From: Micromonospora acroterricola
Lineage (GTDB): Bacteria; Actinomycetota; Actinomycetes; Mycobacteriales; Micromonosporaceae
DNA: 64,000 nt
NCBI RefSeq assembly: GCF_003172955.1
Contig: NZ_QGKR01000352.1
Location: 1-64,000 of the forward strand
Direction of reading: 5' to 3'
The notes under the pieces were generated by a model, which was not told where the DNA came from, ran no database searches, and worked only from the letters and a program-made list of their open reading frames with translations. Made by a program: the position numbers and the translations under genes. Shown here piece by piece: positions 1 to 64,000 of the stretch. The stretch's first letter is position 1, and each line of letters opens with the position of its first letter.

Positions 1-314
1 TGTCCGGGGTGGTGAGACGTGGGGCTGAGGTGGAACGTCGCGAGCGGGACGGTGGCGACCGGTGGGGCTGTTCTTTGGTCCCCCACTATGGCAATAGCCA
101 ATGATGGGAATTCCACCCTAGAACAAACCGCAGTTCGGCGCTCGCTCCGATGTGTCCGGTCGTCGACTTCGCTTTCCGGCTACCACGCCGGGCGATCCTG
201 CGTCCGCTGTCCTAGCCGTGCAGTTTGCACGGCGGAATTCTGGTCACGATTCCCCGGGCCGCCGAAGGGCCGCCGGGGGCCGATGCCGGGCAACCGGCCA
301 CGTAGGGGGGACCG
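1..314. other. Left-edge stretch without a supported gene
   Basis: No reading frame here has a convincing start, ribosome site and actinobacterial protein character. The segment at about 80-125 is less GC-rich than its surroundings, as promoters often are, and probably serves the gene starting at 315. A gene cut by the left edge cannot be excluded. Confidence 0.4.
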
Positions 315-977
315 TTGGACAGTACCGGATCCGATCGTGTCGTTCGGCTGGTCGTGGGGGAGACGCTGGCGCGGGTGGCGGGCGAGGACAGCCTGGCGCT
401 GGGCGAGGCGGACGCGCTGGAGGCCTTCGCAGAGGCGTTGCGCGAGGTGCTGCGCCGGGCTCTCGACGACCGGGTGCCACTCACGACACCAGACTTCGTC
501 GACCTGTGCCGGGACCTCGGCCTGAACCGGGACTCCCTGGACCTGCTGGGGCATCACCTGCTGACGGCGCTGCTGACCCACCAGGTGGGGCCGGACGCCC
601 TCATCCGCGTCGGTGCGCTCCTCGGCACCGTCCGGCGCTACCTGCCGACTCCCCGTCCACCGGCGCCCCGCAACGGCCGTCCGCTGCCCGGGCGACGCGA
701 CGTGCGGTCGGACAACAGCGTCGTGGGCCGCTACCGCCGGCCCCGGCTGCCGGAACACCTGCCCCGGTCGCCGACCTGGACCTGCACCGGATGTGGTCGC
801 GACTGGCCCTGCGCCACCAAGCAGAGCCAACTCCTCGCCGAGTTCGGTGGAGCCCGCGCCGCCCTGGCCGTCTACCTCGGCTCCTGCCTCGTCGCCGCCG
901 CCGAGGACCTGCCCACGCTGCCGTTGCCCAGTGCCCGGCAGCGGTTCCTGGGCTGGCTGCCCCGCGCCCGCATCTGA
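315..977 (+). CDS. Hypothetical protein with a CxxC...WPC motif
   Basis: A 220-residue protein of unknown function. The N-terminal half is acidic and helical, and a Pro/Arg-rich linker lies at about 110-150. The C-terminal third carries CTGCGRDWPC, four cysteines that could bind a metal or form disulfides, followed by an Ala/Leu-rich helix. Short actinobacterial proteins with a similar CxxCgrxWPC segment are common and uncharacterised. I chose the TTG at 315 because a run of G at 304-310 sits just upstream as a ribosome site and no better start follows. It is convergent with the gene ending at 1038. The product looks cytosolic, with no signal peptide or membrane segment. Confidence 0.6.
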   Translation: MDSTGSDRVVRLVVGETLARVAGEDSLALGEADALEAFAEALREVLRRALDDRVPLTTPDFVDLCRDLGLNRDSLDLLGHHLLTALLTHQVGPDALIRVGALLGTVRRYLPTPRPPAPRNGRPLPGRRDVRSDNSVVGRYRRPRLPEHLPRSPTWTCTGCGRDWPCATKQSQLLAEFGGARAALAVYLGSCLVAAAEDLPTLPLPSARQRFLGWLPRARI

Positions 978-984
978 CGACGAC

Positions 985-1031
985 ACCGTCGCCCGACTCC
1001 GCCGGCCGCCTCGACGACCGGCGGAGACGGT
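985..1031. terminator. Bidirectional hairpin terminator
   Basis: A 9-bp stem (CTCCGCCGG at 997-1005 with CCGGCGGAG at 1018-1026), flanked by a second pairing of ACCGTC (985-990) with GACGGT (1026-1031). It lies between two convergent genes, so it can stop both transcripts. There is no U-tract, which is usual in actinomycetes. Confidence 0.6.
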
Positions 1032-1037
1032 GCGCGC

Positions 1038-3281
1038 TCAGCCGACGCGGACCTGGTAGATGCCGCGGCCGAAGGTGCCGGCCACCAGGCGCTGGTGCGT
1101 CGCGTCGTACTCGATGTCGTCGACCGGGACCATCGGGAGCCCCCGGCCCTGTCGCAGCCAGATCGCCCCGCCGGTTGGGCTCACGAAGACGCCCTGGTCG
1201 GTGGCGACGTAGAGGGTGAGCCCCCGGCCGATCACCAGGTCGTTGACCGGTGCCCGGGGCAGCGTGCCACTCAGGTCGGCGAAGTGCCGCCCGCCGTCCA
1301 GCGAGCCCAGCACGTACGGCCGGTCCGAGCCCGACCGGTACGCCGACAGCGTCACGTACACCCGGCCGGCGCGGGCCGGGTCGACCACGACCCGGGTGAC
1401 CCACGGCTGCCCGGAGAGCAGCAGGGTCCACGAGCCGCCGAGGTCCCGGGTCACCCAGACCCGGCCGTCGTCGGTGCCCACGTAGATGGTCCGGCCGTCG
1501 CCGGCCGGGGCGACCGTGGTGATCGTGCCGTAGTTCGTGTAGATCGGATCGCGGCCCGGGCCGCCGGTCAGGTCGCCGCTGATCGCCGTCCAGGTCCGAC
1601 CCCCGTCGGTGGAGCGGTTGAGCACGTTGGCGCCGTAGTACATGACCGACGGGTCGCGCGGGTCGAAGACCACCGGGGTGAACCAGTTGCGGCGGGCGCC
1701 GGTGACCCGGTTGCCGAAGTAGGTCATGGTGTCGCCGCCGTCGACCGACCAGAAGCAGTTGCCGTACTGGTAGCAGGCGTAGACGTTCTCCTTGTCCCGC
1801 GGGTTGATCTGGTTCTCCTCACCGTCCCCGCCCAGGTACTCGTTGAACGCCGGCCCGCCCCACGACCGGAGGGAGCCGTTGTCCTGGGTGCCGCCGGAGA
1901 TCCGGTCCGGATCCTGCGGCGTGGTCGCCACGCTGTAGAACTGGGTGTACGGCTCGTGGGTCGCCTTCACCCAGCCGCCGTCGCCGTCGGCGTCCGAGCG
2001 GTACGTGCCCCCGTCGTTGCCGAGGTAGACCCGCTGCGGGTACCGCCGGTCCCAGATCATGGCGTGGTGGTCGACGTGCGTGGAGGTCGAGTCGGCCGTC
2101 CAGCTCTGCCCACCGTCCTTCGTGGTCAACAGCGGCACCCCCGCGACGTGCACGTGCAGCGGCTCGTCCGGGTCGACCCAGACCTTGCCGAACCACCAGC
2201 CGAAGGTGGACTGGGAGGCGGTCAGGTCGGGGGTGTCCGGCAGCCGGGTCCAGGCGTCGCCGCCGTCGGTGCTGCCGTAGAAGCCGGCGAACGGCCCCGC
2301 CGTCGAGTTGACGATCGCGTAGAGCCGGTCCGGGTCGGAGGCGGACTGGCCGAGACCGATCCGGCCCACGTCCGGCCCGGCCGCCGGCAGCCCACCGGCC
2401 AGCCGCTGCCAGCTCGCGCCGCCGTCGGTCGAGCGGTACACCCCGGAGCCCACCCCGCCGTAGGTGCGCAGGTCCGGCACCCGGCGGTGGTCCCAGAGCA
2501 CGGCGTAGAGCCGGCCGGGATCACGAGGGTCGAGCAGCACCTCCGTCGCCCCGGTGAACTCGTTCGCCCCGGCCAGCACCCGCGCCCAGGTCGCGCCGCC
2601 GTCGGTCGAGCGGTACACGCCCCGGTCGCCACCGCCGTTGTAGAGCGAGCCGGCCGCGGCCACGAAGATCCGCCTCGGGTCCGCCGGATCGACCGTGATG
2701 GCGCCGATCGCGCCCGAGTCGCGCAGGCCGAGGAAGCGCCAGGTGCGCCCGCCGTCGCGGGAGGCGTACAGGCCGGTGCCCTCGTAGGTGATGCTGCCGC
2801 CGCCCGGGTTGACCTCGCCCGTGCCGGCGTAGAGCGTGCCGTCCGGGCCGGTGGCCACCGCGCCCATCGCCTGCGTCCAGCCGTCCGGCCAGGCCGGCTC
2901 GAAGCGTTGGCCGGCGTCCCGGCTGACCCACACCCCGCCGCTGGCCGCCGCGGCGTACACGGTGTCGGCTCGCGTCGGGTCGAGGGCCAGCGAGGTGATG
3001 CGACCGCCGATGTTCGTCGGGCCGACCGCACTCCACCTGCCGCCCACGGCGGGCAGTCGGGCGGCGGCCCGCGCGGCGGTGTCGTAGGCGTGCCGGGGCA
3101 GCGCCACACCGGGCACGGTCTTCTGCAGGTAGCGGAACTCGGCGGGGGCCGACGGGCCGCGCACCGGGCGGTACTCGTCCTCGGGGCGGGGCGGGACCGC
3201 CCCGGCGGCGGTGGGCACCTGTGCGACGCCGCCGAGCAGCGCCGCGACGAGGGCCAGGCAGAGGGTGGGTCGTCGCGCCAT
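1038..3281 (-). CDS. Secreted BNR/Asp-box repeat beta-propeller protein (sortilin/sialidase-like fold)
   Basis: A 747-residue exported protein. Residues 1-27 form a Sec signal peptide (MARRP, a Leu/Ala-rich core, then TAAGA). The rest is built from about ten Asp-box repeats of the S/T-x-D-G-G-x-T/S-W type, for example SRDGGRTW, STDGGATW, STDGGASW, TKDGGQSW and STDGGRTW. These define the sialidase/Vps10-like beta-propeller used by some glycosidases and by structural proteins. No catalytic set for a sialidase or xyloglucanase was recognised, so the substrate is unknown. I chose the ATG at 3281 because GAAGGG lies six bases upstream and the signal peptide begins there. The frame is open further upstream but that part lacks protein character. 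It is divergent from the CocE-type gene, and both products are exported. Confidence 0.75.
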   Translation of the reverse strand: MARRPTLCLALVAALLGGVAQVPTAAGAVPPRPEDEYRPVRGPSAPAEFRYLQKTVPGVALPRHAYDTAARAAARLPAVGGRWSAVGPTNIGGRITSLALDPTRADTVYAAAASGGVWVSRDAGQRFEPAWPDGWTQAMGAVATGPDGTLYAGTGEVNPGGGSITYEGTGLYASRDGGRTWRFLGLRDSGAIGAITVDPADPRRIFVAAAGSLYNGGGDRGVYRSTDGGATWARVLAGANEFTGATEVLLDPRDPGRLYAVLWDHRRVPDLRTYGGVGSGVYRSTDGGASWQRLAGGLPAAGPDVGRIGLGQSASDPDRLYAIVNSTAGPFAGFYGSTDGGDAWTRLPDTPDLTASQSTFGWWFGKVWVDPDEPLHVHVAGVPLLTTKDGGQSWTADSTSTHVDHHAMIWDRRYPQRVYLGNDGGTYRSDADGDGGWVKATHEPYTQFYSVATTPQDPDRISGGTQDNGSLRSWGGPAFNEYLGGDGEENQINPRDKENVYACYQYGNCFWSVDGGDTMTYFGNRVTGARRNWFTPVVFDPRDPSVMYYGANVLNRSTDGGRTWTAISGDLTGGPGRDPIYTNYGTITTVAPAGDGRTIYVGTDDGRVWVTRDLGGSWTLLLSGQPWVTRVVVDPARAGRVYVTLSAYRSGSDRPYVLGSLDGGRHFADLSGTLPRAPVNDLVIGRGLTLYVATDQGVFVSPTGGAIWLRQGRGLPMVPVDDIEYDATHQRLVAGTFGRGIYQVRVG

Positions 3282-3462
3282 GGCGGTCCCTTCGACGGTG
3301 GAGGGAGGACGGCCGGTCTCCGCGAACATTACGAAGACGGGTGTCGATCGGCAACCCCCCGGGGCCGAACGTTCGGCGACGGGATCGGCGCGGGCACTAG
3401 GCAAGAGTGACATCGATGCGATGGAATGTGATCCACGCGCCGTACCCCTGGGGAGGACACCG

Positions 3463-5460
3463 ATGTCGTCCGCACAGTCGACCGCCCGCACCCGCGCCCG
3501 GGTCGCCGCCGTCCTGGCCGGCCTGCTGCTCGCGGCGTTGCCCGCCGCGCCCGCGCCCGCCTCACCGGCAACCGCCGCCCCGGAGGCGGCCGAAGCGGCG
3601 GCGTCGCACCGTCCGACACCCCCACACGTCGTCGGCGACAAGACCGTCCCCGTCTACTCCTACGCGGACGCGATCCGGGAGAGCGTCTGGGTGGAGACCC
3701 GGGCCGACAGCGACGGCGACGGCGTGCGGGACCGGGTGGCGGTGGACATGGTCCGGCCCCGGGAGGCGGCCGCCGCGGGGGTCCGGGTGCCGGTCATCAT
3801 GGACGCCTCGCCCTACTACCACTGCTGCGGGCGGGGCAACGAGAGCGAGCGCAAGACGTACGACGCGGCCGGTGTGATCGCGAAGGCCCCGCTCTTCTAC
3901 GACAACTACTTCGTCCCGCGTGGCTACGCGTTCGCCGCGGTGGACCTCGCCGGCACCGCCCGCTCCACCGGCTGTGAGGACGTCGGCGGCCCGGCGGAGG
4001 TGGGCAGCGCCAAGGCCGTCGTGGACTGGCTCAACGGGCGGGCCCGCGCGTTCACGGCCGACGGCCGGCCGGTCAGCGCGGCGTGGAGCACCGGGCGCGT
4101 CGGCATGATCGGCAAGTCGTGGGACGGCTCGGTCGCCAACGGGGTCGCCGCCACCGGCGTGCCGGGGCTGGCGACCATCGTGCCGATCTCGGCGATCTCC
4201 AGCTGGTACGACTACATGCGCTACCAGGGGGTGCTGCGGTCCTCCGACTATCCCGGCTACCTGCACTCGTACGTCAACGGCCGCACGGACGGGGCCTGCG
4301 CTGAGGAGCTGGCCCGGCTGCGCGCGGACAGCGCCGAGGAGACCGGCGACTACAACGGCTTCTGGGCGCAACGCGACTACCGGCCCGCCGCCGGCCGGGT
4401 GCGGGCGAGCGTGTTCGTGGCGCACGGCGTCAACGACCTGAACGTCACGACCAACCAGTTCGCCCGCTGGTGGCAGGAGTTGGCCGAGCAGGGCGTGCCG
4501 CGCAAGCTCTGGCTCTACCAGGCCGGCCACGAGGACCCGTTCGACGTCCGGCGCGCCGAGTGGGTGGACTCGCTGCACCGCTGGTTCGACTACTGGTTGC
4601 AGGGGCTGCGCAACGGGGTCATGGACGAGCCGCGGGTCGACCTGGAGACCGCTCCGGGGACGTGGACGACGCAGCGCGACTGGCCGGCGCCCGGCACCCG
4701 GTCGGTGCGGGTCGCCCTCGGCGCCGGCGACGGCGTGACCGGCACTCTCGGTGGGCGCGGGGCGCGTCCGGGCCGCGAGCAGGCGTACGTCGACGAGTCG
4801 CTGACCGAGGCGGAGCTGGTCGCCGAGCCGAGCACCGCGACCGCCGGCCGGTTGGTCTTCCTCTCCGGCGCCCTCAGCGCGCCGCTGCGGATCTCCGGCA
4901 GCCCGTCCGTGCGCCTGCGGATCCGGGTGGACCGGCCCACCACCGAGCTGACCGCGCGGCTGGTCGACTACGGCACCGCCGAGCGGATCCGGTACGACAG
5001 CTCGGAGGGGGTGCGGACGCTGACCACCGAGTCCTGCTGGGGAGCATCGACGGACGCCGACGACGCCTGCTACCGGGACACCGAGGAGATCACCGCGGTC
5101 TCCGACCACGCCGTGCTGACCCGGGGTTGGCTCGACGCGGCGCACCACCGTTCGCTGCGGTTCGCCACCCCGCTGCGGCCGGACCGCTGGTACACGGTGA
5201 CCGTGCCGCTGAACGCGTACGACGCGGTGCTGCCCGCCGGCCACGTGCTCGGCCTGGTGCTCGGTCAGAGCGACCCGGAGTTCACCGAGACCGACGACCG
5301 CGACGCGACCGTCCGGGTCGACCTGGGCCGCAGCGAGCTGATCCTCCCGCTCACCGGCCGGGCCGGGCTGCCTTCGGTGGACGTCGCGCCGCGGGTGGTG
5401 ACCGCGCCGGCCGACCCGTCGGCCGCCCGGACCGCGCGCGACACCCGGCAGGTGCCCTGA
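3463..5460 (+). CDS. Secreted CocE/NonD family alpha/beta hydrolase (Xaa-Pro dipeptidyl-peptidase-like)
   Basis: A 665-residue exported serine hydrolase. An N-terminal signal peptide (about residues 1-35, Arg-rich then Leu/Ala-rich) precedes the catalytic alpha/beta domain. The nucleophile elbow GKSWDGS contains Ser219, Asp325 lies in GVNDLNV and His356 in QAGHEDPF, giving a complete triad. The C-terminal roughly 250 residues form the jelly-roll domain typical of X-Pro dipeptidyl-peptidases and cocaine esterase. In this family the enzymes cleave Xaa-Pro peptides or esters; which applies here is not visible. The ATG at 3463 has GGGAGG at 3451-3456 at ideal spacing. The 181-bp gap to the divergent propeller gene must hold both promoters. 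Confidence 0.85.
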   Translation: MSSAQSTARTRARVAAVLAGLLLAALPAAPAPASPATAAPEAAEAAASHRPTPPHVVGDKTVPVYSYADAIRESVWVETRADSDGDGVRDRVAVDMVRPREAAAAGVRVPVIMDASPYYHCCGRGNESERKTYDAAGVIAKAPLFYDNYFVPRGYAFAAVDLAGTARSTGCEDVGGPAEVGSAKAVVDWLNGRARAFTADGRPVSAAWSTGRVGMIGKSWDGSVANGVAATGVPGLATIVPISAISSWYDYMRYQGVLRSSDYPGYLHSYVNGRTDGACAEELARLRADSAEETGDYNGFWAQRDYRPAAGRVRASVFVAHGVNDLNVTTNQFARWWQELAEQGVPRKLWLYQAGHEDPFDVRRAEWVDSLHRWFDYWLQGLRNGVMDEPRVDLETAPGTWTTQRDWPAPGTRSVRVALGAGDGVTGTLGGRGARPGREQAYVDESLTEAELVAEPSTATAGRLVFLSGALSAPLRISGSPSVRLRIRVDRPTTELTARLVDYGTAERIRYDSSEGVRTLTTESCWGASTDADDACYRDTEEITAVSDHAVLTRGWLDAAHHRSLRFATPLRPDRWYTVTVPLNAYDAVLPAGHVLGLVLGQSDPEFTETDDRDATVRVDLGRSELILPLTGRAGLPSVDVAPRVVTAPADPSAARTARDTRQVP

Positions 5461-5492
5461 CCGGGTGACCCGGTGCGGTTCGCCGCGCTGGC

Positions 5493-5523
5493 GGGGCCGC
5501 CAGCTCCCGTGGGTGGCGGCCCC
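5493..5523. terminator. Hairpin terminator after the CocE-type gene
   Basis: A perfect 10-bp stem, GGGGCCGCCA (5493-5502) with TGGCGGCCCC (5514-5523), and an 11-nt loop. It sits 33 bases past the stop codon and upstream of the next gene's ribosome site. Confidence 0.75.
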
Positions 5524-5635
5524 ACCCTGTGGTGGGTGTTCATCGTGGCCCCGTGTCGCGTACAGCGGCCGTTCACGGTCCTCTCCGAGGCTTCTTGATC
5601 GACAGAGCATTCGCTGATCGAGGAGAGGCTCCCAG

Positions 5636-7144
5636 GTGAGGGACAGGCAACCCGAAGAGACCGAGCGCGCGCAGCTGTCGCGGCGCAAGCTGGTCAAGTA
5701 CGCGGGCGTCGGCGCGACGCTGGCCGCGGCCAGCCCGCTGGTGGGCAGCGGCGCGGCGTGGGCCGAGGAGGAGCGCAAGCCCGGCGACGACAGGAGCGAC
5801 CGGGGTGAGTCGAGGAACCGCGCGTGGCGTGCCGGTGACCACCACGTCCACTCCGAGTACAGCGGCGAGTTCGACACCACGAAGACCCCGCCGGTCTTCC
5901 ACAAGGGCGCGGACGCGGTCTACCCCATCGTCACCAACGCCATCATGGCCAAGAACTTCGGCCTGAGCTGGGCGATGTGCACCGACCACGGTGGACCGAC
6001 CCACTCGAAGGTGAACATCGAGCAGGCGTACCCCGACCTGCTGCGCTCGCGCAAGCTCGTGCCCGAGGTGCTCCAGTTCTGGGGCATGGAGTTCGACGCG
6101 CCGTCGCTGGACCACCACACGCTGATGATTCCCCGTCACGACGATGAGGCGAAGCAGCTGTTCGAGCTGGAGAGCAGGTTCGCCAAGTACGACGCGTTCC
6201 CCACCGACCCGGCCCGGGACACCGAGGCCAGGATGGTGGAGTTCCTCAAGGTCGCCCGGGGAATGCCGCACAAGCCACTGGTGATCGCCCACCACACGTC
6301 GCGCTCGGCGACCGGGCTCGGCGTGTACGGCCAGGACACCCCGCGGGAGTTCCGCAACGGCAACAACGCCGCGCCGGACGTCTACGTCGGCTTCGAGGGC
6401 GCGCCCGGCCACCAGGCGGGTCCGCTCAACGGCGGCAAGCGGGGCGGGTACGGCAACCACCCCACCTACGGCGGCTTCGACCAGATGACCGCGCGGGTCG
6501 GCGGGCTGTGGGACTCGCTGCTCGGCGAGGGCCGGCGCTGGTGGATCACCGCGACGTCGGACTCGCACGTGCACTGGACCCGCGGCGGCTCGGACTTCTG
6601 GCCGGGTGAGTACAGCAAGACCTACGTGCACGCCCGCCAGGACTACGGCGACATCATGGACGGTCTGCGCAACGGCCGGATCTGGGTCACCACCGGCGAC
6701 CTGATCCGCAGTCTCGACGTCACCGCCAGCTCGCAGGGCCGGACGGCCGAGGTGGGCGAGACCGTCACGGTCAGCCGCCGCAGCCGCACCGATGTCGAGA
6801 TCGAGATCCGGTTCCGTCCGCTGGACGGCGTGAACGCCAACGGTGACCGTCCCGAGGTCCGCCGCGTCGACCTCATCGTCGGCCAGATCACCGGGCCGAG
6901 CGCCAACCCGGACGCCGACACCAACCCCACCACCAAGGTGGTCGCGCGGTTCGGTCCGCGTGACTGGCGCCGGCAGGGTGCGGACCACGTCATCCGGCAC
7001 ACCCTGCGCAACGTCGAGGCCGACACCTACGCGCGGGTCCGGGGCACCAGCACCGACGAGGGCGAGCCGCTCGCCGACGGGCTGGAGAGCCCGTGGGACG
7101 ACCTGTGGTTCTACTCGAACCCGGTGTTCGTGCACGTGCGCTGA
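5636..7144 (+). CDS. Tat-exported PHP-domain metal-dependent phosphoesterase-like protein
   Basis: A 502-residue protein with a twin-arginine signal (SRRKLVK at residues 15-21, a hydrophobic stretch, then GAAWA), so it is probably exported folded with metal. The PHP-type metal ligands are visible: HHVH at 69-72, then CTDHGG, GMEFD, IAHHTSR and TSDSHVHW. PHP proteins hydrolyse phosphoesters with two or three metal ions; the substrate cannot be read from the sequence. The C-terminal part, after about residue 350, resembles a beta-sandwich and ends in a short aromatic segment. The GTG at 5636 is supported by AGGAGAGG seven bases upstream. It stands alone between terminators. Confidence 0.8.
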   Translation: MRDRQPEETERAQLSRRKLVKYAGVGATLAAASPLVGSGAAWAEEERKPGDDRSDRGESRNRAWRAGDHHVHSEYSGEFDTTKTPPVFHKGADAVYPIVTNAIMAKNFGLSWAMCTDHGGPTHSKVNIEQAYPDLLRSRKLVPEVLQFWGMEFDAPSLDHHTLMIPRHDDEAKQLFELESRFAKYDAFPTDPARDTEARMVEFLKVARGMPHKPLVIAHHTSRSATGLGVYGQDTPREFRNGNNAAPDVYVGFEGAPGHQAGPLNGGKRGGYGNHPTYGGFDQMTARVGGLWDSLLGEGRRWWITATSDSHVHWTRGGSDFWPGEYSKTYVHARQDYGDIMDGLRNGRIWVTTGDLIRSLDVTASSQGRTAEVGETVTVSRRSRTDVEIEIRFRPLDGVNANGDRPEVRRVDLIVGQITGPSANPDADTNPTTKVVARFGPRDWRRQGADHVIRHTLRNVEADTYARVRGTSTDEGEPLADGLESPWDDLWFYSNPVFVHVR

Positions 7145-7200
7145 TCGAGTGCGGTAGCGACGCCGCGTCAGTGCGCGTGCGCTGACCCGTGGCCGCGGCT

Positions 7201-7243
7201 CCGCCGGCACGGCTCGACCCACCAGGTCGGGCCGTGCCGGCGG
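7201..7243. terminator. Long bidirectional hairpin terminator
   Basis: An almost perfect inverted repeat: 13 bp (CCGCCGGCACGGC with GCCGTGCCGGCGG), one mismatch, then 5 bp (CGACC with GGTCG), with a five-base loop. It lies between the convergent PHP and MarR genes. Confidence 0.85.
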
Positions 7244-7275
7244 ACCGCGTACTCGGGGGTGGCCGGCGCTCGGGA

Positions 7276-7881
7276 TCAGTCGCTGTGGCGACGGCGGGCA
7301 CGGGCGGCGGGCGCCCTCCGGCCCGGCTCGGACGCCGACCCCGACCCACCGCGACCGGGCGCGGGCGGTGCCGGGTCGGGCCGCACCTGCGCGACCACCT
7401 CGCAGAGGTCGCGCAGCGGGTCGACCGCCTGGGCCGAACAGGCGACACGCTGGAGCAGGGCCCGCAGCGTGGCCGACTCGGCCGGCGCGAGCGCCCCCAG
7501 CAGGTGTGACTCGACCTGCCGCAGCGCCCGCCGTCGCTGCTCCCACGCCGTGCGGCCGGCGTCGGTGACGTCCACCAGCCGGCTGCGCCGGTCGGCCGGG
7601 TCCGCCCGACGGGCGACGTACCCGGGGCCTTCCAGGTCGTCGATGACGTACGTGAGCACGGTGCGGTCGATGCCGAGTTCCTCGGCGATCGCGCCCTGGT
7701 TCCGGGCCGGCGCGGTGATCGCGGCGGTGAGCACCTGGTAGCCGCGTGGACCGCCGGGGAAGTCGGTGAGCGCGTGCTCGGCCGCCCGTACGTAGCCACG
7801 GAAGACGATCCCGAGCATCCAGCCCAGGTCCTCGTCGAGCGGATCGGGCCGGTCCCGCACCTCACTGGCACCCGTCGTCAT
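7276..7881 (-). CDS. MarR-family transcriptional regulator
   Basis: A 201-residue dimeric winged-helix DNA-binding protein. The helix-turn-helix region reads NQGAIAEELGIDRTVLTYVID, followed by the wing with the conserved D-R-R-S-R-L signature. The C-terminal 35 residues are a low-complexity Ala/Pro/Arg tail. MarR proteins usually repress their own gene and a neighbour and release DNA on binding a phenolic compound or on oxidation. The divergent LLM-hemerythrin gene is the obvious target. The start is uncertain: ATG at 7881 is used here, and GTG at 7905 is in frame with a weak AAGG site. Confidence 0.85.
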   Translation of the reverse strand: MTTGASEVRDRPDPLDEDLGWMLGIVFRGYVRAAEHALTDFPGGPRGYQVLTAAITAPARNQGAIAEELGIDRTVLTYVIDDLEGPGYVARRADPADRRSRLVDVTDAGRTAWEQRRRALRQVESHLLGALAPAESATLRALLQRVACSAQAVDPLRDLCEVVAQVRPDPAPPAPGRGGSGSASEPGRRAPAARARRRHSD

Positions 7882-7902
7882 ACGCCGACAGTAGCGCAGC
7901 GG

Positions 7903-7933
7903 CACAGACCTTGTTGGCAGAAGATGTTCTGTG
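7903..7933. promoter_or_regulatory. Possible MarR operator in a divergent promoter
   Basis: CACAGA (7903-7908) and TCTGTG (7928-7933) form a 6-bp inverted repeat with a 19-base interior, in the gap between the MarR gene and the LLM-hemerythrin gene. The position fits an operator serving both promoters, but the arms are short. Confidence 0.3.
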
Positions 7934-7994
7934 TGACATAGGGTTGAGGTTGCGGCGCATCGTCCGAGCGTCGCGGGAAACGGGAGGCTCGCAG

Positions 7995-9572
7995 ATGAGC
8001 GACTACGGCCACGACCTGCTCTTCGGATCGTTCACCACCCCGGGCAGTGACGATCCGGAGCGCGCCGTCGGCCTCGCCGTCCTGGCCGAGCAGGTCGGGC
8101 TGGACCTGGTCACCTTCCAGGACCACCCGTACCAGCCGAGGTTCCTCGACACCTGGACGCTGCTGAGCTACGTCGCCGCGCGGACCGACCGGGTGCAGCT
8201 GTCGGCGAACGTCACCAACCTGCCGCTGCGCCCGCCGGCCGTGCTGGCCCGCAGCGTCGCCAGCCTGGACCTGCTCAGCGGCGGCCGGGTCGGGCTCGGT
8301 CTCGGCGCGGGGGCGTTCTGGGAGGCCATCGAGGCGATGGGCGGCCGGCGGCTGACCCCCGGGCAGGGCGTGCGGGCGCTGGAGGAGGCCATCGAAATCA
8401 TCCGCCAGCTCTGGGACGCCGAGGCGCGCGGGGGAGTGCGGGTCGACGGCGAGTTCCACCGGGTCGTCGGCGCCAAACGCGGCCCGGCCCCCGCGCACGA
8501 GGTGCCGATCTGGCTCGGCGCGTACAAGCCACGGATGCTGGAGCTCACCGGTCGACGGGCCGACGGGTGGCTGCCCTCGCTGGGCTACCTTCAGCCCGGC
8601 GACCTGGCCAAGGGCAACGAGATGGTCGACGACGCCGCACGGCGGGCCGGCCGCTCGCCCCGCGACGTCCGCCGGCTGCTCAACATCTCCGGCCAGTTCG
8701 CGTCGGCGGGGCGCGGCCCGCTGCACGGGCCCGCCGAGCAGTGGGTGCGGGAGCTGGCCGAACTCGCGCTCGGCGACGGCGTCAGCGCCTTCATCCTCGC
8801 CAGCGACGACCCCGACGACCTGCGCCGGTTCGCCGGCGAGGTGGCGCCCGCCGTCCGCGAGCTGGTCGCCACCGAGCGCGAGCGAGGCACGGAGCCGGAG
8901 ACCGCGCCCGCCCCGGTGTCGCCGGTGGTCGTCACGCCCCCGGCGCGGCCGGCCCGCGCGACCGTGACCGGCGGCGCCTTCGCCGTGGTGCCGACCCCGG
9001 ACGACGGGCGGCGGCTCAGCGACCAGCGCGTCTGGGACGAGTCGGCCCGACCGACCGGGCCCGCGCCCGACCCGTCGCGCACCTACACCCCCCACGAGCA
9101 GGCGACCGGTCAGCACCTGGTGCAGGTGCACGACGGCCTGCGCGGCGAGTTGGCCCAGATCCACGACCTGATCGAGCAGGTCGCGGCCGGTGAGATCGAC
9201 GCCGGCACGGCCCGGTCGCACATCAACACGATGACCATGCGGCAGAACCGCTGGACGCTGGGCGCCTACTGCGAGTCCTACTGCCGCATCGTCACCACCC
9301 ACCACACGATCGAGGACCAGGCGCTCTTTCCGCGGCTGCGGCAGGCCGACCCACGGCTCCGCCCGGTCGTCGACCGGCTGGAGCAGGAGCACCACGTCAT
9401 CCACGACGTCCTGGAGGGCGTCGACCGGGCCCTGGTCGCCTACGTCGGGGCGCCGGACGGGTTGGCCGAGCTGCGCGCCGCGGTGAACCTGCTGACCGAC
9501 GCCCTGCTGTCCCACCTCAGCTACGAGGAGCGCGAGCTGGTGGAGCCGTTGGCCCGGCTGGGGGTGAGCTGA
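7995..9572 (+). CDS. Fusion of an LLM-class (F420/FMN) oxidoreductase and a hemerythrin-like domain
   Basis: A 525-residue two-domain protein. Residues 1 to about 300 are a luciferase-like (LLM) TIM barrel. Markers are FQDHPYQ, ANVTNLPLR, the LLSGGRVGLGLGAG segment and VPIWLGAYKPRMLELTGRRADGW. Actinobacterial members usually use coenzyme F420. After a Pro/Ala-rich linker (about 300-360), residues 365-525 form an HHE cation-binding four-helix domain with repeated His/Glu (TTHHTIEDQALFPRL, LEQEHHVIHDVL, LSYEERELV), as in di-iron hemerythrins. The fusion suggests flavin or F420 chemistry coupled to O2, peroxide or NO sensing, which is inference. The ATG at 7995 has GGGAGG seven bases upstream. 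It is probably controlled by the divergent MarR protein. Confidence 0.85.
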   Translation: MSDYGHDLLFGSFTTPGSDDPERAVGLAVLAEQVGLDLVTFQDHPYQPRFLDTWTLLSYVAARTDRVQLSANVTNLPLRPPAVLARSVASLDLLSGGRVGLGLGAGAFWEAIEAMGGRRLTPGQGVRALEEAIEIIRQLWDAEARGGVRVDGEFHRVVGAKRGPAPAHEVPIWLGAYKPRMLELTGRRADGWLPSLGYLQPGDLAKGNEMVDDAARRAGRSPRDVRRLLNISGQFASAGRGPLHGPAEQWVRELAELALGDGVSAFILASDDPDDLRRFAGEVAPAVRELVATERERGTEPETAPAPVSPVVVTPPARPARATVTGGAFAVVPTPDDGRRLSDQRVWDESARPTGPAPDPSRTYTPHEQATGQHLVQVHDGLRGELAQIHDLIEQVAAGEIDAGTARSHINTMTMRQNRWTLGAYCESYCRIVTTHHTIEDQALFPRLRQADPRLRPVVDRLEQEHHVIHDVLEGVDRALVAYVGAPDGLAELRAAVNLLTDALLSHLSYEERELVEPLARLGVS

Positions 9573-9601
9573 CGGAGCGGCCCGGGTTGCCCCGGACAAC
9601 C

Positions 9602-9631
9602 TGAGAGACTACTTTCGAAACATGCCTCTCA
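9602..9631. promoter_or_regulatory. Candidate ArsR-type operator over the start codon
   Basis: Two nested inverted repeats share one centre at 9616.5: TTTCGAAA (9613-9620) inside TGAGAG (9602-9607) and CTCTCA (9626-9631). The dyad overlaps the ATG at 9622, where no good ribosome site exists, so the transcript may be leaderless and the protein may repress itself here. Confidence 0.5.
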
Positions 9632-10218
9632 AGAATCCGTACGGAGATTTCGAGATCACCGAGCCGCAGGCGCTGCGGGCGCTGGCCCACCCGGTCCGGC
9701 TCGCCATCCTCGACCGCCTCCAGCAGCACGGCCCGGCCACCGCCACCGGGCTCTCCCCACACGTCGGCGCCACGCCCTCGGTGGTCAGCTGGCACCTGCG
9801 GCACCTCGCGACATTCGGGCTGGTCACCGACTGGGACGGTGCCACCAGCAGGCGGGAACGCTGGTGGCAGGCGGCCGCCCGTGGCTTCCGCTTCAGCCTG
9901 CCGGACGACGCCGAGGGGCAGGCCGCCGGCCGCCAGCTGCGCGGCGAGATGTTCGCCCGGTACGCCGAGGCGCCGCAGCAGTGGCTGCTGCACGACGAAC
10001 CCCGGCTCGACGCCGAGTGGCGCGGGCTGGCCGGAGTCGCCGCCACCCGGTTCGTGGCCACCGCCGAGGAGCTGCGGCAGCTCGAGGACGCGATGGAGGA
10101 GCTGCTCGCCCCGTACGTGCGGCGCAAGGACGAGGCCACCCCACCACCCGGCGCGCAGGTCGTCCAGATGCTGCGCTACCTGCTGCCCCAGCCCGGCGAC
10201 GAACCGGCCGCGTCGTGA
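9622..10218 (+). CDS. ArsR/SmtB-type winged-helix regulator
   Basis: A 198-residue regulator. The start, EPQALRALAHPVRLAILDRL, is the classic ArsR opening. The recognition helix region is GATPSVVSWHLRHLATFGLV, followed by a wing with SRRERWW. The C-terminal half (about 100-198) is acidic and helical, and no Cys pair for arsenic sensing is visible, so the ligand is unknown. It overlaps the MFS gene by four bases and therefore forms an operon with it. Regulator plus exporter suggests control of drug or metabolite efflux. The ATG at 9622 lies inside a dyad operator. Confidence 0.85.
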   Translation: MPLKNPYGDFEITEPQALRALAHPVRLAILDRLQQHGPATATGLSPHVGATPSVVSWHLRHLATFGLVTDWDGATSRRERWWQAAARGFRFSLPDDAEGQAAGRQLRGEMFARYAEAPQQWLLHDEPRLDAEWRGLAGVAATRFVATAEELRQLEDAMEELLAPYVRRKDEATPPPGAQVVQMLRYLLPQPGDEPAAS

Positions 10219-11471
10219 CCACCGTCGGCACCGCGCCCCCGCCGGCCCTGCATCGGGACCGGCGGTTCCGCACCTTCTGGATCGGCGAGACGGTCTCCCA
10301 GTTCGGCGACCGGATCAGCGAACTGGCCCTGCCGCTGATCGCCGTCTCGCTGCTCGCCGCGACGCCCGCGCAGGTCAGCATCCTCACCGCGCTGATCTGG
10401 CTGCCCAACCTGCTGGGGCTGTTCCTCGGCGCGTGGGTGGACCAGCGCACCCACAAGCGCCGGCTCCTGATCATCGCGGACCTGGTCCGCGCCGCGGTGC
10501 TGCTCAGCCTGCCGGTGGCGTACCTGTTCGGCGTGGTCACCCTCGCCCAGCTCTACCTGGTGGCGTTGCTCGCCGGCACCGGGGCGGTGCTGTTCGCCAT
10601 GGCGCGCCAGGCGTTCTTCGTGGCCCTGGTGCCGCCGTCGGCCTACATCGACGCGACCAGCAAGCTGAGCATGAGCCGTGCGGTCTCGTTCGTGGCCGGC
10701 CCGGCCGTCGGCGGGGGCCTGGTCCAGGCGTTGACCGCGCCCGTCGCGGTCGTCGTCGACGCCCTGTCGTTCCTCGTCTCCGCGCTGCTGATCCGCCGCA
10801 TCCCGGTCACCGAGACGCCTCCCCCGCCGCGGCGGTCGTCCGCCCTCGGCCTGGTCCGCGAAGGGCTCGTGCTGGTGCTGCGCCACCCGGTGCTGCGCGC
10901 CGCGCTCGGCTGCACCAGCACCGTCAACTTCTTCACCTTCATCGCCACCGCGCTGCTGGTGCTGTACGCCAGCCGCGAGCTCGACCTGTCCGCCGGCGCC
11001 ATCGGCATCGCGTTCGGCGCCGGCGCGCTCGGCGGGCTCGCCGGCGCGGCGCTGGCGCCCCGGGTCTCCCGCGCCATCGGGTTGGGCCGCACCGCGATGA
11101 TCGGCGTCGTGCTCTTTCCGGCGCCGCTGGCGCTGACGGCGCTGGTGACCGGCCCGACCTGGACGAAGGTGGCCATGCTGGCGGCCATCGAGGTGGTCTC
11201 CAGCGTCGGGGTCATGCTGATGGACGTCAACCTGAACGCCCTGCTCACGGCGGTCACGCCCGACGACGCGCGGGGCCGCCGGGCCGGTGCGTACAGCGCC
11301 ATCAACTACGGGATCCGGCCCCTCGGCGCGCTGGTCGGCGGCGCGCTGGGCACCACCATCGGGCTTCGGCCGACACTGGTCGTCGCCGGCCTGGGCGGCA
11401 CGCTCGCCGTGTTCTGGTTGCTCGCGTCGCCGGTGCGCCACATCGCCACCCTCGACGAGCCGGTGACCTGA
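10215..11471 (+). CDS. MFS transporter
   Basis: A 418-residue integral membrane protein with about 12 predicted helices. The loop after helix 2, GAWVDQRTHKRR, matches MFS motif A, and the opening FRTFWIGETVSQFGDRISELALPL is typical of the macrolide-efflux-like (MefA/enterobactin exporter) branch of the family. Substrates of this branch include drugs and siderophores; the actual substrate is not visible. The GTG at 10215 overlaps the TGA of the ArsR gene (GTGA), so the two are translationally coupled. The protein ends a few bases before the convergent hydrolase gene. Confidence 0.85.
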   Translation: MTTVGTAPPPALHRDRRFRTFWIGETVSQFGDRISELALPLIAVSLLAATPAQVSILTALIWLPNLLGLFLGAWVDQRTHKRRLLIIADLVRAAVLLSLPVAYLFGVVTLAQLYLVALLAGTGAVLFAMARQAFFVALVPPSAYIDATSKLSMSRAVSFVAGPAVGGGLVQALTAPVAVVVDALSFLVSALLIRRIPVTETPPPPRRSSALGLVREGLVLVLRHPVLRAALGCTSTVNFFTFIATALLVLYASRELDLSAGAIGIAFGAGALGGLAGAALAPRVSRAIGLGRTAMIGVVLFPAPLALTALVTGPTWTKVAMLAAIEVVSSVGVMLMDVNLNALLTAVTPDDARGRRAGAYSAINYGIRPLGALVGGALGTTIGLRPTLVVAGLGGTLAVFWLLASPVRHIATLDEPVT

Positions 11472-11489
11472 CCCCGCCGCCGTTGGGGA

Positions 11490-12185
11490 TCAGGTGGCTG
11501 CCGCGAGCAGCAGCCGGGCCAGCTCGGCGGGCTGGGAGAGCATCGGCCAGTGCCCGGTGCTCATGGTGACCAGCCGCCAGTGCTCGCTGGTGAGCAGCTT
11601 CGCCACGGTGTCGTTGGGCTCGGGCCCGTCGAGCAGGCACTTGACGTACGTGGCCGGCAGCTCGCCGAGCGGGCGGGTCAGCACGGCCGGCTCGGTCAGC
11701 GTGGCGCCGGGATGCGGCGTCGAGCCCTCGACCAGCCGGGCGACCTGCTCGTCCGTGAGCCCCTGGCCGTCGAAATCGGCCGCGTCGAGCGGCGGCCAGT
11801 AGCCGCCGTTGTCGGCGATCAACGACTCCAGCGCCGCCGGGCCCTGCCACCAGCCGGACGCGAACGAGCCACCGTCGACCGGCACCTCCGAGTCGACGAA
11901 GACCACCCGGGTCAGCCGGTCGCCGATCCGCTCGGCGGCCTGACCCACCGGGATGCCCGAGTAGCTGTGACCGACCAGCACCACGTCGCGCAGGTCGCGC
12001 CCCTCGATCTCACCGACGACGTCCTGCACGTGGGTCTGCTGCCCAGCGGGCACGCCCTGCTTCTCGGCGAGGCCGGAGAGGGTCAACGGGTGGACGCCGT
12101 GGCCGGCCGCACGCAGCGGCGGCACCACCTCGTCCCACGCCCACGATCCCAACCACGCGCCCGCCACCAGTACGAACTCAGCCAT
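11490..12185 (-). CDS. Alpha/beta hydrolase
   Basis: A 231-residue cytosolic hydrolase. The nucleophile elbow VGHSYSG places Ser74, and His212 lies in STGHWPM. The oxyanion segment is VAGAWLGSWAW near the N-terminus. The pattern resembles the plant salicylate/methyl-ester esterase (MES) and hydroxynitrile-lyase-like group, which acts on small esters. The acid residue is probably the Asp in LLDGPEPNDT but this is not certain. It starts with ATG at 12185. It is convergent with the MFS gene with only 18 bases between, where a weak CCCC/GGGG hairpin may end transcription. Confidence 0.8.
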   Translation of the reverse strand: MAEFVLVAGAWLGSWAWDEVVPPLRAAGHGVHPLTLSGLAEKQGVPAGQQTHVQDVVGEIEGRDLRDVVLVGHSYSGIPVGQAAERIGDRLTRVVFVDSEVPVDGGSFASGWWQGPAALESLIADNGGYWPPLDAADFDGQGLTDEQVARLVEGSTPHPGATLTEPAVLTRPLGELPATYVKCLLDGPEPNDTVAKLLTSEHWRLVTMSTGHWPMLSQPAELARLLLAAAT

Positions 12186-12244
12186 GGCTGGACCTTAGCC
12201 CGGCCCTGTGACACCGCCGCCGGCCCGGGCGGGCGGTGCGGGGG

Positions 12245-12625
12245 TCACGGCCAGGTCCGGGCCTGCGCGGCGAAGACCTCCGGCGGGCTGGACACGGGCA
12301 GAACGCAGACCAGGTGCCCGCCGGGCACCCGCAGGATCCGGCACTCCAACCACCGCGACACCTCGGTGGCGCCCAGCGCGATCAGCCGCTCGGTCTCGGC
12401 CGCCACGTCGTCGCTCTCGATGTCGAGGTGGAAGCGTGGCGCGTCGTCGACCGCCTGGACCGCGGTGACCAGCCCGGGCAGCGCCCCGTGCAGGCCGATG
12501 AACTGCGGCTCCGTCGGATCGGACGTGGTGCTGACGCCGAGCGCGGCCGACCAGAACTCCGCCGCCCGGCCTGCCTCCGCCTCCGGAGCGTCGATCAGCA
12601 GGGCACAGACACGGCTTCGGTGCAT
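12245..12625 (-). CDS. VOC (glyoxalase/bleomycin-resistance) family protein
   Basis: A 126-residue single-domain protein with the beta-alpha-beta-beta-beta paired fold of the vicinal oxygen chelate superfamily. Recognisable parts are AAEFWSAALGV, RFHLDIESDDVAAETERLIALGA and the closing RVPGGHLVCVLPV. The expected metal positions are partly occupied (His in FHLDIE, His in GGHLVC). Substrate and reaction are unknown; members range from dioxygenases to antibiotic-binding proteins. The ATG at 12625 has no clear ribosome site, and a TATCCT box just upstream suggests a leaderless or near-leaderless message. Confidence 0.75.
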   Translation of the reverse strand: MHRSRVCALLIDAPEAEAGRAAEFWSAALGVSTTSDPTEPQFIGLHGALPGLVTAVQAVDDAPRFHLDIESDDVAAETERLIALGATEVSRWLECRILRVPGGHLVCVLPVSSPPEVFAAQARTWP

Positions 12626-12681
12626 GCGACGCAGGATATCGACGGAGCCGGTGTGTCGCGACCGGGCGGGCACCTGCCCGG

Positions 12682-13719
12682 TCAGGTGTGGTCCAGTGGT
12701 GACGGACCGGTGTCGACCGGCATCCGGTAGATCCGGACCGGGTAGTCGACGGCCGCGTGCCCGCCGTTGAGCCCGGCGGTCAGATGCAGTTGGGCGGCCG
12801 GCAGCCAGAGCTGGGAGTCGGCGTCGATCCACATCGCGTCCACCCAGACCAGCCGGGGATCGGCGACGAGAGTGCGCACGGTCCGGTCCGTGGCCAGGGC
12901 CAGGACACGCCGCCGTTCGACGTCGCTGAGGTAGATGGTGCCGGCGGCGTCGATCGCCGTACCGCCGGTGCTGGGCGTGTCACACCACCGCTCGACACGC
13001 CGGGCCAGCTCGTCCACGGACACCGACGGGTCGTCCAGCCAGCGGGTGGCGATCCGGGACATCCCGCCGGAGGCCGGTTGGAAGTACAGCCACCGGCCGT
13101 CCGGGGACACCTCCAGCTGGTCGGCGTGTATGTGGACCGCGCCGCCCTGAGGATCGCGCAGCGGCCGGCCGTCGGCCGACAGGGGAGTGCCCACCGTGCT
13201 CGGATGCCCGTCCAGCACCCGCCGGGCCCGCCCCGATTCGAGGTCGAGCACGATGAGACCCGGCGCACCGGCGTCGGTGAGGTAACCGGTCCCGTCGTGG
13301 AACCGGACGTCGTCGACGAAGCTGGTGGGATGCACGGCCGAGTCCAGGTGGTAGACCCGGTCCACCCGGTCGCCGTCGGGGTCGACCACGATCAGCCGGG
13401 CCCCGCCCGGCACCTGCCAGGTGCCGACGCCCGGCGCGCCCGCGTCGATGATCCACAGTCGGCCGTCCGGGCCGCCACGCAGCCCGTTGACGTTGACGAA
13501 GGCGTTGTCCGGCGGCTGGCCCGCCTGGTTCCACGCGGCATCCGGGTACGGTGTGCGGCGGCCGTCCGGCAGTGCCTCGGCGACCCGTACCCCGGGGCGG
13601 TCGGCCGACGGGTAGCTCAGGAAGACCCGCCCCCGCAGGGTCGTCACGCCCGTGCACACCCGATCCTCGGCGAGCGCCGCCGTCAGCCGGGGATCCTCCT
13701 CGGTGGGCAGCATCGTCAC
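12682..13719 (-). CDS. Major royal jelly protein (yellow)-family beta-propeller
   Basis: A 345-residue propeller protein. The segments NVNGLRGGPDGRLWIIDAG, VHPTSFVDDVRFHDGTGYLTD and GGAVHIHADQLEVSPDGRWLYF match the MRJP/yellow family, whose bacterial members are mostly uncharacterised binding or sugar-lactone-type proteins. No signal peptide is evident, unlike many homologues. The start is GTG at 13719, because a GAGGGGGG ribosome site lies seven bases upstream; the ATG at 13713 would be too far from it. It stands alone, with a 118-bp gap to the next gene. Confidence 0.8.
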   Translation of the reverse strand: MTMLPTEEDPRLTAALAEDRVCTGVTTLRGRVFLSYPSADRPGVRVAEALPDGRRTPYPDAAWNQAGQPPDNAFVNVNGLRGGPDGRLWIIDAGAPGVGTWQVPGGARLIVVDPDGDRVDRVYHLDSAVHPTSFVDDVRFHDGTGYLTDAGAPGLIVLDLESGRARRVLDGHPSTVGTPLSADGRPLRDPQGGAVHIHADQLEVSPDGRWLYFQPASGGMSRIATRWLDDPSVSVDELARRVERWCDTPSTGGTAIDAAGTIYLSDVERRRVLALATDRTVRTLVADPRLVWVDAMWIDADSQLWLPAAQLHLTAGLNGGHAAVDYPVRIYRMPVDTGPSPLDHT

Positions 13720-13837
13720 AGATCCGCCCCCCTCACCCGCCCAACGGCGCGTCTCGACTCCATCCGGGGCGCCGTATCCCCGGGTCGTGCCGCCCGAAAC
13801 CGCCCGCCCGGCGGCCGCGGCCCGTGCCGGTCGCCGC

Positions 13838-14260
13838 TCAGTCGGGCGGGGGACCGGGCCGGTCGACCAGGGCGGCGAGCCGCTTCGGGGCGAGCAGGCA
13901 GTAGCTCTCGGTGAGCAGCTCGCCGACCTCGTCCCAGTCGGTGTCGTCGGCCACGACCATGCCCAGCACGGTCGGGCCCCACTCGGGCTTGTAGAAGGGG
14001 TGCCCGCTGGCCACGAGCCCGGCGATCTCGTCGGGCGGCGACCGGAAGATCAGCAGGCACGCCGGCCGGTCCACGTCGGCGGCGCGCGCGTGGGCGACCT
14101 GGTGGTCGGGATCGACGGTGAGCACGTGGGCGAAGGTCCGCCTGCGGATGCGCCACCGGGTGCCCACCCACGCCGGCTCCTCGTAGCTCTCCGGCAGACC
14201 GAGGCAGATCGGCCGCAGCCGGTCGAGGACCGCGGGCGGGACGTCGGCGGGTTCGGTCAC
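13838..14260 (-). CDS. MmcQ/YjbR-family protein
   Basis: A 140-residue protein of the MmcQ/YjbR (CyaY-like fold) group. Conserved parts are LRPICLGLPESYEEPAW near the N-terminus, a middle section ending LIFRSPPDEIAGLV, then HPFYKPEWGPTVLGMVV and an ESYCLLAPKRL end. The family has a DNA-binding-like double-wing fold but no settled function. The GTG at 14260 follows a TAGGGT box by about eight bases, a typical arrangement for a leaderless actinobacterial transcript. Confidence 0.8.
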   Translation of the reverse strand: MTEPADVPPAVLDRLRPICLGLPESYEEPAWVGTRWRIRRRTFAHVLTVDPDHQVAHARAADVDRPACLLIFRSPPDEIAGLVASGHPFYKPEWGPTVLGMVVADDTDWDEVGELLTESYCLLAPKRLAALVDRPGPPPD

Positions 14261-14494
14261 GGTCAGCGACCCTAGTCCGCCGGTACGACAGATCCCGCGA
14301 TGCAGCCGGACCGCCGCGGCGCCGCCGCGCCCGCACGTCTGACGACGGACCGGGGCAGACGTCAACAGACCAGCTGGCCGGCCGCCGTCGAACCCGGCGC
14401 CGGTGGTGCGCGCTCCGCCGATCCGCCAGGATGGGCCGGGGCGACGCGGGCTGGCGCCCCGCACCGAGCCCCGTGCTGCCCGATGAGGAGTGCC

Positions 14495-16297
14495 GTGCCG
14501 TCCACCCTGCTCTCCCGCCGTGACCTCGACTTCCTGCTGCACGACTGGCTGCGGGTGTCCGAGCTGGTCGAGCGCCCGCGCTACGCCGAGCACTCCCGGG
14601 AGACCTTCGACGACGCCCTGGACCTCGCCGAGCGGGTCGCGACCGAGCAGTTCGCGCCGCACAACCGGGCCGCCGACCTCGCCGAGCCCACCTTCGACGG
14701 GCAGCGGGTGCGGCTGATCCCGGAGGTCCGCGCGGCGCTGGAGAGCTTCGCCGAGACCGGCCTGCTCACCGCCGGGCTGGACGCCTCGGTCGGCGGCCTG
14801 CAACTGCCGCACGCCGTCGCGGCCGCCTGCTTCACCTGGATCCAGGCCGCCAACGTCTCCACCTCGGCGTACCCGTTCCTCACCCTGGGCAACGCCAACC
14901 TGCTGCTGGCGCACGGCAGCGCGGAGCAGGTCGACACCTACGTGCGGCCCATGCTGGAGGGCCGGTTCTTCGGCACCATGTGCCTGTCCGAGCCGCACGC
15001 GGGCAGCTCGCTGGCCGACATCACCACCCGAGCCGAGCCGCAGCCGGACGGCACGTACCGGCTCTTAGGCACCAAGATGTGGATCTCCGGAGGCGACCAC
15101 GAGCTGGCCGAGAACATCGTCCACCTGGTGCTCGCCCGGATCCCCGGCGGCCCGCCCGGGGTGAAGGGGATCTCGCTGTTCATCGTGCCGAAGGTGCTGG
15201 TCGAGCCGGACGGCTCGCTCGGCGACCGCAACGACGTGGTGCTGGTCGGGCTCAACCACAAGATGGGCTTCCGGGGCACCACCAACACCCTGCTCAGCTT
15301 CGGCGACGGCGGCCACGCGCCCGGCGGCCGTCCCGGCGCGGTGGGCCACCTCGTCGGCCCGCCGCACCAGGGGCTGGCCCAGATGTTCCACATGATGAAC
15401 GAGGCCCGCATCGGCGTGGGCGCCGGCGCCACCGCGCTCGGCTACACCGGCTACCTCAAGAGCCTGGCGTACGCCCGGGAACGGCCGCAGGGCCGGCCGG
15501 TCGGCGCCAAGGACCCGGCCGCGCCGCAGGTGCCGATCATCGACCACCCGGACGTACGACGGATGCTGCTGGCGCAGAAGAGCTACGTGGAGGGGGCGCT
15601 GGCCCTGGTGCTCTACTGCGCGCGGCTGCTCGACGAGGAGAAGACCGCCCCCGCCGACGCCGATCGCGAGCGGGCGCACCTGCTCCTGGACGTGCTCACC
15701 CCGATCACCAAGAGCTGGCCGTCACAGTGGTGCCTCACGGCCAACGACCTGGCCATCCAGGTGCTCGGCGGCGCCGGCTACACCCGAGACCACGACGTGG
15801 AGCAGCACTACCGGGACAACCGGCTCAACCCGATCCACGAGGGCACCCACGGCATCCAGGCGCTGGACCTGCTGGGCCGCAAGATGACCATGCACGGTGG
15901 CGCGGGCCTGACCCTGCTGACCTCGATGATCCGCGAGACCGTCGCCCGAGCCGGGCAGGCCGGGGGAGAGGTCGCCGCGCTCGCCGACCGGCTGGCCGCG
16001 TCGGTGGACCGGATCATCGCGGTCACCCGCCGACTCTGGGCCGACGGTGACCCGGTGCTCGCGCTGGCCAACGCGAGCGTCTACCTGGAGGCGGTCGGGC
16101 ACGTCGTGATCGCGTGGATGTGGCTGGAGCAGCTGTTGGCGCTGCCGCCGGAGGGAGCCGGCGACGCGTTCCACGCCGGCAAGCGGCAGGCCGCCCGCTA
16201 CTTCTTCACCGTCGAGCTGCCCCGCACCGGCCCGCAGTTCGACCTGCTGGACAGCCGGGACCGGACCACGCTGGAGATGCGCGCCGACTGGTTCTGA
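14495..16297 (+). CDS. Acyl-CoA dehydrogenase with C-terminal extension
   Basis: A 600-residue FAD enzyme that would introduce an alpha,beta double bond into an acyl-CoA. The flavin-binding stretch MCLSEPHAGSSLAD and the substrate/FAD region GTKMWISGGDHELAE are clear. The base glutamate lies in NPIHEGTHGIQALDLLGRK (IYEGT-type motif). The C-terminal roughly 130 residues form the extra helical domain seen in about 600-residue actinobacterial and proteobacterial dehydrogenases. The start is GTG at 14495 with GAGGAG four bases upstream; ATG at 14483 is in frame. A rare TTA leucine codon occurs at 15065-15067, the only one I noticed in the window's genes, so translation may depend on a BldA-type tRNA. 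Confidence 0.9.
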   Translation: MPSTLLSRRDLDFLLHDWLRVSELVERPRYAEHSRETFDDALDLAERVATEQFAPHNRAADLAEPTFDGQRVRLIPEVRAALESFAETGLLTAGLDASVGGLQLPHAVAAACFTWIQAANVSTSAYPFLTLGNANLLLAHGSAEQVDTYVRPMLEGRFFGTMCLSEPHAGSSLADITTRAEPQPDGTYRLLGTKMWISGGDHELAENIVHLVLARIPGGPPGVKGISLFIVPKVLVEPDGSLGDRNDVVLVGLNHKMGFRGTTNTLLSFGDGGHAPGGRPGAVGHLVGPPHQGLAQMFHMMNEARIGVGAGATALGYTGYLKSLAYARERPQGRPVGAKDPAAPQVPIIDHPDVRRMLLAQKSYVEGALALVLYCARLLDEEKTAPADADRERAHLLLDVLTPITKSWPSQWCLTANDLAIQVLGGAGYTRDHDVEQHYRDNRLNPIHEGTHGIQALDLLGRKMTMHGGAGLTLLTSMIRETVARAGQAGGEVAALADRLAASVDRIIAVTRRLWADGDPVLALANASVYLEAVGHVVIAWMWLEQLLALPPEGAGDAFHAGKRQAARYFFTVELPRTGPQFDLLDSRDRTTLEMRADWF

Positions 16298-16309
16298 ACC
16301 GGCCGGCCC

Positions 16310-16486
16310 TCACCGTCGCCTGGCCTGGTGGTTCATCGCCTGCCGCCCCTTGACCACGCCCAGCACGATCACCACGACCAGCGCGATCAACCCGATGATG
16401 ATCAGCCAGCGGACCGCCTCGAGGAGCAGCCCGAGCAGGATCAGCACGCCGGCGACCACCCCGACGACCCAGAGCAAGGCACGCAT
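16310..16486 (-). CDS. Small membrane protein
   Basis: A 58-residue protein made of two hydrophobic helices: about residues 3-22, rich in Leu/Val/Gly, and about 27-45, rich in Ile/Val/Leu. The tail is short and basic, ending NHQARRR, and should lie in the cytosol. The ATG at 16486 has GGGAGG five bases upstream. Proteins of this size and layout are common in actinomycetes and have no assigned function. Confidence 0.7.
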   Translation of the reverse strand: MRALLWVVGVVAGVLILLGLLLEAVRWLIIIGLIALVVVIVLGVVKGRQAMNHQARRR

Positions 16487-16670
16487 GTCGACCTCCCGTG
16501 ACCGGCCCCGCCGGGTGCGGCGACCCCGGGTCACCTTCCCGATCCGCGCGACACCATGCCCAGTCGGCGCGAGGAGCCTGCCGCCCGCCGGTGCGGCCCG
16601 GCGGGCTCAGCGCGGCGACCGGGGCTCAGCGCGGGGCGGGCTCAGCGTGAGCGGAGCGCGGCGGGTCGGG

Positions 16671-17390
16671 TCAGCTCGCGGTGCGGGCGACGTACACGGT
16701 GTTGGCGGACTGGCCGCCGGTCAGCGGGTTGGCGAACGGCACGACGTGCGACCGCGCGGTCGCGAACACCTCGCTGAGCGCCGCCGTGAACTCGGCGTCC
16801 GGCGGGTCGTCCGACCAGAGCGCGAACACGCCCTCCGGGCGCAGCAGGGCGGCCAGCCGACGCAGCCCGGCCGGCTGGTACAAGCCGGCGTGACTGGGGT
16901 GCAGGACGTTGCGCGGGGAGTGGTCGACGTCGAGCAGCACGGCGTCGAACCGGCGTCCCGGCGCCCCGGCGTCGAACCCGGTGTCGCCGGCCACCGCCGC
17001 GAAGAAGTCGGCCCGCGCGAACCGGGTCCGCGTGTCCTCGGCGAGCCCCGCCGCGAACGGCAGCAGGCCCCGACGGTGCCAGTCGATCACGTCCTCGATG
17101 GCCTCCACCACCACCAGCGACCGCACCCGCGGGTCGTCCAGCGCGGCGCGCGCGGTGTAGCCCAGCCCGAGGCCGCCGACCACCACGTCGAGCGCGTCAC
17201 CGACGACCTCGGCCAGGCCCAACCGTGCCAGCTCGATCTCCGCGACCGGGAAGAGGCTGGACATCAGGTACTCGTCGTCGAGCTTGACCTCGTACACCTC
17301 GACCTCGAGCGCCGGGTCCCGGCGTCGGCGCAGGCTGATCGCGCCGATCGGGGTCTCCCGCCAGGCCAGTTCCTCGAAGCGCGCGCCCAC
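16671..17390 (-). CDS. Spermidine-synthase-like methyltransferase-fold protein
   Basis: A 239-residue Rossmann-fold protein of the polyamine-synthase/SAM-methyltransferase group. The nucleotide-binding loop is VVVGGLGLGYTARAAL, followed by the acidic SLVVVEAIEDVIDWHR and the DAVLLDVDHSPRNVLHPSH loop. These regions are typical of actinobacterial spermidine synthase-like proteins. Polyamine activity cannot be confirmed, because the substrate-binding tyrosine and aspartates were not mapped. The GTG at 17390 has GAGAGGG four bases upstream. It is divergent from the EccB-like gene. Confidence 0.75.
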   Translation of the reverse strand: MGARFEELAWRETPIGAISLRRRRDPALEVEVYEVKLDDEYLMSSLFPVAEIELARLGLAEVVGDALDVVVGGLGLGYTARAALDDPRVRSLVVVEAIEDVIDWHRRGLLPFAAGLAEDTRTRFARADFFAAVAGDTGFDAGAPGRRFDAVLLDVDHSPRNVLHPSHAGLYQPAGLRRLAALLRPEGVFALWSDDPPDAEFTAALSEVFATARSHVVPFANPLTGGQSANTVYVARTAS

Positions 17391-17518
17391 GGTGCCCTCT
17401 CGCCGCCGGATTCGTCCCCCGGAGGGTACCGGCCCGACCGGCACCCGCCACGGAGGGTCCGCGGGACATCGACGGAGCGCATATCCTGTGCCCGGCCGAT
17501 CGAGCGGGAAGGGATCTC

Positions 17519-18904
17519 ATGCCGTCGCGGCAGGACCAGCTGCACTCCTACCAGTTCAGCGTCCAGCGGGCGGTCGCCGCCCTGGTGATGTGGGAGACCG
17601 ATCCCGCGCAGTCGCCGTTCCGGCGGCTCGCCGGCGCCGGGCTGGCCAGCGTCCTGGTCGCGGCGATCGGGCTGGGCGGCTTCGCGCTCTACGGGCTGTT
17701 CGCCGGCGGCGGCAGCGGCTGGCGCGACCCGGGCGCGGTGATCGTGGAGAAGGAGTCCGGCGCGCGGTTCGTCTATCGCGAGCAGAAGCTGCACCCGGTG
17801 CTCAACTACGCCTCGGCGCTGCTGATCGTCGGCGCCGACCGGTCGAAGACCGTGCTGGTCTCCCGGCGCTCCATCGACGGTGTTCCGCGCGGGCTGCCAC
17901 TGGGCATCGCCGACGCGCCGGATTCGCTGCCCGCCCCGGGTCGGTTGGCCACGGCGGCGTGGACGGTCTGCTCGGCGAGGCCGGCCGGCGCCGACGACGA
18001 GGCGCCCCGGTCCGCGCTGCTGATCGGCACCGAGCCCGGCGGTGGCCAGCCGCTCGGCGACGACGCGCTGCTGCTGCGCCACCCCGACGGCGGGCTGCAC
18101 CTGGTCTGGCACCAGCGGCGCTACCTGATCCGCGACCCCAGCCGGGTGCTGGCGGCGCTGGCCACGACCCGGGCGCGGGCGGTGCCCGTGGCGCCCGCGC
18201 TGCTCAACTCGCTGCCCGCCGGCGCCGACCTGGCCCCGCTCGCCCTGCCCAACCAGGGCCGGCGCGCCACCGCGGTGCCGGGCGCCACCGTCGGCCAGGT
18301 CTACCTGGTGCGCAACTCCGGCGGTGGCCGGCAGTACGCGGTGGCGCTCGACGCCGGGCTGGCCGGGATCACCGAGCTTCAGGCCGGGCTGTTGCTGGCC
18401 CGCACCGGGCAGGGTGAGCCGGAACCGATGACGTTGGGCCGGTTCGCCGCGCTGCCCACGGTGCCCGATCTCGCCCCGACGGGTCCGCTGGCCCCGCCGC
18501 CGGTCCCGCCCCGGCTCGTGGCCGGCGACGACGCGGCGTTCTGCACCCGGGTCGCCGACGACGGTGGGGCGGGAGAGGTGCGGTGGGGCGTACCGCTGCC
18601 GGACCTGGCCGCCGTGCCGCGGACCGCGCCGGCCGGCGGCGCCGTGCCCGCCGACCACGTGGTGGTGGAGCCGGGCCGCGGCGCGGTGGTCGAGGCCGCC
18701 GCTTCGCCCGGCGCGTCCGGCGGCGCGGTCTCCGTGGTCACCGACCTGGGCCGGCGGTACGTGCTGGCCGACCGGGACGTGCTCGCGATGCTCGGCTACC
18801 GCGACGTGCGACCCCTGCGGCTGCCGGCGGGCCTGGTCAGCCTGGTGCCGGCCGGCGCGACCCTGGACCCGGCCGCCGCCCGGGCCGTCGCCGCCCCCGC
18901 CTGA
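17519..18904 (+). CDS. eccB: Type VII secretion protein EccB
   Basis: A 461-residue EccB homologue. It has the typical short cytosolic start MPSRQDQLHSYQFSVQRAV, one membrane helix at about residues 40-62 and a long extracytoplasmic domain with repeated beta modules. In ESX systems EccB is a membrane-complex component at the periplasmic face. The length matches the family. No EccC, EccD, EccE, mycosin or EsxA/B gene is near, so the rest of the system is elsewhere or this is an orphan copy. The ATG at 17519 is preceded by AAGGGA. Confidence 0.85.
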   Translation: MPSRQDQLHSYQFSVQRAVAALVMWETDPAQSPFRRLAGAGLASVLVAAIGLGGFALYGLFAGGGSGWRDPGAVIVEKESGARFVYREQKLHPVLNYASALLIVGADRSKTVLVSRRSIDGVPRGLPLGIADAPDSLPAPGRLATAAWTVCSARPAGADDEAPRSALLIGTEPGGGQPLGDDALLLRHPDGGLHLVWHQRRYLIRDPSRVLAALATTRARAVPVAPALLNSLPAGADLAPLALPNQGRRATAVPGATVGQVYLVRNSGGGRQYAVALDAGLAGITELQAGLLLARTGQGEPEPMTLGRFAALPTVPDLAPTGPLAPPPVPPRLVAGDDAAFCTRVADDGGAGEVRWGVPLPDLAAVPRTAPAGGAVPADHVVVEPGRGAVVEAAASPGASGGAVSVVTDLGRRYVLADRDVLAMLGYRDVRPLRLPAGLVSLVPAGATLDPAAARAVAAPA

Positions 18905-18922
18905 CGAAGGGCGCTGCGGGTG

Positions 18923-19528
18923 TCAGGCGGCCGGGCGGCGCAGGATGCTGACCGCGAAGGGCGCGTCGTCGCGCCACGGGCGCAGGTCCCAGGTGGCGAA
19001 GCGGTGCTCCAGGCGCAGCCCGGCGGCGACCGCGTCGGCGTCGAACGCGGTCAGCGGGTAACCGCGTTCGGTGCCGAAGCCCACGGCCAGCACGCCGTCC
19101 GGGCGCAGGTGCCCGGCGAGCCGGCGCAGCACCTCCGGCTCGGTGCCGGCGGCGACGAAGGCGAGCACGTTGCCGGCCAGCACCGCCGCGTCGAACGGCT
19201 CTGCCTCGTCGAGCGCCGGCAGGTCCAGCTCGGCCAGGTCGGCGACGAGCCAGCGTGGGCCGGGGTGGTCGGCGGTGGCGGCGGCCACCAGCGCGGGGTC
19301 GGCGTCCACCCCGACCACGGTGTGCCCGCGCTGGGCCAGCGCCGCGCCCACCCGGCCGGTGCCGCTGCCGGCGTCGAGGATCCGCGAGCCGGGCGGGACG
19401 AGAGCGTCCACCAGCCGCGCCTCGCCGGCCAGGTCGGCGCCCTCGGCGGCGAGCTTCCGGAACCGGTCGATGTACCACTGCGAGTGCTCAGGCCCGGTGT
19501 CGGTCGCCCAGCGCGTCGGGTTGCCCAT
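18923..19528 (-). CDS. Class I SAM-dependent methyltransferase
   Basis: A 201-residue Rossmann methyltransferase. Motif I is ILDAGSGTGRVGAAL, motif II the acidic VVGVDADPALV and motif III WLVADLAEL. The substrate cap is small and gives no clue to the acceptor. The opening NPTRWATDTGPEHSQWYIDRFRKLAAEG is common among actinobacterial methyltransferases of unknown role. It ends 18 bases from the convergent EccB gene. The ATG at 19528 follows a TACC-type box closely, so the message may be leaderless. Confidence 0.8.
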   Translation of the reverse strand: MGNPTRWATDTGPEHSQWYIDRFRKLAAEGADLAGEARLVDALVPPGSRILDAGSGTGRVGAALAQRGHTVVGVDADPALVAAATADHPGPRWLVADLAELDLPALDEAEPFDAAVLAGNVLAFVAAGTEPEVLRRLAGHLRPDGVLAVGFGTERGYPLTAFDADAVAAGLRLEHRFATWDLRPWRDDAPFAVSILRRPAA

Positions 19529-19565
19529 GGGGCCACGGTATCCGTACCAACGGCACCACGCCGCG

Positions 19566-19611
19566 CCACCCGGCCGCCGCCCGCCGGGGCGGCGGGCGGC
19601 GGCCGGGGTGG
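19566..19611. terminator. Very strong hairpin terminator of the sugar ABC operon
   Basis: A perfect 14-bp GC stem (19572-19585 with 19591-19604) over a 5-nt loop, with further pairing of CCACCC and GGGGTG outside it. It begins directly after the stop codon of the last permease gene on the minus strand. Confidence 0.85.
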
Positions 19612-19613
19612 GG

Positions 19614-20480
19614 TCAGCCTTTCTCGGCGCCGCTGGTCAGGCCCTCGGTGAGGAGGCGTTCGCTGGCGAAGAAGAGGATCACGATGGGCAGGGTGAGGAC
19701 GACCGAACCGGCCATCAGCACGGTCTTGGGCACCTCCACGCCGTCGGCGAGCAGGGACAGCCCGAGCGACACCGTCCACCGGTCGGGCTTGTCGACCAGG
19801 AACAGCAGCGCGAAGAGGAACTCGTTCCAGGCGATCATGAAGTCGTAGAGCGCGACCGCCATGATCGACGGCATGGCCAAGGGCAGGCTGACCCGGCGGA
19901 TGATGCCGAGCCGGCCGGCGCCGTCGATGGCGGCGGACTCCTCCAGGCTGACCGGGATCGTGTCGAAGTAGTTCTTCAACATGTAGACCGAGACCGGCAG
20001 CGTCTGCGAGATGTACACCAGCACCAGGCCGAACAGGGAGCCGCGCAGCCCGGCCCGGGTGAACACCACGAACAGCGGGATCGCGATGACGATCGACGGG
20101 AACAGGTAGACGGCCAGGAACAGGAAGTCGACCTGCCGCCGGCCGAAGAACCGCAGCCGGGCCACCGCGTACGCCCCGGGGATCGCCACCACCAGGGTGA
20201 GCACCGTCGCCGCGACCGCCACCAGGCCGCTGTTGCGGATGAAGGTGAGGAAACCCTGGCCGCCGTCGTCGGCGGCCCTGAGCACCTCGGCGTACGTGGC
20301 GACGGTCAGCTCGCCGAAACCGACCACCAGCGAGCCGGGGTCGAGCAGCAGCCGCTCGATGGGGCGTACCGAGAGCATCAGCATGTAGTAGAAGGGGAAG
20401 ACGGTGATCACCAGGAACGCGGCGACCACCAGGCGGCGCAGCCAGCGCAGGCTGACGGTCTCGACCATGTCCCGGTCCAT
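19614..20480 (-). CDS. Carbohydrate ABC transporter permease (MalG-type)
   Basis: A 288-residue inner-membrane permease with six predicted helices. The cytosolic EAA loop reads EESAAIDGAGRLGIIRRVSL, the site that contacts the ATPase. The fold and length match the MalG/CUT1 subfamily, which imports di- and oligosaccharides or sugar derivatives. It is the third gene of a minus-strand operon with the binding lipoprotein and MalF-type permease. Its ATG at 20480 overlaps the previous TGA by one base, and GGAGG lies eight bases upstream. No ATPase gene is present; actinomycetes often share one MsiK-type ATPase among such systems. Confidence 0.9.
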   Translation of the reverse strand: MDRDMVETVSLRWLRRLVVAAFLVITVFPFYYMLMLSVRPIERLLLDPGSLVVGFGELTVATYAEVLRAADDGGQGFLTFIRNSGLVAVAATVLTLVVAIPGAYAVARLRFFGRRQVDFLFLAVYLFPSIVIAIPLFVVFTRAGLRGSLFGLVLVYISQTLPVSVYMLKNYFDTIPVSLEESAAIDGAGRLGIIRRVSLPLAMPSIMAVALYDFMIAWNEFLFALLFLVDKPDRWTVSLGLSLLADGVEVPKTVLMAGSVVLTLPIVILFFASERLLTEGLTSGAEKG

Positions 20481-21439
20481 CAGTCCACCCTCCGTCCGAA
20501 GAAGCGCAGGTAGATCAGCACGAACACGATCAGCACCACGGCCAGCACGACCGCCTGCGCGGCGGCGGCGCCGATGTCGGTCCGGGCGGTGAGGAACTCG
20601 TACACCCGCACGCTGACCACCTCGGTGCCGGCCGATCCGCCGGTGAGCAGGTAGACGTCGTCGAACTTGTTGAACGTCATGATGAAGCGCAGCACGCCCA
20701 GCAGGGCGATCACCGGCAGCAGTTGCGGCAGCAGGATGTGCCGGAACCGTTGGGTGGGCGTGGCGCCGTCGACCCGGGCGGCCTCCTCCAGCTCGCCGGG
20801 AGCCGCCTGGAGCCGGGCCAGCAGGAACAGGAACGCGAACGGGAAGTACCGCCACGCCTCGAACACGATCACCGTGGCGAGCGCGGTCGACTCCTGGGAC
20901 AGGAACGGCACCGGGGCGTCCCAGCCGAGCAGCCGCTGGCCCCAGTCGTTGACGATGCCGAGCTGCGGGTCGAGCATCACCTGCCACACGAAGGTCACCG
21001 CGACCACCGGCGCCACGTACGGCAGCAGCATGGACGCCCGGACCAGGGTGCGGCCGCGGAAGGGGCGGCGGACCACCAGGGCGGCGACGAGGCCCAGCAG
21101 GATCGACCCGAGGGTGCCGCCGATGCTGTAGACCAGCGTGGTCCACAGCGTGGTGGCGAAGCCCGGGGTGTGCAGCACCCGGTCGACGTTGTCCATGGTG
21201 AACTCGCCGAACAGCCCGGTCTTGCGCAGTGTGGCGAGCCGGACCCGCTGGAAGGCGAGCACCACGGTCCAGACGATCGGAATTCCGATCACCGCGATGG
21301 TGACGAGCAGGGTGGGTGCGACGAGCGCGAGCCCGGCTCGGGACTCGCGGCGGCGCAGGGTCAGCGGTCGGCGGCGGCGGGCCGGCGCCGGCCGCTCCCG
21401 GGTGGGGGAGCGGCCGGTGCCCGGCGTGGTGGTGGTCAA
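20480..21439 (-). CDS. Carbohydrate ABC transporter permease (MalF-type)
   Basis: A 319-residue permease. A basic Pro/Arg-rich N-terminal tail (about 1-30) leads into six predicted membrane helices. The EAA loop is EEAARVDGATPTQRFRHILL. It forms the heterodimeric channel with the MalG-type product. The start is TTG at 21439, which overlaps the TGA of the binding-protein gene (TTGA), so translation should be coupled. It belongs to the CUT1 family by arrangement and sequence; the sugar is not visible from this protein. Confidence 0.9.
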   Translation of the reverse strand: MTTTTPGTGRSPTRERPAPARRRRPLTLRRRESRAGLALVAPTLLVTIAVIGIPIVWTVVLAFQRVRLATLRKTGLFGEFTMDNVDRVLHTPGFATTLWTTLVYSIGGTLGSILLGLVAALVVRRPFRGRTLVRASMLLPYVAPVVAVTFVWQVMLDPQLGIVNDWGQRLLGWDAPVPFLSQESTALATVIVFEAWRYFPFAFLFLLARLQAAPGELEEAARVDGATPTQRFRHILLPQLLPVIALLGVLRFIMTFNKFDDVYLLTGGSAGTEVVSVRVYEFLTARTDIGAAAAQAVVLAVVLIVFVLIYLRFFGRRVD

Positions 21440-22830
21440 TTGACGCCCGCCTTGATGGCCTCGACGTCCTTCTTGGCCCGCGCGGCGGTGGCCACCGCGT
21501 CGGACTTGCCGGCGAGGAGGTCGCTCATCGCCTTCGGCACCGGCAGCTCGCCGAGCATGGCGCCGACGAGCTTGCCCTGCCCCTGGCTGAGCCCCCAGCG
21601 CTGGAAGGTGTCCGGGCTGCGGCGCAGCGTCGCCAGCACCTCGTCGCCGTACACGTCTGCGAGGGGCTTCTTGGCGTCCACGCCGGCCTGGCTGGTGTTC
21701 CAGGCGGTGAGGTACGCCTCCGGCTCGGCCGGGGTGCCCTTGCGCACGGGGAAGCGACCCTCGGGCGACATGCCGAACCAGCGCGGGTACGCCTCGCCGA
21801 GCATGTGCTCGACGAAGGACTTCGCCGGGTCGGTCGCCGCGCCGTCGAGCACCGCCCATGAGCTGATCTCGCCGTACTGGGCCGGCTCGGCGCCGTTGGG
21901 GCCCTTGATCGCGGTGACGAACCCGCTGTTCTTCGCCAGGAACGACGGGTCGGCCTGGCACTGCGGGCAGGTCGGCTTGGCGTCGTTGCGCAGCCCGGCC
22001 AGCTCGTCGAGGATGAACGGTGACCAGACGACCATCGCCGCCCTGCCGGCGAAGTAGGTGGCCCGGGTGGTGTCCACGTCCTGCGCGCCCTTCACCGAGC
22101 TGTTCCGGATCAGGTCGCCGTAGAAGCGGAACGCCTCGACGCACTGCGGCGAGTCCAGGGTGACCCCGCCGCCGTCGTCGGTGAGCTGGCAGCCGTTGGC
22201 CAGCGCGAGGTGCTCGAAGGTCTGCTGGGTGAACACGTCGCCGGGGGCGGTCGCCGCGGTGATGCCGGCTACGCCGCCGGTGTTGAGCCTCGCGGCGGCG
22301 GCGGTGATCCGCTCGTACGTGTCGGGGGCGGGCAGGCCGGCGGCGTCGAACAGGTCCTTGCGGTAGACGAGGAGCTGCCCCCACCCGTCGCTGGGCACGG
22401 AGAGCTGCTTGCCGTCGTCGGAGGTGAGCTCCAGCGCACGGGGGGAGAAGGTCTGCCTGCCGAGGGTGTCGACGATCTCGCCGTTGGCCGAGCCGTGCAG
22501 CAGCTCGTTGCCGGCGAGCGTGCGGATGCCGGCGAGGGAGACGGAGCCGACCACGTCGGGCAGGTCGCCGGCGGCGGCGTTGGCGGCGATCAGGGAGGGG
22601 AACTGGTCCTCGTTGACGGTGACCAGCTCGACCTGGACGCCGGTCTTCGCCGTGAAGTCGGCGATGATCGCCTTGGTGGCGGTGACCCGGTCGGCCACGT
22701 CCTCCAGGCTCCACACGGTGATCTTGTTGCTGCTGCTGTCCGACTCGTCGTCGCCGCAGGCCAGCAGGGTGGATGCGGTAAGTGCCATGATCAGGGTGGT
22801 GGCGAGTATCCGCCTCGGAGGTGCTGACAT
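21436..22830 (-). CDS. Sugar-binding lipoprotein of an ABC transporter
   Basis: A 464-residue extracellular solute-binding protein (family 1). A lipoprotein signal ends at the lipobox LLAC, with Cys25 as the lipid anchor, followed by an acidic Ser-rich tether. The mature domain has the usual KITVWSLED opening and a C-terminal helix-rich lobe. It would capture an oligosaccharide or glycoside and hand it to the two permeases. The divergent enzymes (dehydrogenase, isomerase-like protein, GH63-like hydrolase) suggest a glycoside such as glucosylglycerate or a related compound, which is inference. The ATG at 22830 has GAGAGGAG upstream. Confidence 0.9.
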   Translation of the reverse strand: MSAPPRRILATTLIMALTASTLLACGDDESDSSSNKITVWSLEDVADRVTATKAIIADFTAKTGVQVELVTVNEDQFPSLIAANAAAGDLPDVVGSVSLAGIRTLAGNELLHGSANGEIVDTLGRQTFSPRALELTSDDGKQLSVPSDGWGQLLVYRKDLFDAAGLPAPDTYERITAAAARLNTGGVAGITAATAPGDVFTQQTFEHLALANGCQLTDDGGGVTLDSPQCVEAFRFYGDLIRNSSVKGAQDVDTTRATYFAGRAAMVVWSPFILDELAGLRNDAKPTCPQCQADPSFLAKNSGFVTAIKGPNGAEPAQYGEISSWAVLDGAATDPAKSFVEHMLGEAYPRWFGMSPEGRFPVRKGTPAEPEAYLTAWNTSQAGVDAKKPLADVYGDEVLATLRRSPDTFQRWGLSQGQGKLVGAMLGELPVPKAMSDLLAGKSDAVATAARAKKDVEAIKAGVN

Positions 22831-22946
22831 CGGTGGCACTCCTCTCGAAGGGTACATGACGGATTCAACACCTTCGATTGATCAATGACAAGACATATGG
22901 CCATTTTTTGCCTATCCTGGAGCCCAGTGCTACCGGGATGTGACTC
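22831..22946. promoter_or_regulatory. Divergent promoter region of the sugar locus
   Basis: A 116-bp gap between the binding-protein gene and the catabolic genes. It contains a perfect 10-bp palindrome ATTGATCAAT (22877-22886), a second palindrome ATGGCCAT (22897-22904), and a TATCCT box near 22912 that fits a -10 element for the plus-strand genes. A common repressor could bind here, and no regulator gene lies next to it. Confidence 0.45.
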
Positions 22947-23984
22947 ATGGGCAATTGGGTTGTCTCTCTCGCCGGGCCTCGACAGATCAGCCTCGAGCCC
23001 TGCCCACCGGATCCGCTCGGCCCCGGCCAGGTCCGCGTCCGCACCCGCTATTCCGGCATCTCGGCCGGCACCGAGCTGACCCTCTACCGGGGCAGCAATC
23101 CACGCCTCAGCAAGGACTGGGACGACGCCGCCCGGATGTTCGTGCCCCGGAGCACCCCGGTGCCCTACCCGCTGGCCGGCTTCGGCTACGAGGAGGTCGG
23201 CGAGGTCGTCGAGGTGGCGCCGGAGGTCACCGACCGGCACCCGGGTCAGCTGGTCTGGGGCATCTGGGGGCACCGCGCCGAGGCCGTGCTGGCCGCCGAG
23301 GCGGTCCACCCGCTGCCCGCCGGCCTGGACCCGCTCGCCGCGGTCTTCGCCCGGCCGGGCGCCATCGCGCTGACCGCCGTGCTGGCCGGCGACCTGCACC
23401 TCGGCGACTGGGTCGGTGTCTTCGGGCAGGGCGTCATCGGGCTGCTCGCCACCCGGCTCGCGGTGCTCTCCGGCGCCCGGGTCGTGGCGGTGGACCGGGT
23501 GCCCGACCGGCTGGAACACGCCGCCCGCTACGGCGCCAGGTCGGCGGTGGACGCCGGCGCCGAGTCCGCCGCCGCCGTACTGCGCCGGGCCACCGCGGGC
23601 CGGGGCGCGGACGTCTGCCTGGAGCTGTCCGGGGCGTACCCGGCGCTGCACGAGGCGATCCGGTCCACCGCACACGCCGGCCGGGTCGTGGCCGCCGGCT
23701 TCTACCAGGGCCAGGCCGACGGGCTCGGCCTTGGCGAGGAGTTCCACCACAACCGCATCCAGCTGGTTGCGGCTCAGATCTCCGGGCCCACCCCCGCGCC
23801 GAGCATGGCCGGACGGTGGACCGGCGACCGGGTCGCGCAGACCTTCATGGAGCTGGTGGCTGAGCGCAGCGTCGACCCGTTGCCGCTGGTCAGCCACATC
23901 GTCGACGCCAGCGCGGTCGCCGACGCCCTCGCGCTGCTCGACCGCGGCGCCGGTGACGTCCTCCAAGTGGTGTTGAGGTTCTGA
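22947..23984 (+). CDS. MDR-family (zinc-type) alcohol/sugar dehydrogenase
   Basis: A 345-residue medium-chain dehydrogenase/reductase. The GroES-like half carries SGISAGTELTLYRG and FGYEEVGEV. The nucleotide domain has the GVFGQGVIGLLATRL glycine loop and VVAVDRVPDRLE, whose Asp suggests NAD(H) preference. The classical catalytic-zinc Cys/His set is not fully visible, so zinc dependence is uncertain. It would oxidise a sugar or polyol hydroxyl. The start is ATG at 22947. The stop overlaps the next ATG by one base (TGATG), making a three-gene operon with the isomerase-like and GH63-like genes. Confidence 0.85.
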   Translation: MGNWVVSLAGPRQISLEPCPPDPLGPGQVRVRTRYSGISAGTELTLYRGSNPRLSKDWDDAARMFVPRSTPVPYPLAGFGYEEVGEVVEVAPEVTDRHPGQLVWGIWGHRAEAVLAAEAVHPLPAGLDPLAAVFARPGAIALTAVLAGDLHLGDWVGVFGQGVIGLLATRLAVLSGARVVAVDRVPDRLEHAARYGARSAVDAGAESAAAVLRRATAGRGADVCLELSGAYPALHEAIRSTAHAGRVVAAGFYQGQADGLGLGEEFHHNRIQLVAAQISGPTPAPSMAGRWTGDRVAQTFMELVAERSVDPLPLVSHIVDASAVADALALLDRGAGDVLQVVLRF

Positions 23985-24808
23985 TGACCACCATTGCGCT
24001 GGCCTGCCAGGAACAGCTCCTGCCGGGCACCGACCTGATCCAGAAGTACGCCCTCGCCACCGCCCTCGGCTACCAGGGCATCGAGCTGCGCGGCCGCGGC
24101 GACCTCGCGTTCGCCCGCCGGTTGCCCGAGCTGCGCCGGGCCCGAGCCGCCGGGGTGGTGATGCCCACCGTCTGCGTCGAGATGGGCCACTTCATCGGCG
24201 ACTTCGACCCCGCCCGCTCCGCCGACGCGGTGCGCAACCTGCGCTCCCAGCTCTCGGTGATCGCCGAGCTGGGCGGCGTCGGGGCGATGACCCCGGCGGC
24301 CTGGGGGATGTTCTCCCGGCGGCTGCCGCCGTTCGAACCGCCGCGCCCGCCCGCCGGCGACCGGCAGGTGCTCCTCGACGCCCTCGGCGAGCTGGGCGAG
24401 CACGCGCGGGCCGAGGGCGTCACCCTCTTCCTGGAACCCCTCAACCGGTACGAGGACCACATGGTCAACCGGCTCGACGAGGCGGTGGCGCTCTGTGCGG
24501 CGGTCGGGCTGCCCTCGGTGCGGGTGGTCGCCGACACCTTCCACATGAACATCGAGGAGGACGACGTGCACCGGGCGTTGCGCGGCGCCGCGCCGTACCT
24601 CGGGCACGTGCAGGTCAGCGACTCCAACCGCTACCAGCCGGGCGCCGGGCACCTGGACTGGCCGGCGCTCGTGCGGACCCTGCTGGAGCTGGACTACCGG
24701 GGCTGGCTGGCGCTGGAGTGCCGGTTGCGCGGCGACCCGGTCCGCGCCCTTCAGCAGGCCGCCACGGTGCTGCGGCACGCGCTGCCCCGGCGGCGGGCCG
24801 CAGCATGA
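23984..24808 (+). CDS. Sugar phosphate isomerase/epimerase (xylose-isomerase-like TIM barrel)
   Basis: A 274-residue TIM-barrel protein of the AP-endonuclease 2 superfamily. The metal-binding glutamates and histidines appear in TLFLEPLNRYEDHMVN, VVADTFHMNIEEDD, GHVQVSDSNRYQPGAGHLDW and WLALECRL. Such enzymes isomerise or epimerise sugars or inositol derivatives using Mn or Mg. It is coupled to the dehydrogenase upstream (1-base overlap) and the glycosidase downstream (4-base overlap). Together they look like a pathway for an imported glycoside. Confidence 0.85.
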   Translation: MTTIALACQEQLLPGTDLIQKYALATALGYQGIELRGRGDLAFARRLPELRRARAAGVVMPTVCVEMGHFIGDFDPARSADAVRNLRSQLSVIAELGGVGAMTPAAWGMFSRRLPPFEPPRPPAGDRQVLLDALGELGEHARAEGVTLFLEPLNRYEDHMVNRLDEAVALCAAVGLPSVRVVADTFHMNIEEDDVHRALRGAAPYLGHVQVSDSNRYQPGAGHLDWPALVRTLLELDYRGWLALECRLRGDPVRALQQAATVLRHALPRRRAAA

Positions 24809-26184
24809 CCGCCGACGCCGCCACGGCCCGTACCGGCGGGCCGGCCGACGTCGCCGGGCTGCGCCGGCTCGCGGTCGCCACCCTCGACGCCAACTGGGAG
24901 CACGACCACACCGTGCCGTCGCGCACCCTCTACCCGCACCAGTGGAGCTGGGACTCCGCGTTCATCGCGGTCGGGCTGGCCCACGTGCGGCCCGAGCGGG
25001 CCTGGCGGGAGCTGGCGAGCCTGTTCCGGGCGCAGTGGGCCGACGGGCGGGTGCCGCACATCGTGTTCAACCGGGCGCTGCGGGTGGGCGCGTATTTTCC
25101 GGGGCCGGAGCTGTGGCGCTCGGCGACCGCCGAGGGAGCGCCGGCCCTCGACACGTCCGGTCTGGTCCAGCCGCCGGTGCACGCGCTCGCCGCGTGGCTG
25201 GCGTACCGGCGGGCGCCCGACCCGGCCGGCCTGGCCGCGCTGCGCCGGCTCTATCCCGCGCTGGTCGCCCAGCAGGGCTACCTGGCTGACCGGCGGGACC
25301 TGACCGGCGAGGGGCTGGCCTGCATCGTGCACCCGTGGGAGTCCGGCCTGGACAACAGCCCCGCCTGGGACGAGCCGATGGCGGCGGTGGCGGCCGAGGC
25401 GACGGTGATGCGCGCGTACCGCCGGCACGACACCGCGCACGCCGACGCCGCGCACCGCCCCACGGACCTGGACTACGCGCGCTACCTGGCGATGGTCGCC
25501 TCCTACCGGGACCGTGGCTACTCCGACCAGGTCCTGGCCGACGGTCACCCGTTCCTGGTGGAGTGCCCGCTGTTCAACGCGGCGTTCGGCGCGGCCGAAC
25601 ACGCGCTGGCCCGGATCGCGACGGTGCTCGGCGCCGACCCGGGGCCGCACCGGGCCCGCGCGGCCCGGATCACCGAGGCCCTGGTACGCCGGCTGTACGA
25701 CCCGGCGACCGGCACGTTCGCCCCGCGTGACCTGCGCACCGGCCGGCTGGTCCCGGCCCGCACCGTGCTCGGGTTGGCGCCGCTGATCCTGCCCGACCTG
25801 CCGGCCCGGCAGGTCGACGCGCTGGTCGTCGAGGCCCGGTCGGCGCGCTTCGGGGTGGCCGAGCGGATGGAGCGGCCACTGCCCAGCCACGACCGCACCG
25901 CGCCGGACTTCGAGCCGTTGCGCTACTGGCGTGGGCCGAGCTGGCTCAACGTCGGCTGGCTGGTGCGGCGCGGGCTCCTGACGCACGGGCGTCCCGAGCT
26001 GGCCGCCGGGCTGCGCCGGTCGATGATCGGGTTGGTCGCCGGGGCCGGCTGCCACGAGTACTTCCACCCGGACACCGGCGTCGGGCTGGGCTCGCCGGCG
26101 TTCGGCTGGACCGCCGCACTGCTGCTCGACCTGCTGGCCGAGGAGCCCACGCCGGAGACCGACCGGGCGACGGTGGCGCGCTGA
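24805..26184 (+). CDS. GH63-like (MGH1-type) glycoside hydrolase
   Basis: A 459-residue (alpha/alpha)6-barrel enzyme. PHQWSWDSAFIAVGL near residues 45-60, HPWESGLDNSPAWDEPM in the middle and EYFHPDTGVGLGSPAFGW near the end match the clan that includes mannosylglycerate and glucosylglycerate hydrolases (GH63). In that clan the Asp of the WESGLDN region and a C-terminal Glu act as catalytic pair. Glucosylglycerate is therefore a reasonable but unproven substrate. The ATG at 24805 overlaps the previous stop (ATGA). It is the last gene of the catabolic operon. Confidence 0.8.
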   Translation: MTADAATARTGGPADVAGLRRLAVATLDANWEHDHTVPSRTLYPHQWSWDSAFIAVGLAHVRPERAWRELASLFRAQWADGRVPHIVFNRALRVGAYFPGPELWRSATAEGAPALDTSGLVQPPVHALAAWLAYRRAPDPAGLAALRRLYPALVAQQGYLADRRDLTGEGLACIVHPWESGLDNSPAWDEPMAAVAAEATVMRAYRRHDTAHADAAHRPTDLDYARYLAMVASYRDRGYSDQVLADGHPFLVECPLFNAAFGAAEHALARIATVLGADPGPHRARAARITEALVRRLYDPATGTFAPRDLRTGRLVPARTVLGLAPLILPDLPARQVDALVVEARSARFGVAERMERPLPSHDRTAPDFEPLRYWRGPSWLNVGWLVRRGLLTHGRPELAAGLRRSMIGLVAGAGCHEYFHPDTGVGLGSPAFGWTAALLLDLLAEEPTPETDRATVAR

Positions 26185-26242
26185 CCTGCTCCGGTCGGCA
26201 ACGGTGATAGCGTGCCCGTCCCGGCGGCCGGAGGGGTGGCGT

Positions 26243-26641
26243 GTGTCCGAGATCGACAAGGTGGCGTGGATCCTCATCGAGGACGGGCTGGTGCTCAGCA
26301 CCCGCTCCCGGGGGAAGGACGTGTGGTACCTGCCGGGTGGCAAGCGTGAGCCGGGGGAGACCGACCTGGACACCCTGCGCCGGGAGGTCGAGGAGGAGCT
26401 GAGCGTCGCGGTCGACGTGCGCGGCGCGACGCACCTCGGCACGTTCACCGCCCGGGCGCACGGCCACGCGGCCGGCACGACCGTTCGGATGACCTGCTAC
26501 CGGGCGGGGTACGAGGGGCGGTTGCGCCCGGCCAGCGAGATCGCCGAGACGGCCTGGTTCGGGTACGCCGACCGGCACCGCACCTCCCCGGTCGACCACC
26601 TCATCTTCGACCACCTGCGGGTGGTGGGCCTGCTGCGCTGA
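26243..26641 (+). CDS. Nudix hydrolase
   Basis: A 132-residue single-domain Nudix enzyme that would cleave a nucleoside diphosphate linked to another moiety. The Nudix box begins GGKREPGETDLDTLRREVEEEL; the usual final glycine is replaced by Ser, a mild deviation, while the metal-binding REVEEE glutamates are intact. The GTG at 26243 has GAGGGG six bases upstream. A second GTG overlaps at 26241 out of frame. The product is cytosolic, and the substrate cannot be told. Confidence 0.85.
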   Translation: MSEIDKVAWILIEDGLVLSTRSRGKDVWYLPGGKREPGETDLDTLRREVEEELSVAVDVRGATHLGTFTARAHGHAAGTTVRMTCYRAGYEGRLRPASEIAETAWFGYADRHRTSPVDHLIFDHLRVVGLLR

Positions 26642-26707
26642 CCGTGTCGCCGTTTGGCGCCTCCGTGCCCGGGTAAGCGCGGGTCCCCGTGGCGACAGGA
26701 GGGCGGC

Positions 26708-27109
26708 GTGCGGTTCCCCCGCTTCATCGAGGCGGTGTCCCAGCGCTCGGGGCTCCCGACCGAACAGGCCGCCGTGGTGGCTCGTGCCGTGCTCCAGACG
26801 ATGGCCGAACGGGTCACGGGCCGGCCGGCGGACGATCTCGCCGGGCACCTCCCGGACGAGCTGCACGGCTATCTGGGCGGAACGGACACGTCCGGCCCAC
26901 CGACCGCCGCCGGGCCGGCGGAGTTCCTGCGCCGGGTGGGAGTGCGGGCCGGAGTCGACGAGGCGACCGCCCGGGCCGGCACCGGCGCGGTCTTCGCGAC
27001 CCTGCGCGACGCGGTGACGGTGCGGGAGTTCCGGGACATGGTGGCGCAGTTGCCGCGTGATCCGGACGGCGGTGTCGCACCCGCTGCGCCGCCGTCTGTC
27101 GGGGACTGA
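26708..27109 (+). CDS. DUF2267 protein
   Basis: A 133-residue helical protein of the DUF2267 family. It has two similar half-repeats: RFPRFIEAVSQRSGLP with the following helices ending LPDELHGYL, and EFLRRVGVRAGVDEATARA with the following FRDMVAQLP. The function of the family is unknown. The GTG at 26708 has AGGAGGG five bases upstream. It is the last gene before the biosynthetic operon, and no link to that pathway is visible. Confidence 0.75.
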   Translation: MRFPRFIEAVSQRSGLPTEQAAVVARAVLQTMAERVTGRPADDLAGHLPDELHGYLGGTDTSGPPTAAGPAEFLRRVGVRAGVDEATARAGTGAVFATLRDAVTVREFRDMVAQLPRDPDGGVAPAAPPSVGD

Positions 27110-27145
27110 ACGCTTCGATGTCGCTATTCGGACTAGGTGCTTCAT

Positions 27146-27163
27146 GTCGGGAAATTCCCCGAC
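27146..27163. terminator. Short hairpin after the DUF2267 gene
   Basis: GTCGGG (27146-27151) pairs with CCCGAC (27158-27163) over a six-base AT-rich loop, 37 bases past the stop codon. The stem is short, so termination would be partial. Confidence 0.35.
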
Positions 27164-27372
27164 GCAAATGGTAAGTGACCGGAAATTAATCTGCCTGGTG
27201 GCGCTTTAGGCGAAAATCACGCACCGCGCCAGGGGGATGATCGGATGATGTTCGTCGTCCCTTGTCGGAGCCTCTGATCGCCCCTTCGGGTCGACTCTAG
27301 TCGATGATCTATCGCGACACGCATCGAGCCATATGCTCCTTCCATTGTGAAGTCCTGGGGGGGATGATGATC
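27164..27372 (+). promoter_or_regulatory. Upstream region of the NRPS-PKS operon
   Basis: This stretch is clearly less GC-rich than the flanking genes, as expected for a promoter. It holds a perfect inverted repeat TCGACT-CT-AGTCGA (27291-27304), a likely operator, and a TATGCT box at 27332-27337 without a good -35. There are also two similar G-run plus ATGATC segments (about 27232-27242 and 27357-27372), the second directly before the cysteine-rich ORF. The first could start a 10-codon ORF at 27245. No regulator gene lies near, so control is from elsewhere. Confidence 0.45.
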
Positions 27373-27426
27373 ATGGCTGTCGATTGCTGCGCGTCCGTCT
27401 GTTGTGGAGCGGTGTGCGCGTCCTGA
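27373..27426 (+). CDS. Cysteine-rich 17-residue upstream ORF (leader peptide candidate)
   Basis: A tiny ORF encoding MAVDCCASVCCGAVCAS, five Cys in 17 residues as two CC pairs and one single. A run of seven G at 27357-27363 gives a ribosome site nine bases before the ATG; earlier in-frame ATGs at 27364 and 27367 are too close to it. The TGA at 27424-27426 is followed after one base by the ATG at 27428 of the first NRPS gene, which has no good ribosome site of its own, so coupling is likely. Cysteine-codon upstream ORFs that tune downstream translation are known in mycobacteria, and by analogy this may sense cysteinyl-tRNA supply. It is too short to be a normal RiPP precursor. Chance cannot be excluded. 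Confidence 0.4.
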   Translation: MAVDCCASVCCGAVCAS

Positions 27427-27427
27427 G

Positions 27428-30400
27428 ATGGGAAACTCGACGCTGATCCAGCGCTTCGGCGACGCCGCCTCTGCCCGATCCGATCGTCCCGCCGTCCTCG
27501 GCGACACCGGCGCGCTCGACTACGCCGCCCTCGCCGGTCTGGCCGGCGGGCACGCCGACCTGCTCGCCGCGGCCGGCGTGCGACCCGGTGACCGGGTCGG
27601 CCTGCTGACCCCGCACGGCGCGGGCACCATCGCCGCGATCCTCGGCACGCTCGCCGCGGGCGCCGCCTACGTGCCGCTCGACCCCGGCTTCCCGGAGCAG
27701 CGGCTGCGCCACCTGCTCGACGGCGCCGACGTCACCGTCCTGCTCTGCGGTGGCGAGCACACCGAGCTGGCCCGACGGCTCGCCGCCGACCGGCCCGGCC
27801 TGCGGGTCGTCCCGGCCGTCGACGTGCGGCCGGCGCCGCTGCGGCCCGTGCCGGTGGACGCGGACGCGCTCGCGTACGTGCTGTTCACCTCCGGCTCCAC
27901 CGGGCGGCCCAAGGCCGTCGGGCAGACCCACCGCAACCTGACGCACGTCGTGGACAACCAGATCGCCACCCTCGAACTGCGCCCGGACGACCGGCTCAGC
28001 CTGCTCGCCTCGTTCAGCTTCGACGCGGCCATCCCCGACCTCTACCCGGCGCTGCTCACCGGCGCCGCGGTCGTCCCGGTCGACCTGCGCCGGCACGGGC
28101 TGGCGTACGCCACCGAACACCTGGCCCGGCACGGCGTCACCGTCTACCACTCCACCCCGACCGTCTACCGGTACCTGCTGGACACTCCGGGCGTCGAGCG
28201 GCTGGACCGGGTGCGGGTGGTGCTGCTCGGCGGTGAACAGGCCACCTACACCGACGCGGCCCGCGCCCGAGGCCGCTTCGCGCCGGGCTGCGTGCTGGTC
28301 AACGGCTACGGGGCCACGGAGATGACCTTCGCCGCCCGGTACGCGCTGCCGCTGACCGACGTCGAGCCCGAGGCCACCGGTCCACTGCCGATCGGCAGCG
28401 CCCTGCCCGGGTACGCGCTGCGGCTGGCCCCGGACGGCGAGATCGTCGTACGCGGCCGGCACCTCGCCCCCGGCTACCTCGACCAGGTCAGCGACCGGTT
28501 CGGGCACGACCCCGACGGCGTGCCGGTGTACCGCACCGGCGACCTGGGGGAGCTGCTGCCCACCGGCGAGCTGCGCTGTCTCGGCCGGCTCGACCGGCAG
28601 GTCAAGGTGCGCGGGTTCCGGGTCGAGTTGACCGAGATCGAGGCGGTGCTCGCCGCCGAGCCCGGCGTCGCCGAGGTGCGGGCCATCGCCCGCGACGGCG
28701 AGCTGCTGGCGTACGTCCGGTCGGGCGGGCCGCCGGTGGACCCGGCGACGTTGCGCGCCGCCCTGGCCCGGCAACTGCCCGAGTACGCGCTGCCCCGCGC
28801 CGTCGTACCGGTCGCCGCGTTCCCCCTGACCGTCAGCGGGAAGATCGACGAGCGGGCGCTGCCGGACCCGGCACGGGCGGTGCCGCCCGGCGACCGGCCG
28901 GCCACGCCGACCGAGCGAATCGTGCACGACATCTGGTGCGCCGTGCTCGGCCGGCACGCGGTCGGCCGCACCGACAGCTTCTTCGACGTCGGCGGGCAGT
29001 CCCTGCTGCTCGGCCAGGTGCAGCAGCGGCTGGCCGAACGGTTCGGTGTGGCGGTGCCGCTGCTGCGGCTCTTCGACCACCCGACGGTCGCCGCCCAGGC
29101 CCGGCTGGTCGACCCGCCGGCGCCGACGACCCCGTCGGTGGTCGCCCCGGCACAGGCCCAGGCCGCCGTGCCGCCGAGCGCAGCCGGCCCGCCCGCCGCG
29201 CCGGGCGGTGTCCGCGAGTACACCGGCGACGAGATCGCCGTGGTCGGTCTCGCCGGCCGGTTCCCCGGGGCGCCGGACGTGGCCACCTTCTGGTGGAACC
29301 TGTGCGCCGGGGTGGACGCGATCCACGACCACAGCGACGAGGAACTGGCCGCGCTGGGCGTCGGCCCCGGGCTGCGCGCCGACCCCCGGCACGTGAAGGC
29401 CACCGGCCGGCTCGACGGCGTCGCCGACTTCGACGCCGAGTTCTTCGCCTTCGGCGAGCGGGAGGCCGCCCGCACCGACCCGCAGCACCGGCTGTTCCTG
29501 GAGACCGCCTGGGAGGCGCTGGAGGACGCCGGTCACGACCCGGCCCGGTTCCCCGGCCTGGTCGGCGTGTACGGCGCGACCGCCGTCAACCGTTACTTCC
29601 TGTTCCACCTCATGGACAACCCGGCGGTGGTCGGCGACGTCGACCCGGACGACTGGGAGGCCCGGCTGGTCGGCCGGCAGCTCACCGACCACCTGCCCGG
29701 CCAGGTCGCGTACCGGTTGGGGCTGACCGGGCCGGCGGTGGCGGTGCAGAGCGCCTGTTCCAGCTCGTTGGTCGCGGTCTGCCTCGCCGCGCAGAGCCTG
29801 GCCGACTACCAGTGCGACCTCGCCCTGGCCGGCGGGGTGAGCGTGACGTGGCCCCGGCACCGGCACACCCCCGGCGGCCTGGCCTCCCCGGACGGCCGTT
29901 GCCGGGCCTTCGACGAGGGCGCCCAGGGTGCCGGCTTCGGCTCCGGCGTCGGGGTGGTGGCGCTGCGCCGGCTCGCCGACGCGCAGGCCGACGGCGACCG
30001 GGTCCTCGCGATCCTGCCCGGCTGGGCGGTCACCAACGACGGCGCCGACCGGGCCGGGTACGCCGTTCCCGGCCCGGCCGGGCAGGCCGCCGCGGTGGCC
30101 GGTGCGCTCGCCGCCGCCGAGGTCGCCCCCGGCGAGGTCCGCTTCATCGAGGCGCACGGCAGCGGCACGCCGCTCGGCGACGCCATCGAGGTGGCCGCGC
30201 TGCACGAGGTGTACCAGGGCGCCGCGCCCGCCGAGACCTGCGCGCTCGGCTCGGTGAAGACGACCATCGGTCACCTGGACGCGGCGGCCGGCATCGCCGG
30301 GCTGATCAAGGCGGTGCTCGCCGTGCAGCACGGTGTCATCCCGCCGAACCTGCACTTCACGCGCCCGCACCCGGAGATCGACCTGGCGGCCGGCCCCTTC

Positions 30401-30742
30401 TACGTGCCGACGAAGGTGCGGGACTGGCCGGAGGCGCCGCGCCGGGTCGCCGGGGTCAGCTCGTTCGGGCTGGGCCGGCGCGAGTTCGGCTGCCGGGCCG
30501 CCGTCGTCGCCACCGACGCGGCCGGCGCGGTCGCCGCGCTGGACGAGCTGCTGGCCACCGACGCCCGGGTCGCCGGCCCGGCCGGTGCGCTGCGCGAGCT
30601 GGCCGCCACCTGGGTCGCCGGCCAGGCCCTGGACTGGACGGCCCTGCACCCGGCCGACGGTGTCCGACGCACCTCGCTGCCCACCTACCCCTTCCAGCGG
30701 CAGCGGTACTGGATCGACCCCCCTCAGAAAGGCGTGCGGTGA
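27428..30742 (+). CDS. Hybrid NRPS-PKS protein, A-PCP-KS (no AT)
   Basis: A 1104-residue loading-type protein. The adenylation domain (about 1-490) has the [12 protein letters not shown]-loop-like motif near 153; the specificity positions read D-A-P-H-L-G-G-F-A-K, which I cannot assign to an amino acid. The carrier domain (about 500-570) has Ser525 in GGQSLL for phosphopantetheine. The ketosynthase (about 600-1020) has Cys777 (SACSSS), His910 (EAHGSGT) and His949 (TIGHLD), a full triad, but the usual GGTNAHV block is replaced by GRREFGC. No acyltransferase follows, only a post-AT-like end (LPTYPFQRQRYWI). It would load one amino acid and pass it to a decarboxylative step using an extender from elsewhere. 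The start is ATG at 27428, coupled to the Cys-rich ORF; GTG at 27404 is in frame. Confidence 0.85.
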   Translation: MGNSTLIQRFGDAASARSDRPAVLGDTGALDYAALAGLAGGHADLLAAAGVRPGDRVGLLTPHGAGTIAAILGTLAAGAAYVPLDPGFPEQRLRHLLDGADVTVLLCGGEHTELARRLAADRPGLRVVPAVDVRPAPLRPVPVDADALAYVLFTSGSTGRPKAVGQTHRNLTHVVDNQIATLELRPDDRLSLLASFSFDAAIPDLYPALLTGAAVVPVDLRRHGLAYATEHLARHGVTVYHSTPTVYRYLLDTPGVERLDRVRVVLLGGEQATYTDAARARGRFAPGCVLVNGYGATEMTFAARYALPLTDVEPEATGPLPIGSALPGYALRLAPDGEIVVRGRHLAPGYLDQVSDRFGHDPDGVPVYRTGDLGELLPTGELRCLGRLDRQVKVRGFRVELTEIEAVLAAEPGVAEVRAIARDGELLAYVRSGGPPVDPATLRAALARQLPEYALPRAVVPVAAFPLTVSGKIDERALPDPARAVPPGDRPATPTERIVHDIWCAVLGRHAVGRTDSFFDVGGQSLLLGQVQQRLAERFGVAVPLLRLFDHPTVAAQARLVDPPAPTTPSVVAPAQAQAAVPPSAAGPPAAPGGVREYTGDEIAVVGLAGRFPGAPDVATFWWNLCAGVDAIHDHSDEELAALGVGPGLRADPRHVKATGRLDGVADFDAEFFAFGEREAARTDPQHRLFLETAWEALEDAGHDPARFPGLVGVYGATAVNRYFLFHLMDNPAVVGDVDPDDWEARLVGRQLTDHLPGQVAYRLGLTGPAVAVQSACSSSLVAVCLAAQSLADYQCDLALAGGVSVTWPRHRHTPGGLASPDGRCRAFDEGAQGAGFGSGVGVVALRRLADAQADGDRVLAILPGWAVTNDGADRAGYAVPGPAGQAAAVAGALAAAEVAPGEVRFIEAHGSGTPLGDAIEVAALHEVYQGAAPAETCALGSVKTTIGHLDAAAGIAGLIKAVLAVQHGVIPPNLHFTRPHPEIDLAAGPFYVPTKVRDWPEAPRRVAGVSSFGLGRREFGCRAAVVATDAAGAVAALDELLATDARVAGPAGALRELAATWVAGQALDWTALHPADGVRRTSLPTYPFQRQRYWIDPPQKGVR

Positions 30743-33700
30743 ACTGGTTCCTCTCCGCCGGCAGCCGCGATCCGGCACCGGTGCAGTTGTTCTGCCTGCC
30801 CTACGCCGGCGCCGGCGCCAGCGCGTTCCGCCACTTCCCGGCCCGGTTCGGCCCGGACGTCGAGGTGCTGCCGGTGCAGCTGCCCGGGCGGGAGAACCGG
30901 ATCAGCGAGGACCCCCGGTTCCGGGTGGCCGACGTGGCCACCGCCATCGCCGAGCGGGCCGAGGGGCCGTACGCCCTCTACGGCCACTCGATGGGCGGGC
31001 GGCTCGGCTTCGAGGTGGTCCGCGAGCTGCGGCGCGCCGGGCTGCCGCTGCCGCTGCGGCTGTACGTCGGCGGCGCCCGCGCCCCGCACGTCAGCGCGCC
31101 CAGCGTCTTCGACGGCTTGTCCATGGTGGACGACGACGAGCTGCTGCGCCGGCTCCGCAGCGGCGGCGGGTTGCCCGCCGGTGTGCTGGAGCATCCCGAG
31201 CTGGTCGAGCTGCTGCTGCCGCTGCTGCGTGCCGACTTCGAGCGGGTGGACGGCTACCGGTACCGGCCCGAGGAGCCGCTGCCCGTGCCGATCGTGGTGT
31301 TCAGCGGCCGCGACGACCGGGCGGTGAGCCGGGAGCAGAGCGCCGCCTGGCGTGAGCACACGGCCGCCGGTTTCACCCTGCACGAGCTGGACGGCGGGCA
31401 CTTCTTCCTGCACGACGCGCTGCCCGAGCTGGCCGCCGCGATCCGCGCCGACCTGGCCGCCGCAATCCGCGTCGACCCGGGCCCGGCCCGTCCGGTCGCC
31501 GTCGCGGCCGACGCGCACCGGGTGCCGCTGGGCGACACCGGCTGGTCGGTGTGGCGGGACGGCATCCTGCGCAGCACCGGCTTCCCGGCCGACGGGCTGA
31601 TGCTGCTGTCCGCCCCGCAGGCCGCCGAGGCGGCCGACGAGCTGCTGGCCACCGGCGCCGGCGCCGAACTGTTCGACAAGGAGTTCGCCGAGGCGGTGTC
31701 CGCCAGTGGCCGGCGGCTCGTCGAGCTGGCCGCCGACCCGCTGCTGCGCGAGGCGGTCACCTGGCAGAACCGGGGCGCGCTGGCCGCTCTCGACGGGCTC
31801 GTCCGCGGTGGCCCGGACGCCCCGCGCAACGTTCGCCGGCGCGACCGGGAACGCGCCCTGCTCAGGTACTGGCAGCGCTACTGCGGCAAGAACGAGACCG
31901 TCGGCTTCTTCGGCCCGAGCTGCTGGGTCACCCTCGACCCGGAGCTTCCGGTCGCCGCCGAGGCACGCCCCGGTGCGACGCTGACCCGCCGGCGCTGGGT
32001 GTGGTTCGAGTCGTGGGCGCTGAGCGCGTACGCGCAGCGGATCGGCGGGGACGTGGCGGTGCGCCGCTGGTGGGCGCCCCGGCTCGCACCGCACCTGAGC
32101 CTCGCCGGCAGGGAGGTGCGCCGGCCGGGCCGGCCGCCGGTGCCACTGTCGCCGGTCGAGGCGGCGCTGCTCGCTGCCGCCGACGGCCGCCGCCCGGCCT
32201 GCGACCTGGTCACCGACCCGGCCATCGGGCTGCGCCGCCCGGAGGACGGGTACGCGCTGCTCGACCGGCTGGTGGAGCGGGAGCTGGCCACCTGGGACGC
32301 CGCGCTGCCGGTCAGCCCCGCCGCCGAGGAGGTGCTGCGGCAGCGGATCACGGAGATCGGCGACGCCCCCGCCCGCGCCGCCGCCGAGGCCGGCTTCGAC
32401 CGGCTGTGCGCCGCCCGGGACACCGTCGCCGTGGCGGCCGGCGACCCGGACCGGCTGCGCGCCGCGCTGGACGCGCTCGACGAGACGTTCACCGACCTGA
32501 CCGGGCAGCCGGCGCAGCGCCGGGCCGGCGAGATGTACGCCGGCCGGACGCTCTGCTACGAGGACACCAGCCGTGACCTGGACGTGGTCTTCGGCGCCCC
32601 GCTGCTGGACGGTCTCGCCGCGCCGCTGGCCGTGTTGCTGCGGGCTGCCCGCTGGCTGGCCGGCGCGCTGGAGGAGGCGTACGGGGCGTCGTTCCGGGAG
32701 CTGTACGACGAGCTGCGCGCCGAGGCTGGCGACGCCCCGGTGGCCCTGTCCGACCTGTGGTTCCTGGCGCAGGGCCTCTTCTGGGGCAGCGGGCCGCGCC
32801 CGGTCGACGCGGTGGCCACCGAGTTCGCCGCCCGCTGGGCCGGGCTGTTCGGGTTGACCGATCTGCCGGCGGGCAGCACCGACGTCCGGCTGGACGTGGC
32901 GGACCTGGCCGCCCGGGTCGACGAGGTCTTCCCGCCCGTCCCGCCGGGCTGGTCCAACTCCCGCCTGCACAGCCCGGACCTCCAGATCTGCGCCGCCGAC
33001 GCGGACGCGCTGGCCCGAGGCGACTACACCGTCGTGCTCGGTGAGCTGCACGCCGCCTGGGCGTCCTTCGACTGCCAGGCGTTCACCCCCTCGCACCCGG
33101 ACGTCGAGCGGCTGCGCGCCGCGCTGGCGGCCGACCTCGGCCCGGACCGGTTCCGGCTGCTCTTTCCCACCGACTGGCCCCGGCGTACCAGCCGGGTCGC
33201 CGAGGCGCTGATCGGCCCGACCGACCGGCTGCTGGCCTTCGCGCCCGCGCCCAACGCCGAGCCGGGGCGGGTGCTGCCCACCGTGGCGCTGACCGTGCAG
33301 GACGAGGCCGGCCGGCTGGTGGTCGCCGACACCGAAGGGCGGCGCTGGCCGCTGGCCGAGGTCTTCGCCGGTCTGCTCAGCGCGCACGCCGTCGACGGGT
33401 TCAAGCTGGTCGCCGCCGCGCCGTACACCCCGCGGATCACGCTCGACCGGCTCGTGGTGGCGCGGCAGACGTGGCGTACCACCGTCGGCGCGAGCGGCCT
33501 CGGCGCGGTGACCGGGGAGCGGGCCCGCTTCCTGGCGGTGCGGGACTGGCGGCGTCGGTTGGGCCTGCCGGAGCAGGTGTACGTCAAGCTCGGCACCGAG
33601 ACCAAGCCGTGCTTCGTCGACCTGAGCAGCCCCGCCTTCGCCAACATGTTCTGCGCCATGGTCCGGGCGGCGCACCGTGACGGCGGGGACGACACGACGC

Positions 33701-33825
33701 TGGTGGTCAGCGAGATGCTGCCCACCGCGCAGGATGCGTGGGTTCCCGACGCGGCCGGCCGGCGGTACTTCAGCGAACTGCGGCTGCACATCGTGGACAC
33801 CGACGAGTCGGAGCCGGCGCGATGA
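30739..33825 (+). CDS. Type II thioesterase fused to a LanB-type (lantibiotic dehydratase) domain
   Basis: A 1028-residue fusion. Residues 1-240 are a type II thioesterase: LFCLPYAGAGASAF opening, Ser84 in YGHSMGG, Asp192/193 in SGRDDR and His221 in GGHFFL. Residues 260-1010 match the lantibiotic dehydratase glutamylation domain (PF04738 type). Signatures are PLGDTGWSVWR at 263-273, RYWQRYCGKNETVGFFGP near 377-394 and the late segment ITLDRLVVARQTW followed by LPEQVYVKLGTETKPCFVDL. The SpaB_C elimination domain of full LanB enzymes is missing. LanB enzymes transfer Glu from glutamyl-tRNA to Ser/Thr hydroxyls, and PEARL relatives add amino acids from tRNA. Here a carrier-bound intermediate may be the acceptor, with the thioesterase clearing wrong products, which is inference. 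GTG at 30739 overlaps the previous stop. Confidence 0.85.
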   Translation: MNWFLSAGSRDPAPVQLFCLPYAGAGASAFRHFPARFGPDVEVLPVQLPGRENRISEDPRFRVADVATAIAERAEGPYALYGHSMGGRLGFEVVRELRRAGLPLPLRLYVGGARAPHVSAPSVFDGLSMVDDDELLRRLRSGGGLPAGVLEHPELVELLLPLLRADFERVDGYRYRPEEPLPVPIVVFSGRDDRAVSREQSAAWREHTAAGFTLHELDGGHFFLHDALPELAAAIRADLAAAIRVDPGPARPVAVAADAHRVPLGDTGWSVWRDGILRSTGFPADGLMLLSAPQAAEAADELLATGAGAELFDKEFAEAVSASGRRLVELAADPLLREAVTWQNRGALAALDGLVRGGPDAPRNVRRRDRERALLRYWQRYCGKNETVGFFGPSCWVTLDPELPVAAEARPGATLTRRRWVWFESWALSAYAQRIGGDVAVRRWWAPRLAPHLSLAGREVRRPGRPPVPLSPVEAALLAAADGRRPACDLVTDPAIGLRRPEDGYALLDRLVERELATWDAALPVSPAAEEVLRQRITEIGDAPARAAAEAGFDRLCAARDTVAVAAGDPDRLRAALDALDETFTDLTGQPAQRRAGEMYAGRTLCYEDTSRDLDVVFGAPLLDGLAAPLAVLLRAARWLAGALEEAYGASFRELYDELRAEAGDAPVALSDLWFLAQGLFWGSGPRPVDAVATEFAARWAGLFGLTDLPAGSTDVRLDVADLAARVDEVFPPVPPGWSNSRLHSPDLQICAADADALARGDYTVVLGELHAAWASFDCQAFTPSHPDVERLRAALAADLGPDRFRLLFPTDWPRRTSRVAEALIGPTDRLLAFAPAPNAEPGRVLPTVALTVQDEAGRLVVADTEGRRWPLAEVFAGLLSAHAVDGFKLVAAAPYTPRITLDRLVVARQTWRTTVGASGLGAVTGERARFLAVRDWRRRLGLPEQVYVKLGTETKPCFVDLSSPAFANMFCAMVRAAHRDGGDDTTLVVSEMLPTAQDAWVPDAAGRRYFSELRLHIVDTDESEPAR

Positions 33826-36131
33826 GCCACCTGCTGCCGCTGGGTGACACGGGTTGGTCCGTGTGGCGCCACCTGGTGCTGCGCACGGCCGGCTTCCCGG
33901 CCGCCGGGCTGGACGCCTTCGCCGCACCGGACGCCGCCGACGCCGCCGACGCGCTGCTGGCCGGCGAGGTCGCCGCCGAGATGTTCGAGAAGGCGTTCGC
34001 GGAGGCGCTGGCCGACTCGTCGGCGGCCGCCGGACGGATCGCCGCCGACCCGCTGCTGCGGGAGGCGGTCACCTGGCAGAACCCGGAGATGCTGATCGCC
34101 CTGGACGGCCTGCTGCGCACCGACCCGGCCGTACGCAACGTGCGGCGGCGGAAGCGCGAGTTGAGCCTGCTGCGTTACTGGCAGCGCTACTGCGGAAAGG
34201 CCGAGACGATCGGGTTCTTCGGTCCGGTCTGCTGGGGCACGCTCGATCCCACCGTGCGGGCGACCCGGCTGTGGCCGGGGCCGGGGCTGGTGTCCCGTCG
34301 CGAGGTGCACTTCGAGGCGTGGGCGCTGATCGCGTACGCCGACCGGCTCGCCGACGACCCGGCCGTACGCCGCTGGTGGGCGCCGGCACTGCCACCGCAC
34401 CTGAGCGTGGCGGGCCGATCGCTGCACCGGCCGCTGCACCCGCCGGTGGAGCTGTCCGTGCTCGACGCGCTGTTGCTGGCCGCCTGCGACGGGCGTACCC
34501 CGGCCTGGGCCGTGGTCGAGCGTGTCCGCGCCGACGGCGACGCCGGGCTGCGTACCGACGCCGACGGCTTCCTGCTGCTCGACCGGCTGGTCGAGCGCGA
34601 CCTGCTGACCTGGGACGCCGGCCTGCCGATCAGCCCTCGTGCCGAGCAGGTGCTGCGCGAGCGGCTGGCGGCGATCGGCGACCCGGCGCTGCGCGCCGAG
34701 GTGACCGCCGGTTTCGAACGGCTCTGCCTGGCCTGCGACGAGGTGGCCGCGAGCGCCGGAGACGCCGACCGGCTCGGCGCGGCGCTGGCCGCGCTGAACA
34801 CGGAGTTCACCGCCGTCACCGGCCGGCCCGCCACCCGGCAGGCCGGTCAGATGTACGCCGGCCGCACGGTCGCCTACGAGGAGACGGCCCGGGACCTCAC
34901 CGTCGCCGTGGGCGCCGACGTGCTCGACGCGCTCGCCGCTCCGCTGGCGGTGGTGCTCCAGGCGGCCCGTTGGCTGACCGCCGAGATCGGCGCCGCGTGC
35001 GAGGGGATCCTCGCCGAGCTGTACGAGGAGTTGCGCGCCGACGGGCCGGTACGGCTGGCCGACGTCTGGTCGTTGGCGCAGGGGTTGCTGATGGCCTCGG
35101 ACGGGCCGCTGGCCACCGCCGGCGCCGGCTTCACCGCCCGGTGGGCGGAGCTGTTCGACCTCGCGGCCCTGCCACCTGAGCAGCCCGAGTTGCGGTTGCG
35201 CAGCGCGGAGCTGGCCGACCGGGTGCGGAAGGTCTTCCCGGCGGAGTCGCCCGGCTGGCCGTCGGCCCGGATCCACAGCCCGGACGTGCAGATCAGCGCC
35301 GCGGACCTGGCCGCGCTGAACCGGGGCGAGTTCCTGCTGGTGCTCGGCGAGCTGCACCCGGCGAACGCCACGTTCGACAGTGCGGTCTTCGTGCCGTTCC
35401 ACCCGGACCCGGCGGCGCTGCGCGCCGGGATGGACACCGACGTCGGTCCGGCCCGGCTCCGGGTGCTCTACCCGGAGGGCTTTCCCCGCGTCACCACCCG
35501 CACCACCTCCGGGCTGACCGGCCCGGCCGACCGGCAACTCGGCATCGACACCGCCCGGGGCGGCGAGGTCGACCGGCTGGTCCCCGCAACCGGGGTGCGG
35601 GTGGTGCCCGACGGCGACCGGCTGGCGGCGGTGCTGCCCGACGGCAGCCGCTGGCCTCTCATGGAGATCTTCGCGAACCTGCTCGGCTCGCTGCTGCTGG
35701 ACAGCTTCAAGCTCCTCAACCCAGCGCCGCACACACCCAGGATCACCATCGACCGGCTGGTCGTGGCGCGACGCACCTGGCGGACCACGGTCGGGGAGAG
35801 CGGCCTGGCCGGGGTGAGCGGGGAGGCGGAGCGGTTCCTCGCGGTGCGGCGGTGGCGGGCCCGGCTCGGCCTGCCCGAGCGGGCGTTCGTGAAGGTCGGC
35901 ACCGAGGTCAAGCCGTGCTACGTCGACCTGACCGGCCCGCTCCACGCCCAGTCGCTGTGCGCGATGGTCGACGCCGCCGCCCGCAGCGGGCCGGACGTGA
36001 CGCTCGTGGTCAGCGAGCTGCTGCCGGCGCCGACCGACAGCTGGGTGACCGACGCGTCGGGCCGCGCCTACGTCAGCGAGCTGCGCCTGCAGGTCACCGA
36101 TCCGAGCAGCTATCCCGGGGGGAACCGTTGA
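33822..36131 (+). CDS. Stand-alone LanB-type (lantibiotic dehydratase-like) protein
   Basis: A 769-residue paralogue of the LanB half of the preceding protein. It begins almost at once with PLGDTGWSVWR and keeps REAVTWQNPEMLIALDG, RYWQRYCGKAETIGFFGP and ITIDRLVVARRTW, followed by LPERAFVKVGTEVKPCYVDL. It has no thioesterase and no C-terminal elimination domain. The matching order and length show a duplication of one gene; the partner may form a heterodimer or treat a second site. The usual LanB partners (LanC cyclase, leader peptide, elimination enzyme) are absent in the window. ATG at 33822 overlaps the previous TGA (ATGA). The biochemical role, Glu or other aminoacyl transfer from tRNA, is inferred from the family. 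Confidence 0.85.
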   Translation: MSHLLPLGDTGWSVWRHLVLRTAGFPAAGLDAFAAPDAADAADALLAGEVAAEMFEKAFAEALADSSAAAGRIAADPLLREAVTWQNPEMLIALDGLLRTDPAVRNVRRRKRELSLLRYWQRYCGKAETIGFFGPVCWGTLDPTVRATRLWPGPGLVSRREVHFEAWALIAYADRLADDPAVRRWWAPALPPHLSVAGRSLHRPLHPPVELSVLDALLLAACDGRTPAWAVVERVRADGDAGLRTDADGFLLLDRLVERDLLTWDAGLPISPRAEQVLRERLAAIGDPALRAEVTAGFERLCLACDEVAASAGDADRLGAALAALNTEFTAVTGRPATRQAGQMYAGRTVAYEETARDLTVAVGADVLDALAAPLAVVLQAARWLTAEIGAACEGILAELYEELRADGPVRLADVWSLAQGLLMASDGPLATAGAGFTARWAELFDLAALPPEQPELRLRSAELADRVRKVFPAESPGWPSARIHSPDVQISAADLAALNRGEFLLVLGELHPANATFDSAVFVPFHPDPAALRAGMDTDVGPARLRVLYPEGFPRVTTRTTSGLTGPADRQLGIDTARGGEVDRLVPATGVRVVPDGDRLAAVLPDGSRWPLMEIFANLLGSLLLDSFKLLNPAPHTPRITIDRLVVARRTWRTTVGESGLAGVSGEAERFLAVRRWRARLGLPERAFVKVGTEVKPCYVDLTGPLHAQSLCAMVDAAARSGPDVTLVVSELLPAPTDSWVTDASGRAYVSELRLQVTDPSSYPGGNR

Positions 36132-39100
36132 CCGATATCCTGTCCAGCAGAGCCGTACGGGGCGAGCCCCTGCCCTGGCCGGACGCGACGATCGCGGACC
36201 TGGTCGTCGCGCAGGCCGCGCGCACCCCGGACGCCGTGGCGGTGCGTCAGTGGGACGACCGGCTCACCTATGCTGAGCTGCTGTCCCTGGCCGCCGGGGT
36301 GGCCGCCGCGCTGCGCGCTCGGGGCGTCGGCCGGCAGACCCGGGTGGGTGTGTGCGGCGCCCGTCGGCCCGAGCTGGTGGCCACGGTGCTCGGTGTGCTG
36401 CTGGCCGGCGGCTGCTACGTGCCGCTGGAGCCGGGCGGCCCGCGTCGGCGGCTTCGCGGGATCGCCGCCGACGCGGGTGTGTCCCTCGTGGTCGGCGACG
36501 CCGCCGAGGCGGAGTTCGGCGGCGCGCCCGGCGTCGAGGCCGTCGGGCTGCCCGGCCCGGGCGTCCTCGTGCCCTGCCCGGCCCGACCCGGTGACCCGGC
36601 GTACGTGCTGTTCACCTCGGGCTCCACCGGCCGGCCGAAGGGCGTGCTCACCAGCCACCGCAACGTGGTCGAGTTCGTCACCGGCGTGGTCGCGCTCACC
36701 GGCGCCGACGCCGGCGTCCGCAGCCTCGGCATCGCCTCGCTCGGTTTCGACGCGGCCACCATGGACCTGTTCGTGCCGCTGCTGCTCGGCGGCTCGGTGC
36801 AGTTGCTCGGCGCCGAGGACCGCGCCGACCCGGTCCGGCTGGCCCGGTTCATCGCCGCGCACGAGGTCAACTGGGGCTTCATCACGCCGACCGTGCTGTC
36901 CATGCTGGACCCGGCGGAGCTGCCCGGCTGGCGCACGGTGCTCTGCGGCGGCGAGGCGGTGCCGGCCGCGCTGGCCGCCCGCTGGGCGCCCGGCCGCCGG
37001 TTCCTCAACGGCTACGGCCCCACCGAGACGACCGTGCTGGCGGTCAGCGGCCCGTTGAGCGCCTCGGAGTCCGACCCGATGCCGATCGGCCGGCCGCTGC
37101 CCAACCACCGGGCGTACGTGGTGGACGTGGCGCTGGACCCGGTGCCGCCGGGGGAGACCGGTGAGCTGCTGATCGGCGGGCCGGGGTTGGCCGACGGCTA
37201 CCTGGGCCGGCCCGGGTTGACCGCCGAGCGGTTCGTCCCGGATCCGTTCTCCGGGCTGCCCGGCGAGCGGCTGTACCGCACCGGTGACCTGGTCCGGCAC
37301 GACCCGGACGGGCGGATCGTCTACCTCGGTCGGACCGACCGGCAGGTCAAGATCCGCGGGCAGCGCATCGAGCTGGGCGAGGTGGAGGCGGTGTTGGCCG
37401 ATCTGCCCGGGGTGACCGGGGTCGCGGTCGAGGCGGTCCCCGGCCCGGCCGGCGCCGAGCTGGTCGCGTTCCTCACGCCGGAGGACGCGCCCGACGACGA
37501 CCGGCTGCGGTCGTACGCCGGCAGCCGGCTGACCACGGCGATGCTGCCGGCCCGGGTGCTGCGCCGCACCGCGCTGCCGGTCAGCCCGATCAGCGGCAAG
37601 CTGGACCGGCCGGCGTTGCGCGCGCTGGCCGCGGCGCACACCGTCGCACCCGCCGACACCGCCGCACCGGATGCGCGCGGCGGGTCCCTCGCGGCGGCCG
37701 TGGCCGGCATCTGGACCCGGTTGCTCGGGGCGGCGCCCGGGCCGGCGACCGACTTCCTCGCCGCAGGCGGCAACTCCATCGCCGCGATGCGCCTGGTCGC
37801 CGCGCTGCGCGCCGAACTGGGCCGGCAGGTCGACACCCGCGAGGTGTTCACCGCGCGCACCTTCGGCCGGCTGGCCGAGCGGGTGGCCGACGCACCCGTC
37901 GGCGACGACGGGCTGAGCACCGGCAACCCGCCCACCCTCTCGCCACCGCAACGACGACTCTGGTTCGTCGACCAGCTCGCGCCGTCCAGCGCGCCGTACA
38001 ACATCGCGGTGGCGCACCGGCTGCGCGGTCCGCTGGACATCGCCGCCCTCGGCGCGGCGCTGCGGACCGTCGCCGAGCGGCACGACGTGCTGCGCTGGCG
38101 AATCCCGCAGACCGCCGGCGTGCCCTACGCGGTCTGCGCCGAGCCGACCGACGTGGCGGTGCCGGTGGTCGACCTGACCACCAGCGCCGAGCCGGAGGCG
38201 GAGCTGGCCCGGATGCTCACCGCCGGCGCCGCGCACCCCTTCGACCTGGCCACCGGGCCGCCCTGGCAGGTGACCGTCTACCGGCTCGGGCCGACCGAGC
38301 ACGTGCTGGCCGCGACCTGGCACCACGCCGTGTTCGACGGCTGGTCGGAGCGGGTCTGCTACGACGATCTCGCGGCCGCGTACGCCCAGGCGGTGGCCGG
38401 GCGATCGCCCGCGCTGCCGGAGCTGCCGGCCCGTTACGCCGACTACGCGGTGTGGCGCGCCGAGCGGGACCGGCTGCGGGGCGGGCCCGACCTGACGTGG
38501 TGGACCGGGCACCTGGGCGGCGCGCCGACGGTGCTGGACCTGCCCCGGGACCGGCCCCGACCGGCGGTGCAGACCTACGCCGGGGCGGAGGCGGCCGTCC
38601 GGCTCTCCGCCGGCACCGACCGTGCGGTCCGCGAGCTGGCCGAGCGGCGCGGCACCACGGTCGCCGCGGTGCTGCTGGCCGCGTTCGGTGAGCTGATCGC
38701 GCGGCTCACCGGCGGCGACGACCACGTGCTCGGCGCGATCGTCGCCGACCGGCGGCTGGCCGCCTTCGACGATGTGATCGGCTTCTTCATCGACACGGTG
38801 CCGGTGCGGGTCCGCACCGGCGGGGCGAGCTTCGCCGAGCTGGTCGACCGGTGCGCAGGGGAGCTGCACGAGGCCACCGCCCACCCCGGGGCGCCGCTGG
38901 AACGCATCATCGAGGCGCTCGGCGTCGGCCGGGACACCGCCCGCGCGCCGCTGGTGCAGGTGCTGTTCAACGTGCTCAACTTCGCGCCGCCCCGGCTCAC
39001 CCTGAGCGGGCTGACCGCCGAACCGGTGCCGGTGCCCAAGCCGGGCTCACCGTTCGACATCACCGTCTACGTGGTGCAGCACGCCGGTCGTACCGGCGTC

Positions 39101-39649
39101 GAGGTGGTCTACAACCCGGACCTGTTCGACGCCGCGCGCATCGACGACCTGCTCGCCGACCTGGCCGAGCTGGTGGGTGCGCTGGCCGCCGCGCCGGACA
39201 CGCCAGCCCGCGAGGTGGCCACCGCGCTGCCCCGGCCCACGGTGCGGGTGCCGCAGCTCGGCGCGATGACGGTCGCCGGTGGCGAGCCAGCCGGCCCGCC
39301 ACCGGGGCTGGTGCCGGCCGGCCCCGACGGGCTCACCGAGACCGAGGAGCTGATCGCCGGGATCTGGCGGGAGGTGCTGGAGCGCGACCGGGTCGGGGTG
39401 ACCGACAACTTCTTCGACATCGGCGGGCACTCCCTCGCGCTCGCCGCGGTGCACGCCCGGCTGACCGCCGCCACCGGCCGGTCCATCCCCATGCTCGACC
39501 TGTTCCGCCATCCCACCGTCCGGGCGCTCGCCGCCAGCCTCGACGGCGCCGCCGACCGGCCCGAGCTGGCGCGAGCCGCCCTGCGTGCCGCGGCCCGCCG
39601 CAGTCGTACCCGCCGTATCCCTCCCCGCCGCCCCGGCGGCACCGCGTGA
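36128..39649 (+). CDS. NRPS, A-PCP-C-PCP
   Basis: A 1173-residue synthetase with an incomplete second module. The A domain (about 1-510) has the [11 protein letters not shown] motif; specificity positions read D-A-M-F-L-G-G-V-L-K, suggesting a hydrophobic residue such as Val, Leu or Ile with low certainty. The first carrier has Ser550 (GGNSIA). The condensation domain (about 595-1020) has the intact HHAVFDG motif, His732/733 and Asp737. The second carrier has Ser1102 (GGHSLA). No A domain serves this second carrier, so it must be loaded in trans, act as a way-station, or receive its residue by another enzyme such as the adjacent LanB-type proteins. The TTG start at 36128 overlaps the previous stop and has seven G just upstream as ribosome site. 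Confidence 0.85.
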   Translation: MTDILSSRAVRGEPLPWPDATIADLVVAQAARTPDAVAVRQWDDRLTYAELLSLAAGVAAALRARGVGRQTRVGVCGARRPELVATVLGVLLAGGCYVPLEPGGPRRRLRGIAADAGVSLVVGDAAEAEFGGAPGVEAVGLPGPGVLVPCPARPGDPAYVLFTSGSTGRPKGVLTSHRNVVEFVTGVVALTGADAGVRSLGIASLGFDAATMDLFVPLLLGGSVQLLGAEDRADPVRLARFIAAHEVNWGFITPTVLSMLDPAELPGWRTVLCGGEAVPAALAARWAPGRRFLNGYGPTETTVLAVSGPLSASESDPMPIGRPLPNHRAYVVDVALDPVPPGETGELLIGGPGLADGYLGRPGLTAERFVPDPFSGLPGERLYRTGDLVRHDPDGRIVYLGRTDRQVKIRGQRIELGEVEAVLADLPGVTGVAVEAVPGPAGAELVAFLTPEDAPDDDRLRSYAGSRLTTAMLPARVLRRTALPVSPISGKLDRPALRALAAAHTVAPADTAAPDARGGSLAAAVAGIWTRLLGAAPGPATDFLAAGGNSIAAMRLVAALRAELGRQVDTREVFTARTFGRLAERVADAPVGDDGLSTGNPPTLSPPQRRLWFVDQLAPSSAPYNIAVAHRLRGPLDIAALGAALRTVAERHDVLRWRIPQTAGVPYAVCAEPTDVAVPVVDLTTSAEPEAELARMLTAGAAHPFDLATGPPWQVTVYRLGPTEHVLAATWHHAVFDGWSERVCYDDLAAAYAQAVAGRSPALPELPARYADYAVWRAERDRLRGGPDLTWWTGHLGGAPTVLDLPRDRPRPAVQTYAGAEAAVRLSAGTDRAVRELAERRGTTVAAVLLAAFGELIARLTGGDDHVLGAIVADRRLAAFDDVIGFFIDTVPVRVRTGGASFAELVDRCAGELHEATAHPGAPLERIIEALGVGRDTARAPLVQVLFNVLNFAPPRLTLSGLTAEPVPVPKPGSPFDITVYVVQHAGRTGVEVVYNPDLFDAARIDDLLADLAELVGALAAAPDTPAREVATALPRPTVRVPQLGAMTVAGGEPAGPPPGLVPAGPDGLTETEELIAGIWREVLERDRVGVTDNFFDIGGHSLALAAVHARLTAATGRSIPMLDLFRHPTVRALAASLDGAADRPELARAALRAAARRSRTRRIPPRRPGGTA

Positions 39650-39663
39650 CGAAGGACAGCCTG

Positions 39664-42600
39664 ATGAGCAACCCGACCGCAACAGACCCGCCCCACGAGG
39701 GCATCGAACCGATCGCGATCGTCGGCCTGGCCGCGCGCCTACCCGGCGCCGCCGACGTGCACGAGTTCTGGCGCAACCTGGTCGACGGCGTGGAGTCGGC
39801 CACCGAGCTGACCCGCGAGGAGCAGCTGGCCCGGGGCGCGACCGTCGAGGAGGTCGACGACCCGGGCTGGGTCAACCGCGCCCCGCTGGTCGACGGCTAC
39901 GACGAGTTCGACGCCACGCTGTTCGGGATGACCGCCCGGGAGGCGGAGCTGACCGACCCGCAGCACCGGCTGTTCCTGGAGACCTGCCACACCGCGCTCG
40001 AGGACGCCGGCTACGACCCGGCCCGCTACGACGGCGCGATCGGCGTGTACGCCGGCACCGGCGGCAACACGTACCTGCACCGCAACGTGCTGCGCAACCG
40101 GCGGGTCGGCGGCAGCCCGCACGGCGCGGTCTCCATCGCCACCGGCAACTCGCCGAACTACGTCGCCACGAACGTGTCGTACCGGCTGGACCTGCGCGGG
40201 CCGAGCCTGACCGTGCACACCGCCTGCTCGACGTCGCTGGTCGCGTTCCACCTGGCCTGCGAGTCGCTGCGCAACGGCGAGTGCGACATGGCGCTCGCCG
40301 GTGGAGTGAACGTCGAGCTGCCGCACGTCGGCTACCTGGGCATGGAGGGCTTCACCTCGCCCGACGGCCGCTGCCGGCCGTTCGACGCCGCCGCCAACGG
40401 CACGGTGTGGGGCAGCGGCGTCGGGGTGACCCTGCTCAAGCGGCTCTCCGACGCGATCGCCGACGGCGACGCCATCCGCGCGGTCGTGCTCGGCAACGCC
40501 ATCAACAACGACGGCGCCGGCAAGGTCGGCTTCACCGCGCCCAGCATCGACGGGCAGATGGCGGCCATCGCCCAGGCCGTGGCGATGGCCGACGTCGACC
40601 CGCGCAGCATCAGCTACGTCGAGGCGCACGGCACCGGCACCGCGATGGGCGACCCGATCGAGGTGGCGGCGCTCTCCGCGGTGTACACCCGCGACACCGA
40701 CGAGCGGGGCTGGTGCGGCATCGGCTCGGTGAAGTCGAACATCGGCCACCTCAGCCAGCCCTCCGGCATCGTCAGCGTCATCAAGACGGTGCTCGCGATG
40801 GAACACGGGCTGATCCCGCCGACGATCAACTTCGAGACGCCGAACCCGGCCGTCGAGTTCGCCGACACCCCGTTCTACGTGGCGAACACCCTCACCAAGT
40901 GGGACACCGACGGCGGACCGCGCCGGGCCGGGGTCAGCTCGTTCGGCATCGGCGGAACCAACGCCCACGTGGTGCTGGAGGAGGCGCCGACGGCGCACCA
41001 CGGCGACCGTCGGGTGCCCCCGGCGCACCTGCTCCAGGTCAGCGCGGCCACCCCGAGCGCACTGGACGCCGCGGTGCGGCGCCTCGCCGCCCACCTGGAC
41101 GGCGCCGCGGACGCCGGGCCCGCGTACCTCGCCGACGTCGCGCACACGCTGCGCGTCGGCCGTCGCCCGCACCCCCACCGCCGCGCGGTGGTCGCCACCG
41201 ACCTCCCCAGCGCCGTGACCGCCCTGCGCACCCCGGTGCGCGGCCAGCGCGGACCGCAACCATTGACCGACCGTCCAGCCCCGACAGTAGGGTTCCTCTT
41301 CTCCGGTCAGGGCTCCCAGTACGCCGGGATGGGCGCGCAGCTCTACGCCGAGCAGCCCCGCTTCGCCGCCGTGGTCGACGAGTGCGCCGAGCTGCTCCGC
41401 CTCGACCTGGGCCTGGACCTGCGGGACCTGATCCTCGGCCGGGACCCGGCGGCGGGGGAGAAGCTCACCGAAACCTGGTACACCCAGCCGGCGCTGTTCA
41501 CCGTCGAGTACGCCCTGGCCGTGCTCTGGCAGGAGGCCGGTGTCCGGCCGGCCGCGATGATCGGCCACTCCATCGGCGAGTACGTCGCCGCCACCGTGGC
41601 CGGGGTGTTGAGCCTGCCGGACGCGCTGCGGGTGGTCGCCGCGCGGGGCCGGCTGATGCAGTCGCTGCCCGCCGGGTCGATGCTCGCCGTCGTGCTGGAC
41701 GAGTCGGTGGTCGCCGAGTTGCTGCCAGAGGGACTCTCGGTGGCCACGGTCAACGGCCCGGGCACCTGCGTGGTGGCCGGCGAGACCGCCGCCGTCGAGG
41801 CGTTCGCCACGACGCTGGCCGGCAAGTCCAAGGTGCTGCGCACCTCGCACGCGTTCCACTCGCCGATGATGGAGCCGATCCTCGCCGAGTTCACCGCGCT
41901 GATGGGCACGGTGTCGCTGCGCCCGCCGACGGTGCCGTTCCTGTCGAACGTCACCGGCACCTGGATCACCGCCGAGCAGGCCACCGACCCGGCGTACTGG
42001 GCCGCGCACCTGCGCCGGCCGGTCCGTTTCGGTGACTGCGTGGCCACACTGCTGGCGGCGGGCATTTGGCAGCTGGTCGAGTGTGGTCCGGGCCGGCAGT
42101 TGGCCAACCTGGCCCGGATGCAGACCGCGAAGGCCGCGCCGGAGCAGCGCGCCCTCGTCCCGCTGGGCAGCCTGCCCGGCGCCGGGGAGAACACCGGCGA
42201 CCTGGCCGCCCTGCTCGGCACCGCCGGCGCGCTGTGGTGCGCGGGCCTGCCGGTGCGCGTCGACGCCGATCCGGCGGCCCGGCGGGTGCCGCTGCCCACG
42301 TACCCCTTCGAGCGTCGCCGCTACTGGATCGACCCGGACCCGGAGCAGCCGGTCGCGACGGCCCCGGCGGAGACCGGGCCGCGACCGCTCGCCGAGTGGT
42401 TCGCGGTGCCGGTCTGGCGCCAGGCCGCGCCGCTGCCGCCGGCCGGGTCGCTGGGCCGCTGCCTGGTCCTCACCGCGGGTTCGCGCGGCGACGCGCTGGT
42501 CGCCGGCCTGCGGGCCGCCGGCGCCGACCCGGTGCCGGTACGCCCCGGCGACTCCTTCGCCGCCGCCGACGGCGGCTACCGGCTGCGCCCCGGCGTACGC

Positions 42601-45132
42601 GCCGACCACGACGCGCTGGTCGCCGCGCTCACCGCCGACGGTGCGCTCCCGGGTCGGCTGGTGCACGCGTTCACCCTGGACGGCGCGCCCACCGGCACCG
42701 ACATCGCGGCCACCTGGGCCGCGCAGGAGCTGGGCTTCTTCAGTGCCCTGCACCTGGTGCAGGCGCTCGCCGGCGCCGGTCTGACCGGCGGTGAGGATGG
42801 CCTCGCCCTGGACCTGGTCACCGCCGGCACGGGCGACGTGCGGGGCGACGACCTGCGCCGCCCGGAACACGCCACCCTCGCCGGGTTGGCCCGGGTGCTC
42901 CCCGCCGAGCTGCCCGGGCTGGCCGTTCGGCTGATCGACGCGGACCCGACCGACGACGACGCCGGTGCGCTGGTGGCCGAGCTGCGCCGCCCCCGCGAGC
43001 CCGAGGTGGCCCTGCGCGGCGGCCGGCGCTGGGTGGCCGACGTCGAGCAGGTGACGATCGACGCCGAGGGGGAGCCGGGCGCGCTGCGCGACGGCGGCCG
43101 GTACGTCATCACCGGTGGTCTCGGCGGCATCGGCATCACCCTGGCCGAGGACTTCGCCACCCGGGCCCGGGCGAAGCTGGTGCTGCTGGCCCGCTCCGGG
43201 CTGCCCGAGCGGGAGCGCTGGGACGACCACCTCGCCGTGCACGGCGACGACCGGGCGGGACGCGCCATCGCGGCGATCCGCCGGATGGAGGCCGCCGGCG
43301 CGGAGGTGCTGGTGCTCGCCGCCGACGTCACCGACCCGGCCGACCTGCGTCGGGTCCGCGAGGCCGCGCAGGCCGCGTACGGCGGCATCGACGGCATCGT
43401 GCACGCGGCCGGCCTCCCCGGCGGGGGGATGGCCGAGGTCAAGGAGCGGGCCGAGGCGGAGTGGGTGCTCGCCCCGAAGCTCGCCGGCACCCTCGCCCTC
43501 GCCCAGGTCTTCGGTGACCTGCCGCTGGACTTCGTGGTGCTGTGCTCGTCCATCACGGCGGTGGTCGGCGGCTTCGGTCAGGTCGACTACTGCGCCGCCA
43601 ACGCGTTCCTGGACGCGCACGCCCGCTCCGGCGCGGGTTGGCGCGCACCGGTGCTGTCGCAGAACTGGGGCGGCTGGGCCGAGGTGGGCATGGCGGTGGA
43701 GACCGCCGCGCCGGCCGGCTTCCGGGCGGCCGGCCGCGACACGGTGACCAGCGCGGTCGAGCACCCGGTGCTCACCACGAAGGTCACCGGGCCGGGGGAG
43801 ACGGTGCTGCACGGCCTGGTCTCGGCGAGCACCCACTGGCTGCTCGACGAGCACCGGATCGGCGGCGTGCCGGTCGTACCGGGCACCGCCCACCTGGAGT
43901 CGGTGCGGGCCGCGGTGACCGCCGCGCTGCCTGCCCCCGGCCCGACGGCGGCGGTGGAGCTGCGCGACGTGGTCTTCCTGGAGCCGTTCGCGGTGCCCGA
44001 CGGCACCGTCGCGCAGTACCGGGTGGAGCTGACGCCGGCCGACGACGGCGGCACCGACTTCGCGGTCCGGAGCTTGACCGGGGGCCGGCTGCGGACCCAC
44101 GTGCGGGGCGCGGCCGGCTGGACCGACGAGCCGGCCTCACCGGCCGCCCCGGCCGTCCCGGCCGGCCGCCGGGTGGACGACGACGAGTCGTTCGGCCGGG
44201 GCCGGACCAGCATGCTCACCTTCGGGCCGCGCTGGGCGGCGCTGGGCGAGCACCACCTGGCCGACGGCTCGGAGCTGGCGGTGGTCGAGGCGCCCGCCGC
44301 GGCGCTGGGCGACCTGCCCGCGTGGGGCCTGCACCCCGCGCTGCTGGACGTGGCGACCGCGTTCGGTCGGGGCCGCGGCAGCGGCACCTACCTGCCGCTG
44401 TCCTACGGCCGCATCGTGGTGCGCGGGCCGCTGCCGGCCCGGTTCACCAGCGAGCTGCGGCACCGGGCCGGTGGCACCGACGAGGTGATCGCCGCCGACC
44501 TGTCGCTGCGCGACCCGGACGGCCGGGAGCTCGTCGCGATCAGCGAGTTCGTGTTGCGCCGGGTCGACCAGGCAGCGGTAACCGGCGGCCTGGCCGGGCC
44601 GTCCGACGCGCACGGGGGCGCTGCCGCGCCGACCTCCACTGAGGACATCCGGCCGGTGGACGGTGCGGAGGCGTTCCGCCGCAGCCTCACCGCCGGCCTC
44701 GGCGCCCAGGTGGTCATCGCCACCCGCACGGTGGACGACATCCGGCGGCGCGCCGGTCGGGTCACCACCGACAACCTCACCGTCGACGACGTGGTCGCCG
44801 ATCCGGCCCCGACCGGCGTCGGGGCCGGCAGCGCCGCGCGGGGCACCGAGCTGGAGATCACCATCGCCCGGGTGTGGCAGGACGCGCTCGGGGCGGCCGA
44901 GGTCGGCGTCGACGACGACTTCTTCGCCCTCGGCGGCAACTCCCTGGTCGCGGTGCAGCTGATCGCGGCGATGCGCAAGGTGACCGGGGTGAAGCTGCCG
45001 ATGCGCAGCCTCTTCGAGACCCCCACCGTGGCCGGGCTGGCCGCCCGGATCGAGGAGCTGCGCGCCGCCGCCACCGCCGATCCGGCCACCCCGGCACCGA
45101 TTCCCACCATTCCGCGACTGCCCCGCGCGTGA
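39664..45132 (+). CDS. Type I PKS module, KS-AT-KR-DH-ACP
   Basis: A 1822-residue module. The KS has Cys188 (TACSTS), His322 (EAHGTGT) and His362 (NIGHLS). The AT has Ser636 (GHSIGE) and HAFH at 729-732, the malonyl-CoA signature. The KR has GGLGGIG at 1151-1157, Ser1295/1296 and Tyr1309 (DYCAAN), so it should reduce the keto group. The DH follows the KR rather than preceding it, with His1397 in HRIGGVPVVP and Asp1562 in HPALLD; the usual Gln/His four residues later is Ala. The carrier has Ser1760 in LGGNSLV, a PCP-like form. Expected output is a malonate unit reduced to hydroxyl or alkene. ATG at 39664 has AAGGA seven bases upstream; GTG at 39646 overlaps the previous stop. Confidence 0.9.
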   Translation: MSNPTATDPPHEGIEPIAIVGLAARLPGAADVHEFWRNLVDGVESATELTREEQLARGATVEEVDDPGWVNRAPLVDGYDEFDATLFGMTAREAELTDPQHRLFLETCHTALEDAGYDPARYDGAIGVYAGTGGNTYLHRNVLRNRRVGGSPHGAVSIATGNSPNYVATNVSYRLDLRGPSLTVHTACSTSLVAFHLACESLRNGECDMALAGGVNVELPHVGYLGMEGFTSPDGRCRPFDAAANGTVWGSGVGVTLLKRLSDAIADGDAIRAVVLGNAINNDGAGKVGFTAPSIDGQMAAIAQAVAMADVDPRSISYVEAHGTGTAMGDPIEVAALSAVYTRDTDERGWCGIGSVKSNIGHLSQPSGIVSVIKTVLAMEHGLIPPTINFETPNPAVEFADTPFYVANTLTKWDTDGGPRRAGVSSFGIGGTNAHVVLEEAPTAHHGDRRVPPAHLLQVSAATPSALDAAVRRLAAHLDGAADAGPAYLADVAHTLRVGRRPHPHRRAVVATDLPSAVTALRTPVRGQRGPQPLTDRPAPTVGFLFSGQGSQYAGMGAQLYAEQPRFAAVVDECAELLRLDLGLDLRDLILGRDPAAGEKLTETWYTQPALFTVEYALAVLWQEAGVRPAAMIGHSIGEYVAATVAGVLSLPDALRVVAARGRLMQSLPAGSMLAVVLDESVVAELLPEGLSVATVNGPGTCVVAGETAAVEAFATTLAGKSKVLRTSHAFHSPMMEPILAEFTALMGTVSLRPPTVPFLSNVTGTWITAEQATDPAYWAAHLRRPVRFGDCVATLLAAGIWQLVECGPGRQLANLARMQTAKAAPEQRALVPLGSLPGAGENTGDLAALLGTAGALWCAGLPVRVDADPAARRVPLPTYPFERRRYWIDPDPEQPVATAPAETGPRPLAEWFAVPVWRQAAPLPPAGSLGRCLVLTAGSRGDALVAGLRAAGADPVPVRPGDSFAAADGGYRLRPGVRADHDALVAALTADGALPGRLVHAFTLDGAPTGTDIAATWAAQELGFFSALHLVQALAGAGLTGGEDGLALDLVTAGTGDVRGDDLRRPEHATLAGLARVLPAELPGLAVRLIDADPTDDDAGALVAELRRPREPEVALRGGRRWVADVEQVTIDAEGEPGALRDGGRYVITGGLGGIGITLAEDFATRARAKLVLLARSGLPERERWDDHLAVHGDDRAGRAIAAIRRMEAAGAEVLVLAADVTDPADLRRVREAAQAAYGGIDGIVHAAGLPGGGMAEVKERAEAEWVLAPKLAGTLALAQVFGDLPLDFVVLCSSITAVVGGFGQVDYCAANAFLDAHARSGAGWRAPVLSQNWGGWAEVGMAVETAAPAGFRAAGRDTVTSAVEHPVLTTKVTGPGETVLHGLVSASTHWLLDEHRIGGVPVVPGTAHLESVRAAVTAALPAPGPTAAVELRDVVFLEPFAVPDGTVAQYRVELTPADDGGTDFAVRSLTGGRLRTHVRGAAGWTDEPASPAAPAVPAGRRVDDDESFGRGRTSMLTFGPRWAALGEHHLADGSELAVVEAPAAALGDLPAWGLHPALLDVATAFGRGRGSGTYLPLSYGRIVVRGPLPARFTSELRHRAGGTDEVIAADLSLRDPDGRELVAISEFVLRRVDQAAVTGGLAGPSDAHGGAAAPTSTEDIRPVDGAEAFRRSLTAGLGAQVVIATRTVDDIRRRAGRVTTDNLTVDDVVADPAPTGVGAGSAARGTELEITIARVWQDALGAAEVGVDDDFFALGGNSLVAVQLIAAMRKVTGVKLPMRSLFETPTVAGLAARIEELRAAATADPATPAPIPTIPRLPRA

Positions 45133-45155
45133 CGAGAAATCAGGAGTAGAGAGCC

Positions 45156-46109
45156 ATGAGCGACACGATCGCCACGCTGCCCGTGGTCGTCGAATCCGAC
45201 GGCCGGGCGCTGACCGAACTGATCACCGAGCGCCGCGCCGAGTTGCGGGCAACCCTCGCCGAGCAGGGCGGCCTGCTGTTCCGCGGCTTCGACGTGGGCG
45301 GGGTGGACGGCTTCGACCAGGTGGTCCGGGCGCTGTCCGGTGAGCCGCTGACCTACACCGAGCGGTCCTCACCGCGGCACGCCATCAAGGGCCGGGTGTA
45401 CACCTCGACCGACTACCCGCCGGACGAGGAGATCTTCCTGCACAACGAGAACTCGTACCAGGCGCGCTGGCCGTTGACGCTGTTCTTCTACTGCATCACG
45501 GCGCCGTTGACACTGGGTGCCACCCCGCTGGCCGACGTCCGTCAGGTCTACCGGGAGATCGACCCGGCGGTACGCGAGGAGTTCGTCCGCCGCCGCTGGA
45601 TGCTGATGCGCAACTTCCACGAGGACTTCGGCACCACCTGGCAGCACGTGTTCGGCACCGACGACCGGGCCGAGGTCGAGGCGTACGCGGCGGCGAACCG
45701 GATCAGCCTGGAGTGGGTGGGCCGCGACGGGCTGCGTACGCGGGCGGTCCGCGACGCCGTGCACCACCGGCCCGGCTCGGACACGCCCCGCTGGTTCAAC
45801 CACGCCACGTTCTTCCACGTGAGCAGCCTGGCGAAGGACCTCCAGGAGGGCCTGCTGGCGATGTTCGGGGCTGACGGGCTGCCGTCGAACACCTACTACG
45901 GCGACGGCGGCGAGATCCCCGCCGACGTCATGGACCACCTGCGCGCCGCCTACCGGGCCGCCAGCGTCCGCTTCGACTACCAGCGCGACGACGTGCTGGT
46001 GGTGGACAACATGACCGCCGCGCACGGCCGTGAGCCGTTCACCGGCCCCCGCAGGATCGCGGTCGCGATGGCCGAACCGCACACCCCCGACACCGATGGA
46101 GCACAGTGA
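45156..46109 (+). CDS. SyrP-type Fe(II)/2-oxoglutarate-dependent hydroxylase (TauD family)
   Basis: A 317-residue non-haem iron dioxygenase. The facial triad reads His96-x-Glu98 (LHNENSYQ) and His290 (AAHGREPFTG), with the 2-oxoglutarate arginine in the GPRRIAVAM segment. The sequence resembles SyrP, which beta-hydroxylates Asp while bound to a carrier protein, more than free-amino-acid hydroxylases. The downstream C-A-PCP module carries an Asn/Asp-type code, so beta-hydroxylation of that residue is the expected job. The ATG at 45156 has AGGAG and GAG repeats upstream. The stop overlaps the mbtH-like start. Confidence 0.88.
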   Translation: MSDTIATLPVVVESDGRALTELITERRAELRATLAEQGGLLFRGFDVGGVDGFDQVVRALSGEPLTYTERSSPRHAIKGRVYTSTDYPPDEEIFLHNENSYQARWPLTLFFYCITAPLTLGATPLADVRQVYREIDPAVREEFVRRRWMLMRNFHEDFGTTWQHVFGTDDRAEVEAYAAANRISLEWVGRDGLRTRAVRDAVHHRPGSDTPRWFNHATFFHVSSLAKDLQEGLLAMFGADGLPSNTYYGDGGEIPADVMDHLRAAYRAASVRFDYQRDDVLVVDNMTAAHGREPFTGPRRIAVAMAEPHTPDTDGAQ

Positions 46110-46297
46110 TGGCCGAACCCCGATTCCTGGTCGTGCGCAACGACGAGGAGCAGTACTCCATCTGGTCGGCCGAGCGGGAGCTCCCGGCGGGGTGGCACGA
46201 CGCCGGGTTCGCCGGCACCCGCGAGGAGTGCCTGGCGCACGTCGACACCGTCTGGACCGACATGCGTCCCCGTTCGGTCCGCGAGGCGAGCCAGTGA
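46109..46297 (+). CDS. MbtH-like protein
   Basis: A 62-residue MbtH-family chaperone for adenylation domains. The family signature is clear: RNDEEQYSIWSAERELPAGW, then GTREECLAHVDTVWTDMRP with the invariant tryptophans. It should bind one or more A domains in this cluster to keep them soluble and active. The ATG at 46109 shares its A with the TGA of the hydroxylase gene (TGATG), and GGAG lies seven bases upstream; a GTG at 46106 is also in frame. Confidence 0.95.
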   Translation: MAEPRFLVVRNDEEQYSIWSAERELPAGWHDAGFAGTREECLAHVDTVWTDMRPRSVREASQ

Positions 46298-46421
46298 GCG
46301 AGCGTAGCGAGCGAACCAGCAGGCACAGCAGCGGGGCGCTTGCGCCGCCGCGAAGCGGTGGCGTGAGCGCGAGGAGTGCGGCGGAGCGGAGCCCCGCGGT
46401 CGCGAGCGGAGGGCAGCAACG
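46298..46421. repeat. GC-rich intergenic repeat element
   Basis: A 124-bp non-coding stretch made of imperfect GAGCG/AGCGAGCG units, a GGCGC-TT-GCGCC hairpin (46335-46346) and further GCGG/CCGC pairings, ending in the GGAGGG ribosome site of the next gene. This style of repeat after stop codons is familiar in Micromonosporaceae genomes. It is the only sizeable gap in an otherwise overlapping operon. Confidence 0.55.
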
Positions 46422-49400
46422 ATGACCAGGGAGTGGACCTTCCCGGCCTCCTTCGCCCAGGAGCGGGTGTGGACGGCCAACCAGTTCGATCCCGGCTCGC
46501 CGGTCTTCAACGTCTCCGCGCCGCGGCACGTCCCGGCCGGCGTCACGGCCGCCCAGGTCGCCGAGGTGCTCGGCCAGGTGGTCGCCCGGCACGAGTCGCT
46601 CCGCACGCACCTGCGGATGGTCGACGGTGCGCTGGTGCAGGTGGTCCGCGCACCCGAGCCGCTCGAGCTGCCGGAGCTGGACCTGACCGGCCTGCCCGCC
46701 GACGAGCAGGAGGCCCGCTACGCCGCGACGCTGGCCGAGCTGGCCCGCACTCCGATCCCGCTGGACGCGCCGCCACCGTGGCGGGCCCGGCTGGCCCGGT
46801 TCGGCGACGGCCGGCTGCGGTTGCAGTTCGTGGTGCACCACGCGGTCTTCGACAGCCACTCGGCGGTGCTGTTCGACGCCGAAATGGCCGCGTTCGCCCG
46901 GGCCGCGCTGACCGGCGCGCCCGCCGAGGTGCCCGAGCTGCCCATCCAGTACGCGGACTTTGCCGTCTGGCAGCGCGACCAGCTCAGCGGGGCCGAGCTG
47001 GACCGGCAGCTCGCCTTCTGGCGTGACCAGCTGGCCGGCGCGCCGGCGGTGACGGGCCTGCCGCTGGACCGGCCGCGCCCCGCCCAGCTCGGCTTCGCCG
47101 GCGACGAGGTGCGCTTCGACCTGCCCGACGGGCTGCTGGACCGGGTCGGCGAGCTGGCCGCCGGCGCCTCGGCCACCCCGTACATGGTGCTGCTGGCCGC
47201 GTTCGCCGCCCTGCTGTCCCGGGTCTCCGGTGACCCGGAGGTGGTGGTGGGCGTCTCGACCGCCGGCCGGGACACCGCCGAGCTGACGCCGCTGATCGGC
47301 ATGTTCGTCAACCCGGTCGCGCTGCGCTGCGATCTGAGCGACGATCCGAGCGTCACCGACCTGCTCGGCCGGGTCCGTACCGGCCTGGTGGACGCGATGG
47401 AGCACGGGCAGACCCCGTTCCAGCGGATCGTCGAGGCCGTCGCCCCGCACCGTGACCCGTCGGTGCAGCCGGTGTTCCAGACCGCGCTGAACTTCATCCC
47501 CGACTCGGGCCTGGACCCGGTGCCGCTGGGCACCACCAAGGACGACCTGGCCTTCGACATCACCGGCGACACCAGCCGGCTGGTCTACCGCACCGACCTG
47601 TTCGACCGGGCCACCGCCGAGTCGATCGTCGCCCGCTACCTGCGGCTGCTCACGGCAGCCGTCGCCGAGCCGGGGACGCGGCTGTCCGCCCTGCCCCTGC
47701 TCGACGACGCCGAACGCGATCTGCTGCTCACCTGGACCGGCTCGGGCGGCGAGGTGGCCCCGACCACCCTGGTCGCCGAGGTGGAGCGGCAGGCCGCCGC
47801 CACCCCGGCCGCGGTCGCGCTGGTCTGCGACGGGGAGGAGCTGAGCTACGCCGAGTTGGCCGCCCGCGCCAACCGGCTGGCCCGGCTGCTGGTCGAGCGC
47901 GGCGCCGGCCCGGAGACCCGGGTCGCGCTGCTGCTGCCCCGCTCGGTGGAGCTGGTGGTGGCCGTCCTCGCGGTGCTCAAGGCCGGCGCGGCGTACCTGC
48001 CGGTCGACACCGGCTACCCCGCGAACCGGATCGGCTACCTGCTGGCCGACGCGGAGCCGGCGCTGGTGCTGGCCACCCCGCCGACGGCCGCGCTGGCCCC
48101 GGCCGACGCGCTGGTGCTCGGCCCGACGACCGCCGCCGACCTGGACGCCGCCGACCTCACCGACGACGACCGGCGGGCGCCGTTGCGCCCGGAGCACCCG
48201 GCGTACCTGCTCTACACCTCCGGCTCCACCGGCCGGCCCAAGGGCGTGCTGGTCGAGCACCGCGCGGTCAACGCCTACCTGGCCTGGGCCCGGGACACCT
48301 ACCCCGGGCTGGCCGGCACCGCGCTGCTGCACTCGCCGGTCTCGTTCGACCTGACGGTGACCGGGCTGCTCGGCCCGCTCACCACGGGTGGCGCGGTGCG
48401 GTTGGCCGGCATCGACACGCCGGCCGCGCGCGCCGGCGGGCCGCCGACCTTCCTCAAGGTCACCCCGAGTCACCTGCCGCTGCTCGACGACGCGCTGTCG
48501 CCCACCACGGACCTGGTGATCGGCGGCGAGGCGCTGACCGGCGAGCAGCTGGCCGGCTGGCGGGCGGCGCACCCCGAGGTCGCCGTGATCAACGAGTACG
48601 GCCCGACCGAGGCGACCGTGGGCTGTGTCGCGGCCCGGATCGCCCCCGGGCAGCCGGTGCCCGCGGGGCCGGTGCCGATCGGCCAGCCCACCTGGACCAC
48701 CCGGGTCCATCTGCTCGACGCCGCGCTGCACCCGGTGCCGCCGGGCGTGGTCGGCGAGCTGTACGTCGCCGGGTCGCAACTCGCCCGCGGCTACCTGCGC
48801 CGGCCGGCGCTCACCGCCGAGCGCTTCCTGCCCTGCCCGTACGGCCCGGCGGGGGAGCGCATGTACCGCACCGGTGACCTGGCCCGCTGGCGGGCCGACG
48901 GGACGCTGGAGTACCTGGGCCGCCGGGACAACCAGGTCAAGGTTCGGGGCATGCGGATCGAGCTGGGCGAGATCGAGTCGGTGCTGCGCGCCCGTCCGGA
49001 CGTGGACGAGGCGGCGGTGGTGGTCCGCGCCGACACCGGCGAGCCGACGCTGGTCGGCTACGTGGTCGGCCCGGCCGACGAGGCGGCGCTCGCCGCCGAC
49101 CTGGCTCTCGACCTGCCCGCGCACCTGGTGCCGAGCGCGTTCGTCCGGTTGGAGGCGTTGCCGCTGACCCCGAACGGCAAGCTGGACACCGCCGCGCTGC
49201 CGGCGCCGGACGCCTCCACCTCCGACGGCTTCGTGGCCCCGCGCACCGACGCCGAGGCCCTGGTCGCCGAGGTGTACGCCGAGATCCTCCAGTTGGAGAA
49301 GGTCGGCGCGCTCGACGACTTCTTCGCCCTGGGCGGCAACTCGCTGCGGGGCATGCGGGCGATGGCCCGGATCCGCGCCGAGGTGGACGTGGAGTTGCCG

Positions 49401-49538
49401 ATGCGGGCGCTGTTCAGCAGCCCCGTGGTGGCCGACCTGGCCGCCCAGATCGAACAGCGGATCGCCGCCGAACTCGACGAGCTCTCCGAAACCGAGGTCG
49501 CCGCGCTGCTCGCGGCGGAGAAGGACACACCGTCATGA
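46422..49538 (+). CDS. NRPS module C-A-PCP, predicted to activate Asn (or Asp)
   Basis: A 1038-residue elongation module. The condensation domain (about 1-430) has HHAVFDS at 139-145: the catalytic second His (140) and Asp144 are kept, while the usual final Gly is Ser. The A domain (about 445-950) has [11 protein letters not shown], and its specificity positions read D-L-T-K-V-G-E-V-G-K, very near the Asn code DLTKLGEVGK and less near the Asp code. The carrier has Ser974 in LGGNSLR. With the SyrP-type hydroxylase two genes upstream it probably adds beta-hydroxy-Asn or beta-hydroxy-Asp. The ATG at 46422 has GGAGG nine bases upstream, behind the repeat element. Confidence 0.9.
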
Positions 49539-52500
49539 CCGACGTGAAGGACCCGGCCCGCGACGCCGCCCGGCAGGCGCTGATCGCCCAACGGCTGCGC
49601 CGCCGGTCGAGCGGCACGCCCGCCGCGCGGATCACTCCCCGCCCGCCGGACGCCGAGGTGCCGCTGTCGTACGCCCAGGAGCGGGTCTGGTTCATGGACC
49701 AGCTCGCTCCCGGGGAGGCGGCGTACCACATCGCGGTGCCGCTGCGGGTGCGCGGCCCGCTCGATGTCGCGGCGCTGCGCCGCGCGTTGGCCGACCTGAC
49801 CGGGCGGCACGAGTCGCTGCGCACCCGGTTCCCGGCCGACTCCGACGGTCGGCCCACCGTGGTGCTCGACGACGCGGTCGAGGTGCCGTTGACGGTGGTC
49901 GACGCCGCCGACGAGGCCGCCGCGCAGGCGCTGGTCGACGCGGCGGCGGCCGAGCCGTTCGACCTGGCCGACGGGCCGCTGCTGCGCGCCCTGCTGATCC
50001 GGCTGGCGCCGACCGAGCACGTGCTCTTCCTCGGCCAGCACCACATCGTCGGCGACGGCTGGTCGGTGGACGTGCTGCTGCGCGACCTGATCACCCGCTA
50101 CCGCGACGGGGAGCTGCCCGCTCTGCCGGTGCAGTATGGCGACTTCGCGGTCTGGGAGGCGGAGGAGCTGGCCGGGCCGACCGCCCGCCGGCACCTGGAC
50201 TGGTGGAAGGGGCGGCTGGCCGGGATCACCCCGCTGGAGTTGCCGCTGGACCTGCCGCGGCCGGCCACCCAGACCTACCGTGGGGACTTCGTCGAGTTCA
50301 CCCTGAACGCGGCAGCCACCGAGGGGCTGGCCGCGCTGACCCGCTCGTACGGCGGCACGCTGTTCATGACGCTGCTCGCCGCGTACCAGGTGTTCCTCGC
50401 CCGGCACGCCGGGCAGGTCGACTTCGCGGTCGGCGCGTCGGTGGCCGGCCGGTCCGCTCCGGAGCTGGAGAACGTGGTCGGCATGTTCGTCAACATGCTG
50501 CCGCTGCGTGCCGAGCTGGCCGGCGACCCGACCTTCAGCGAGCTGCTGGAGCGGACCAGGCGTGCGGTGCTGGACGGGTTGGAGCACGCCGAGGTGCCGT
50601 TCGCCCGGGTGGTGCACGAGCTGGGGCTGCCCCGCGACGTCAGCCGCTCACCGGTGTTCCAGGCGATGTTCGTGTTGCAGAACTACGAGATGGGCCGGTT
50701 CGCCGGGGTCGCGGACGAGGCCGGGGTGGGGTTCGAGTGGCATCCGATGGAGCTGCGCGCGACCCGCTTCGACTTCGAGCTGCACGCCGTCGAGACCGGT
50801 GACGGGCTCTGGGGAAAGCTGGTCTTCAACACCGACCTGTTCACCCGGGCCACCGTCGAGCGGATGGCGCACCGGCTGACGACCCTGCTGCGCGCCGTGG
50901 TCGCCGCGCCGGACCTGCCGGTCTCCGCGCTGGACCTGCTCGCCCCCGCCGAACGGGAGCTGCTGGCCGGGTGGAACGACACCACCGGCGGCTTTCCCCG
51001 GCAGCAGACCCTGCACGCCCCGATCGAGGAGCGCGCGGCCCGTACGCCGGACGCGGTGGCCCTTCGGTTCGCCGGCCGCTCGGTGACGTACGCCGAGCTG
51101 AACGCGGCGGCGAACCGGGTGGCGCACCGGCTGCGCGGCGCCGGGGTGGGTCCGGAGACCCTGGTCGGTGTCTGCGCGGAACGCTCGGTGGAGCTGGTCG
51201 CCGGCCTGCTGGGCGTCCTCAAGGCTGGCGGCGCCTACCTGCCGCTGGACCCGGAGTATCCGGCGGACCGGTTGGCCTTCATGGTCACCGACGCGGCCGC
51301 GCCGGTGGTGCTGGTGCAGGAGCACCTGCGCGACGTGCTGCCGGCGACCGACGCGAGCGTGCTCGTCCTGGACGACGAGTCGGTCTGGGCCGACCAGCCG
51401 GCGACCGACCCCACGCCGACGGCCGGCCCGGCCAACCTGGCGTACGTCATCTACACCTCCGGCTCCACCGGCCGGCCCAAGGGCGTGCCGAACACCCACC
51501 GGGGCATCGTCAACCGCCTCGGCTGGATGCAGCGCACCTACCGACTCGGCGCCGACGACGCGGTGTTGCAGAAGACTCCGGCCAGCTTCGACGTCTCGGT
51601 CTGGGAGTTCTTCTGGCCGCTGCGCGAGGGCGCCCGGCTGGTGCTGGCCGAGCCGGGCGGTCACAAGGACGCCGGCTACCTGCGCGACCTGCTGATCGCC
51701 GAGCGGGTCACCACCGCCCACTTCGTACCGTCGATGCTCACGGTCTTCCTCGCCGAGGACGGCGTCGGGGCCGCGACCGCGCTGCGCCGCGTGATCTGCT
51801 CGGGCGAGGAGCTGCCGGTCGCGGCGGCCCGCGACTTCACCGCCCGGCTGCCCGGCTGCGGGCTGCACAACCTGTACGGCCCGACGGAGGCGGCGATCGA
51901 CGTCAGCGCCTGGGAGTGTGACCCGGGGCTGCTCGGCGAGCTGACCAGCGTGCCGATCGGCGCGCCGATCAGCAACCTGCGGCTGCACGTGCTGGACGCC
52001 CGGGGCAACCCGTGCCCGGTCGGCGTCGCCGGGGAGCTGCACATCGGCGGGGTCGGGTTGGCGCGCGGCTACCACCGCCGGCCGGCGCAGACCGCCGAGC
52101 GGTTCGTGCCGGACCCGTTCGCCGCAGAGCCGGGCGCGCGGCTGTACCGCACCGGCGACCTGGCCCGCTGGCGCACGGCGCCCGGTGCGGCAGCCGGTGG
52201 GGTGCTGGAGTTCCTCGGCCGGATCGACCACCAGGTCAAGCTGCGCGGACTGCGCATCGAGCTGGGGGAGATCGAGAGCGCGTTGCGCGCCCAGCCAGGC
52301 GTGACCGAGGCGGTGGTGCTGGTCCGCGAGGACACCCCCGGCGACAAGCGGCTCACCGGATACCTGGTCGGCGCGGCCGAGCACGACGCGGTCAAGGCGG
52401 CGCTGAAGGAGACCCTGCCCGAGTACATGGTGCCGGCCGCGTTCGTCACCCTGGACGCGCTGCCACTGACCCCGAACGGCAAGCTGGACCGCACGGCGCT

Positions 52501-55045
52501 GCCCGCGCCGGTGGTCACCCGCGCCGCGTCGGTGGCCCTGGTCGAGCCGCGCGACGACACCGAGCGACTGCTCGCCGGCATCTGGTCCGAGGTGCTCGGG
52601 GTGGACACCCTCGGCATCGACGACGACTTCTTCGACCTGGGTGGGCACTCGATGCTCGCCACGCAGGTCGTCGCCCGGATCCGCAAGGCCGAGCACGGCG
52701 GCCGGGCGGTCGGCGTCATGGACCTGTTCCAGCAGCGGACCATCCGCGACCTGGCCACCTTCATGTCCGGGGGCGGTGAGGGAGACGGGCCGCGCCGGTT
52801 GCTCTACGAGCTGACCAGGCCGATCCCGGCGGCGCAGCGGGTCATCACGTACGTCTGCGTGCCGTATGGGGGCGGCAGCGCGATCGTCTATCAGCCCCTC
52901 GCGGACGCGCTGCCGGCCGGGCACGCGCTCTGGTCCCTGGCGATCCCCGGGCACGACGTGGGGCTCACCGAGGACGCGCTGCCCTTCGACGAGCTGACCA
53001 CCCGCGTCGCCGAGGAGATCCTGGAGCGCGTCGAGGGCCCGCTCGCCCTCTACGGGCACTGCGGCGTCGGCAGCGCGATCGTCGCCGAGGTGGCCCGCAA
53101 GGTGGAGGCCGCAGGCCGGGAGCTGACCGCGCTCTACATCGGCGCGATGTTCCCCTTCGCCCGCCCGAAGGGGCTCTTCGCGGCGTTGCGTACCCGCCTG
53201 GAGAAGCTGCGCAGCAACAGGCACTACGCGAGCTGGCTCAAGTCGATGGGGGTGGACACCGACGAACTGGACCCGGAGCAGGCCGACCGGATCATCAGCA
53301 ACATGCGGGCCGACTCCCGAGCCTCGGAGGAGTACTTCACCGACCTGCTCGACCGACGCGCGGTCAAGCTGCGCGCCCCGATCATCTCGGTGGTCGGCTC
53401 GGAGGACCCGGTCACCGACTACCACACCGAGCGGTACGCCGAGTGGCAGTTCCTCAGCGACCGGCTGGCGCTGGTCGTCCTCGACCAGGCCGGGCACTTC
53501 TTCCTCAAGTACCGGGCCGAGGAGCTGGCCGAGATCGTCACCCGGGCGCACCCGGCGCTCCTCGCCGGGGACGTCGGCGCGCTGACCCCGCAGGCACGCG
53601 GTGAGGACGCCGGCTGGGCGGTGGCCGACACCAGGGGCGTCGACGCCGTCACCGGCCCGGAGCAGCCGGTCGTCCGGCCGAGCATGGCCCGGTTCGTGGC
53701 GGTCACCGCCGGGCAGATGGTCTCCACCACGGGCTCGGCCCTGACCGCGTTCGCGCTGCCGATCTGGCTGTTCACCCGCACCGGCTCGGTGGCCAACCTG
53801 GGCCTGCTCTGGGCCCTGGCGCTGGTCTGCGGCGTGCTGATGCTGCCGATCGCGGGCGCGATCACCGACCGGGTCAGCCGCCGCAAGATCATGATGGTCG
53901 CCAGTTGCAGCGCCGGCTCGATCCAGCTGATCCTGGCCGCGCTGCTCTGGACGGACAACCTGGTGCTCTGGCACATCTACGCCCTGGTGGCGCTGAGTCA
54001 GGTGGCCGGGTCGTTCCAGCGGATCGCGTTCCAGTCGGCCGTGCCGCAACTCGTGCCCAAGCGCTACCTGGGGCACGCGATGGGCATCACGCAGCTCTCC
54101 AACGGTTTCGCCATGCTGCTGATGCCGGTCTTCGCCGCCGGCCTGCTGGCCGCCATCGACCTCAAGGGCATCCTGCTGCTCGACGTGGTCAGCTACCTGG
54201 TCGCGGTGGTGACCCTGTCTCTGGTCCGCTTCCCCGACCTGCTCGGCTGGCGGCCCAAGGAGCGGCTGCTCGTGGCGATCGCCAACGGCCTGCGCTACTC
54301 GTGGCAGCACCGTGGCTTCCGCCTGATGCTGGGCTACTTCGCGCTGGGCAACATCTTCCTGGCCCCCGCGCTGGTGCTCACCACCCCGCTGGTGCTCTCC
54401 TTCGGCAACGCCACGCAGGTCGCCCAGGTCGCTCTCGCCGAGGCGGTCGGCGCGGTGGCCGGTGGCGTACTCATGTCGCTCTGGGGCGGGCCCCGGCACC
54501 GCCGCATGATCGGCGTGCTGATCGGTAACCTCGGCACGGCGCTCGGCTGCGTCCTGGTCGGTCTGGACGCGTCCGTCGCGATGATCTGCGTTGGGGCCTT
54601 CTGGCTGGCCATGTCGATGACCACCGCGCAGTCCATCTACGCCACCATCGTCCAGGTGAAGGTGCCGCAGCGCTTCCACGGCCGGGTGTTCAGCCTCAAC
54701 CAGACCATCTCCTGGTCGACGCTGCCGATCGGCTTCGCGCTGCTCGCCCCGGCGGCCACCAACCTGTTCGAGCCGCTGCTCGCCCCGGACGGGGCACTCG
54801 CCGGGTCGGTGGGCGCGGTGATCGGCACCGGTCCGGGCCGGGGCATCGGCTTCGCGTACGTCTGCTTCGGCGCGGCGCTGACCCTGATCACCCTGGGCGG
54901 CTTCGCGATCCGGCTGCTGCGCCGCTTCGACCTGGAGGTGCCGGACTCGCTGCCCGACGACCTGATCGGCGCGCAGGAGCGGGAACGTCGGCTGGCGGCC
55001 CGCGCCGCGCAGCGCGAGGAGGAGCGGGTGCCGGTCGGGGTGTGA
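49535..55045 (+). CDS. Terminal NRPS C-A-PCP-TE fused to an MFS transporter; predicted to activate Ser
   Basis: An 1836-residue fusion. The C domain (about 40-470) has HHIVGDG at 169-175. The A domain (about 485-990) reads D-V-W-H-I-S-L-I-D-K, one change from the Ser code DVWHLSLIDK. The carrier has Ser1039 (GGHSML). The thioesterase domain (about 1085-1345) has Cys1176 in YGHCGVG where Ser is usual, with Asp1291 (SEDPV) and His1321 (AGHFFL). Cys thioesterases include ObiF of obafluorin, which closes a beta-lactone. From about 1384 to 1790 lies a 12-helix MFS transporter, beginning [20 protein letters not shown] and containing DRVSRRK. Release and export are thus in one chain. ATG at 49535 overlaps the previous stop (ATGA). 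NRPS/MFS fusions occur in other actinomycetes. Confidence 0.9.
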
Positions 55046-55052
55046 CCCGGGT

Positions 55053-55091
55053 GGGGCCGCCGTGGTGTCACATCGGCGCCGCGGCGGCCCC
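55053..55091. terminator. Terminator of the NRPS-PKS operon
   Basis: A perfect 10-bp stem GGGGCCGCCG (55053-55062) with CGGCGGCCCC (55082-55091), seven bases after the stop of the last synthetase gene. It marks the 3-prime end of the operon. Confidence 0.8.
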
Positions 55092-55165
55092 GCAGCCGTA
55101 CGCGTGTGCGGGGTCGTTGTTGCCCCGTCGCCGTGTCCAAGGTCGTGCCGTCGGCAACACCGTCA

Positions 55166-55366
55166 CTACTTCTGCAACATGACCGATGCGACCTCCGCCA
55201 TGAGGCCGAGCGCCCAATCAAGCTGCGGGCAGTCCTTGCCGCCGTGGCATTCCAGGCATCCGCCAACTCGCCAAGGCTCGTCGAGCGCCCTGGACCAGTG
55301 CGCGTCCAGGACCTGCTTCGCTACGAAGAATTCGGTCGCGGTGGACACCGGCTCATCGATCGGCAT
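55166..55366 (-). CDS. Small conserved hypothetical protein
   Basis: A 66-residue acidic protein with two cysteine-containing motifs in GGCLECHGGKDCPQLDWALG, possibly a small metal or redox site. The start MPIDEPVSTATEFFVAKQVLDAHW is helical. Proteins of this kind are found next to XRE/GntR regulators and DUF397 genes in actinomycetes, with no known role. ATG at 55366 is used because AAAGG lies eight bases upstream; GTG at 55375 is possible. It is divergent from the GntR gene. Confidence 0.6.
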   Translation of the reverse strand: MPIDEPVSTATEFFVAKQVLDAHWSRALDEPWRVGGCLECHGGKDCPQLDWALGLMAEVASVMLQK

Positions 55367-55613
55367 GGTCGGCACCTTTCACGAGGCCACGAGGAGCCCA
55401 CCCTGGGGCACAGTCCATGCGTCGTGCCTCCAGCGTGGAAGGACCGGAATGTCGGAGTGCTGAAGTCCAGGAGTCATCCGGTCGCTGTCTCACTGTATCC
55501 ACTGTCTCACTGTAGTCAAGTTCTCACTGTGACCACTCGACGGTGTTGTCGGCTTGTCCTGATCAGGCCCGGGCTGGAAACATGATCTCCGCTGAAGTCC
55601 AGGAGAGCCGATC

Positions 55614-55838
55614 ATGCCGACCAGACCACCGCACTACCGGCGGGTAGCCGACGACATCGAGGCCAAGATCAGATCTGGCGAGTACGCGTCGGGCCAGCAA
55701 CTGCCCTCGGTCTCCGAGATCGGCGAGCTGTACAACGTGGCTCGATCGACGGCTTATCGCGCTGTCAAGGAGTTGCACGCCCGCAATCTCATCTACGGGC
55801 AACAGGGTCAGGGTGTCTTCGTCGCCGAACCTGGTTAG
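55614..55838 (+). CDS. Short GntR-family DNA-binding protein
   Basis: A 74-residue winged-helix protein with only the GntR DNA-binding domain: YRRVADDIEAKIRSGEYASG, QLPSVSEIGELYNVARSTAYRAVK and the wing GQQGQGVFV. It lacks the usual effector domain of the family, so ligand sensing, if any, is in another protein. AGGAGAG precedes the ATG at 55614. It is followed after 95 bases by a DUF397 gene. Confidence 0.85.
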   Translation: MPTRPPHYRRVADDIEAKIRSGEYASGQQLPSVSEIGELYNVARSTAYRAVKELHARNLIYGQQGQGVFVAEPG

Positions 55839-55933
55839 CGTGTCGCTATCCTGAAGCGACGGTGGGAACGCATTCGGGGCGCGCCCCTGTCCCGCGGGCG
55901 GTCCCTGGACCTCCTGAAAGAAGCGGCAGCCTC

Positions 55934-56125
55934 ATGGACATGACCGGCGCGCGGTGGCGCAAGAGCACGAAAAGCGGCGGCAACGGCGGCGACTGCGTGG
56001 AGGTCGCGGACAATCTTCCCGGCGTCATCCTGATCCGTGACACGAAGAACCGCGACGGTGGCACCCTCGTCTTCGGCCCGACGGCCTGGCGTGCCTTCGT
56101 CACCCAGCTCGCCCAGCGGCCGTAA
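55934..56125 (+). CDS. DUF397 protein
   Basis: A 63-residue DUF397 protein. ARWRKSTKSGGNGGDCVEVAD followed by a VILIRDTKNRDGGTLVFGPTAWRAFV block is the classic form. In actinomycetes such proteins pair with XRE regulators of the WhiJ type and affect development or secondary metabolism, possibly as an antitoxin-like partner; the exact role is open. ATG at 55934 is used; another ATG follows two codons later. No strong ribosome site is visible. Confidence 0.8.
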   Translation: MDMTGARWRKSTKSGGNGGDCVEVADNLPGVILIRDTKNRDGGTLVFGPTAWRAFVTQLAQRP

Positions 56126-56322
56126 CCGCACCGGGCGTACCCGAAGCGCCCCTTCCTCCGGGCAGCACTGAGCCAGTGTTCGGACAGCGGACGTGGTGCG
56201 GGCCTGGCACGAAGGGCGTGGTCGGGACGCAAGGTCAGGCGACGGGTGGGGCCACGGCCTGGATGAGGTGCGGGCCCGGTTCGGTGAGCCCGTCGCGCCA
56301 TGCACACGTCAGCCGGTCTTGC

Positions 56323-57570
56323 TCACCGGTCGACCGCGTCGGCCTCCGGTAGCTCCTCGGGCTCGGCGACCCAGCCGGAGAAGACCGGAACCCCGTGCCA
56401 CGGGCCGGTCGCGCCGTCGGCCCGCTTGTCGGTGGTGACCGCGACCACCGCGTACGGGTTGCCGAAGCGCAGCTCGGCGGTGCGGGCCAGGCCCTCCGGC
56501 GGCATGCTGGTCAGCTCGAACATGCCGGTCACCGCGGCCGCCTCGAAGCCGTACCGGCCGAACCGGGCCATCGCCGCCTGCCGCGCCTCGAAGTCCTGCA
56601 CCGGCAGGGCCAGCGCCGTCGCCAGCGTCGCCGACGCCGCCGGGAAGCCCAGAGCGGGGGCGCCCAGGTCGTGCTCGCTGCGGGCCGACCAGCAGGGGAG
56701 CAACGCCGTGTGCCGCTCCTCGCGGCCGTCGCGGGCCCGGGTCCGTACCCGTTCCTCCCAAAGCGTCCACAGGGGAGTCTCGCCGAGCGGCAGGTCGAAC
56801 AGCGAGCGCCGACCGGCCGGCTCCGCGCCGTCGGCCGCGCCGGCGCTGAGCTGGTACGCGGCGGCCAGCACCTCGGCCGGCGGCACGTGCGGCGCGGCGG
56901 CCACCGAGAGGACCACCAGCCCCGCGCCGTCGGTCGCCTGGGCGGGCGCGGCGTGCACGATCACGTCACCGGCCCGCTCGGTCCGCACGATGTCGCAGCG
57001 GTGGCCCCGGCGTGGGCTGCGCAACACCCGGCGCAGCCGGCCCGCCCAGGCGCTGCCGGCGCCGAGCGCCCCGGCGTCGGCGACCTCGAACGGGTCCGCC
57101 CAGGAGATCCGGGTGGCCAGCGCGCTGGCCAGGGCCAGCACCACCTCCGGCCTGACCCGCAGCGGGAACGTCTCGATCAGGCCGAGGGTGTGCTCCCGGG
57201 CCCAGGCGTCCAATCCGGCCTGGTCGGGCAGTGGACCGACCTCGGTCGTCGCGGGCAGTGCCCTCCGCCAGCCGGACGGCCCGCCGTCGCCCTGACCCGG
57301 CCGGTGCCAGAGCGCGGTGGCGGACGCGACCAGCGGATGCGGGGCGTCCAGCAGCGCGCGGGCGACCTTGACGGCGCTGGACAGGTCGGTGCCGAGAGCC
57401 TCCGCAAGCCCCTCGGCTGCCGCGTTGTCCGCACGGTCGGTCGCGGTCGTGGCGCAGAGCGCGAGCAGCAGCCATGCGCCGAGCGGGGAGGCGACGTGGT
57501 GCTCGGGGCCGATCCCGGCGTGCAGGCGGTCGGCGTACCGGGACAGCGGGCCGTGCAGGTCGCTCGTCAT
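56323..57570 (-). CDS. Serpin-like protein
   Basis: A 415-residue protein related to the serine-protease-inhibitor (serpin) family. Serpin-like features are the LHGPLSRYADRL opening with SPLGAWLLLALC, the central FEVADAGAL region and the closing RTAELRFGNPYAVVAVT, then GPWHGVPVFSGWVAEPEE. The reactive-centre loop is not clearly readable and no signal peptide is present, so it may be intracellular and may not inhibit proteases. The start is uncertain: ATG at 57570 has GGAGG almost adjacent, and TTG at 57588 is an alternative. Confidence 0.65.
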   Translation of the reverse strand: MTSDLHGPLSRYADRLHAGIGPEHHVASPLGAWLLLALCATTATDRADNAAAEGLAEALGTDLSSAVKVARALLDAPHPLVASATALWHRPGQGDGGPSGWRRALPATTEVGPLPDQAGLDAWAREHTLGLIETFPLRVRPEVVLALASALATRISWADPFEVADAGALGAGSAWAGRLRRVLRSPRRGHRCDIVRTERAGDVIVHAAPAQATDGAGLVVLSVAAAPHVPPAEVLAAAYQLSAGAADGAEPAGRRSLFDLPLGETPLWTLWEERVRTRARDGREERHTALLPCWSARSEHDLGAPALGFPAASATLATALALPVQDFEARQAAMARFGRYGFEAAAVTGMFELTSMPPEGLARTAELRFGNPYAVVAVTTDKRADGATGPWHGVPVFSGWVAEPEELPEADAVDR

Positions 57571-57634
57571 TCCTCCACTCTGCCCCAACCGCCGCTCCGG
57601 GGCATGGGAGCCGAGTCGGCCAACTGCACCTCGG

Positions 57635-58150
57635 TCACGAGAACAGCTCGAACGGCTCGTCGATCTCCTCGCCGGCCAGGAAGGGCGTGATCAGCCGGGG
57701 GAGTCGTCCCGGATAGAAGCGGGCCGAACTGGCCACCACCTCGGGCAGCGGCCACCACCGAAAGCCGAAGTAGTCCTCCCGCTCGTAGTCGAGGCGGTGC
57801 GTCTCGTCCACGTCCGGACCGGGGCCGTCCAGCCGTACCGCGACGACCACCTCGTCCTGGACGTGGCGCAACTGCCGGTGCACGAAGCTGGCCCGCCGCC
57901 GCCAGGTCGGCGCGCCGACCTGGTCGACGGTGATCACGATGCCGGTCTCCTCGCGCAGCTCGCGCACGGCCGTGTCCCGGTACGTCTCGCCGGCGTCCAT
58001 TCCACCGCCGGGCAGCTCCCACCAGGTGCCGAGCCGCGGATGGTCGGGGTCCTGTGTGTGGAACAGCAGCACCCGGTCGGTGGCGTCGCGGACCACGATC
58101 CGCACCGCACGTCGCTCAAGGATCGGCAGGTCGCGCGGCAGCTCAACCAT
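57635..58150 (-). CDS. Nudix hydrolase
   Basis: A 171-residue Nudix enzyme. The box GGGMDAGETYRDTAVRELREETGI is complete (G-x5-E-x7-R-E-x2-E-E-x-G), so metal-dependent hydrolysis of a nucleoside diphosphate derivative is expected. The opening RRAVRIVVRDATDRVLLFHTQD is usual for the actinobacterial 8-oxo-dGTP/ADP-ribose group. Aromatic residues after the box (GFRWWPLPEV) shape the substrate pocket. It starts with ATG at 58150. The substrate is unknown. Confidence 0.9.
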   Translation of the reverse strand: MVELPRDLPILERRAVRIVVRDATDRVLLFHTQDPDHPRLGTWWELPGGGMDAGETYRDTAVRELREETGIVITVDQVGAPTWRRRASFVHRQLRHVQDEVVVAVRLDGPGPDVDETHRLDYEREDYFGFRWWPLPEVVASSARFYPGRLPRLITPFLAGEEIDEPFELFS

Positions 58151-58356
58151 CGGTTCCCGGCACGCCGGCGCCGAGCCCGCCGCCGGCGTCCGAGACCACC
58201 AGGGTGTACGCCCCGGCGGAACCGAGCGCCGTCGCCGTGCCGGGCAACGTGCTGGTACGCACCTCGATGGTCACCGCGAGCACCTCCGCCTCGTACCGAT
58301 GCCGGGCACCAGTCTGCCCCAGCGCCGCCCGCTCCGGAGACCGGCGCGGGGCCCGG

Positions 58357-58362
58357 TAGGCT
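58357..58362 (+). promoter_or_regulatory. -10 box of a leaderless transcript
   Basis: TAGGCT lies seven bases before the GTG at 58370, with no ribosome site between. This spacing is the standard layout of leaderless actinobacterial messages. Confidence 0.5.
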
Positions 58363-58369
58363 GCCCGCC

Positions 58370-58861
58370 GTGGCTGGTCTGTTGAGGAACGTGGCGGCGC
58401 GCATCTCCCGTGTGGGCGCGGTGATCCCGTCGCCCCGGCGTACCGGGCCGGCCCCGGCGCAGGTGGCCCGCCGTCGCCAGGTGAGCGCGCTGCAGCGGCG
58501 CGAGTTGACCTACGCCCCGGAGCGGGACGGCCAGGCCGACCCGGGGGAAATCGTCTGGACCTGGGTGCCGTACGAGGATGACCCCCGGCAGGGCAAGGAC
58601 CGGCCGGTGCTGGTCATCGGACGGCACAGCCGGACGCTGTTCGGTCTGATGCTGTCCAGCCAGAGCGAGCGGGACGGGCAGCGGCACTGGTTCGCGCTCG
58701 GGCCGGGCGACTGGGACCGGGACAACCGGCCGAGCTGGGTCCGTCTGGACCGGGTGCTCACGATGCGCGAGGACAGCATCCGCCGCGAGGGCGCCGTGCT
58801 GGACCGGCCCCGGTTCGACCGGGTCGGGCAGGCCCTGCGCGCCGGCTACGGCTGGCGCTGA
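58370..58861 (+). CDS. PemK/MazF-family toxin-like protein
   Basis: A 163-residue protein with a PemK/MazF fold in its C-terminal roughly 100 residues: GEIVWTWVPYEDDPRQGKDRPVLVIGR, then LGPGDWDRDNRPSWVRLDRVLTM. The first 50 residues are a basic Arg/Pro-rich extension. MazF proteins cleave RNA, but this actinobacterial form is usually encoded without an antitoxin and its activity is uncertain. No antitoxin gene is adjacent here. The GTG at 58370 is preceded by a TAGGCT box and probably begins a leaderless message. Confidence 0.8.
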   Translation: MAGLLRNVAARISRVGAVIPSPRRTGPAPAQVARRRQVSALQRRELTYAPERDGQADPGEIVWTWVPYEDDPRQGKDRPVLVIGRHSRTLFGLMLSSQSERDGQRHWFALGPGDWDRDNRPSWVRLDRVLTMREDSIRREGAVLDRPRFDRVGQALRAGYGWR

Positions 58862-58897
58862 CCGTACCCTCGTCGGAGCCGGTGGCGGGACGGCCCG

Positions 58898-59548
58898 TCA
58901 GGCCGGCTCGCGGCTGGGACCGACAGCGGCGCCCTGCGCGTCCGGCGGCGGGTACGGCCGGTCGGCGAGCAGGCGGGCCAGGTGTGCGCTGTTGAGCGCC
59001 AACGCCGTCGTGGTGCGGCCGGTGGTGTCGGTCTTCGGGCCGGCGTCGCGGTAGTCCACCTTGTGCAGTGCCTCGCCGACCCAGTAGGTCGCACCGGCGG
59101 CCGGGCAGGTGAACCCGACCTCGTTGAGTGCCTGCTGCACCTGGCCGATGGTGTGGTGGGCGCCGTCCTCGTTGCCGACGACCGCGACACCGGCCACCTT
59201 GCCGTAGGTGAGCAGCCGACCCTCGGCGTCGGTCTCGGAGAGTTCGGCGTCGAGGCGCTCGAGGACCATCTTGCAGACGCTCGACGGTTGGCCCAGCCAG
59301 ATCGGCGTCGCGAGGATGAGGATCTGGGCCGGCAGCAGCTTGGCCCGGATGGCCGGCCAACCGTCCCCGCCGCCCTCGTCGGTCGACACCCCGAACCGCA
59401 CGTCGTGGTCGACCACCCGGACCAGCTCGCCGTCCACCCCCTGCCTGCCCAGCTCGGCGAGCACCTCCCGCCCGAGCTGGTCGGAGCTGGACGGTGCCGG
59501 CGACGGCTTGAGGGTGCAGTTGAGCACCAGGGCGCGGAGCTTCACCAC
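58898..59548 (-). CDS. NADPH-dependent FMN reductase/flavodoxin-like protein
   Basis: A 216-residue flavodoxin-fold protein. LRALVLNCTLKPSPAPSSSDQL is the FMN-phosphate loop, and ILILATPIWLGQPSSVCKMVLERLDA is the second flavin contact. It would reduce FMN or quinones/nitro compounds with NAD(P)H. It is divergent from the ArsR gene, and the shared 153-bp region contains a promoter with an ArsR-type dyad, so ArsR may control it. The GTG at 59548 (preceded by AGAGGA) is used; a second GTG overlaps three bases downstream. Confidence 0.85.
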   Translation of the reverse strand: MVKLRALVLNCTLKPSPAPSSSDQLGREVLAELGRQGVDGELVRVVDHDVRFGVSTDEGGGDGWPAIRAKLLPAQILILATPIWLGQPSSVCKMVLERLDAELSETDAEGRLLTYGKVAGVAVVGNEDGAHHTIGQVQQALNEVGFTCPAAGATYWVGEALHKVDYRDAGPKTDTTGRTTTALALNSAHLARLLADRPYPPPDAQGAAVGPSREPA

Positions 59549-59633
59549 GTCGGTTCCTCTCGGCCGTCGATCGGGATGACCGTCACCCCATACCCCCGGC
59601 ACCGGGCGCGAACCACGAGACGCGGGAGGGGCG

Positions 59634-59692
59634 TTGACGTAATAGCCGTGACCTATATATTCAACCGATCGGCTTATAAGCTGGATGGTTGA
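59634..59692 (+). promoter_or_regulatory. Promoter and ArsR-type operator upstream of the ArsR gene
   Basis: A strong promoter: TTGACG (59634-59639), 16-bp spacer, TATATT (59656-59661). Directly after it two nested inverted repeats share one centre at 59676.5: GCTTATAAGC (59672-59681) inside TCAACC (59661-59666) and GGTTGA (59687-59692). This covers the expected transcription start, as in autoregulated ArsR genes. Confidence 0.7.
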
Positions 59693-59701
59693 GAGCGACA
59701 C

Positions 59702-60022
59702 ATGACAACAGATCCGGTCAGCACCGTGTTCGCCGCTCTGGCCGATCCGACCCGTCGGGCCATCCTGGCCCGGCTGGCGACCGGCGAGGCGACCGTCAAC
59801 GAGGTGGCGGAGCCGTTCCCGATCAGCGTTCAGGCGATCTCCAAGCACCTCAACGTGCTGGAGCGCGCCGGGCTGATCGTGCGGACCCGCGAGGCCCAGT
59901 GGCGGCGCTGCCGGCTCGACCCGGCCCCGCTGCGAACGCTGGCCGAGTGGGTCGAGCAGTACCGCCGGCTCTGGGACGACCGCTACGACACCTCGGACGA
60001 CCACGTGCGAGACCTGCGCTGA
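59702..60022 (+). CDS. ArsR-family transcriptional regulator
   Basis: A 106-residue winged-helix repressor. It opens with the typical VSTVFAALADPTRRAILARL, and the recognition helix is ISVQAISKHLNVLERAGL. The wing is RTREAQWRRCRLD. It lacks the ELCVCDL-type metal site, so it probably senses a non-metal signal, as in the YdfF/SdpR-type ArsR subgroup often found with small enzymes. The divergent FMN reductase gene and its own gene share a dyad operator upstream. Ten bases separate the operator from the ATG. Confidence 0.9.
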   Translation: MTTDPVSTVFAALADPTRRAILARLATGEATVNEVAEPFPISVQAISKHLNVLERAGLIVRTREAQWRRCRLDPAPLRTLAEWVEQYRRLWDDRYDTSDDHVRDLR

Positions 60023-60110
60023 CCCGGCCGGCCCGAGCGTCGCGGACGGCGGCGCCCGGGGCCGCGACCGGTTAATCGGGTGGGTCGGGAGGCTCACCCG
60101 GTGGCATGGT

Positions 60111-61130
60111 GTGCGAGTGATCGAGGATGTGTCGCGTCAGGTGGTCGGCCGGGTCCGCGCGGACTTCGGCCTCGACCTGACCAGCATGGACGAGGTGACC
60201 CACGGGGCCGACCAGCACGCCCGGTTGTGGCAGGCGAGGACCGCCGACGGCGCCGGGTACGCGGTGAAGCTCAGCGGCGGCGGCACTCCGGCGGGGCTGG
60301 TCGTGACGGCGCACCTCGCCGGGCAGGGGGTGCCGGGCGTTCCCGCGCCGCTGCCGACCCGCGACGGGCGGCTGTACGCCGACCACGCCGGCCGTCGCCT
60401 CTCGGTGGTGCCGTGGGTCTCCGACCGGCGGGCGCTCGACGGCCCGATGACCGACGCGCACTGGCGCGCGTACGGCGAGGTGCTGGCCGCGGTGCACGCG
60501 GTGCCGGTGACCGAGGAGTTGGCGCGGCTGCTGCCGCCCGGCGGCGCGGCGTACCCCCGGATCGTGGCCGCGACCCGCGCGGCAGCCGAGCGGCTGCGCG
60601 ACCCGGACCCGGCCGACGCCGCCGGTCCGCTGGTCGCCGAGCTGGCGGCCGTCTGGGCCGCGGCGGCCGACCGCGTGTCCACACTGGTGCGCGGGGTCGA
60701 GCGTCACGTCGCCGACCGACCCGGCCCGGTGGTGGTGTGCCACGGTGACCCGCACCTCGGCAACGTGCTGCTCGGCACCGACGGGCAGGTCTGGCTTATC
60801 GACTGGGACGACGCGGTGCTCGCCCCGCCCGAGTGCGACCTGATGTTCGTCGTCGGTGGGGTGCTCGCCTTCGCGCCGATCACCGCCGAGCAGGAGAAGA
60901 CGGCCCTCGCCGGCTACGGGCGGGTCGACATCGACCCGGTGCGGCTCGCCTGGTTCCTCGCGGTCCGCGCGCTCGACGATCTGTCCGACTGGACCCGCCA
61001 GGCGTTGGATCCCGACGCCAGCGTGGCCGACCGGGCGTTCGCCCTCCGGATCGTCCGGGGACTGGTGTCGCCGGTCGGCCTGGTCACCCTCGCCGACGCG
61101 GCGCTGCGCGACCTCGACCCGCCGGGATGA
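60111..61130 (+). CDS. Aminoglycoside phosphotransferase (APH)-family kinase
   Basis: A 339-residue kinase-fold protein. The catalytic loop has His211-Gly-Asp213 in VVCHGDPHLGNVLLG, and the metal-binding Asp231 is in LIDWDDAV. The N-lobe has the lysine in AGYAVKLSG. Homologues in actinomycetes phosphorylate aminoglycosides, homoserine-like or other small hydroxyl compounds, or act on sugars; a resistance role for a local product is not shown. GTG at 60111 is used, and GTG at 60117 is equally possible; no convincing ribosome site is present. Confidence 0.85.
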   Translation: MRVIEDVSRQVVGRVRADFGLDLTSMDEVTHGADQHARLWQARTADGAGYAVKLSGGGTPAGLVVTAHLAGQGVPGVPAPLPTRDGRLYADHAGRRLSVVPWVSDRRALDGPMTDAHWRAYGEVLAAVHAVPVTEELARLLPPGGAAYPRIVAATRAAAERLRDPDPADAAGPLVAELAAVWAAAADRVSTLVRGVERHVADRPGPVVVCHGDPHLGNVLLGTDGQVWLIDWDDAVLAPPECDLMFVVGGVLAFAPITAEQEKTALAGYGRVDIDPVRLAWFLAVRALDDLSDWTRQALDPDASVADRAFALRIVRGLVSPVGLVTLADAALRDLDPPG

Positions 61131-61163
61131 GCGCGGCCGGCACGCGACCGCAGCCGGCTTCGG

Positions 61164-61826
61164 TCAGCACTCGGCCAGGTGGACGCTGTCGACGAGCTGG
61201 CGGGGCGACCGGGCGCCGCCGAGGCTCTTCGCCTGGTACATGGCCGCGTCGGCTCGGCTGAGCGCGTCGGTGAGCTGGGCCGGGCCGGTCACCGGGGCGA
61301 GCCCCACGGACGCGGTCACCTGGACGCTGCCCGCAGCCAGCCGGATCGGGGCGGCGACGGTCTCGCTGAGCCGGCGGGTGGCGTGCTCGATCCAGCGGCG
61401 GTCGAGGGTCGGGCTGGCGAGCAGCCCGGCGAACTCGTCTCCACCGAGGCGGGCGACGAGGTTGTCCCCGGCGAACCCGGCCAGCCGCTCGGCCACGCTG
61501 ATCAGCACCTGGTCGCCGGCGGCGTGCCCGTACCGGTCGTTGATCTGCTTGAAGTCGTCCAGGTCGAGCACGACGGCGATCAACGGCTGGCCGGCCGCGT
61601 CGGTGAGCAGGGTGGCCGCGAGGCGGTAGAAGGCGCGCCGGTTGGGCAGCCCGGTGAGCGGGTCGTGGCTCGCGGCGTGCCGTTCGGCGGCGAGCTCGGC
61701 CTGGAGATGCTCGATCTCGGCCTCGGCGCGCAACGCCCGTCGCCGTAGTTGCCAGGAGGAGAGCAGCGCGCCCGCAGCGCAGATGCCGGAGGCGACAACC
61801 ATCGGATCCGGCACGAACCCTCCCAT
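61164..61826 (-). CDS. Small membrane-anchored GGDEF diguanylate cyclase
   Basis: A 220-residue protein. Residues 8-26 form one hydrophobic membrane helix, followed by a short coiled coil (about 30-52) and then a GGDEF domain starting DPLTGLPNRRAFYRL. The active-site GGDEF is intact at 128-132, so it should make cyclic di-GMP from two GTP. The RxxD product-inhibition site five residues before it is absent. No sensory domain is present beyond the membrane helix. In actinomycetes cyclic di-GMP controls development. Start is ATG at 61826. Confidence 0.85.
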   Translation of the reverse strand: MGGFVPDPMVVASGICAAGALLSSWQLRRRALRAEAEIEHLQAELAAERHAASHDPLTGLPNRRAFYRLAATLLTDAAGQPLIAVVLDLDDFKQINDRYGHAAGDQVLISVAERLAGFAGDNLVARLGGDEFAGLLASPTLDRRWIEHATRRLSETVAAPIRLAAGSVQVTASVGLAPVTGPAQLTDALSRADAAMYQAKSLGGARSPRQLVDSVHLAEC

Positions 61827-62081
61827 CGCCGCGACCGCCTCCAGCCTTCGGCCGACACGGCGCGTTCGCCGCCCGGGCCCCGTTTCCCCTGATCGATGCC
61901 CGTGCCAGGGTCACTCAACGTGAACGGATAGGCACCGATCTTGTGCGTTATCATGCTCGCCGTCCGGTGCAGATGCAATAGCAGATGCACGTGCAGCACC
62001 GTCCGATGTCGATACCGCACCCCTCGCCGTCACCGCTCCTCCCACGGCCACCGGCGGGCCCGTGAGCAGAAAGACGCCCAC

Positions 62082-62321
62082 ATGCAGAAGCCACCGAATG
62101 GCGTTCCGATCCACCAGCTACCACCGCTGAGCTGGCAGAAGAGTCGCCGCAGCAACCCCAGCGGCAACTGCGTCGAACTCGCCGAACTGCCCGGTGGAGC
62201 CGGCATCGCGGTTCGCAACTCCCGACATCCCGAGGGGCCGGCCCTGATCTACACGGTGGACGAGATCGCCGCCTTCGTCCTCGGCGCGCGCGACGGCGAC
62301 TTCGACCATCTGATCAACTGA
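62082..62321 (+). CDS. DUF397 protein
   Basis: A 79-residue DUF397 protein. SWQKSRRSNPSGNCVELAEL followed by a GIAVRNSRHPEGPALIYTVDEIAAFV block is the family pattern. It sits 140 bases before an XRE regulator, the normal DUF397-XRE pairing of actinomycetes that is often compared with toxin-antitoxin or WhiJ modules. ATG at 62082 is used; the frame is open upstream but the extra part is Cys/Arg-rich and unlike protein. Confidence 0.8.
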   Translation: MQKPPNGVPIHQLPPLSWQKSRRSNPSGNCVELAELPGGAGIAVRNSRHPEGPALIYTVDEIAAFVLGARDGDFDHLIN

Positions 62322-62461
62322 GCGTCCCCCAGGGACGATCCCGCGTACGGGACTGATTCACCGGTCCGGAGGAGTACAGCTCACTGTCGGTCCATGGCAT
62401 GCTTACACGTCGGCCGGGCCGGGGTGCCCGACCGCGTGGGTCGGTATCCGGAGGTCCGCAG

Positions 62462-63349
62462 GTGACGATGGTTCCCGCTGAGGGCGGCCCGACATCCGGG
62501 CCGACCGTGCTGCGCATCCTGCTCGGTGCCCAACTGCGCCGGTTGCGGGAGTCCAGCGGCGTGACCCGGGAGGGCGCCGGCTGGGAGATCCGGGCGTCCG
62601 AGTCCAAGATCAGCCGGATGGAGCTGGGCCGGGTCGGCTTCAAGGAACGCGACGTGGCGGACCTGCTGACCCTCTACGGCGTCACCGACGAGCAGGAGCG
62701 CGAGGCGCTGCTCAAACTCGCCCGGGACGCCAACAGCCCCGGCTGGTGGCACCGCTACGGCGACGTCCTGCCCACCTGGTTCCAGTCCTACCTGGGCCTG
62801 GAGGCGGCCGCGGCGTTGATCCGCAGCTACGAGGTGCAGTTCGTCCCCGGCCTGTTGCAGACCCGGGAGTACGCCCGAGCGGTCGTGCTGCTCGGGCACG
62901 GCGCGGCCGGTCCGCTCGAGATCGACCGGCGGGTGGCCCTGCGGATGCAGCGCCAGCAGTTGCTCCACCGGGAACACCCGCCGCAGCTCTGGGCCGTGGT
63001 CGACGAGGCGGCGCTGCGCCGTCCGATCGGTGGCGCCGAGGTGATGCGCGGCCAGCTCACCGCGCTCATCGAGGCGACCAAGTCACCGAACGTCCGGCTC
63101 CAGGTCATCCCGTTCGCGGCCGGTGGCCACGCGGCCGCCGGCGGGGCCTTCACCATCCTGCGCTTCGGTGACCAGGAACTGCCCGACATCGTCTACATCG
63201 AACAGCTCACCAGCGCCATCTACCTGGACAAGCGCGACGACCTGGACTATTACGCGGTCGCCATGGAACGGCTCTGCGTCGAGGCCGAACCGCCGGAGCG
63301 CACCCCGGAGATCCTCAACCAGCTTCTGGACGAGCTCTACCCGGCGTGA
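62462..63349 (+). CDS. XRE-family regulator with DUF5753 domain
   Basis: A 295-residue regulator. The N-terminal helix-turn-helix (LRILLGAQLRRLRESSGV, then GWEIRASESKISRMELGR) is followed by the DUF5753 ligand-like domain, with YEVQFVPGLLQTREYARAVV, QLWAVVDEAALRRPIGG and QVIPFAAGGHAAAGGAFTIL. Such WhiJ-type proteins pair with DUF397 partners and regulate development or metabolism. GTG at 62462 has GGAGG seven bases upstream. Confidence 0.9.
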   Translation: MTMVPAEGGPTSGPTVLRILLGAQLRRLRESSGVTREGAGWEIRASESKISRMELGRVGFKERDVADLLTLYGVTDEQEREALLKLARDANSPGWWHRYGDVLPTWFQSYLGLEAAAALIRSYEVQFVPGLLQTREYARAVVLLGHGAAGPLEIDRRVALRMQRQQLLHREHPPQLWAVVDEAALRRPIGGAEVMRGQLTALIEATKSPNVRLQVIPFAAGGHAAAGGAFTILRFGDQELPDIVYIEQLTSAIYLDKRDDLDYYAVAMERLCVEAEPPERTPEILNQLLDELYPA

Positions 63350-63488
63350 CCGTCCGCCACTGTGGTGCGTTCCCCCTGGGGCCGCACTAGCCGCTGCGGC
63401 GGCTGCTGGGCGCGCTGCCGTCCGGCAGTCACCTGTCGTTCGTCCCGCCACTCGTCGACGTTCCCGAGGGACCGCCCGGTGCACCGTA

Positions 63489-63549
63489 TTGACGGACGCC
63501 AACCGGTCCGGCTAATCTCTGTATCGATACAGACTGGATCGATACAGAG
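63489..63549 (+). promoter_or_regulatory. Promoter with tandem LacI-type operators
   Basis: TTGACG (63489-63494) and TAATCT (63513-63518) are separated by 18 bp. A perfect 16-bp palindrome TCTGTATCGATACAGA (63518-63533) covers the expected start, and a second copy with two changes lies at 63533-63548. The ATCGATACAGA half repeats at a 15-bp interval. This fits autoregulation by the LacI-family gene that follows. Confidence 0.75.
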
Positions 63550-63557
63550 AGGTGCCG

Positions 63558-64000
63558 GTGAAGCCCACACTGCAGGCCGTGGCAGACGCCGTCGGCGTCT
63601 CCCGCAGCACCGTGTCCAACGCCTACAGCCGCCCCGACCAGCTCTCCGCCGCGCTGCGCGAGCGGATCCTGGACGCCGCCCGGCAGCTCGGCTACCCCGG
63701 CCCCAACCCCACCGCCCGATCCCTGCGCCGCGGCTTCGTCGGCTCGATCGGGGTGCTGTTCACCTCGCAGCTGTCGTACGCCTTCACCGACCCGTTCGCG
63801 GTCCGCTTCCTCGCCGGGGTCGGCGCGGCAACCGAGCGGCACGGCACCAGCATGCTGCTGGTGCCGCTGCCGCCGGCCCAGACCGACGCCCGGCGGGCGG
63901 TGGAGAACGCCGCGGTCGACGGGTTCTGCGTCTACTGCGTCGCGGACGAGGAGTGGGCGTTGGACGTGATCCGGCAACGCGGGCTGCCGTTCGTCAGCAC
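63558..64000 (+). CDS. LacI-family transcriptional regulator, cut by the window end
   Basis: At least 147 residues, running off the right edge. The N-terminal helix-turn-helix TLQAVADAVGVSRSTVSNAYSRPDQLS and hinge RERILDAARQLGYPGPNPTARSLRRG are classic LacI. The following GSIGVLFTSQLSYAFTDPFAVRFLAG begins the periplasmic-binding-protein-like effector domain. The ligand is probably a sugar or nucleoside but cannot be read. GTG at 63558 has GAGAGG upstream, just behind tandem operators it may bind. Confidence 0.9.
   Translation, partial: MKPTLQAVADAVGVSRSTVSNAYSRPDQLSAALRERILDAARQLGYPGPNPTARSLRRGFVGSIGVLFTSQLSYAFTDPFAVRFLAGVGAATERHGTSMLLVPLPPAQTDARRAVENAAVDGFCVYCVADEEWALDVIRQRGLPFVS

Follow-up and report, generated by a model that had tools for sequence, protein, structure and literature searches.

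In the literature, we found a single characterized NRPS-linked member of the PEARL-like family, SnaE, which adds Thr to the NRPS-PKS product of the sna (threopeptin) cluster of Stackebrandtia nassauensis (PMC11212132). The use of tRNA by SnaE was inferred by its authors from homology, and the published explanation of its activity is that a ureido-forming C domain (Curea) leaves an unactivated carboxylate; in the SnaA C domain, single alanine mutants of the E or the third H brought the product to the detection limit (PMC11212132). The same paper, published in 2024, estimated about two thousand such clusters and already mentioned fusions to thioesterase (TE) or thiolation domains (PMC11212132). 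The idea that aminoacyl-tRNA extends an assembly-line intermediate is therefore less new than was thought in a preliminary description of the DNA analyzed here.

Other PEARLs belong to RiPP pathways. According to the available portions of the papers concerned, the residues tested or modeled in BhaB7 include E813/R815, E575/H577, R715, and Y205/R208 (PMC11962472, PMC12945691), and, as reported for AmmB3/BhaB5, PEARLs can put an amino acid on a ring to give a nitrogen, Gly on indole being a known case (PMC12945691). Two orphan clusters are also pertinent, again as given in the available portions of the papers: pks/nrps-2 of Micromonospora humidisoli AKA109 and sp. AKA38, with the predicted product x-x-y-mal-Asn-Ser (PMC9967187), and pks/nrps-3 of TP-A0316, conserved in M. 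okii TP-A0468 (PMC8698034), which is locus L013 in our set.

The stretch analyzed here (the window) comprises 64,000 nucleotides of the soil bacterium Micromonospora acroterricola. Taking the explanation as a whole, we consider it probable that its two LanB-type proteins, TE-LanB1 and LanB2, are PEARL-like ligases that extend an NRPS-PKS small molecule and that their label as lantibiotic dehydratases is wrong.

Two LanB-type genes in an NRPS-PKS operon

The preliminary description had placed two LanB-type homologs inside an NRPS-PKS operon, and both open reading frames (ORFs) are indeed there. The operon has the following features.

27404..30742, + strand: A-PCP-KS protein (A1-PCP-KS1), encoded at the head of the operon (Pfam AMP-binding, PP-binding, ketoacyl-synt N and C)
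30739..33825, + strand: TE-LanB1 (ORF A), 1028 aa, GTG start, single open frame (PF00975 and PF04738)
30784..31452, + strand: TE domain of TE-LanB1 (GHSMG and GGHFF motifs; PF00975)
31513..33822, + strand: PEARL-like domain of TE-LanB1 (profile match 1-766 of 769; alignment)
33822..36131, + strand: LanB2 (ORF B), stand-alone PEARL-like protein, 769 aa, ATG start (PF04738, alignment, predicted fold)
36128..39649, + strand: A-PCP-C-PCP protein (A2; C2 motif WHHAVFDG), TTG start (Pfam domains, motif)
39646..45132, + strand: PKS module KS-AT-KR-DH-ACP (Pfam domains)
45156..46109, + strand: TauD/TfdA-type oxygenase, Fe(II)/2-oxoglutarate type by family (PF02668; PDB relatives by sequence)
46106..46297, + strand: MbtH-like protein (PF03621, 71 bits)
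46422..49538, + strand: C-A-PCP module, C3 motif VHHAVFDS (Pfam domains, motif)
49535..55045, + strand: C-A-PCP-TE module fused in frame to an MFS transporter, C4 motif QHHIVGDG (Pfam domains, motif)

The real start of A1-PCP-KS1 is possibly an in-frame ATG a few codons downstream of the called one. Codes read by eye at what we take to be the Stachelhaus positions agree with calls of Asn for the A domain of the 46422..49538 module and Ser for that of the 49535..55045 module. The same two residues are predicted for the same domain order in the available text of an earlier report (PMC9967187).

ORF A and ORF B overlap each other and their neighbors by 4 bases (30739/30742, 33822/33825, and 36128/36131), in line with the overlap coupling to assembly-line genes that had been described. 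PF04738 (Lant_dehydr_N) scores 96 bits in ORF A and 110.3 bits in ORF B, with a gathering cutoff of 28. The view of ORF A as simply a LanB homolog needs correction. Roughly its first 240 residues form a thioesterase (PF00975, aa 16-238, 124.7 bits), which shares one open frame with the LanB part (best PF04738 stretch, aa 332-774), a fusion that had been missed.

LanB1 and LanB2 are 58% identical in the alignment, no other PF04738 protein was found in the genome, and dN/dS values of 0.22 to 0.32 for both paralogs (eight comparisons, four near relatives) indicate purifying selection; thus, the two are not chance reading frames. Within one locus, the paralogs are just 53 to 58% identical, and 17 fixed positions set them apart, four of these lying no more than 2 residues from signature residues (see below). 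Their paralogy is old, co-inherited, and constrained. The predicted fold of LanB2 matches that of the class I lantibiotic dehydratases NisB, MibB, TbtB, GodF, and MadB, which account for all 11 PDB matches with E < 0.001. At the sequence level, phmmer of LanB2 against PDB sequences returned two weak, unrelated matches and nothing else, and NCBIfam had no model for TE-LanB1 or LanB2 at E up to 0.001.

As had been noted, the elimination domain is lacking: PF14028 is absent from both proteins, and it had no match in the genome in a search that was positive in 4/4 control genomes with LanBs. Among 29 same-genus genomes, 28 of which have the tandem LanB pair, PF14028 was not found in 11, while 18 have it somewhere; in three genomes read by eye (G558, G655, and G663), it lies ~127 to 155 kb from the pair. 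The claim that no LanC is present held for the contig of the window, where LANC_like (PF05147) was not found; one marginal piece exists elsewhere in the genome (contig C222, 25.1 bits, cutoff 23.2).

Signature residues and phylogeny

Residue numbering and 13 signature positions were referenced to LanB2, whose own 13/13 match holds by construction, and the positions were picked partly because they are invariant in its PEARL-like family. All 13 are matched by LanB1 and the other 69 intact LanB-type proteins of the related loci L005 to L048 (spanning at most 10 kb on each side and mostly ending before C3 and C4), as well as by 32 of 52 further high-scoring relatives. If D is accepted at position 510, 20 of 29 PEARL-like proteins, most of them from clusters that contain several genes of this kind, also match throughout. 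The five LanB dehydratases compared, four of which show PF14028, match at only 5 to 7 positions. Unlike them, LanB1 and LanB2 have K126 and T129, at positions occupied in all five dehydratases by R and P (of the tRNA loop RxTPFG), and the ATP-grasp-like set D488, E510, H512, R650, K697, E753, and R755 is present in both LanB1 and LanB2, whereas the dehydratases mostly lack these ATP-site residues. R21, Y119, R122, and D702 are common to LanB dehydratases, too, and are therefore nondiscriminating. Because of the PEARL residue set (13/13 versus 5 to 7), TE-LanB1 and LanB2 are most likely amide-forming ligases and not glutamylating dehydratases. Accordingly, the LanB motifs quoted in the preliminary description are present in both proteins but belong to the PEARL-like group (K126/T129, not R/P), and its reference to glutamyl-tRNA use as in NisB and MibB was not supported, as neither protein has an elimination domain or the R and P of RxTPFG.

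Residues were mapped onto BhaB7 by spacing only and otherwise by alignment to PEARL-like proteins. The spacing of ExR (E753, R755), ExH (E510, H512), and Y-x-x-R (Y119, R122) in LanB2 fits the BhaB7 residues, and R650 lies 138 residues past H512, as in BhaB7. D488 is the least sure match, being 22 residues ahead of the ExH pair, versus 17 for BhaB7 D558. Of the CCA-contact residues modeled in BhaB7 (R197, Q201, Y205, and R208), only the Y and R (205 and 208) are kept; the R197/Q201 positions are D/A in LanB1 and K/S in LanB2. SnaE (L112) has the same PEARL residues in an alignment from which further fragments were omitted. As both proteins have the PEARL residue set and SnaE adds Thr (PMC11212132), extension of an assembly-line intermediate by aminoacyl-tRNA, as had been proposed, is the best reading.

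Of 354 genomes from the same family, 155 contain a relative. The TE fusion occurs in 27/27 tandem relatives found (L044 and L045, with broken LanB frames, were counted as neither tandem nor single), and the fused frames have the TE serine motif in 33/33 and GGHFF in 31/33 cases. In other members, the LanB domain is fused behind a thiolation domain (A-PCP-Curea-A-PCP-LanB in L127 and C-A-PCP-LanB in L119). A phylogeny, which the preliminary description had suggested, was inferred by a quick method from 106 of 160 aligned rows, omitting 12 window-type loci, all PEARL-like rows but 7, and the five LanBs. It groups the pair with NRPS-linked SnaE, as 99 rows including SnaE are split from the 7 PEARL-like outgroup rows (SH-aLRT 100), with SnaE in a different, well-supported subclade from TE-LanB1/LanB2. 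Our literature search turned up no report of activity within the TE-LanB1/LanB2 subclade, and no TE-LanB/LanB cluster or product was recognized beyond PMC11212132 (and a preprint), PMC9967187, and PMC8698034.

Proposed mechanism and alternative explanations

In the mechanism that we infer, down to ATP and tRNA use, the hand-over by the TE, the order of the two additions, and the identity of the added residues, each ligase would bind ATP in the ATP-grasp-like site together with the CCA end of an aminoacyl-tRNA. A free carboxylate on the NRPS-PKS-made small molecule would be phosphorylated and then linked to the amino group of the amino acid that the tRNA carries, and the tRNA would be hydrolyzed off, leaving a product one residue longer. 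The most likely role of the fused TE is to release a carrier-bound intermediate, which would supply the carboxylate for LanB1; LanB2 would then add a second, different residue. TE-LanB1 may thus be a release-and-extend unit and LanB2 a second extender. More tentatively, the TE would free the intermediate, LanB1 would at once reactivate its carboxylate with ATP and add one residue, and LanB2 would add another, all without chain reversal. If this is true, two tRNA-inserted residues would occupy positions coded by no A domain, and tRNA-dependent elongation would be a general second arm of thiotemplate assembly. If both proteins do add residues from tRNA, products predicted solely from A domains would be wrong for many actinomycete clusters. 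One-ligase clusters (as in M. avicenniae DSM 45758 and M. antibiotica MMS20-R2-23) and two-ligase clusters (as in M. okii TP-A0468) that are otherwise similar over the stretch seen form a natural experiment that offers a direct test of the model.

It is unlikely, although worth considering, that just one of the pair is such a ligase and that the other has a different PEARL-type role, such as ring amination or that of a partner protein. The known attachment of Gly to an indole ring by PEARLs (PMC12945691, available portions) is consistent with this, as are the low identity of the paralogs within each locus and their 17 fixed differences, including the four near signature residues. However, both paralogs keep all 13 signature residues wherever the row is intact, in the window as in L005 to L048, and the constraint on the two is similar.

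Also improbable is a threopeptin-like chain reversal via C3 (VHHAVFDS), which would expose a carboxylate that both ligases extend. C3 has an odd HHxxxDS motif, and in both trees C3-type domains are neighbors of the four Curea domains (SH-aLRT 97; bootstrap/SH-aLRT 89/91). On the other hand, C3 lacks the E and the third H needed in SnaA (PMC11212132), it sits late, after the PKS module, and uniting C3-type and Curea domains in a single clade that excludes the L132 row is a topology that the data neither demand nor reject (AU p 0.339). The Curea motif EHHxxHDG had no occurrence in six frames of the window (one in the control, sna locus L157); thus, what was published as the origin of a free carboxylate has no counterpart here. 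It was likewise not seen in 37 of 40 cuts around other relatives (L112 to L151), although counts in these cuts of ~20 kb (14.6 kb for L117) are lower bounds, the sna cut L112 having missed its own Curea, which sat in L157. The published Curea explanation may therefore not cover much of the family. No carboxylate donor was identified in the cluster, which, with Curea absent from the window, speaks against the ligase explanation.

A ribosomal peptide or carrier-protein tail serving the ligases as a scaffold, like TglA for TglB, in place of a small molecule seems very improbable. PEARLs of RiPP pathways do work on a scaffold peptide (PMC12945691, available portions), and there is a LanB-A-PLP enzyme-ACP-LanB mini-cluster whose listed genes include no C domain. 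However, no precursor candidate was recognized among the small frames when the operon gaps were scanned and one matched frame was followed up, in agreement with the preliminary description, which had reported no normal precursor. The gaps contain 28 small frames of at least 20 codons, ten with some tblastn match among the 44 relatives, and the three most widespread all lie in the upstream leader, on both strands. There, the conserved stretch 27101-27420 has its frame broken by stops in several relatives. A 40-codon frame upstream (27304-27426), matched by tblastn in 26/44 loci (E up to 1), six of them with a stop, was rejected as a ribosomal precursor; this stretch is conserved as DNA (blastn, 27/44 loci). 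A comparison of 20000-62000 with Rfam gave no match at E up to 0.1.

Finally, true LanB chemistry, in which a carrier-bound peptide is glutamylated from Glu-tRNA at the side-chain hydroxyl of Ser or of a hydroxylated residue and elimination gives a dehydroamino acid, would agree with the PF04738 homology and with hydroxyls that the predicted Ser A domain and the TauD-type oxygenase could supply, but it was rejected as highly implausible given the genome without detected PF14028, K126/T129 where the five LanBs have R and P, and the ATP-site residues, which those five mostly lack.

Comparison with known systems

The preferred reading, two PEARL-like ligases acting on an assembly-line product, sets the window beside several described systems. 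RiPP PEARLs (TglB, AmmB2, and BhaB7/BhaBCTrp) are alike in being LanB-like without an elimination domain and in having the ATP-site and some CCA-contact residues at matching spacing, but they extend a ribosomal scaffold peptide, whereas none was recognized in the operon gaps here, and the available portions of the papers do not mention a thioesterase fusion like that of TE-LanB1 (PMC11962472, PMC12945691). As far as the available text goes, the NRPS-PKS domain order of pks/nrps-2 is identical to that of the window (PMC9967187), and that of pks/nrps-3 is nearly the same, being written with KS/DH in its first protein and without a following TE (PMC8698034); the products are predicted only, and LanB domains are not among the parts listed there for either cluster. 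The window cluster is thus an orphan already listed in Micromonospora without its LanB parts in the available text (PMC9967187). The sna cluster resembles the window in that a PF04738-only gene with PEARL residues lies in an NRPS-PKS operon, with no precursor peptide reported in the accessible text. It differs in having one ligase instead of two, a thioesterase (SnaD) encoded by a separate gene instead of one fused to LanB1, and a Curea domain (EHHLVHDG, in L157), which the window lacks. The differences from SnaE are the presence of two paralogs, the TE fusion, and the absence of the Curea motif from the window.

Organization of the operon

The contig around the window (G000:C22; 71,467 bases) has a high GC content. 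Its plus-strand operon spans 27404 to 55045, with neighboring genes that share 4 bases or sit close together, and was resolved with Pfam into the following genes, in order:

27404-30742, +, A-PCP-KS (its KS is KS1)
30739-33825, +, TE-LanB1
33822-36131, +, LanB2, 769 aa
+, A-PCP-C-PCP
+, KS-AT-KR-DH-ACP
+, TauD-type oxygenase
+, MbtH-like protein
46422-49538, +, C-A-PCP (its C domain is C3)
49535-55045, +, C-A-PCP-TE-MFS, the last NRPS protein with an MFS transporter in frame behind it

Among the 30 ORFs scanned with Pfam, no NRPS, PKS, or LanB domains were found beyond 27404-55045. The placement of two LanB-type homologs inside an NRPS-PKS operon, proposed in the preliminary description, is borne out: both are genuine PF04738 (Lant_dehydr_N) proteins in an overlap-coupled operon, and they are the only PF04738 proteins detected in the source genome. 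The same description named both proteins as LanB homologs, which PF04738 supports, but it missed a complete in-frame thioesterase (TE, PF00975) at the start of the protein encoded by 30739-33825. The TE-LanB fusion was flagged in 35 of the 44 related loci (all 27 tandem loci, 7 single-LanB loci, and L044, where it is seen though the LanB frame is broken). All 33 of the fused frames inspected carry the TE serine motif, 31 have the GGHFF histidine, and 28 fit a loose pattern for the aspartate. Within one locus, LanB1 (the LanB domain of TE-LanB1) and LanB2 share 53 to 58% identity; compared with four near relatives, dN/dS is 0.22 to 0.32 for LanB1 and 0.24 to 0.32 for LanB2.

KS1 has no AT or ACP alongside it in its own protein and is among the best-kept domains of the cluster (86 to 98% identity in window-type Micromonospora loci). 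The leader directly upstream of the operon (27101-27420) is conserved at the DNA level in 27 of 44 related loci (blastn); it has no Rfam match, stops interrupt the single frame traced, and it is possibly a regulatory element.

The NRPS-PKS part of the cluster has been published as an orphan, with the order A PCP KS TE A PCP C PCP KS ATm KR DH ACP C Aasn PCP C Aser PCP TE in Table 1 of PMC9967187 and a near-identical domain order in Table 2 of PMC8698034; M. okii TP-A0468 is said to carry an ortholog. By domain order, and with M. okii TP-A0468 being our locus L013, we equate the published clusters, those of AKA109 and AKA38 included, with that of the window. TE fusions of SnaE-type proteins receive one sentence in the main text of PMC11212132, and no published account of the tandem pair or its product was found in the openly licensed literature.

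PEARL residues and the missing elimination domain

In an alignment of 160 LanB-type proteins, 13 positions (R21, Y119, R122, K126, T129, D488, E510, H512, R650, K697, D702, E753, and R755, in LanB2 numbering) were picked from published PEARL (peptide aminoacyl-tRNA ligase) residues and invariance within the family. They agree, by spacing, with residues mutated or modeled in PEARLs (PMC11962472 and PMC12945691). With LanB2 itself as the reference, each of the 71 intact rows contributed by the window and the 44 related loci has all 13, as do 32 of 52 other high-scoring relatives, among which R at 697 (10 proteins) and S at 129 (7 proteins) are the most frequent deviations. The source loci of these 52 mostly have NRPS or PKS domains, with none seen in 3 of 40 cuts (L115, L116, and L142). 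Of 29 PEARL-like proteins, mostly from clusters that hold several genes of this type, 20 have the full set once D is accepted at 510. Five LanBs retain 5, 5, 5, 5, and 7 positions; the elimination domain (PF14028) was demonstrated in four of them, and the fifth (L053) was classed by length and PF04738 score. Since all five share R21, Y119, R122, and D702, the distinction between PEARL and LanB rests on the remaining positions. Three LanB-like rows (L070, L073, and L074) fit neither pattern fully; L070 and L074 cover the same region in cuts that overlap.

Structure prediction for LanB2 gave a model (mean pLDDT, 82.9) with 11 PDB matches at E below 0.001, every one LanB-type. The absence of an elimination domain, also noted earlier, extends to the whole source genome, in which PF14028 was not found although four positive controls matched. 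PF14028 is absent from 11 of 29 same-genus genomes and present somewhere in 18; these are the source genome and 28 of the 29 others with loci from the family profile (G636 excluded), of which G564 has a single LanB among the matches listed. PF14028 also matches twice in the genome of the sna cluster, at distances of roughly 0.5 and 1.4 Mb from SnaE. TE-LanB1 and LanB2 are thus best read, from their sequences, as PEARL-like proteins and not as dehydratases.

Distribution and history of the tandem pair

The genome-collection scan, in which Micromonospora provided the closest relatives, yielded 44 loci: 27 tandem (28 including the window), 15 single-LanB, and two with broken LanB frames (L044 and L045) left out of both counts. 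With two candidates scored per genome, the family profile has a match (E up to 1e-15) in 155 of the 354 genomes from the window's taxonomic family. A full-length adjacent LanB pair occurs in at least 47 genomes by hand count among the matches listed, omitting partial pairs and a pair of another type in G528. A 106-row tree, built by a quick method with a single support value, places the LanB1 proteins in one group (20 rows, support 99) that also contains the lone LanBs of M. avicenniae, M. antibiotica, and two Actinophytocola; the LanB2 proteins make up a second group (16 rows, support 100). These separate groups suggest an old pair with joint inheritance, and two Micromonospora have probably lost LanB2.

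Other arrangements exist. L026, L028, L034, and L036 represent another type of Micromonospora cluster, in which NRPS and PKS genes flank a LanB and a further LanB-like match lies at the cluster end on the opposite strand; TE and MFS regions matching 49535-55045 also lie side by side in them. A LanB, a lone A domain, and a second LanB are consecutive in L079 (8482-16043, S. fungicidicus plasmid NZ_CP023408.1), L123, L124, L126, and L129; L079 additionally encodes an acyl carrier protein and a PLP enzyme, and its gene list shows no C domain. Stretches with several PEARL-like genes in L080 (13768-31242, Kitasatospora plasmid) and, from genomes of the window's family, L152, L153, L156, L158, and L159 are probably RiPP-type PEARL pathways.

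Chain reversal and a proposed mechanism

SnaE, the ligase of the sna (threopeptin) cluster of Stackebrandtia nassauensis, adds Thr to an NRPS-PKS product once a ureido-forming C domain (Curea), marked by EHHxxHDG, leaves a free carboxylate (PMC11212132). As a control, this motif was recovered from the sna cluster (L157); L122, L127, and L133 have it too. At least 3 of 40 cuts of L112 to L151 contain it, a minimum given how little sequence each cut spans. It is found neither in the six frames of the window nor in the 44 related loci over the sequence stretch covered, and the LanBs linked to it occupy two separate parts of the 106-row tree, which argues that EHHxxHDG-marked chain reversal is not tied to the window's cluster type. 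An unusual chain reversal through C3 calls for caution: this domain carries an unusual motif, VHHAVFDS, and C3-type domains adjoin ureido-forming domains in C-domain trees, with moderate support and an AU p of 0.339.

L127 encodes A-PCP-Curea-A-PCP-LanB in a single open frame (3541-11052), as does L122 by profile; it suggests that SnaE-type ligases may act on a ureido intermediate still attached to the carrier. LanB also lies behind C-A-PCP on one chain in L119, and L146 combines C-A-PCP (Pfam) with LanB (profile). The fusions in L127, L119, and L146 favor a ligase that would work close to carrier domains.

The domains, TE fusion, residues, predicted fold, and constraint are observed, as is the lack of an elimination domain and a ureido-forming motif. 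In the mechanism we propose for TE-LanB1 and LanB2, ATP would activate a carboxylate, the amine of an aminoacyl-tRNA would attack it, and the tRNA would be released after ligation. The thioesterase would supply the carboxylate to LanB1, and LanB2 may be a second extender using a different amino acid. The system is real and widespread, and is best read as the SnaE kind in a new form. Compared with SnaE and the sna cluster, the window has two PEARL-like ligases, one of them fused to a TE, and no ureido-forming motif.
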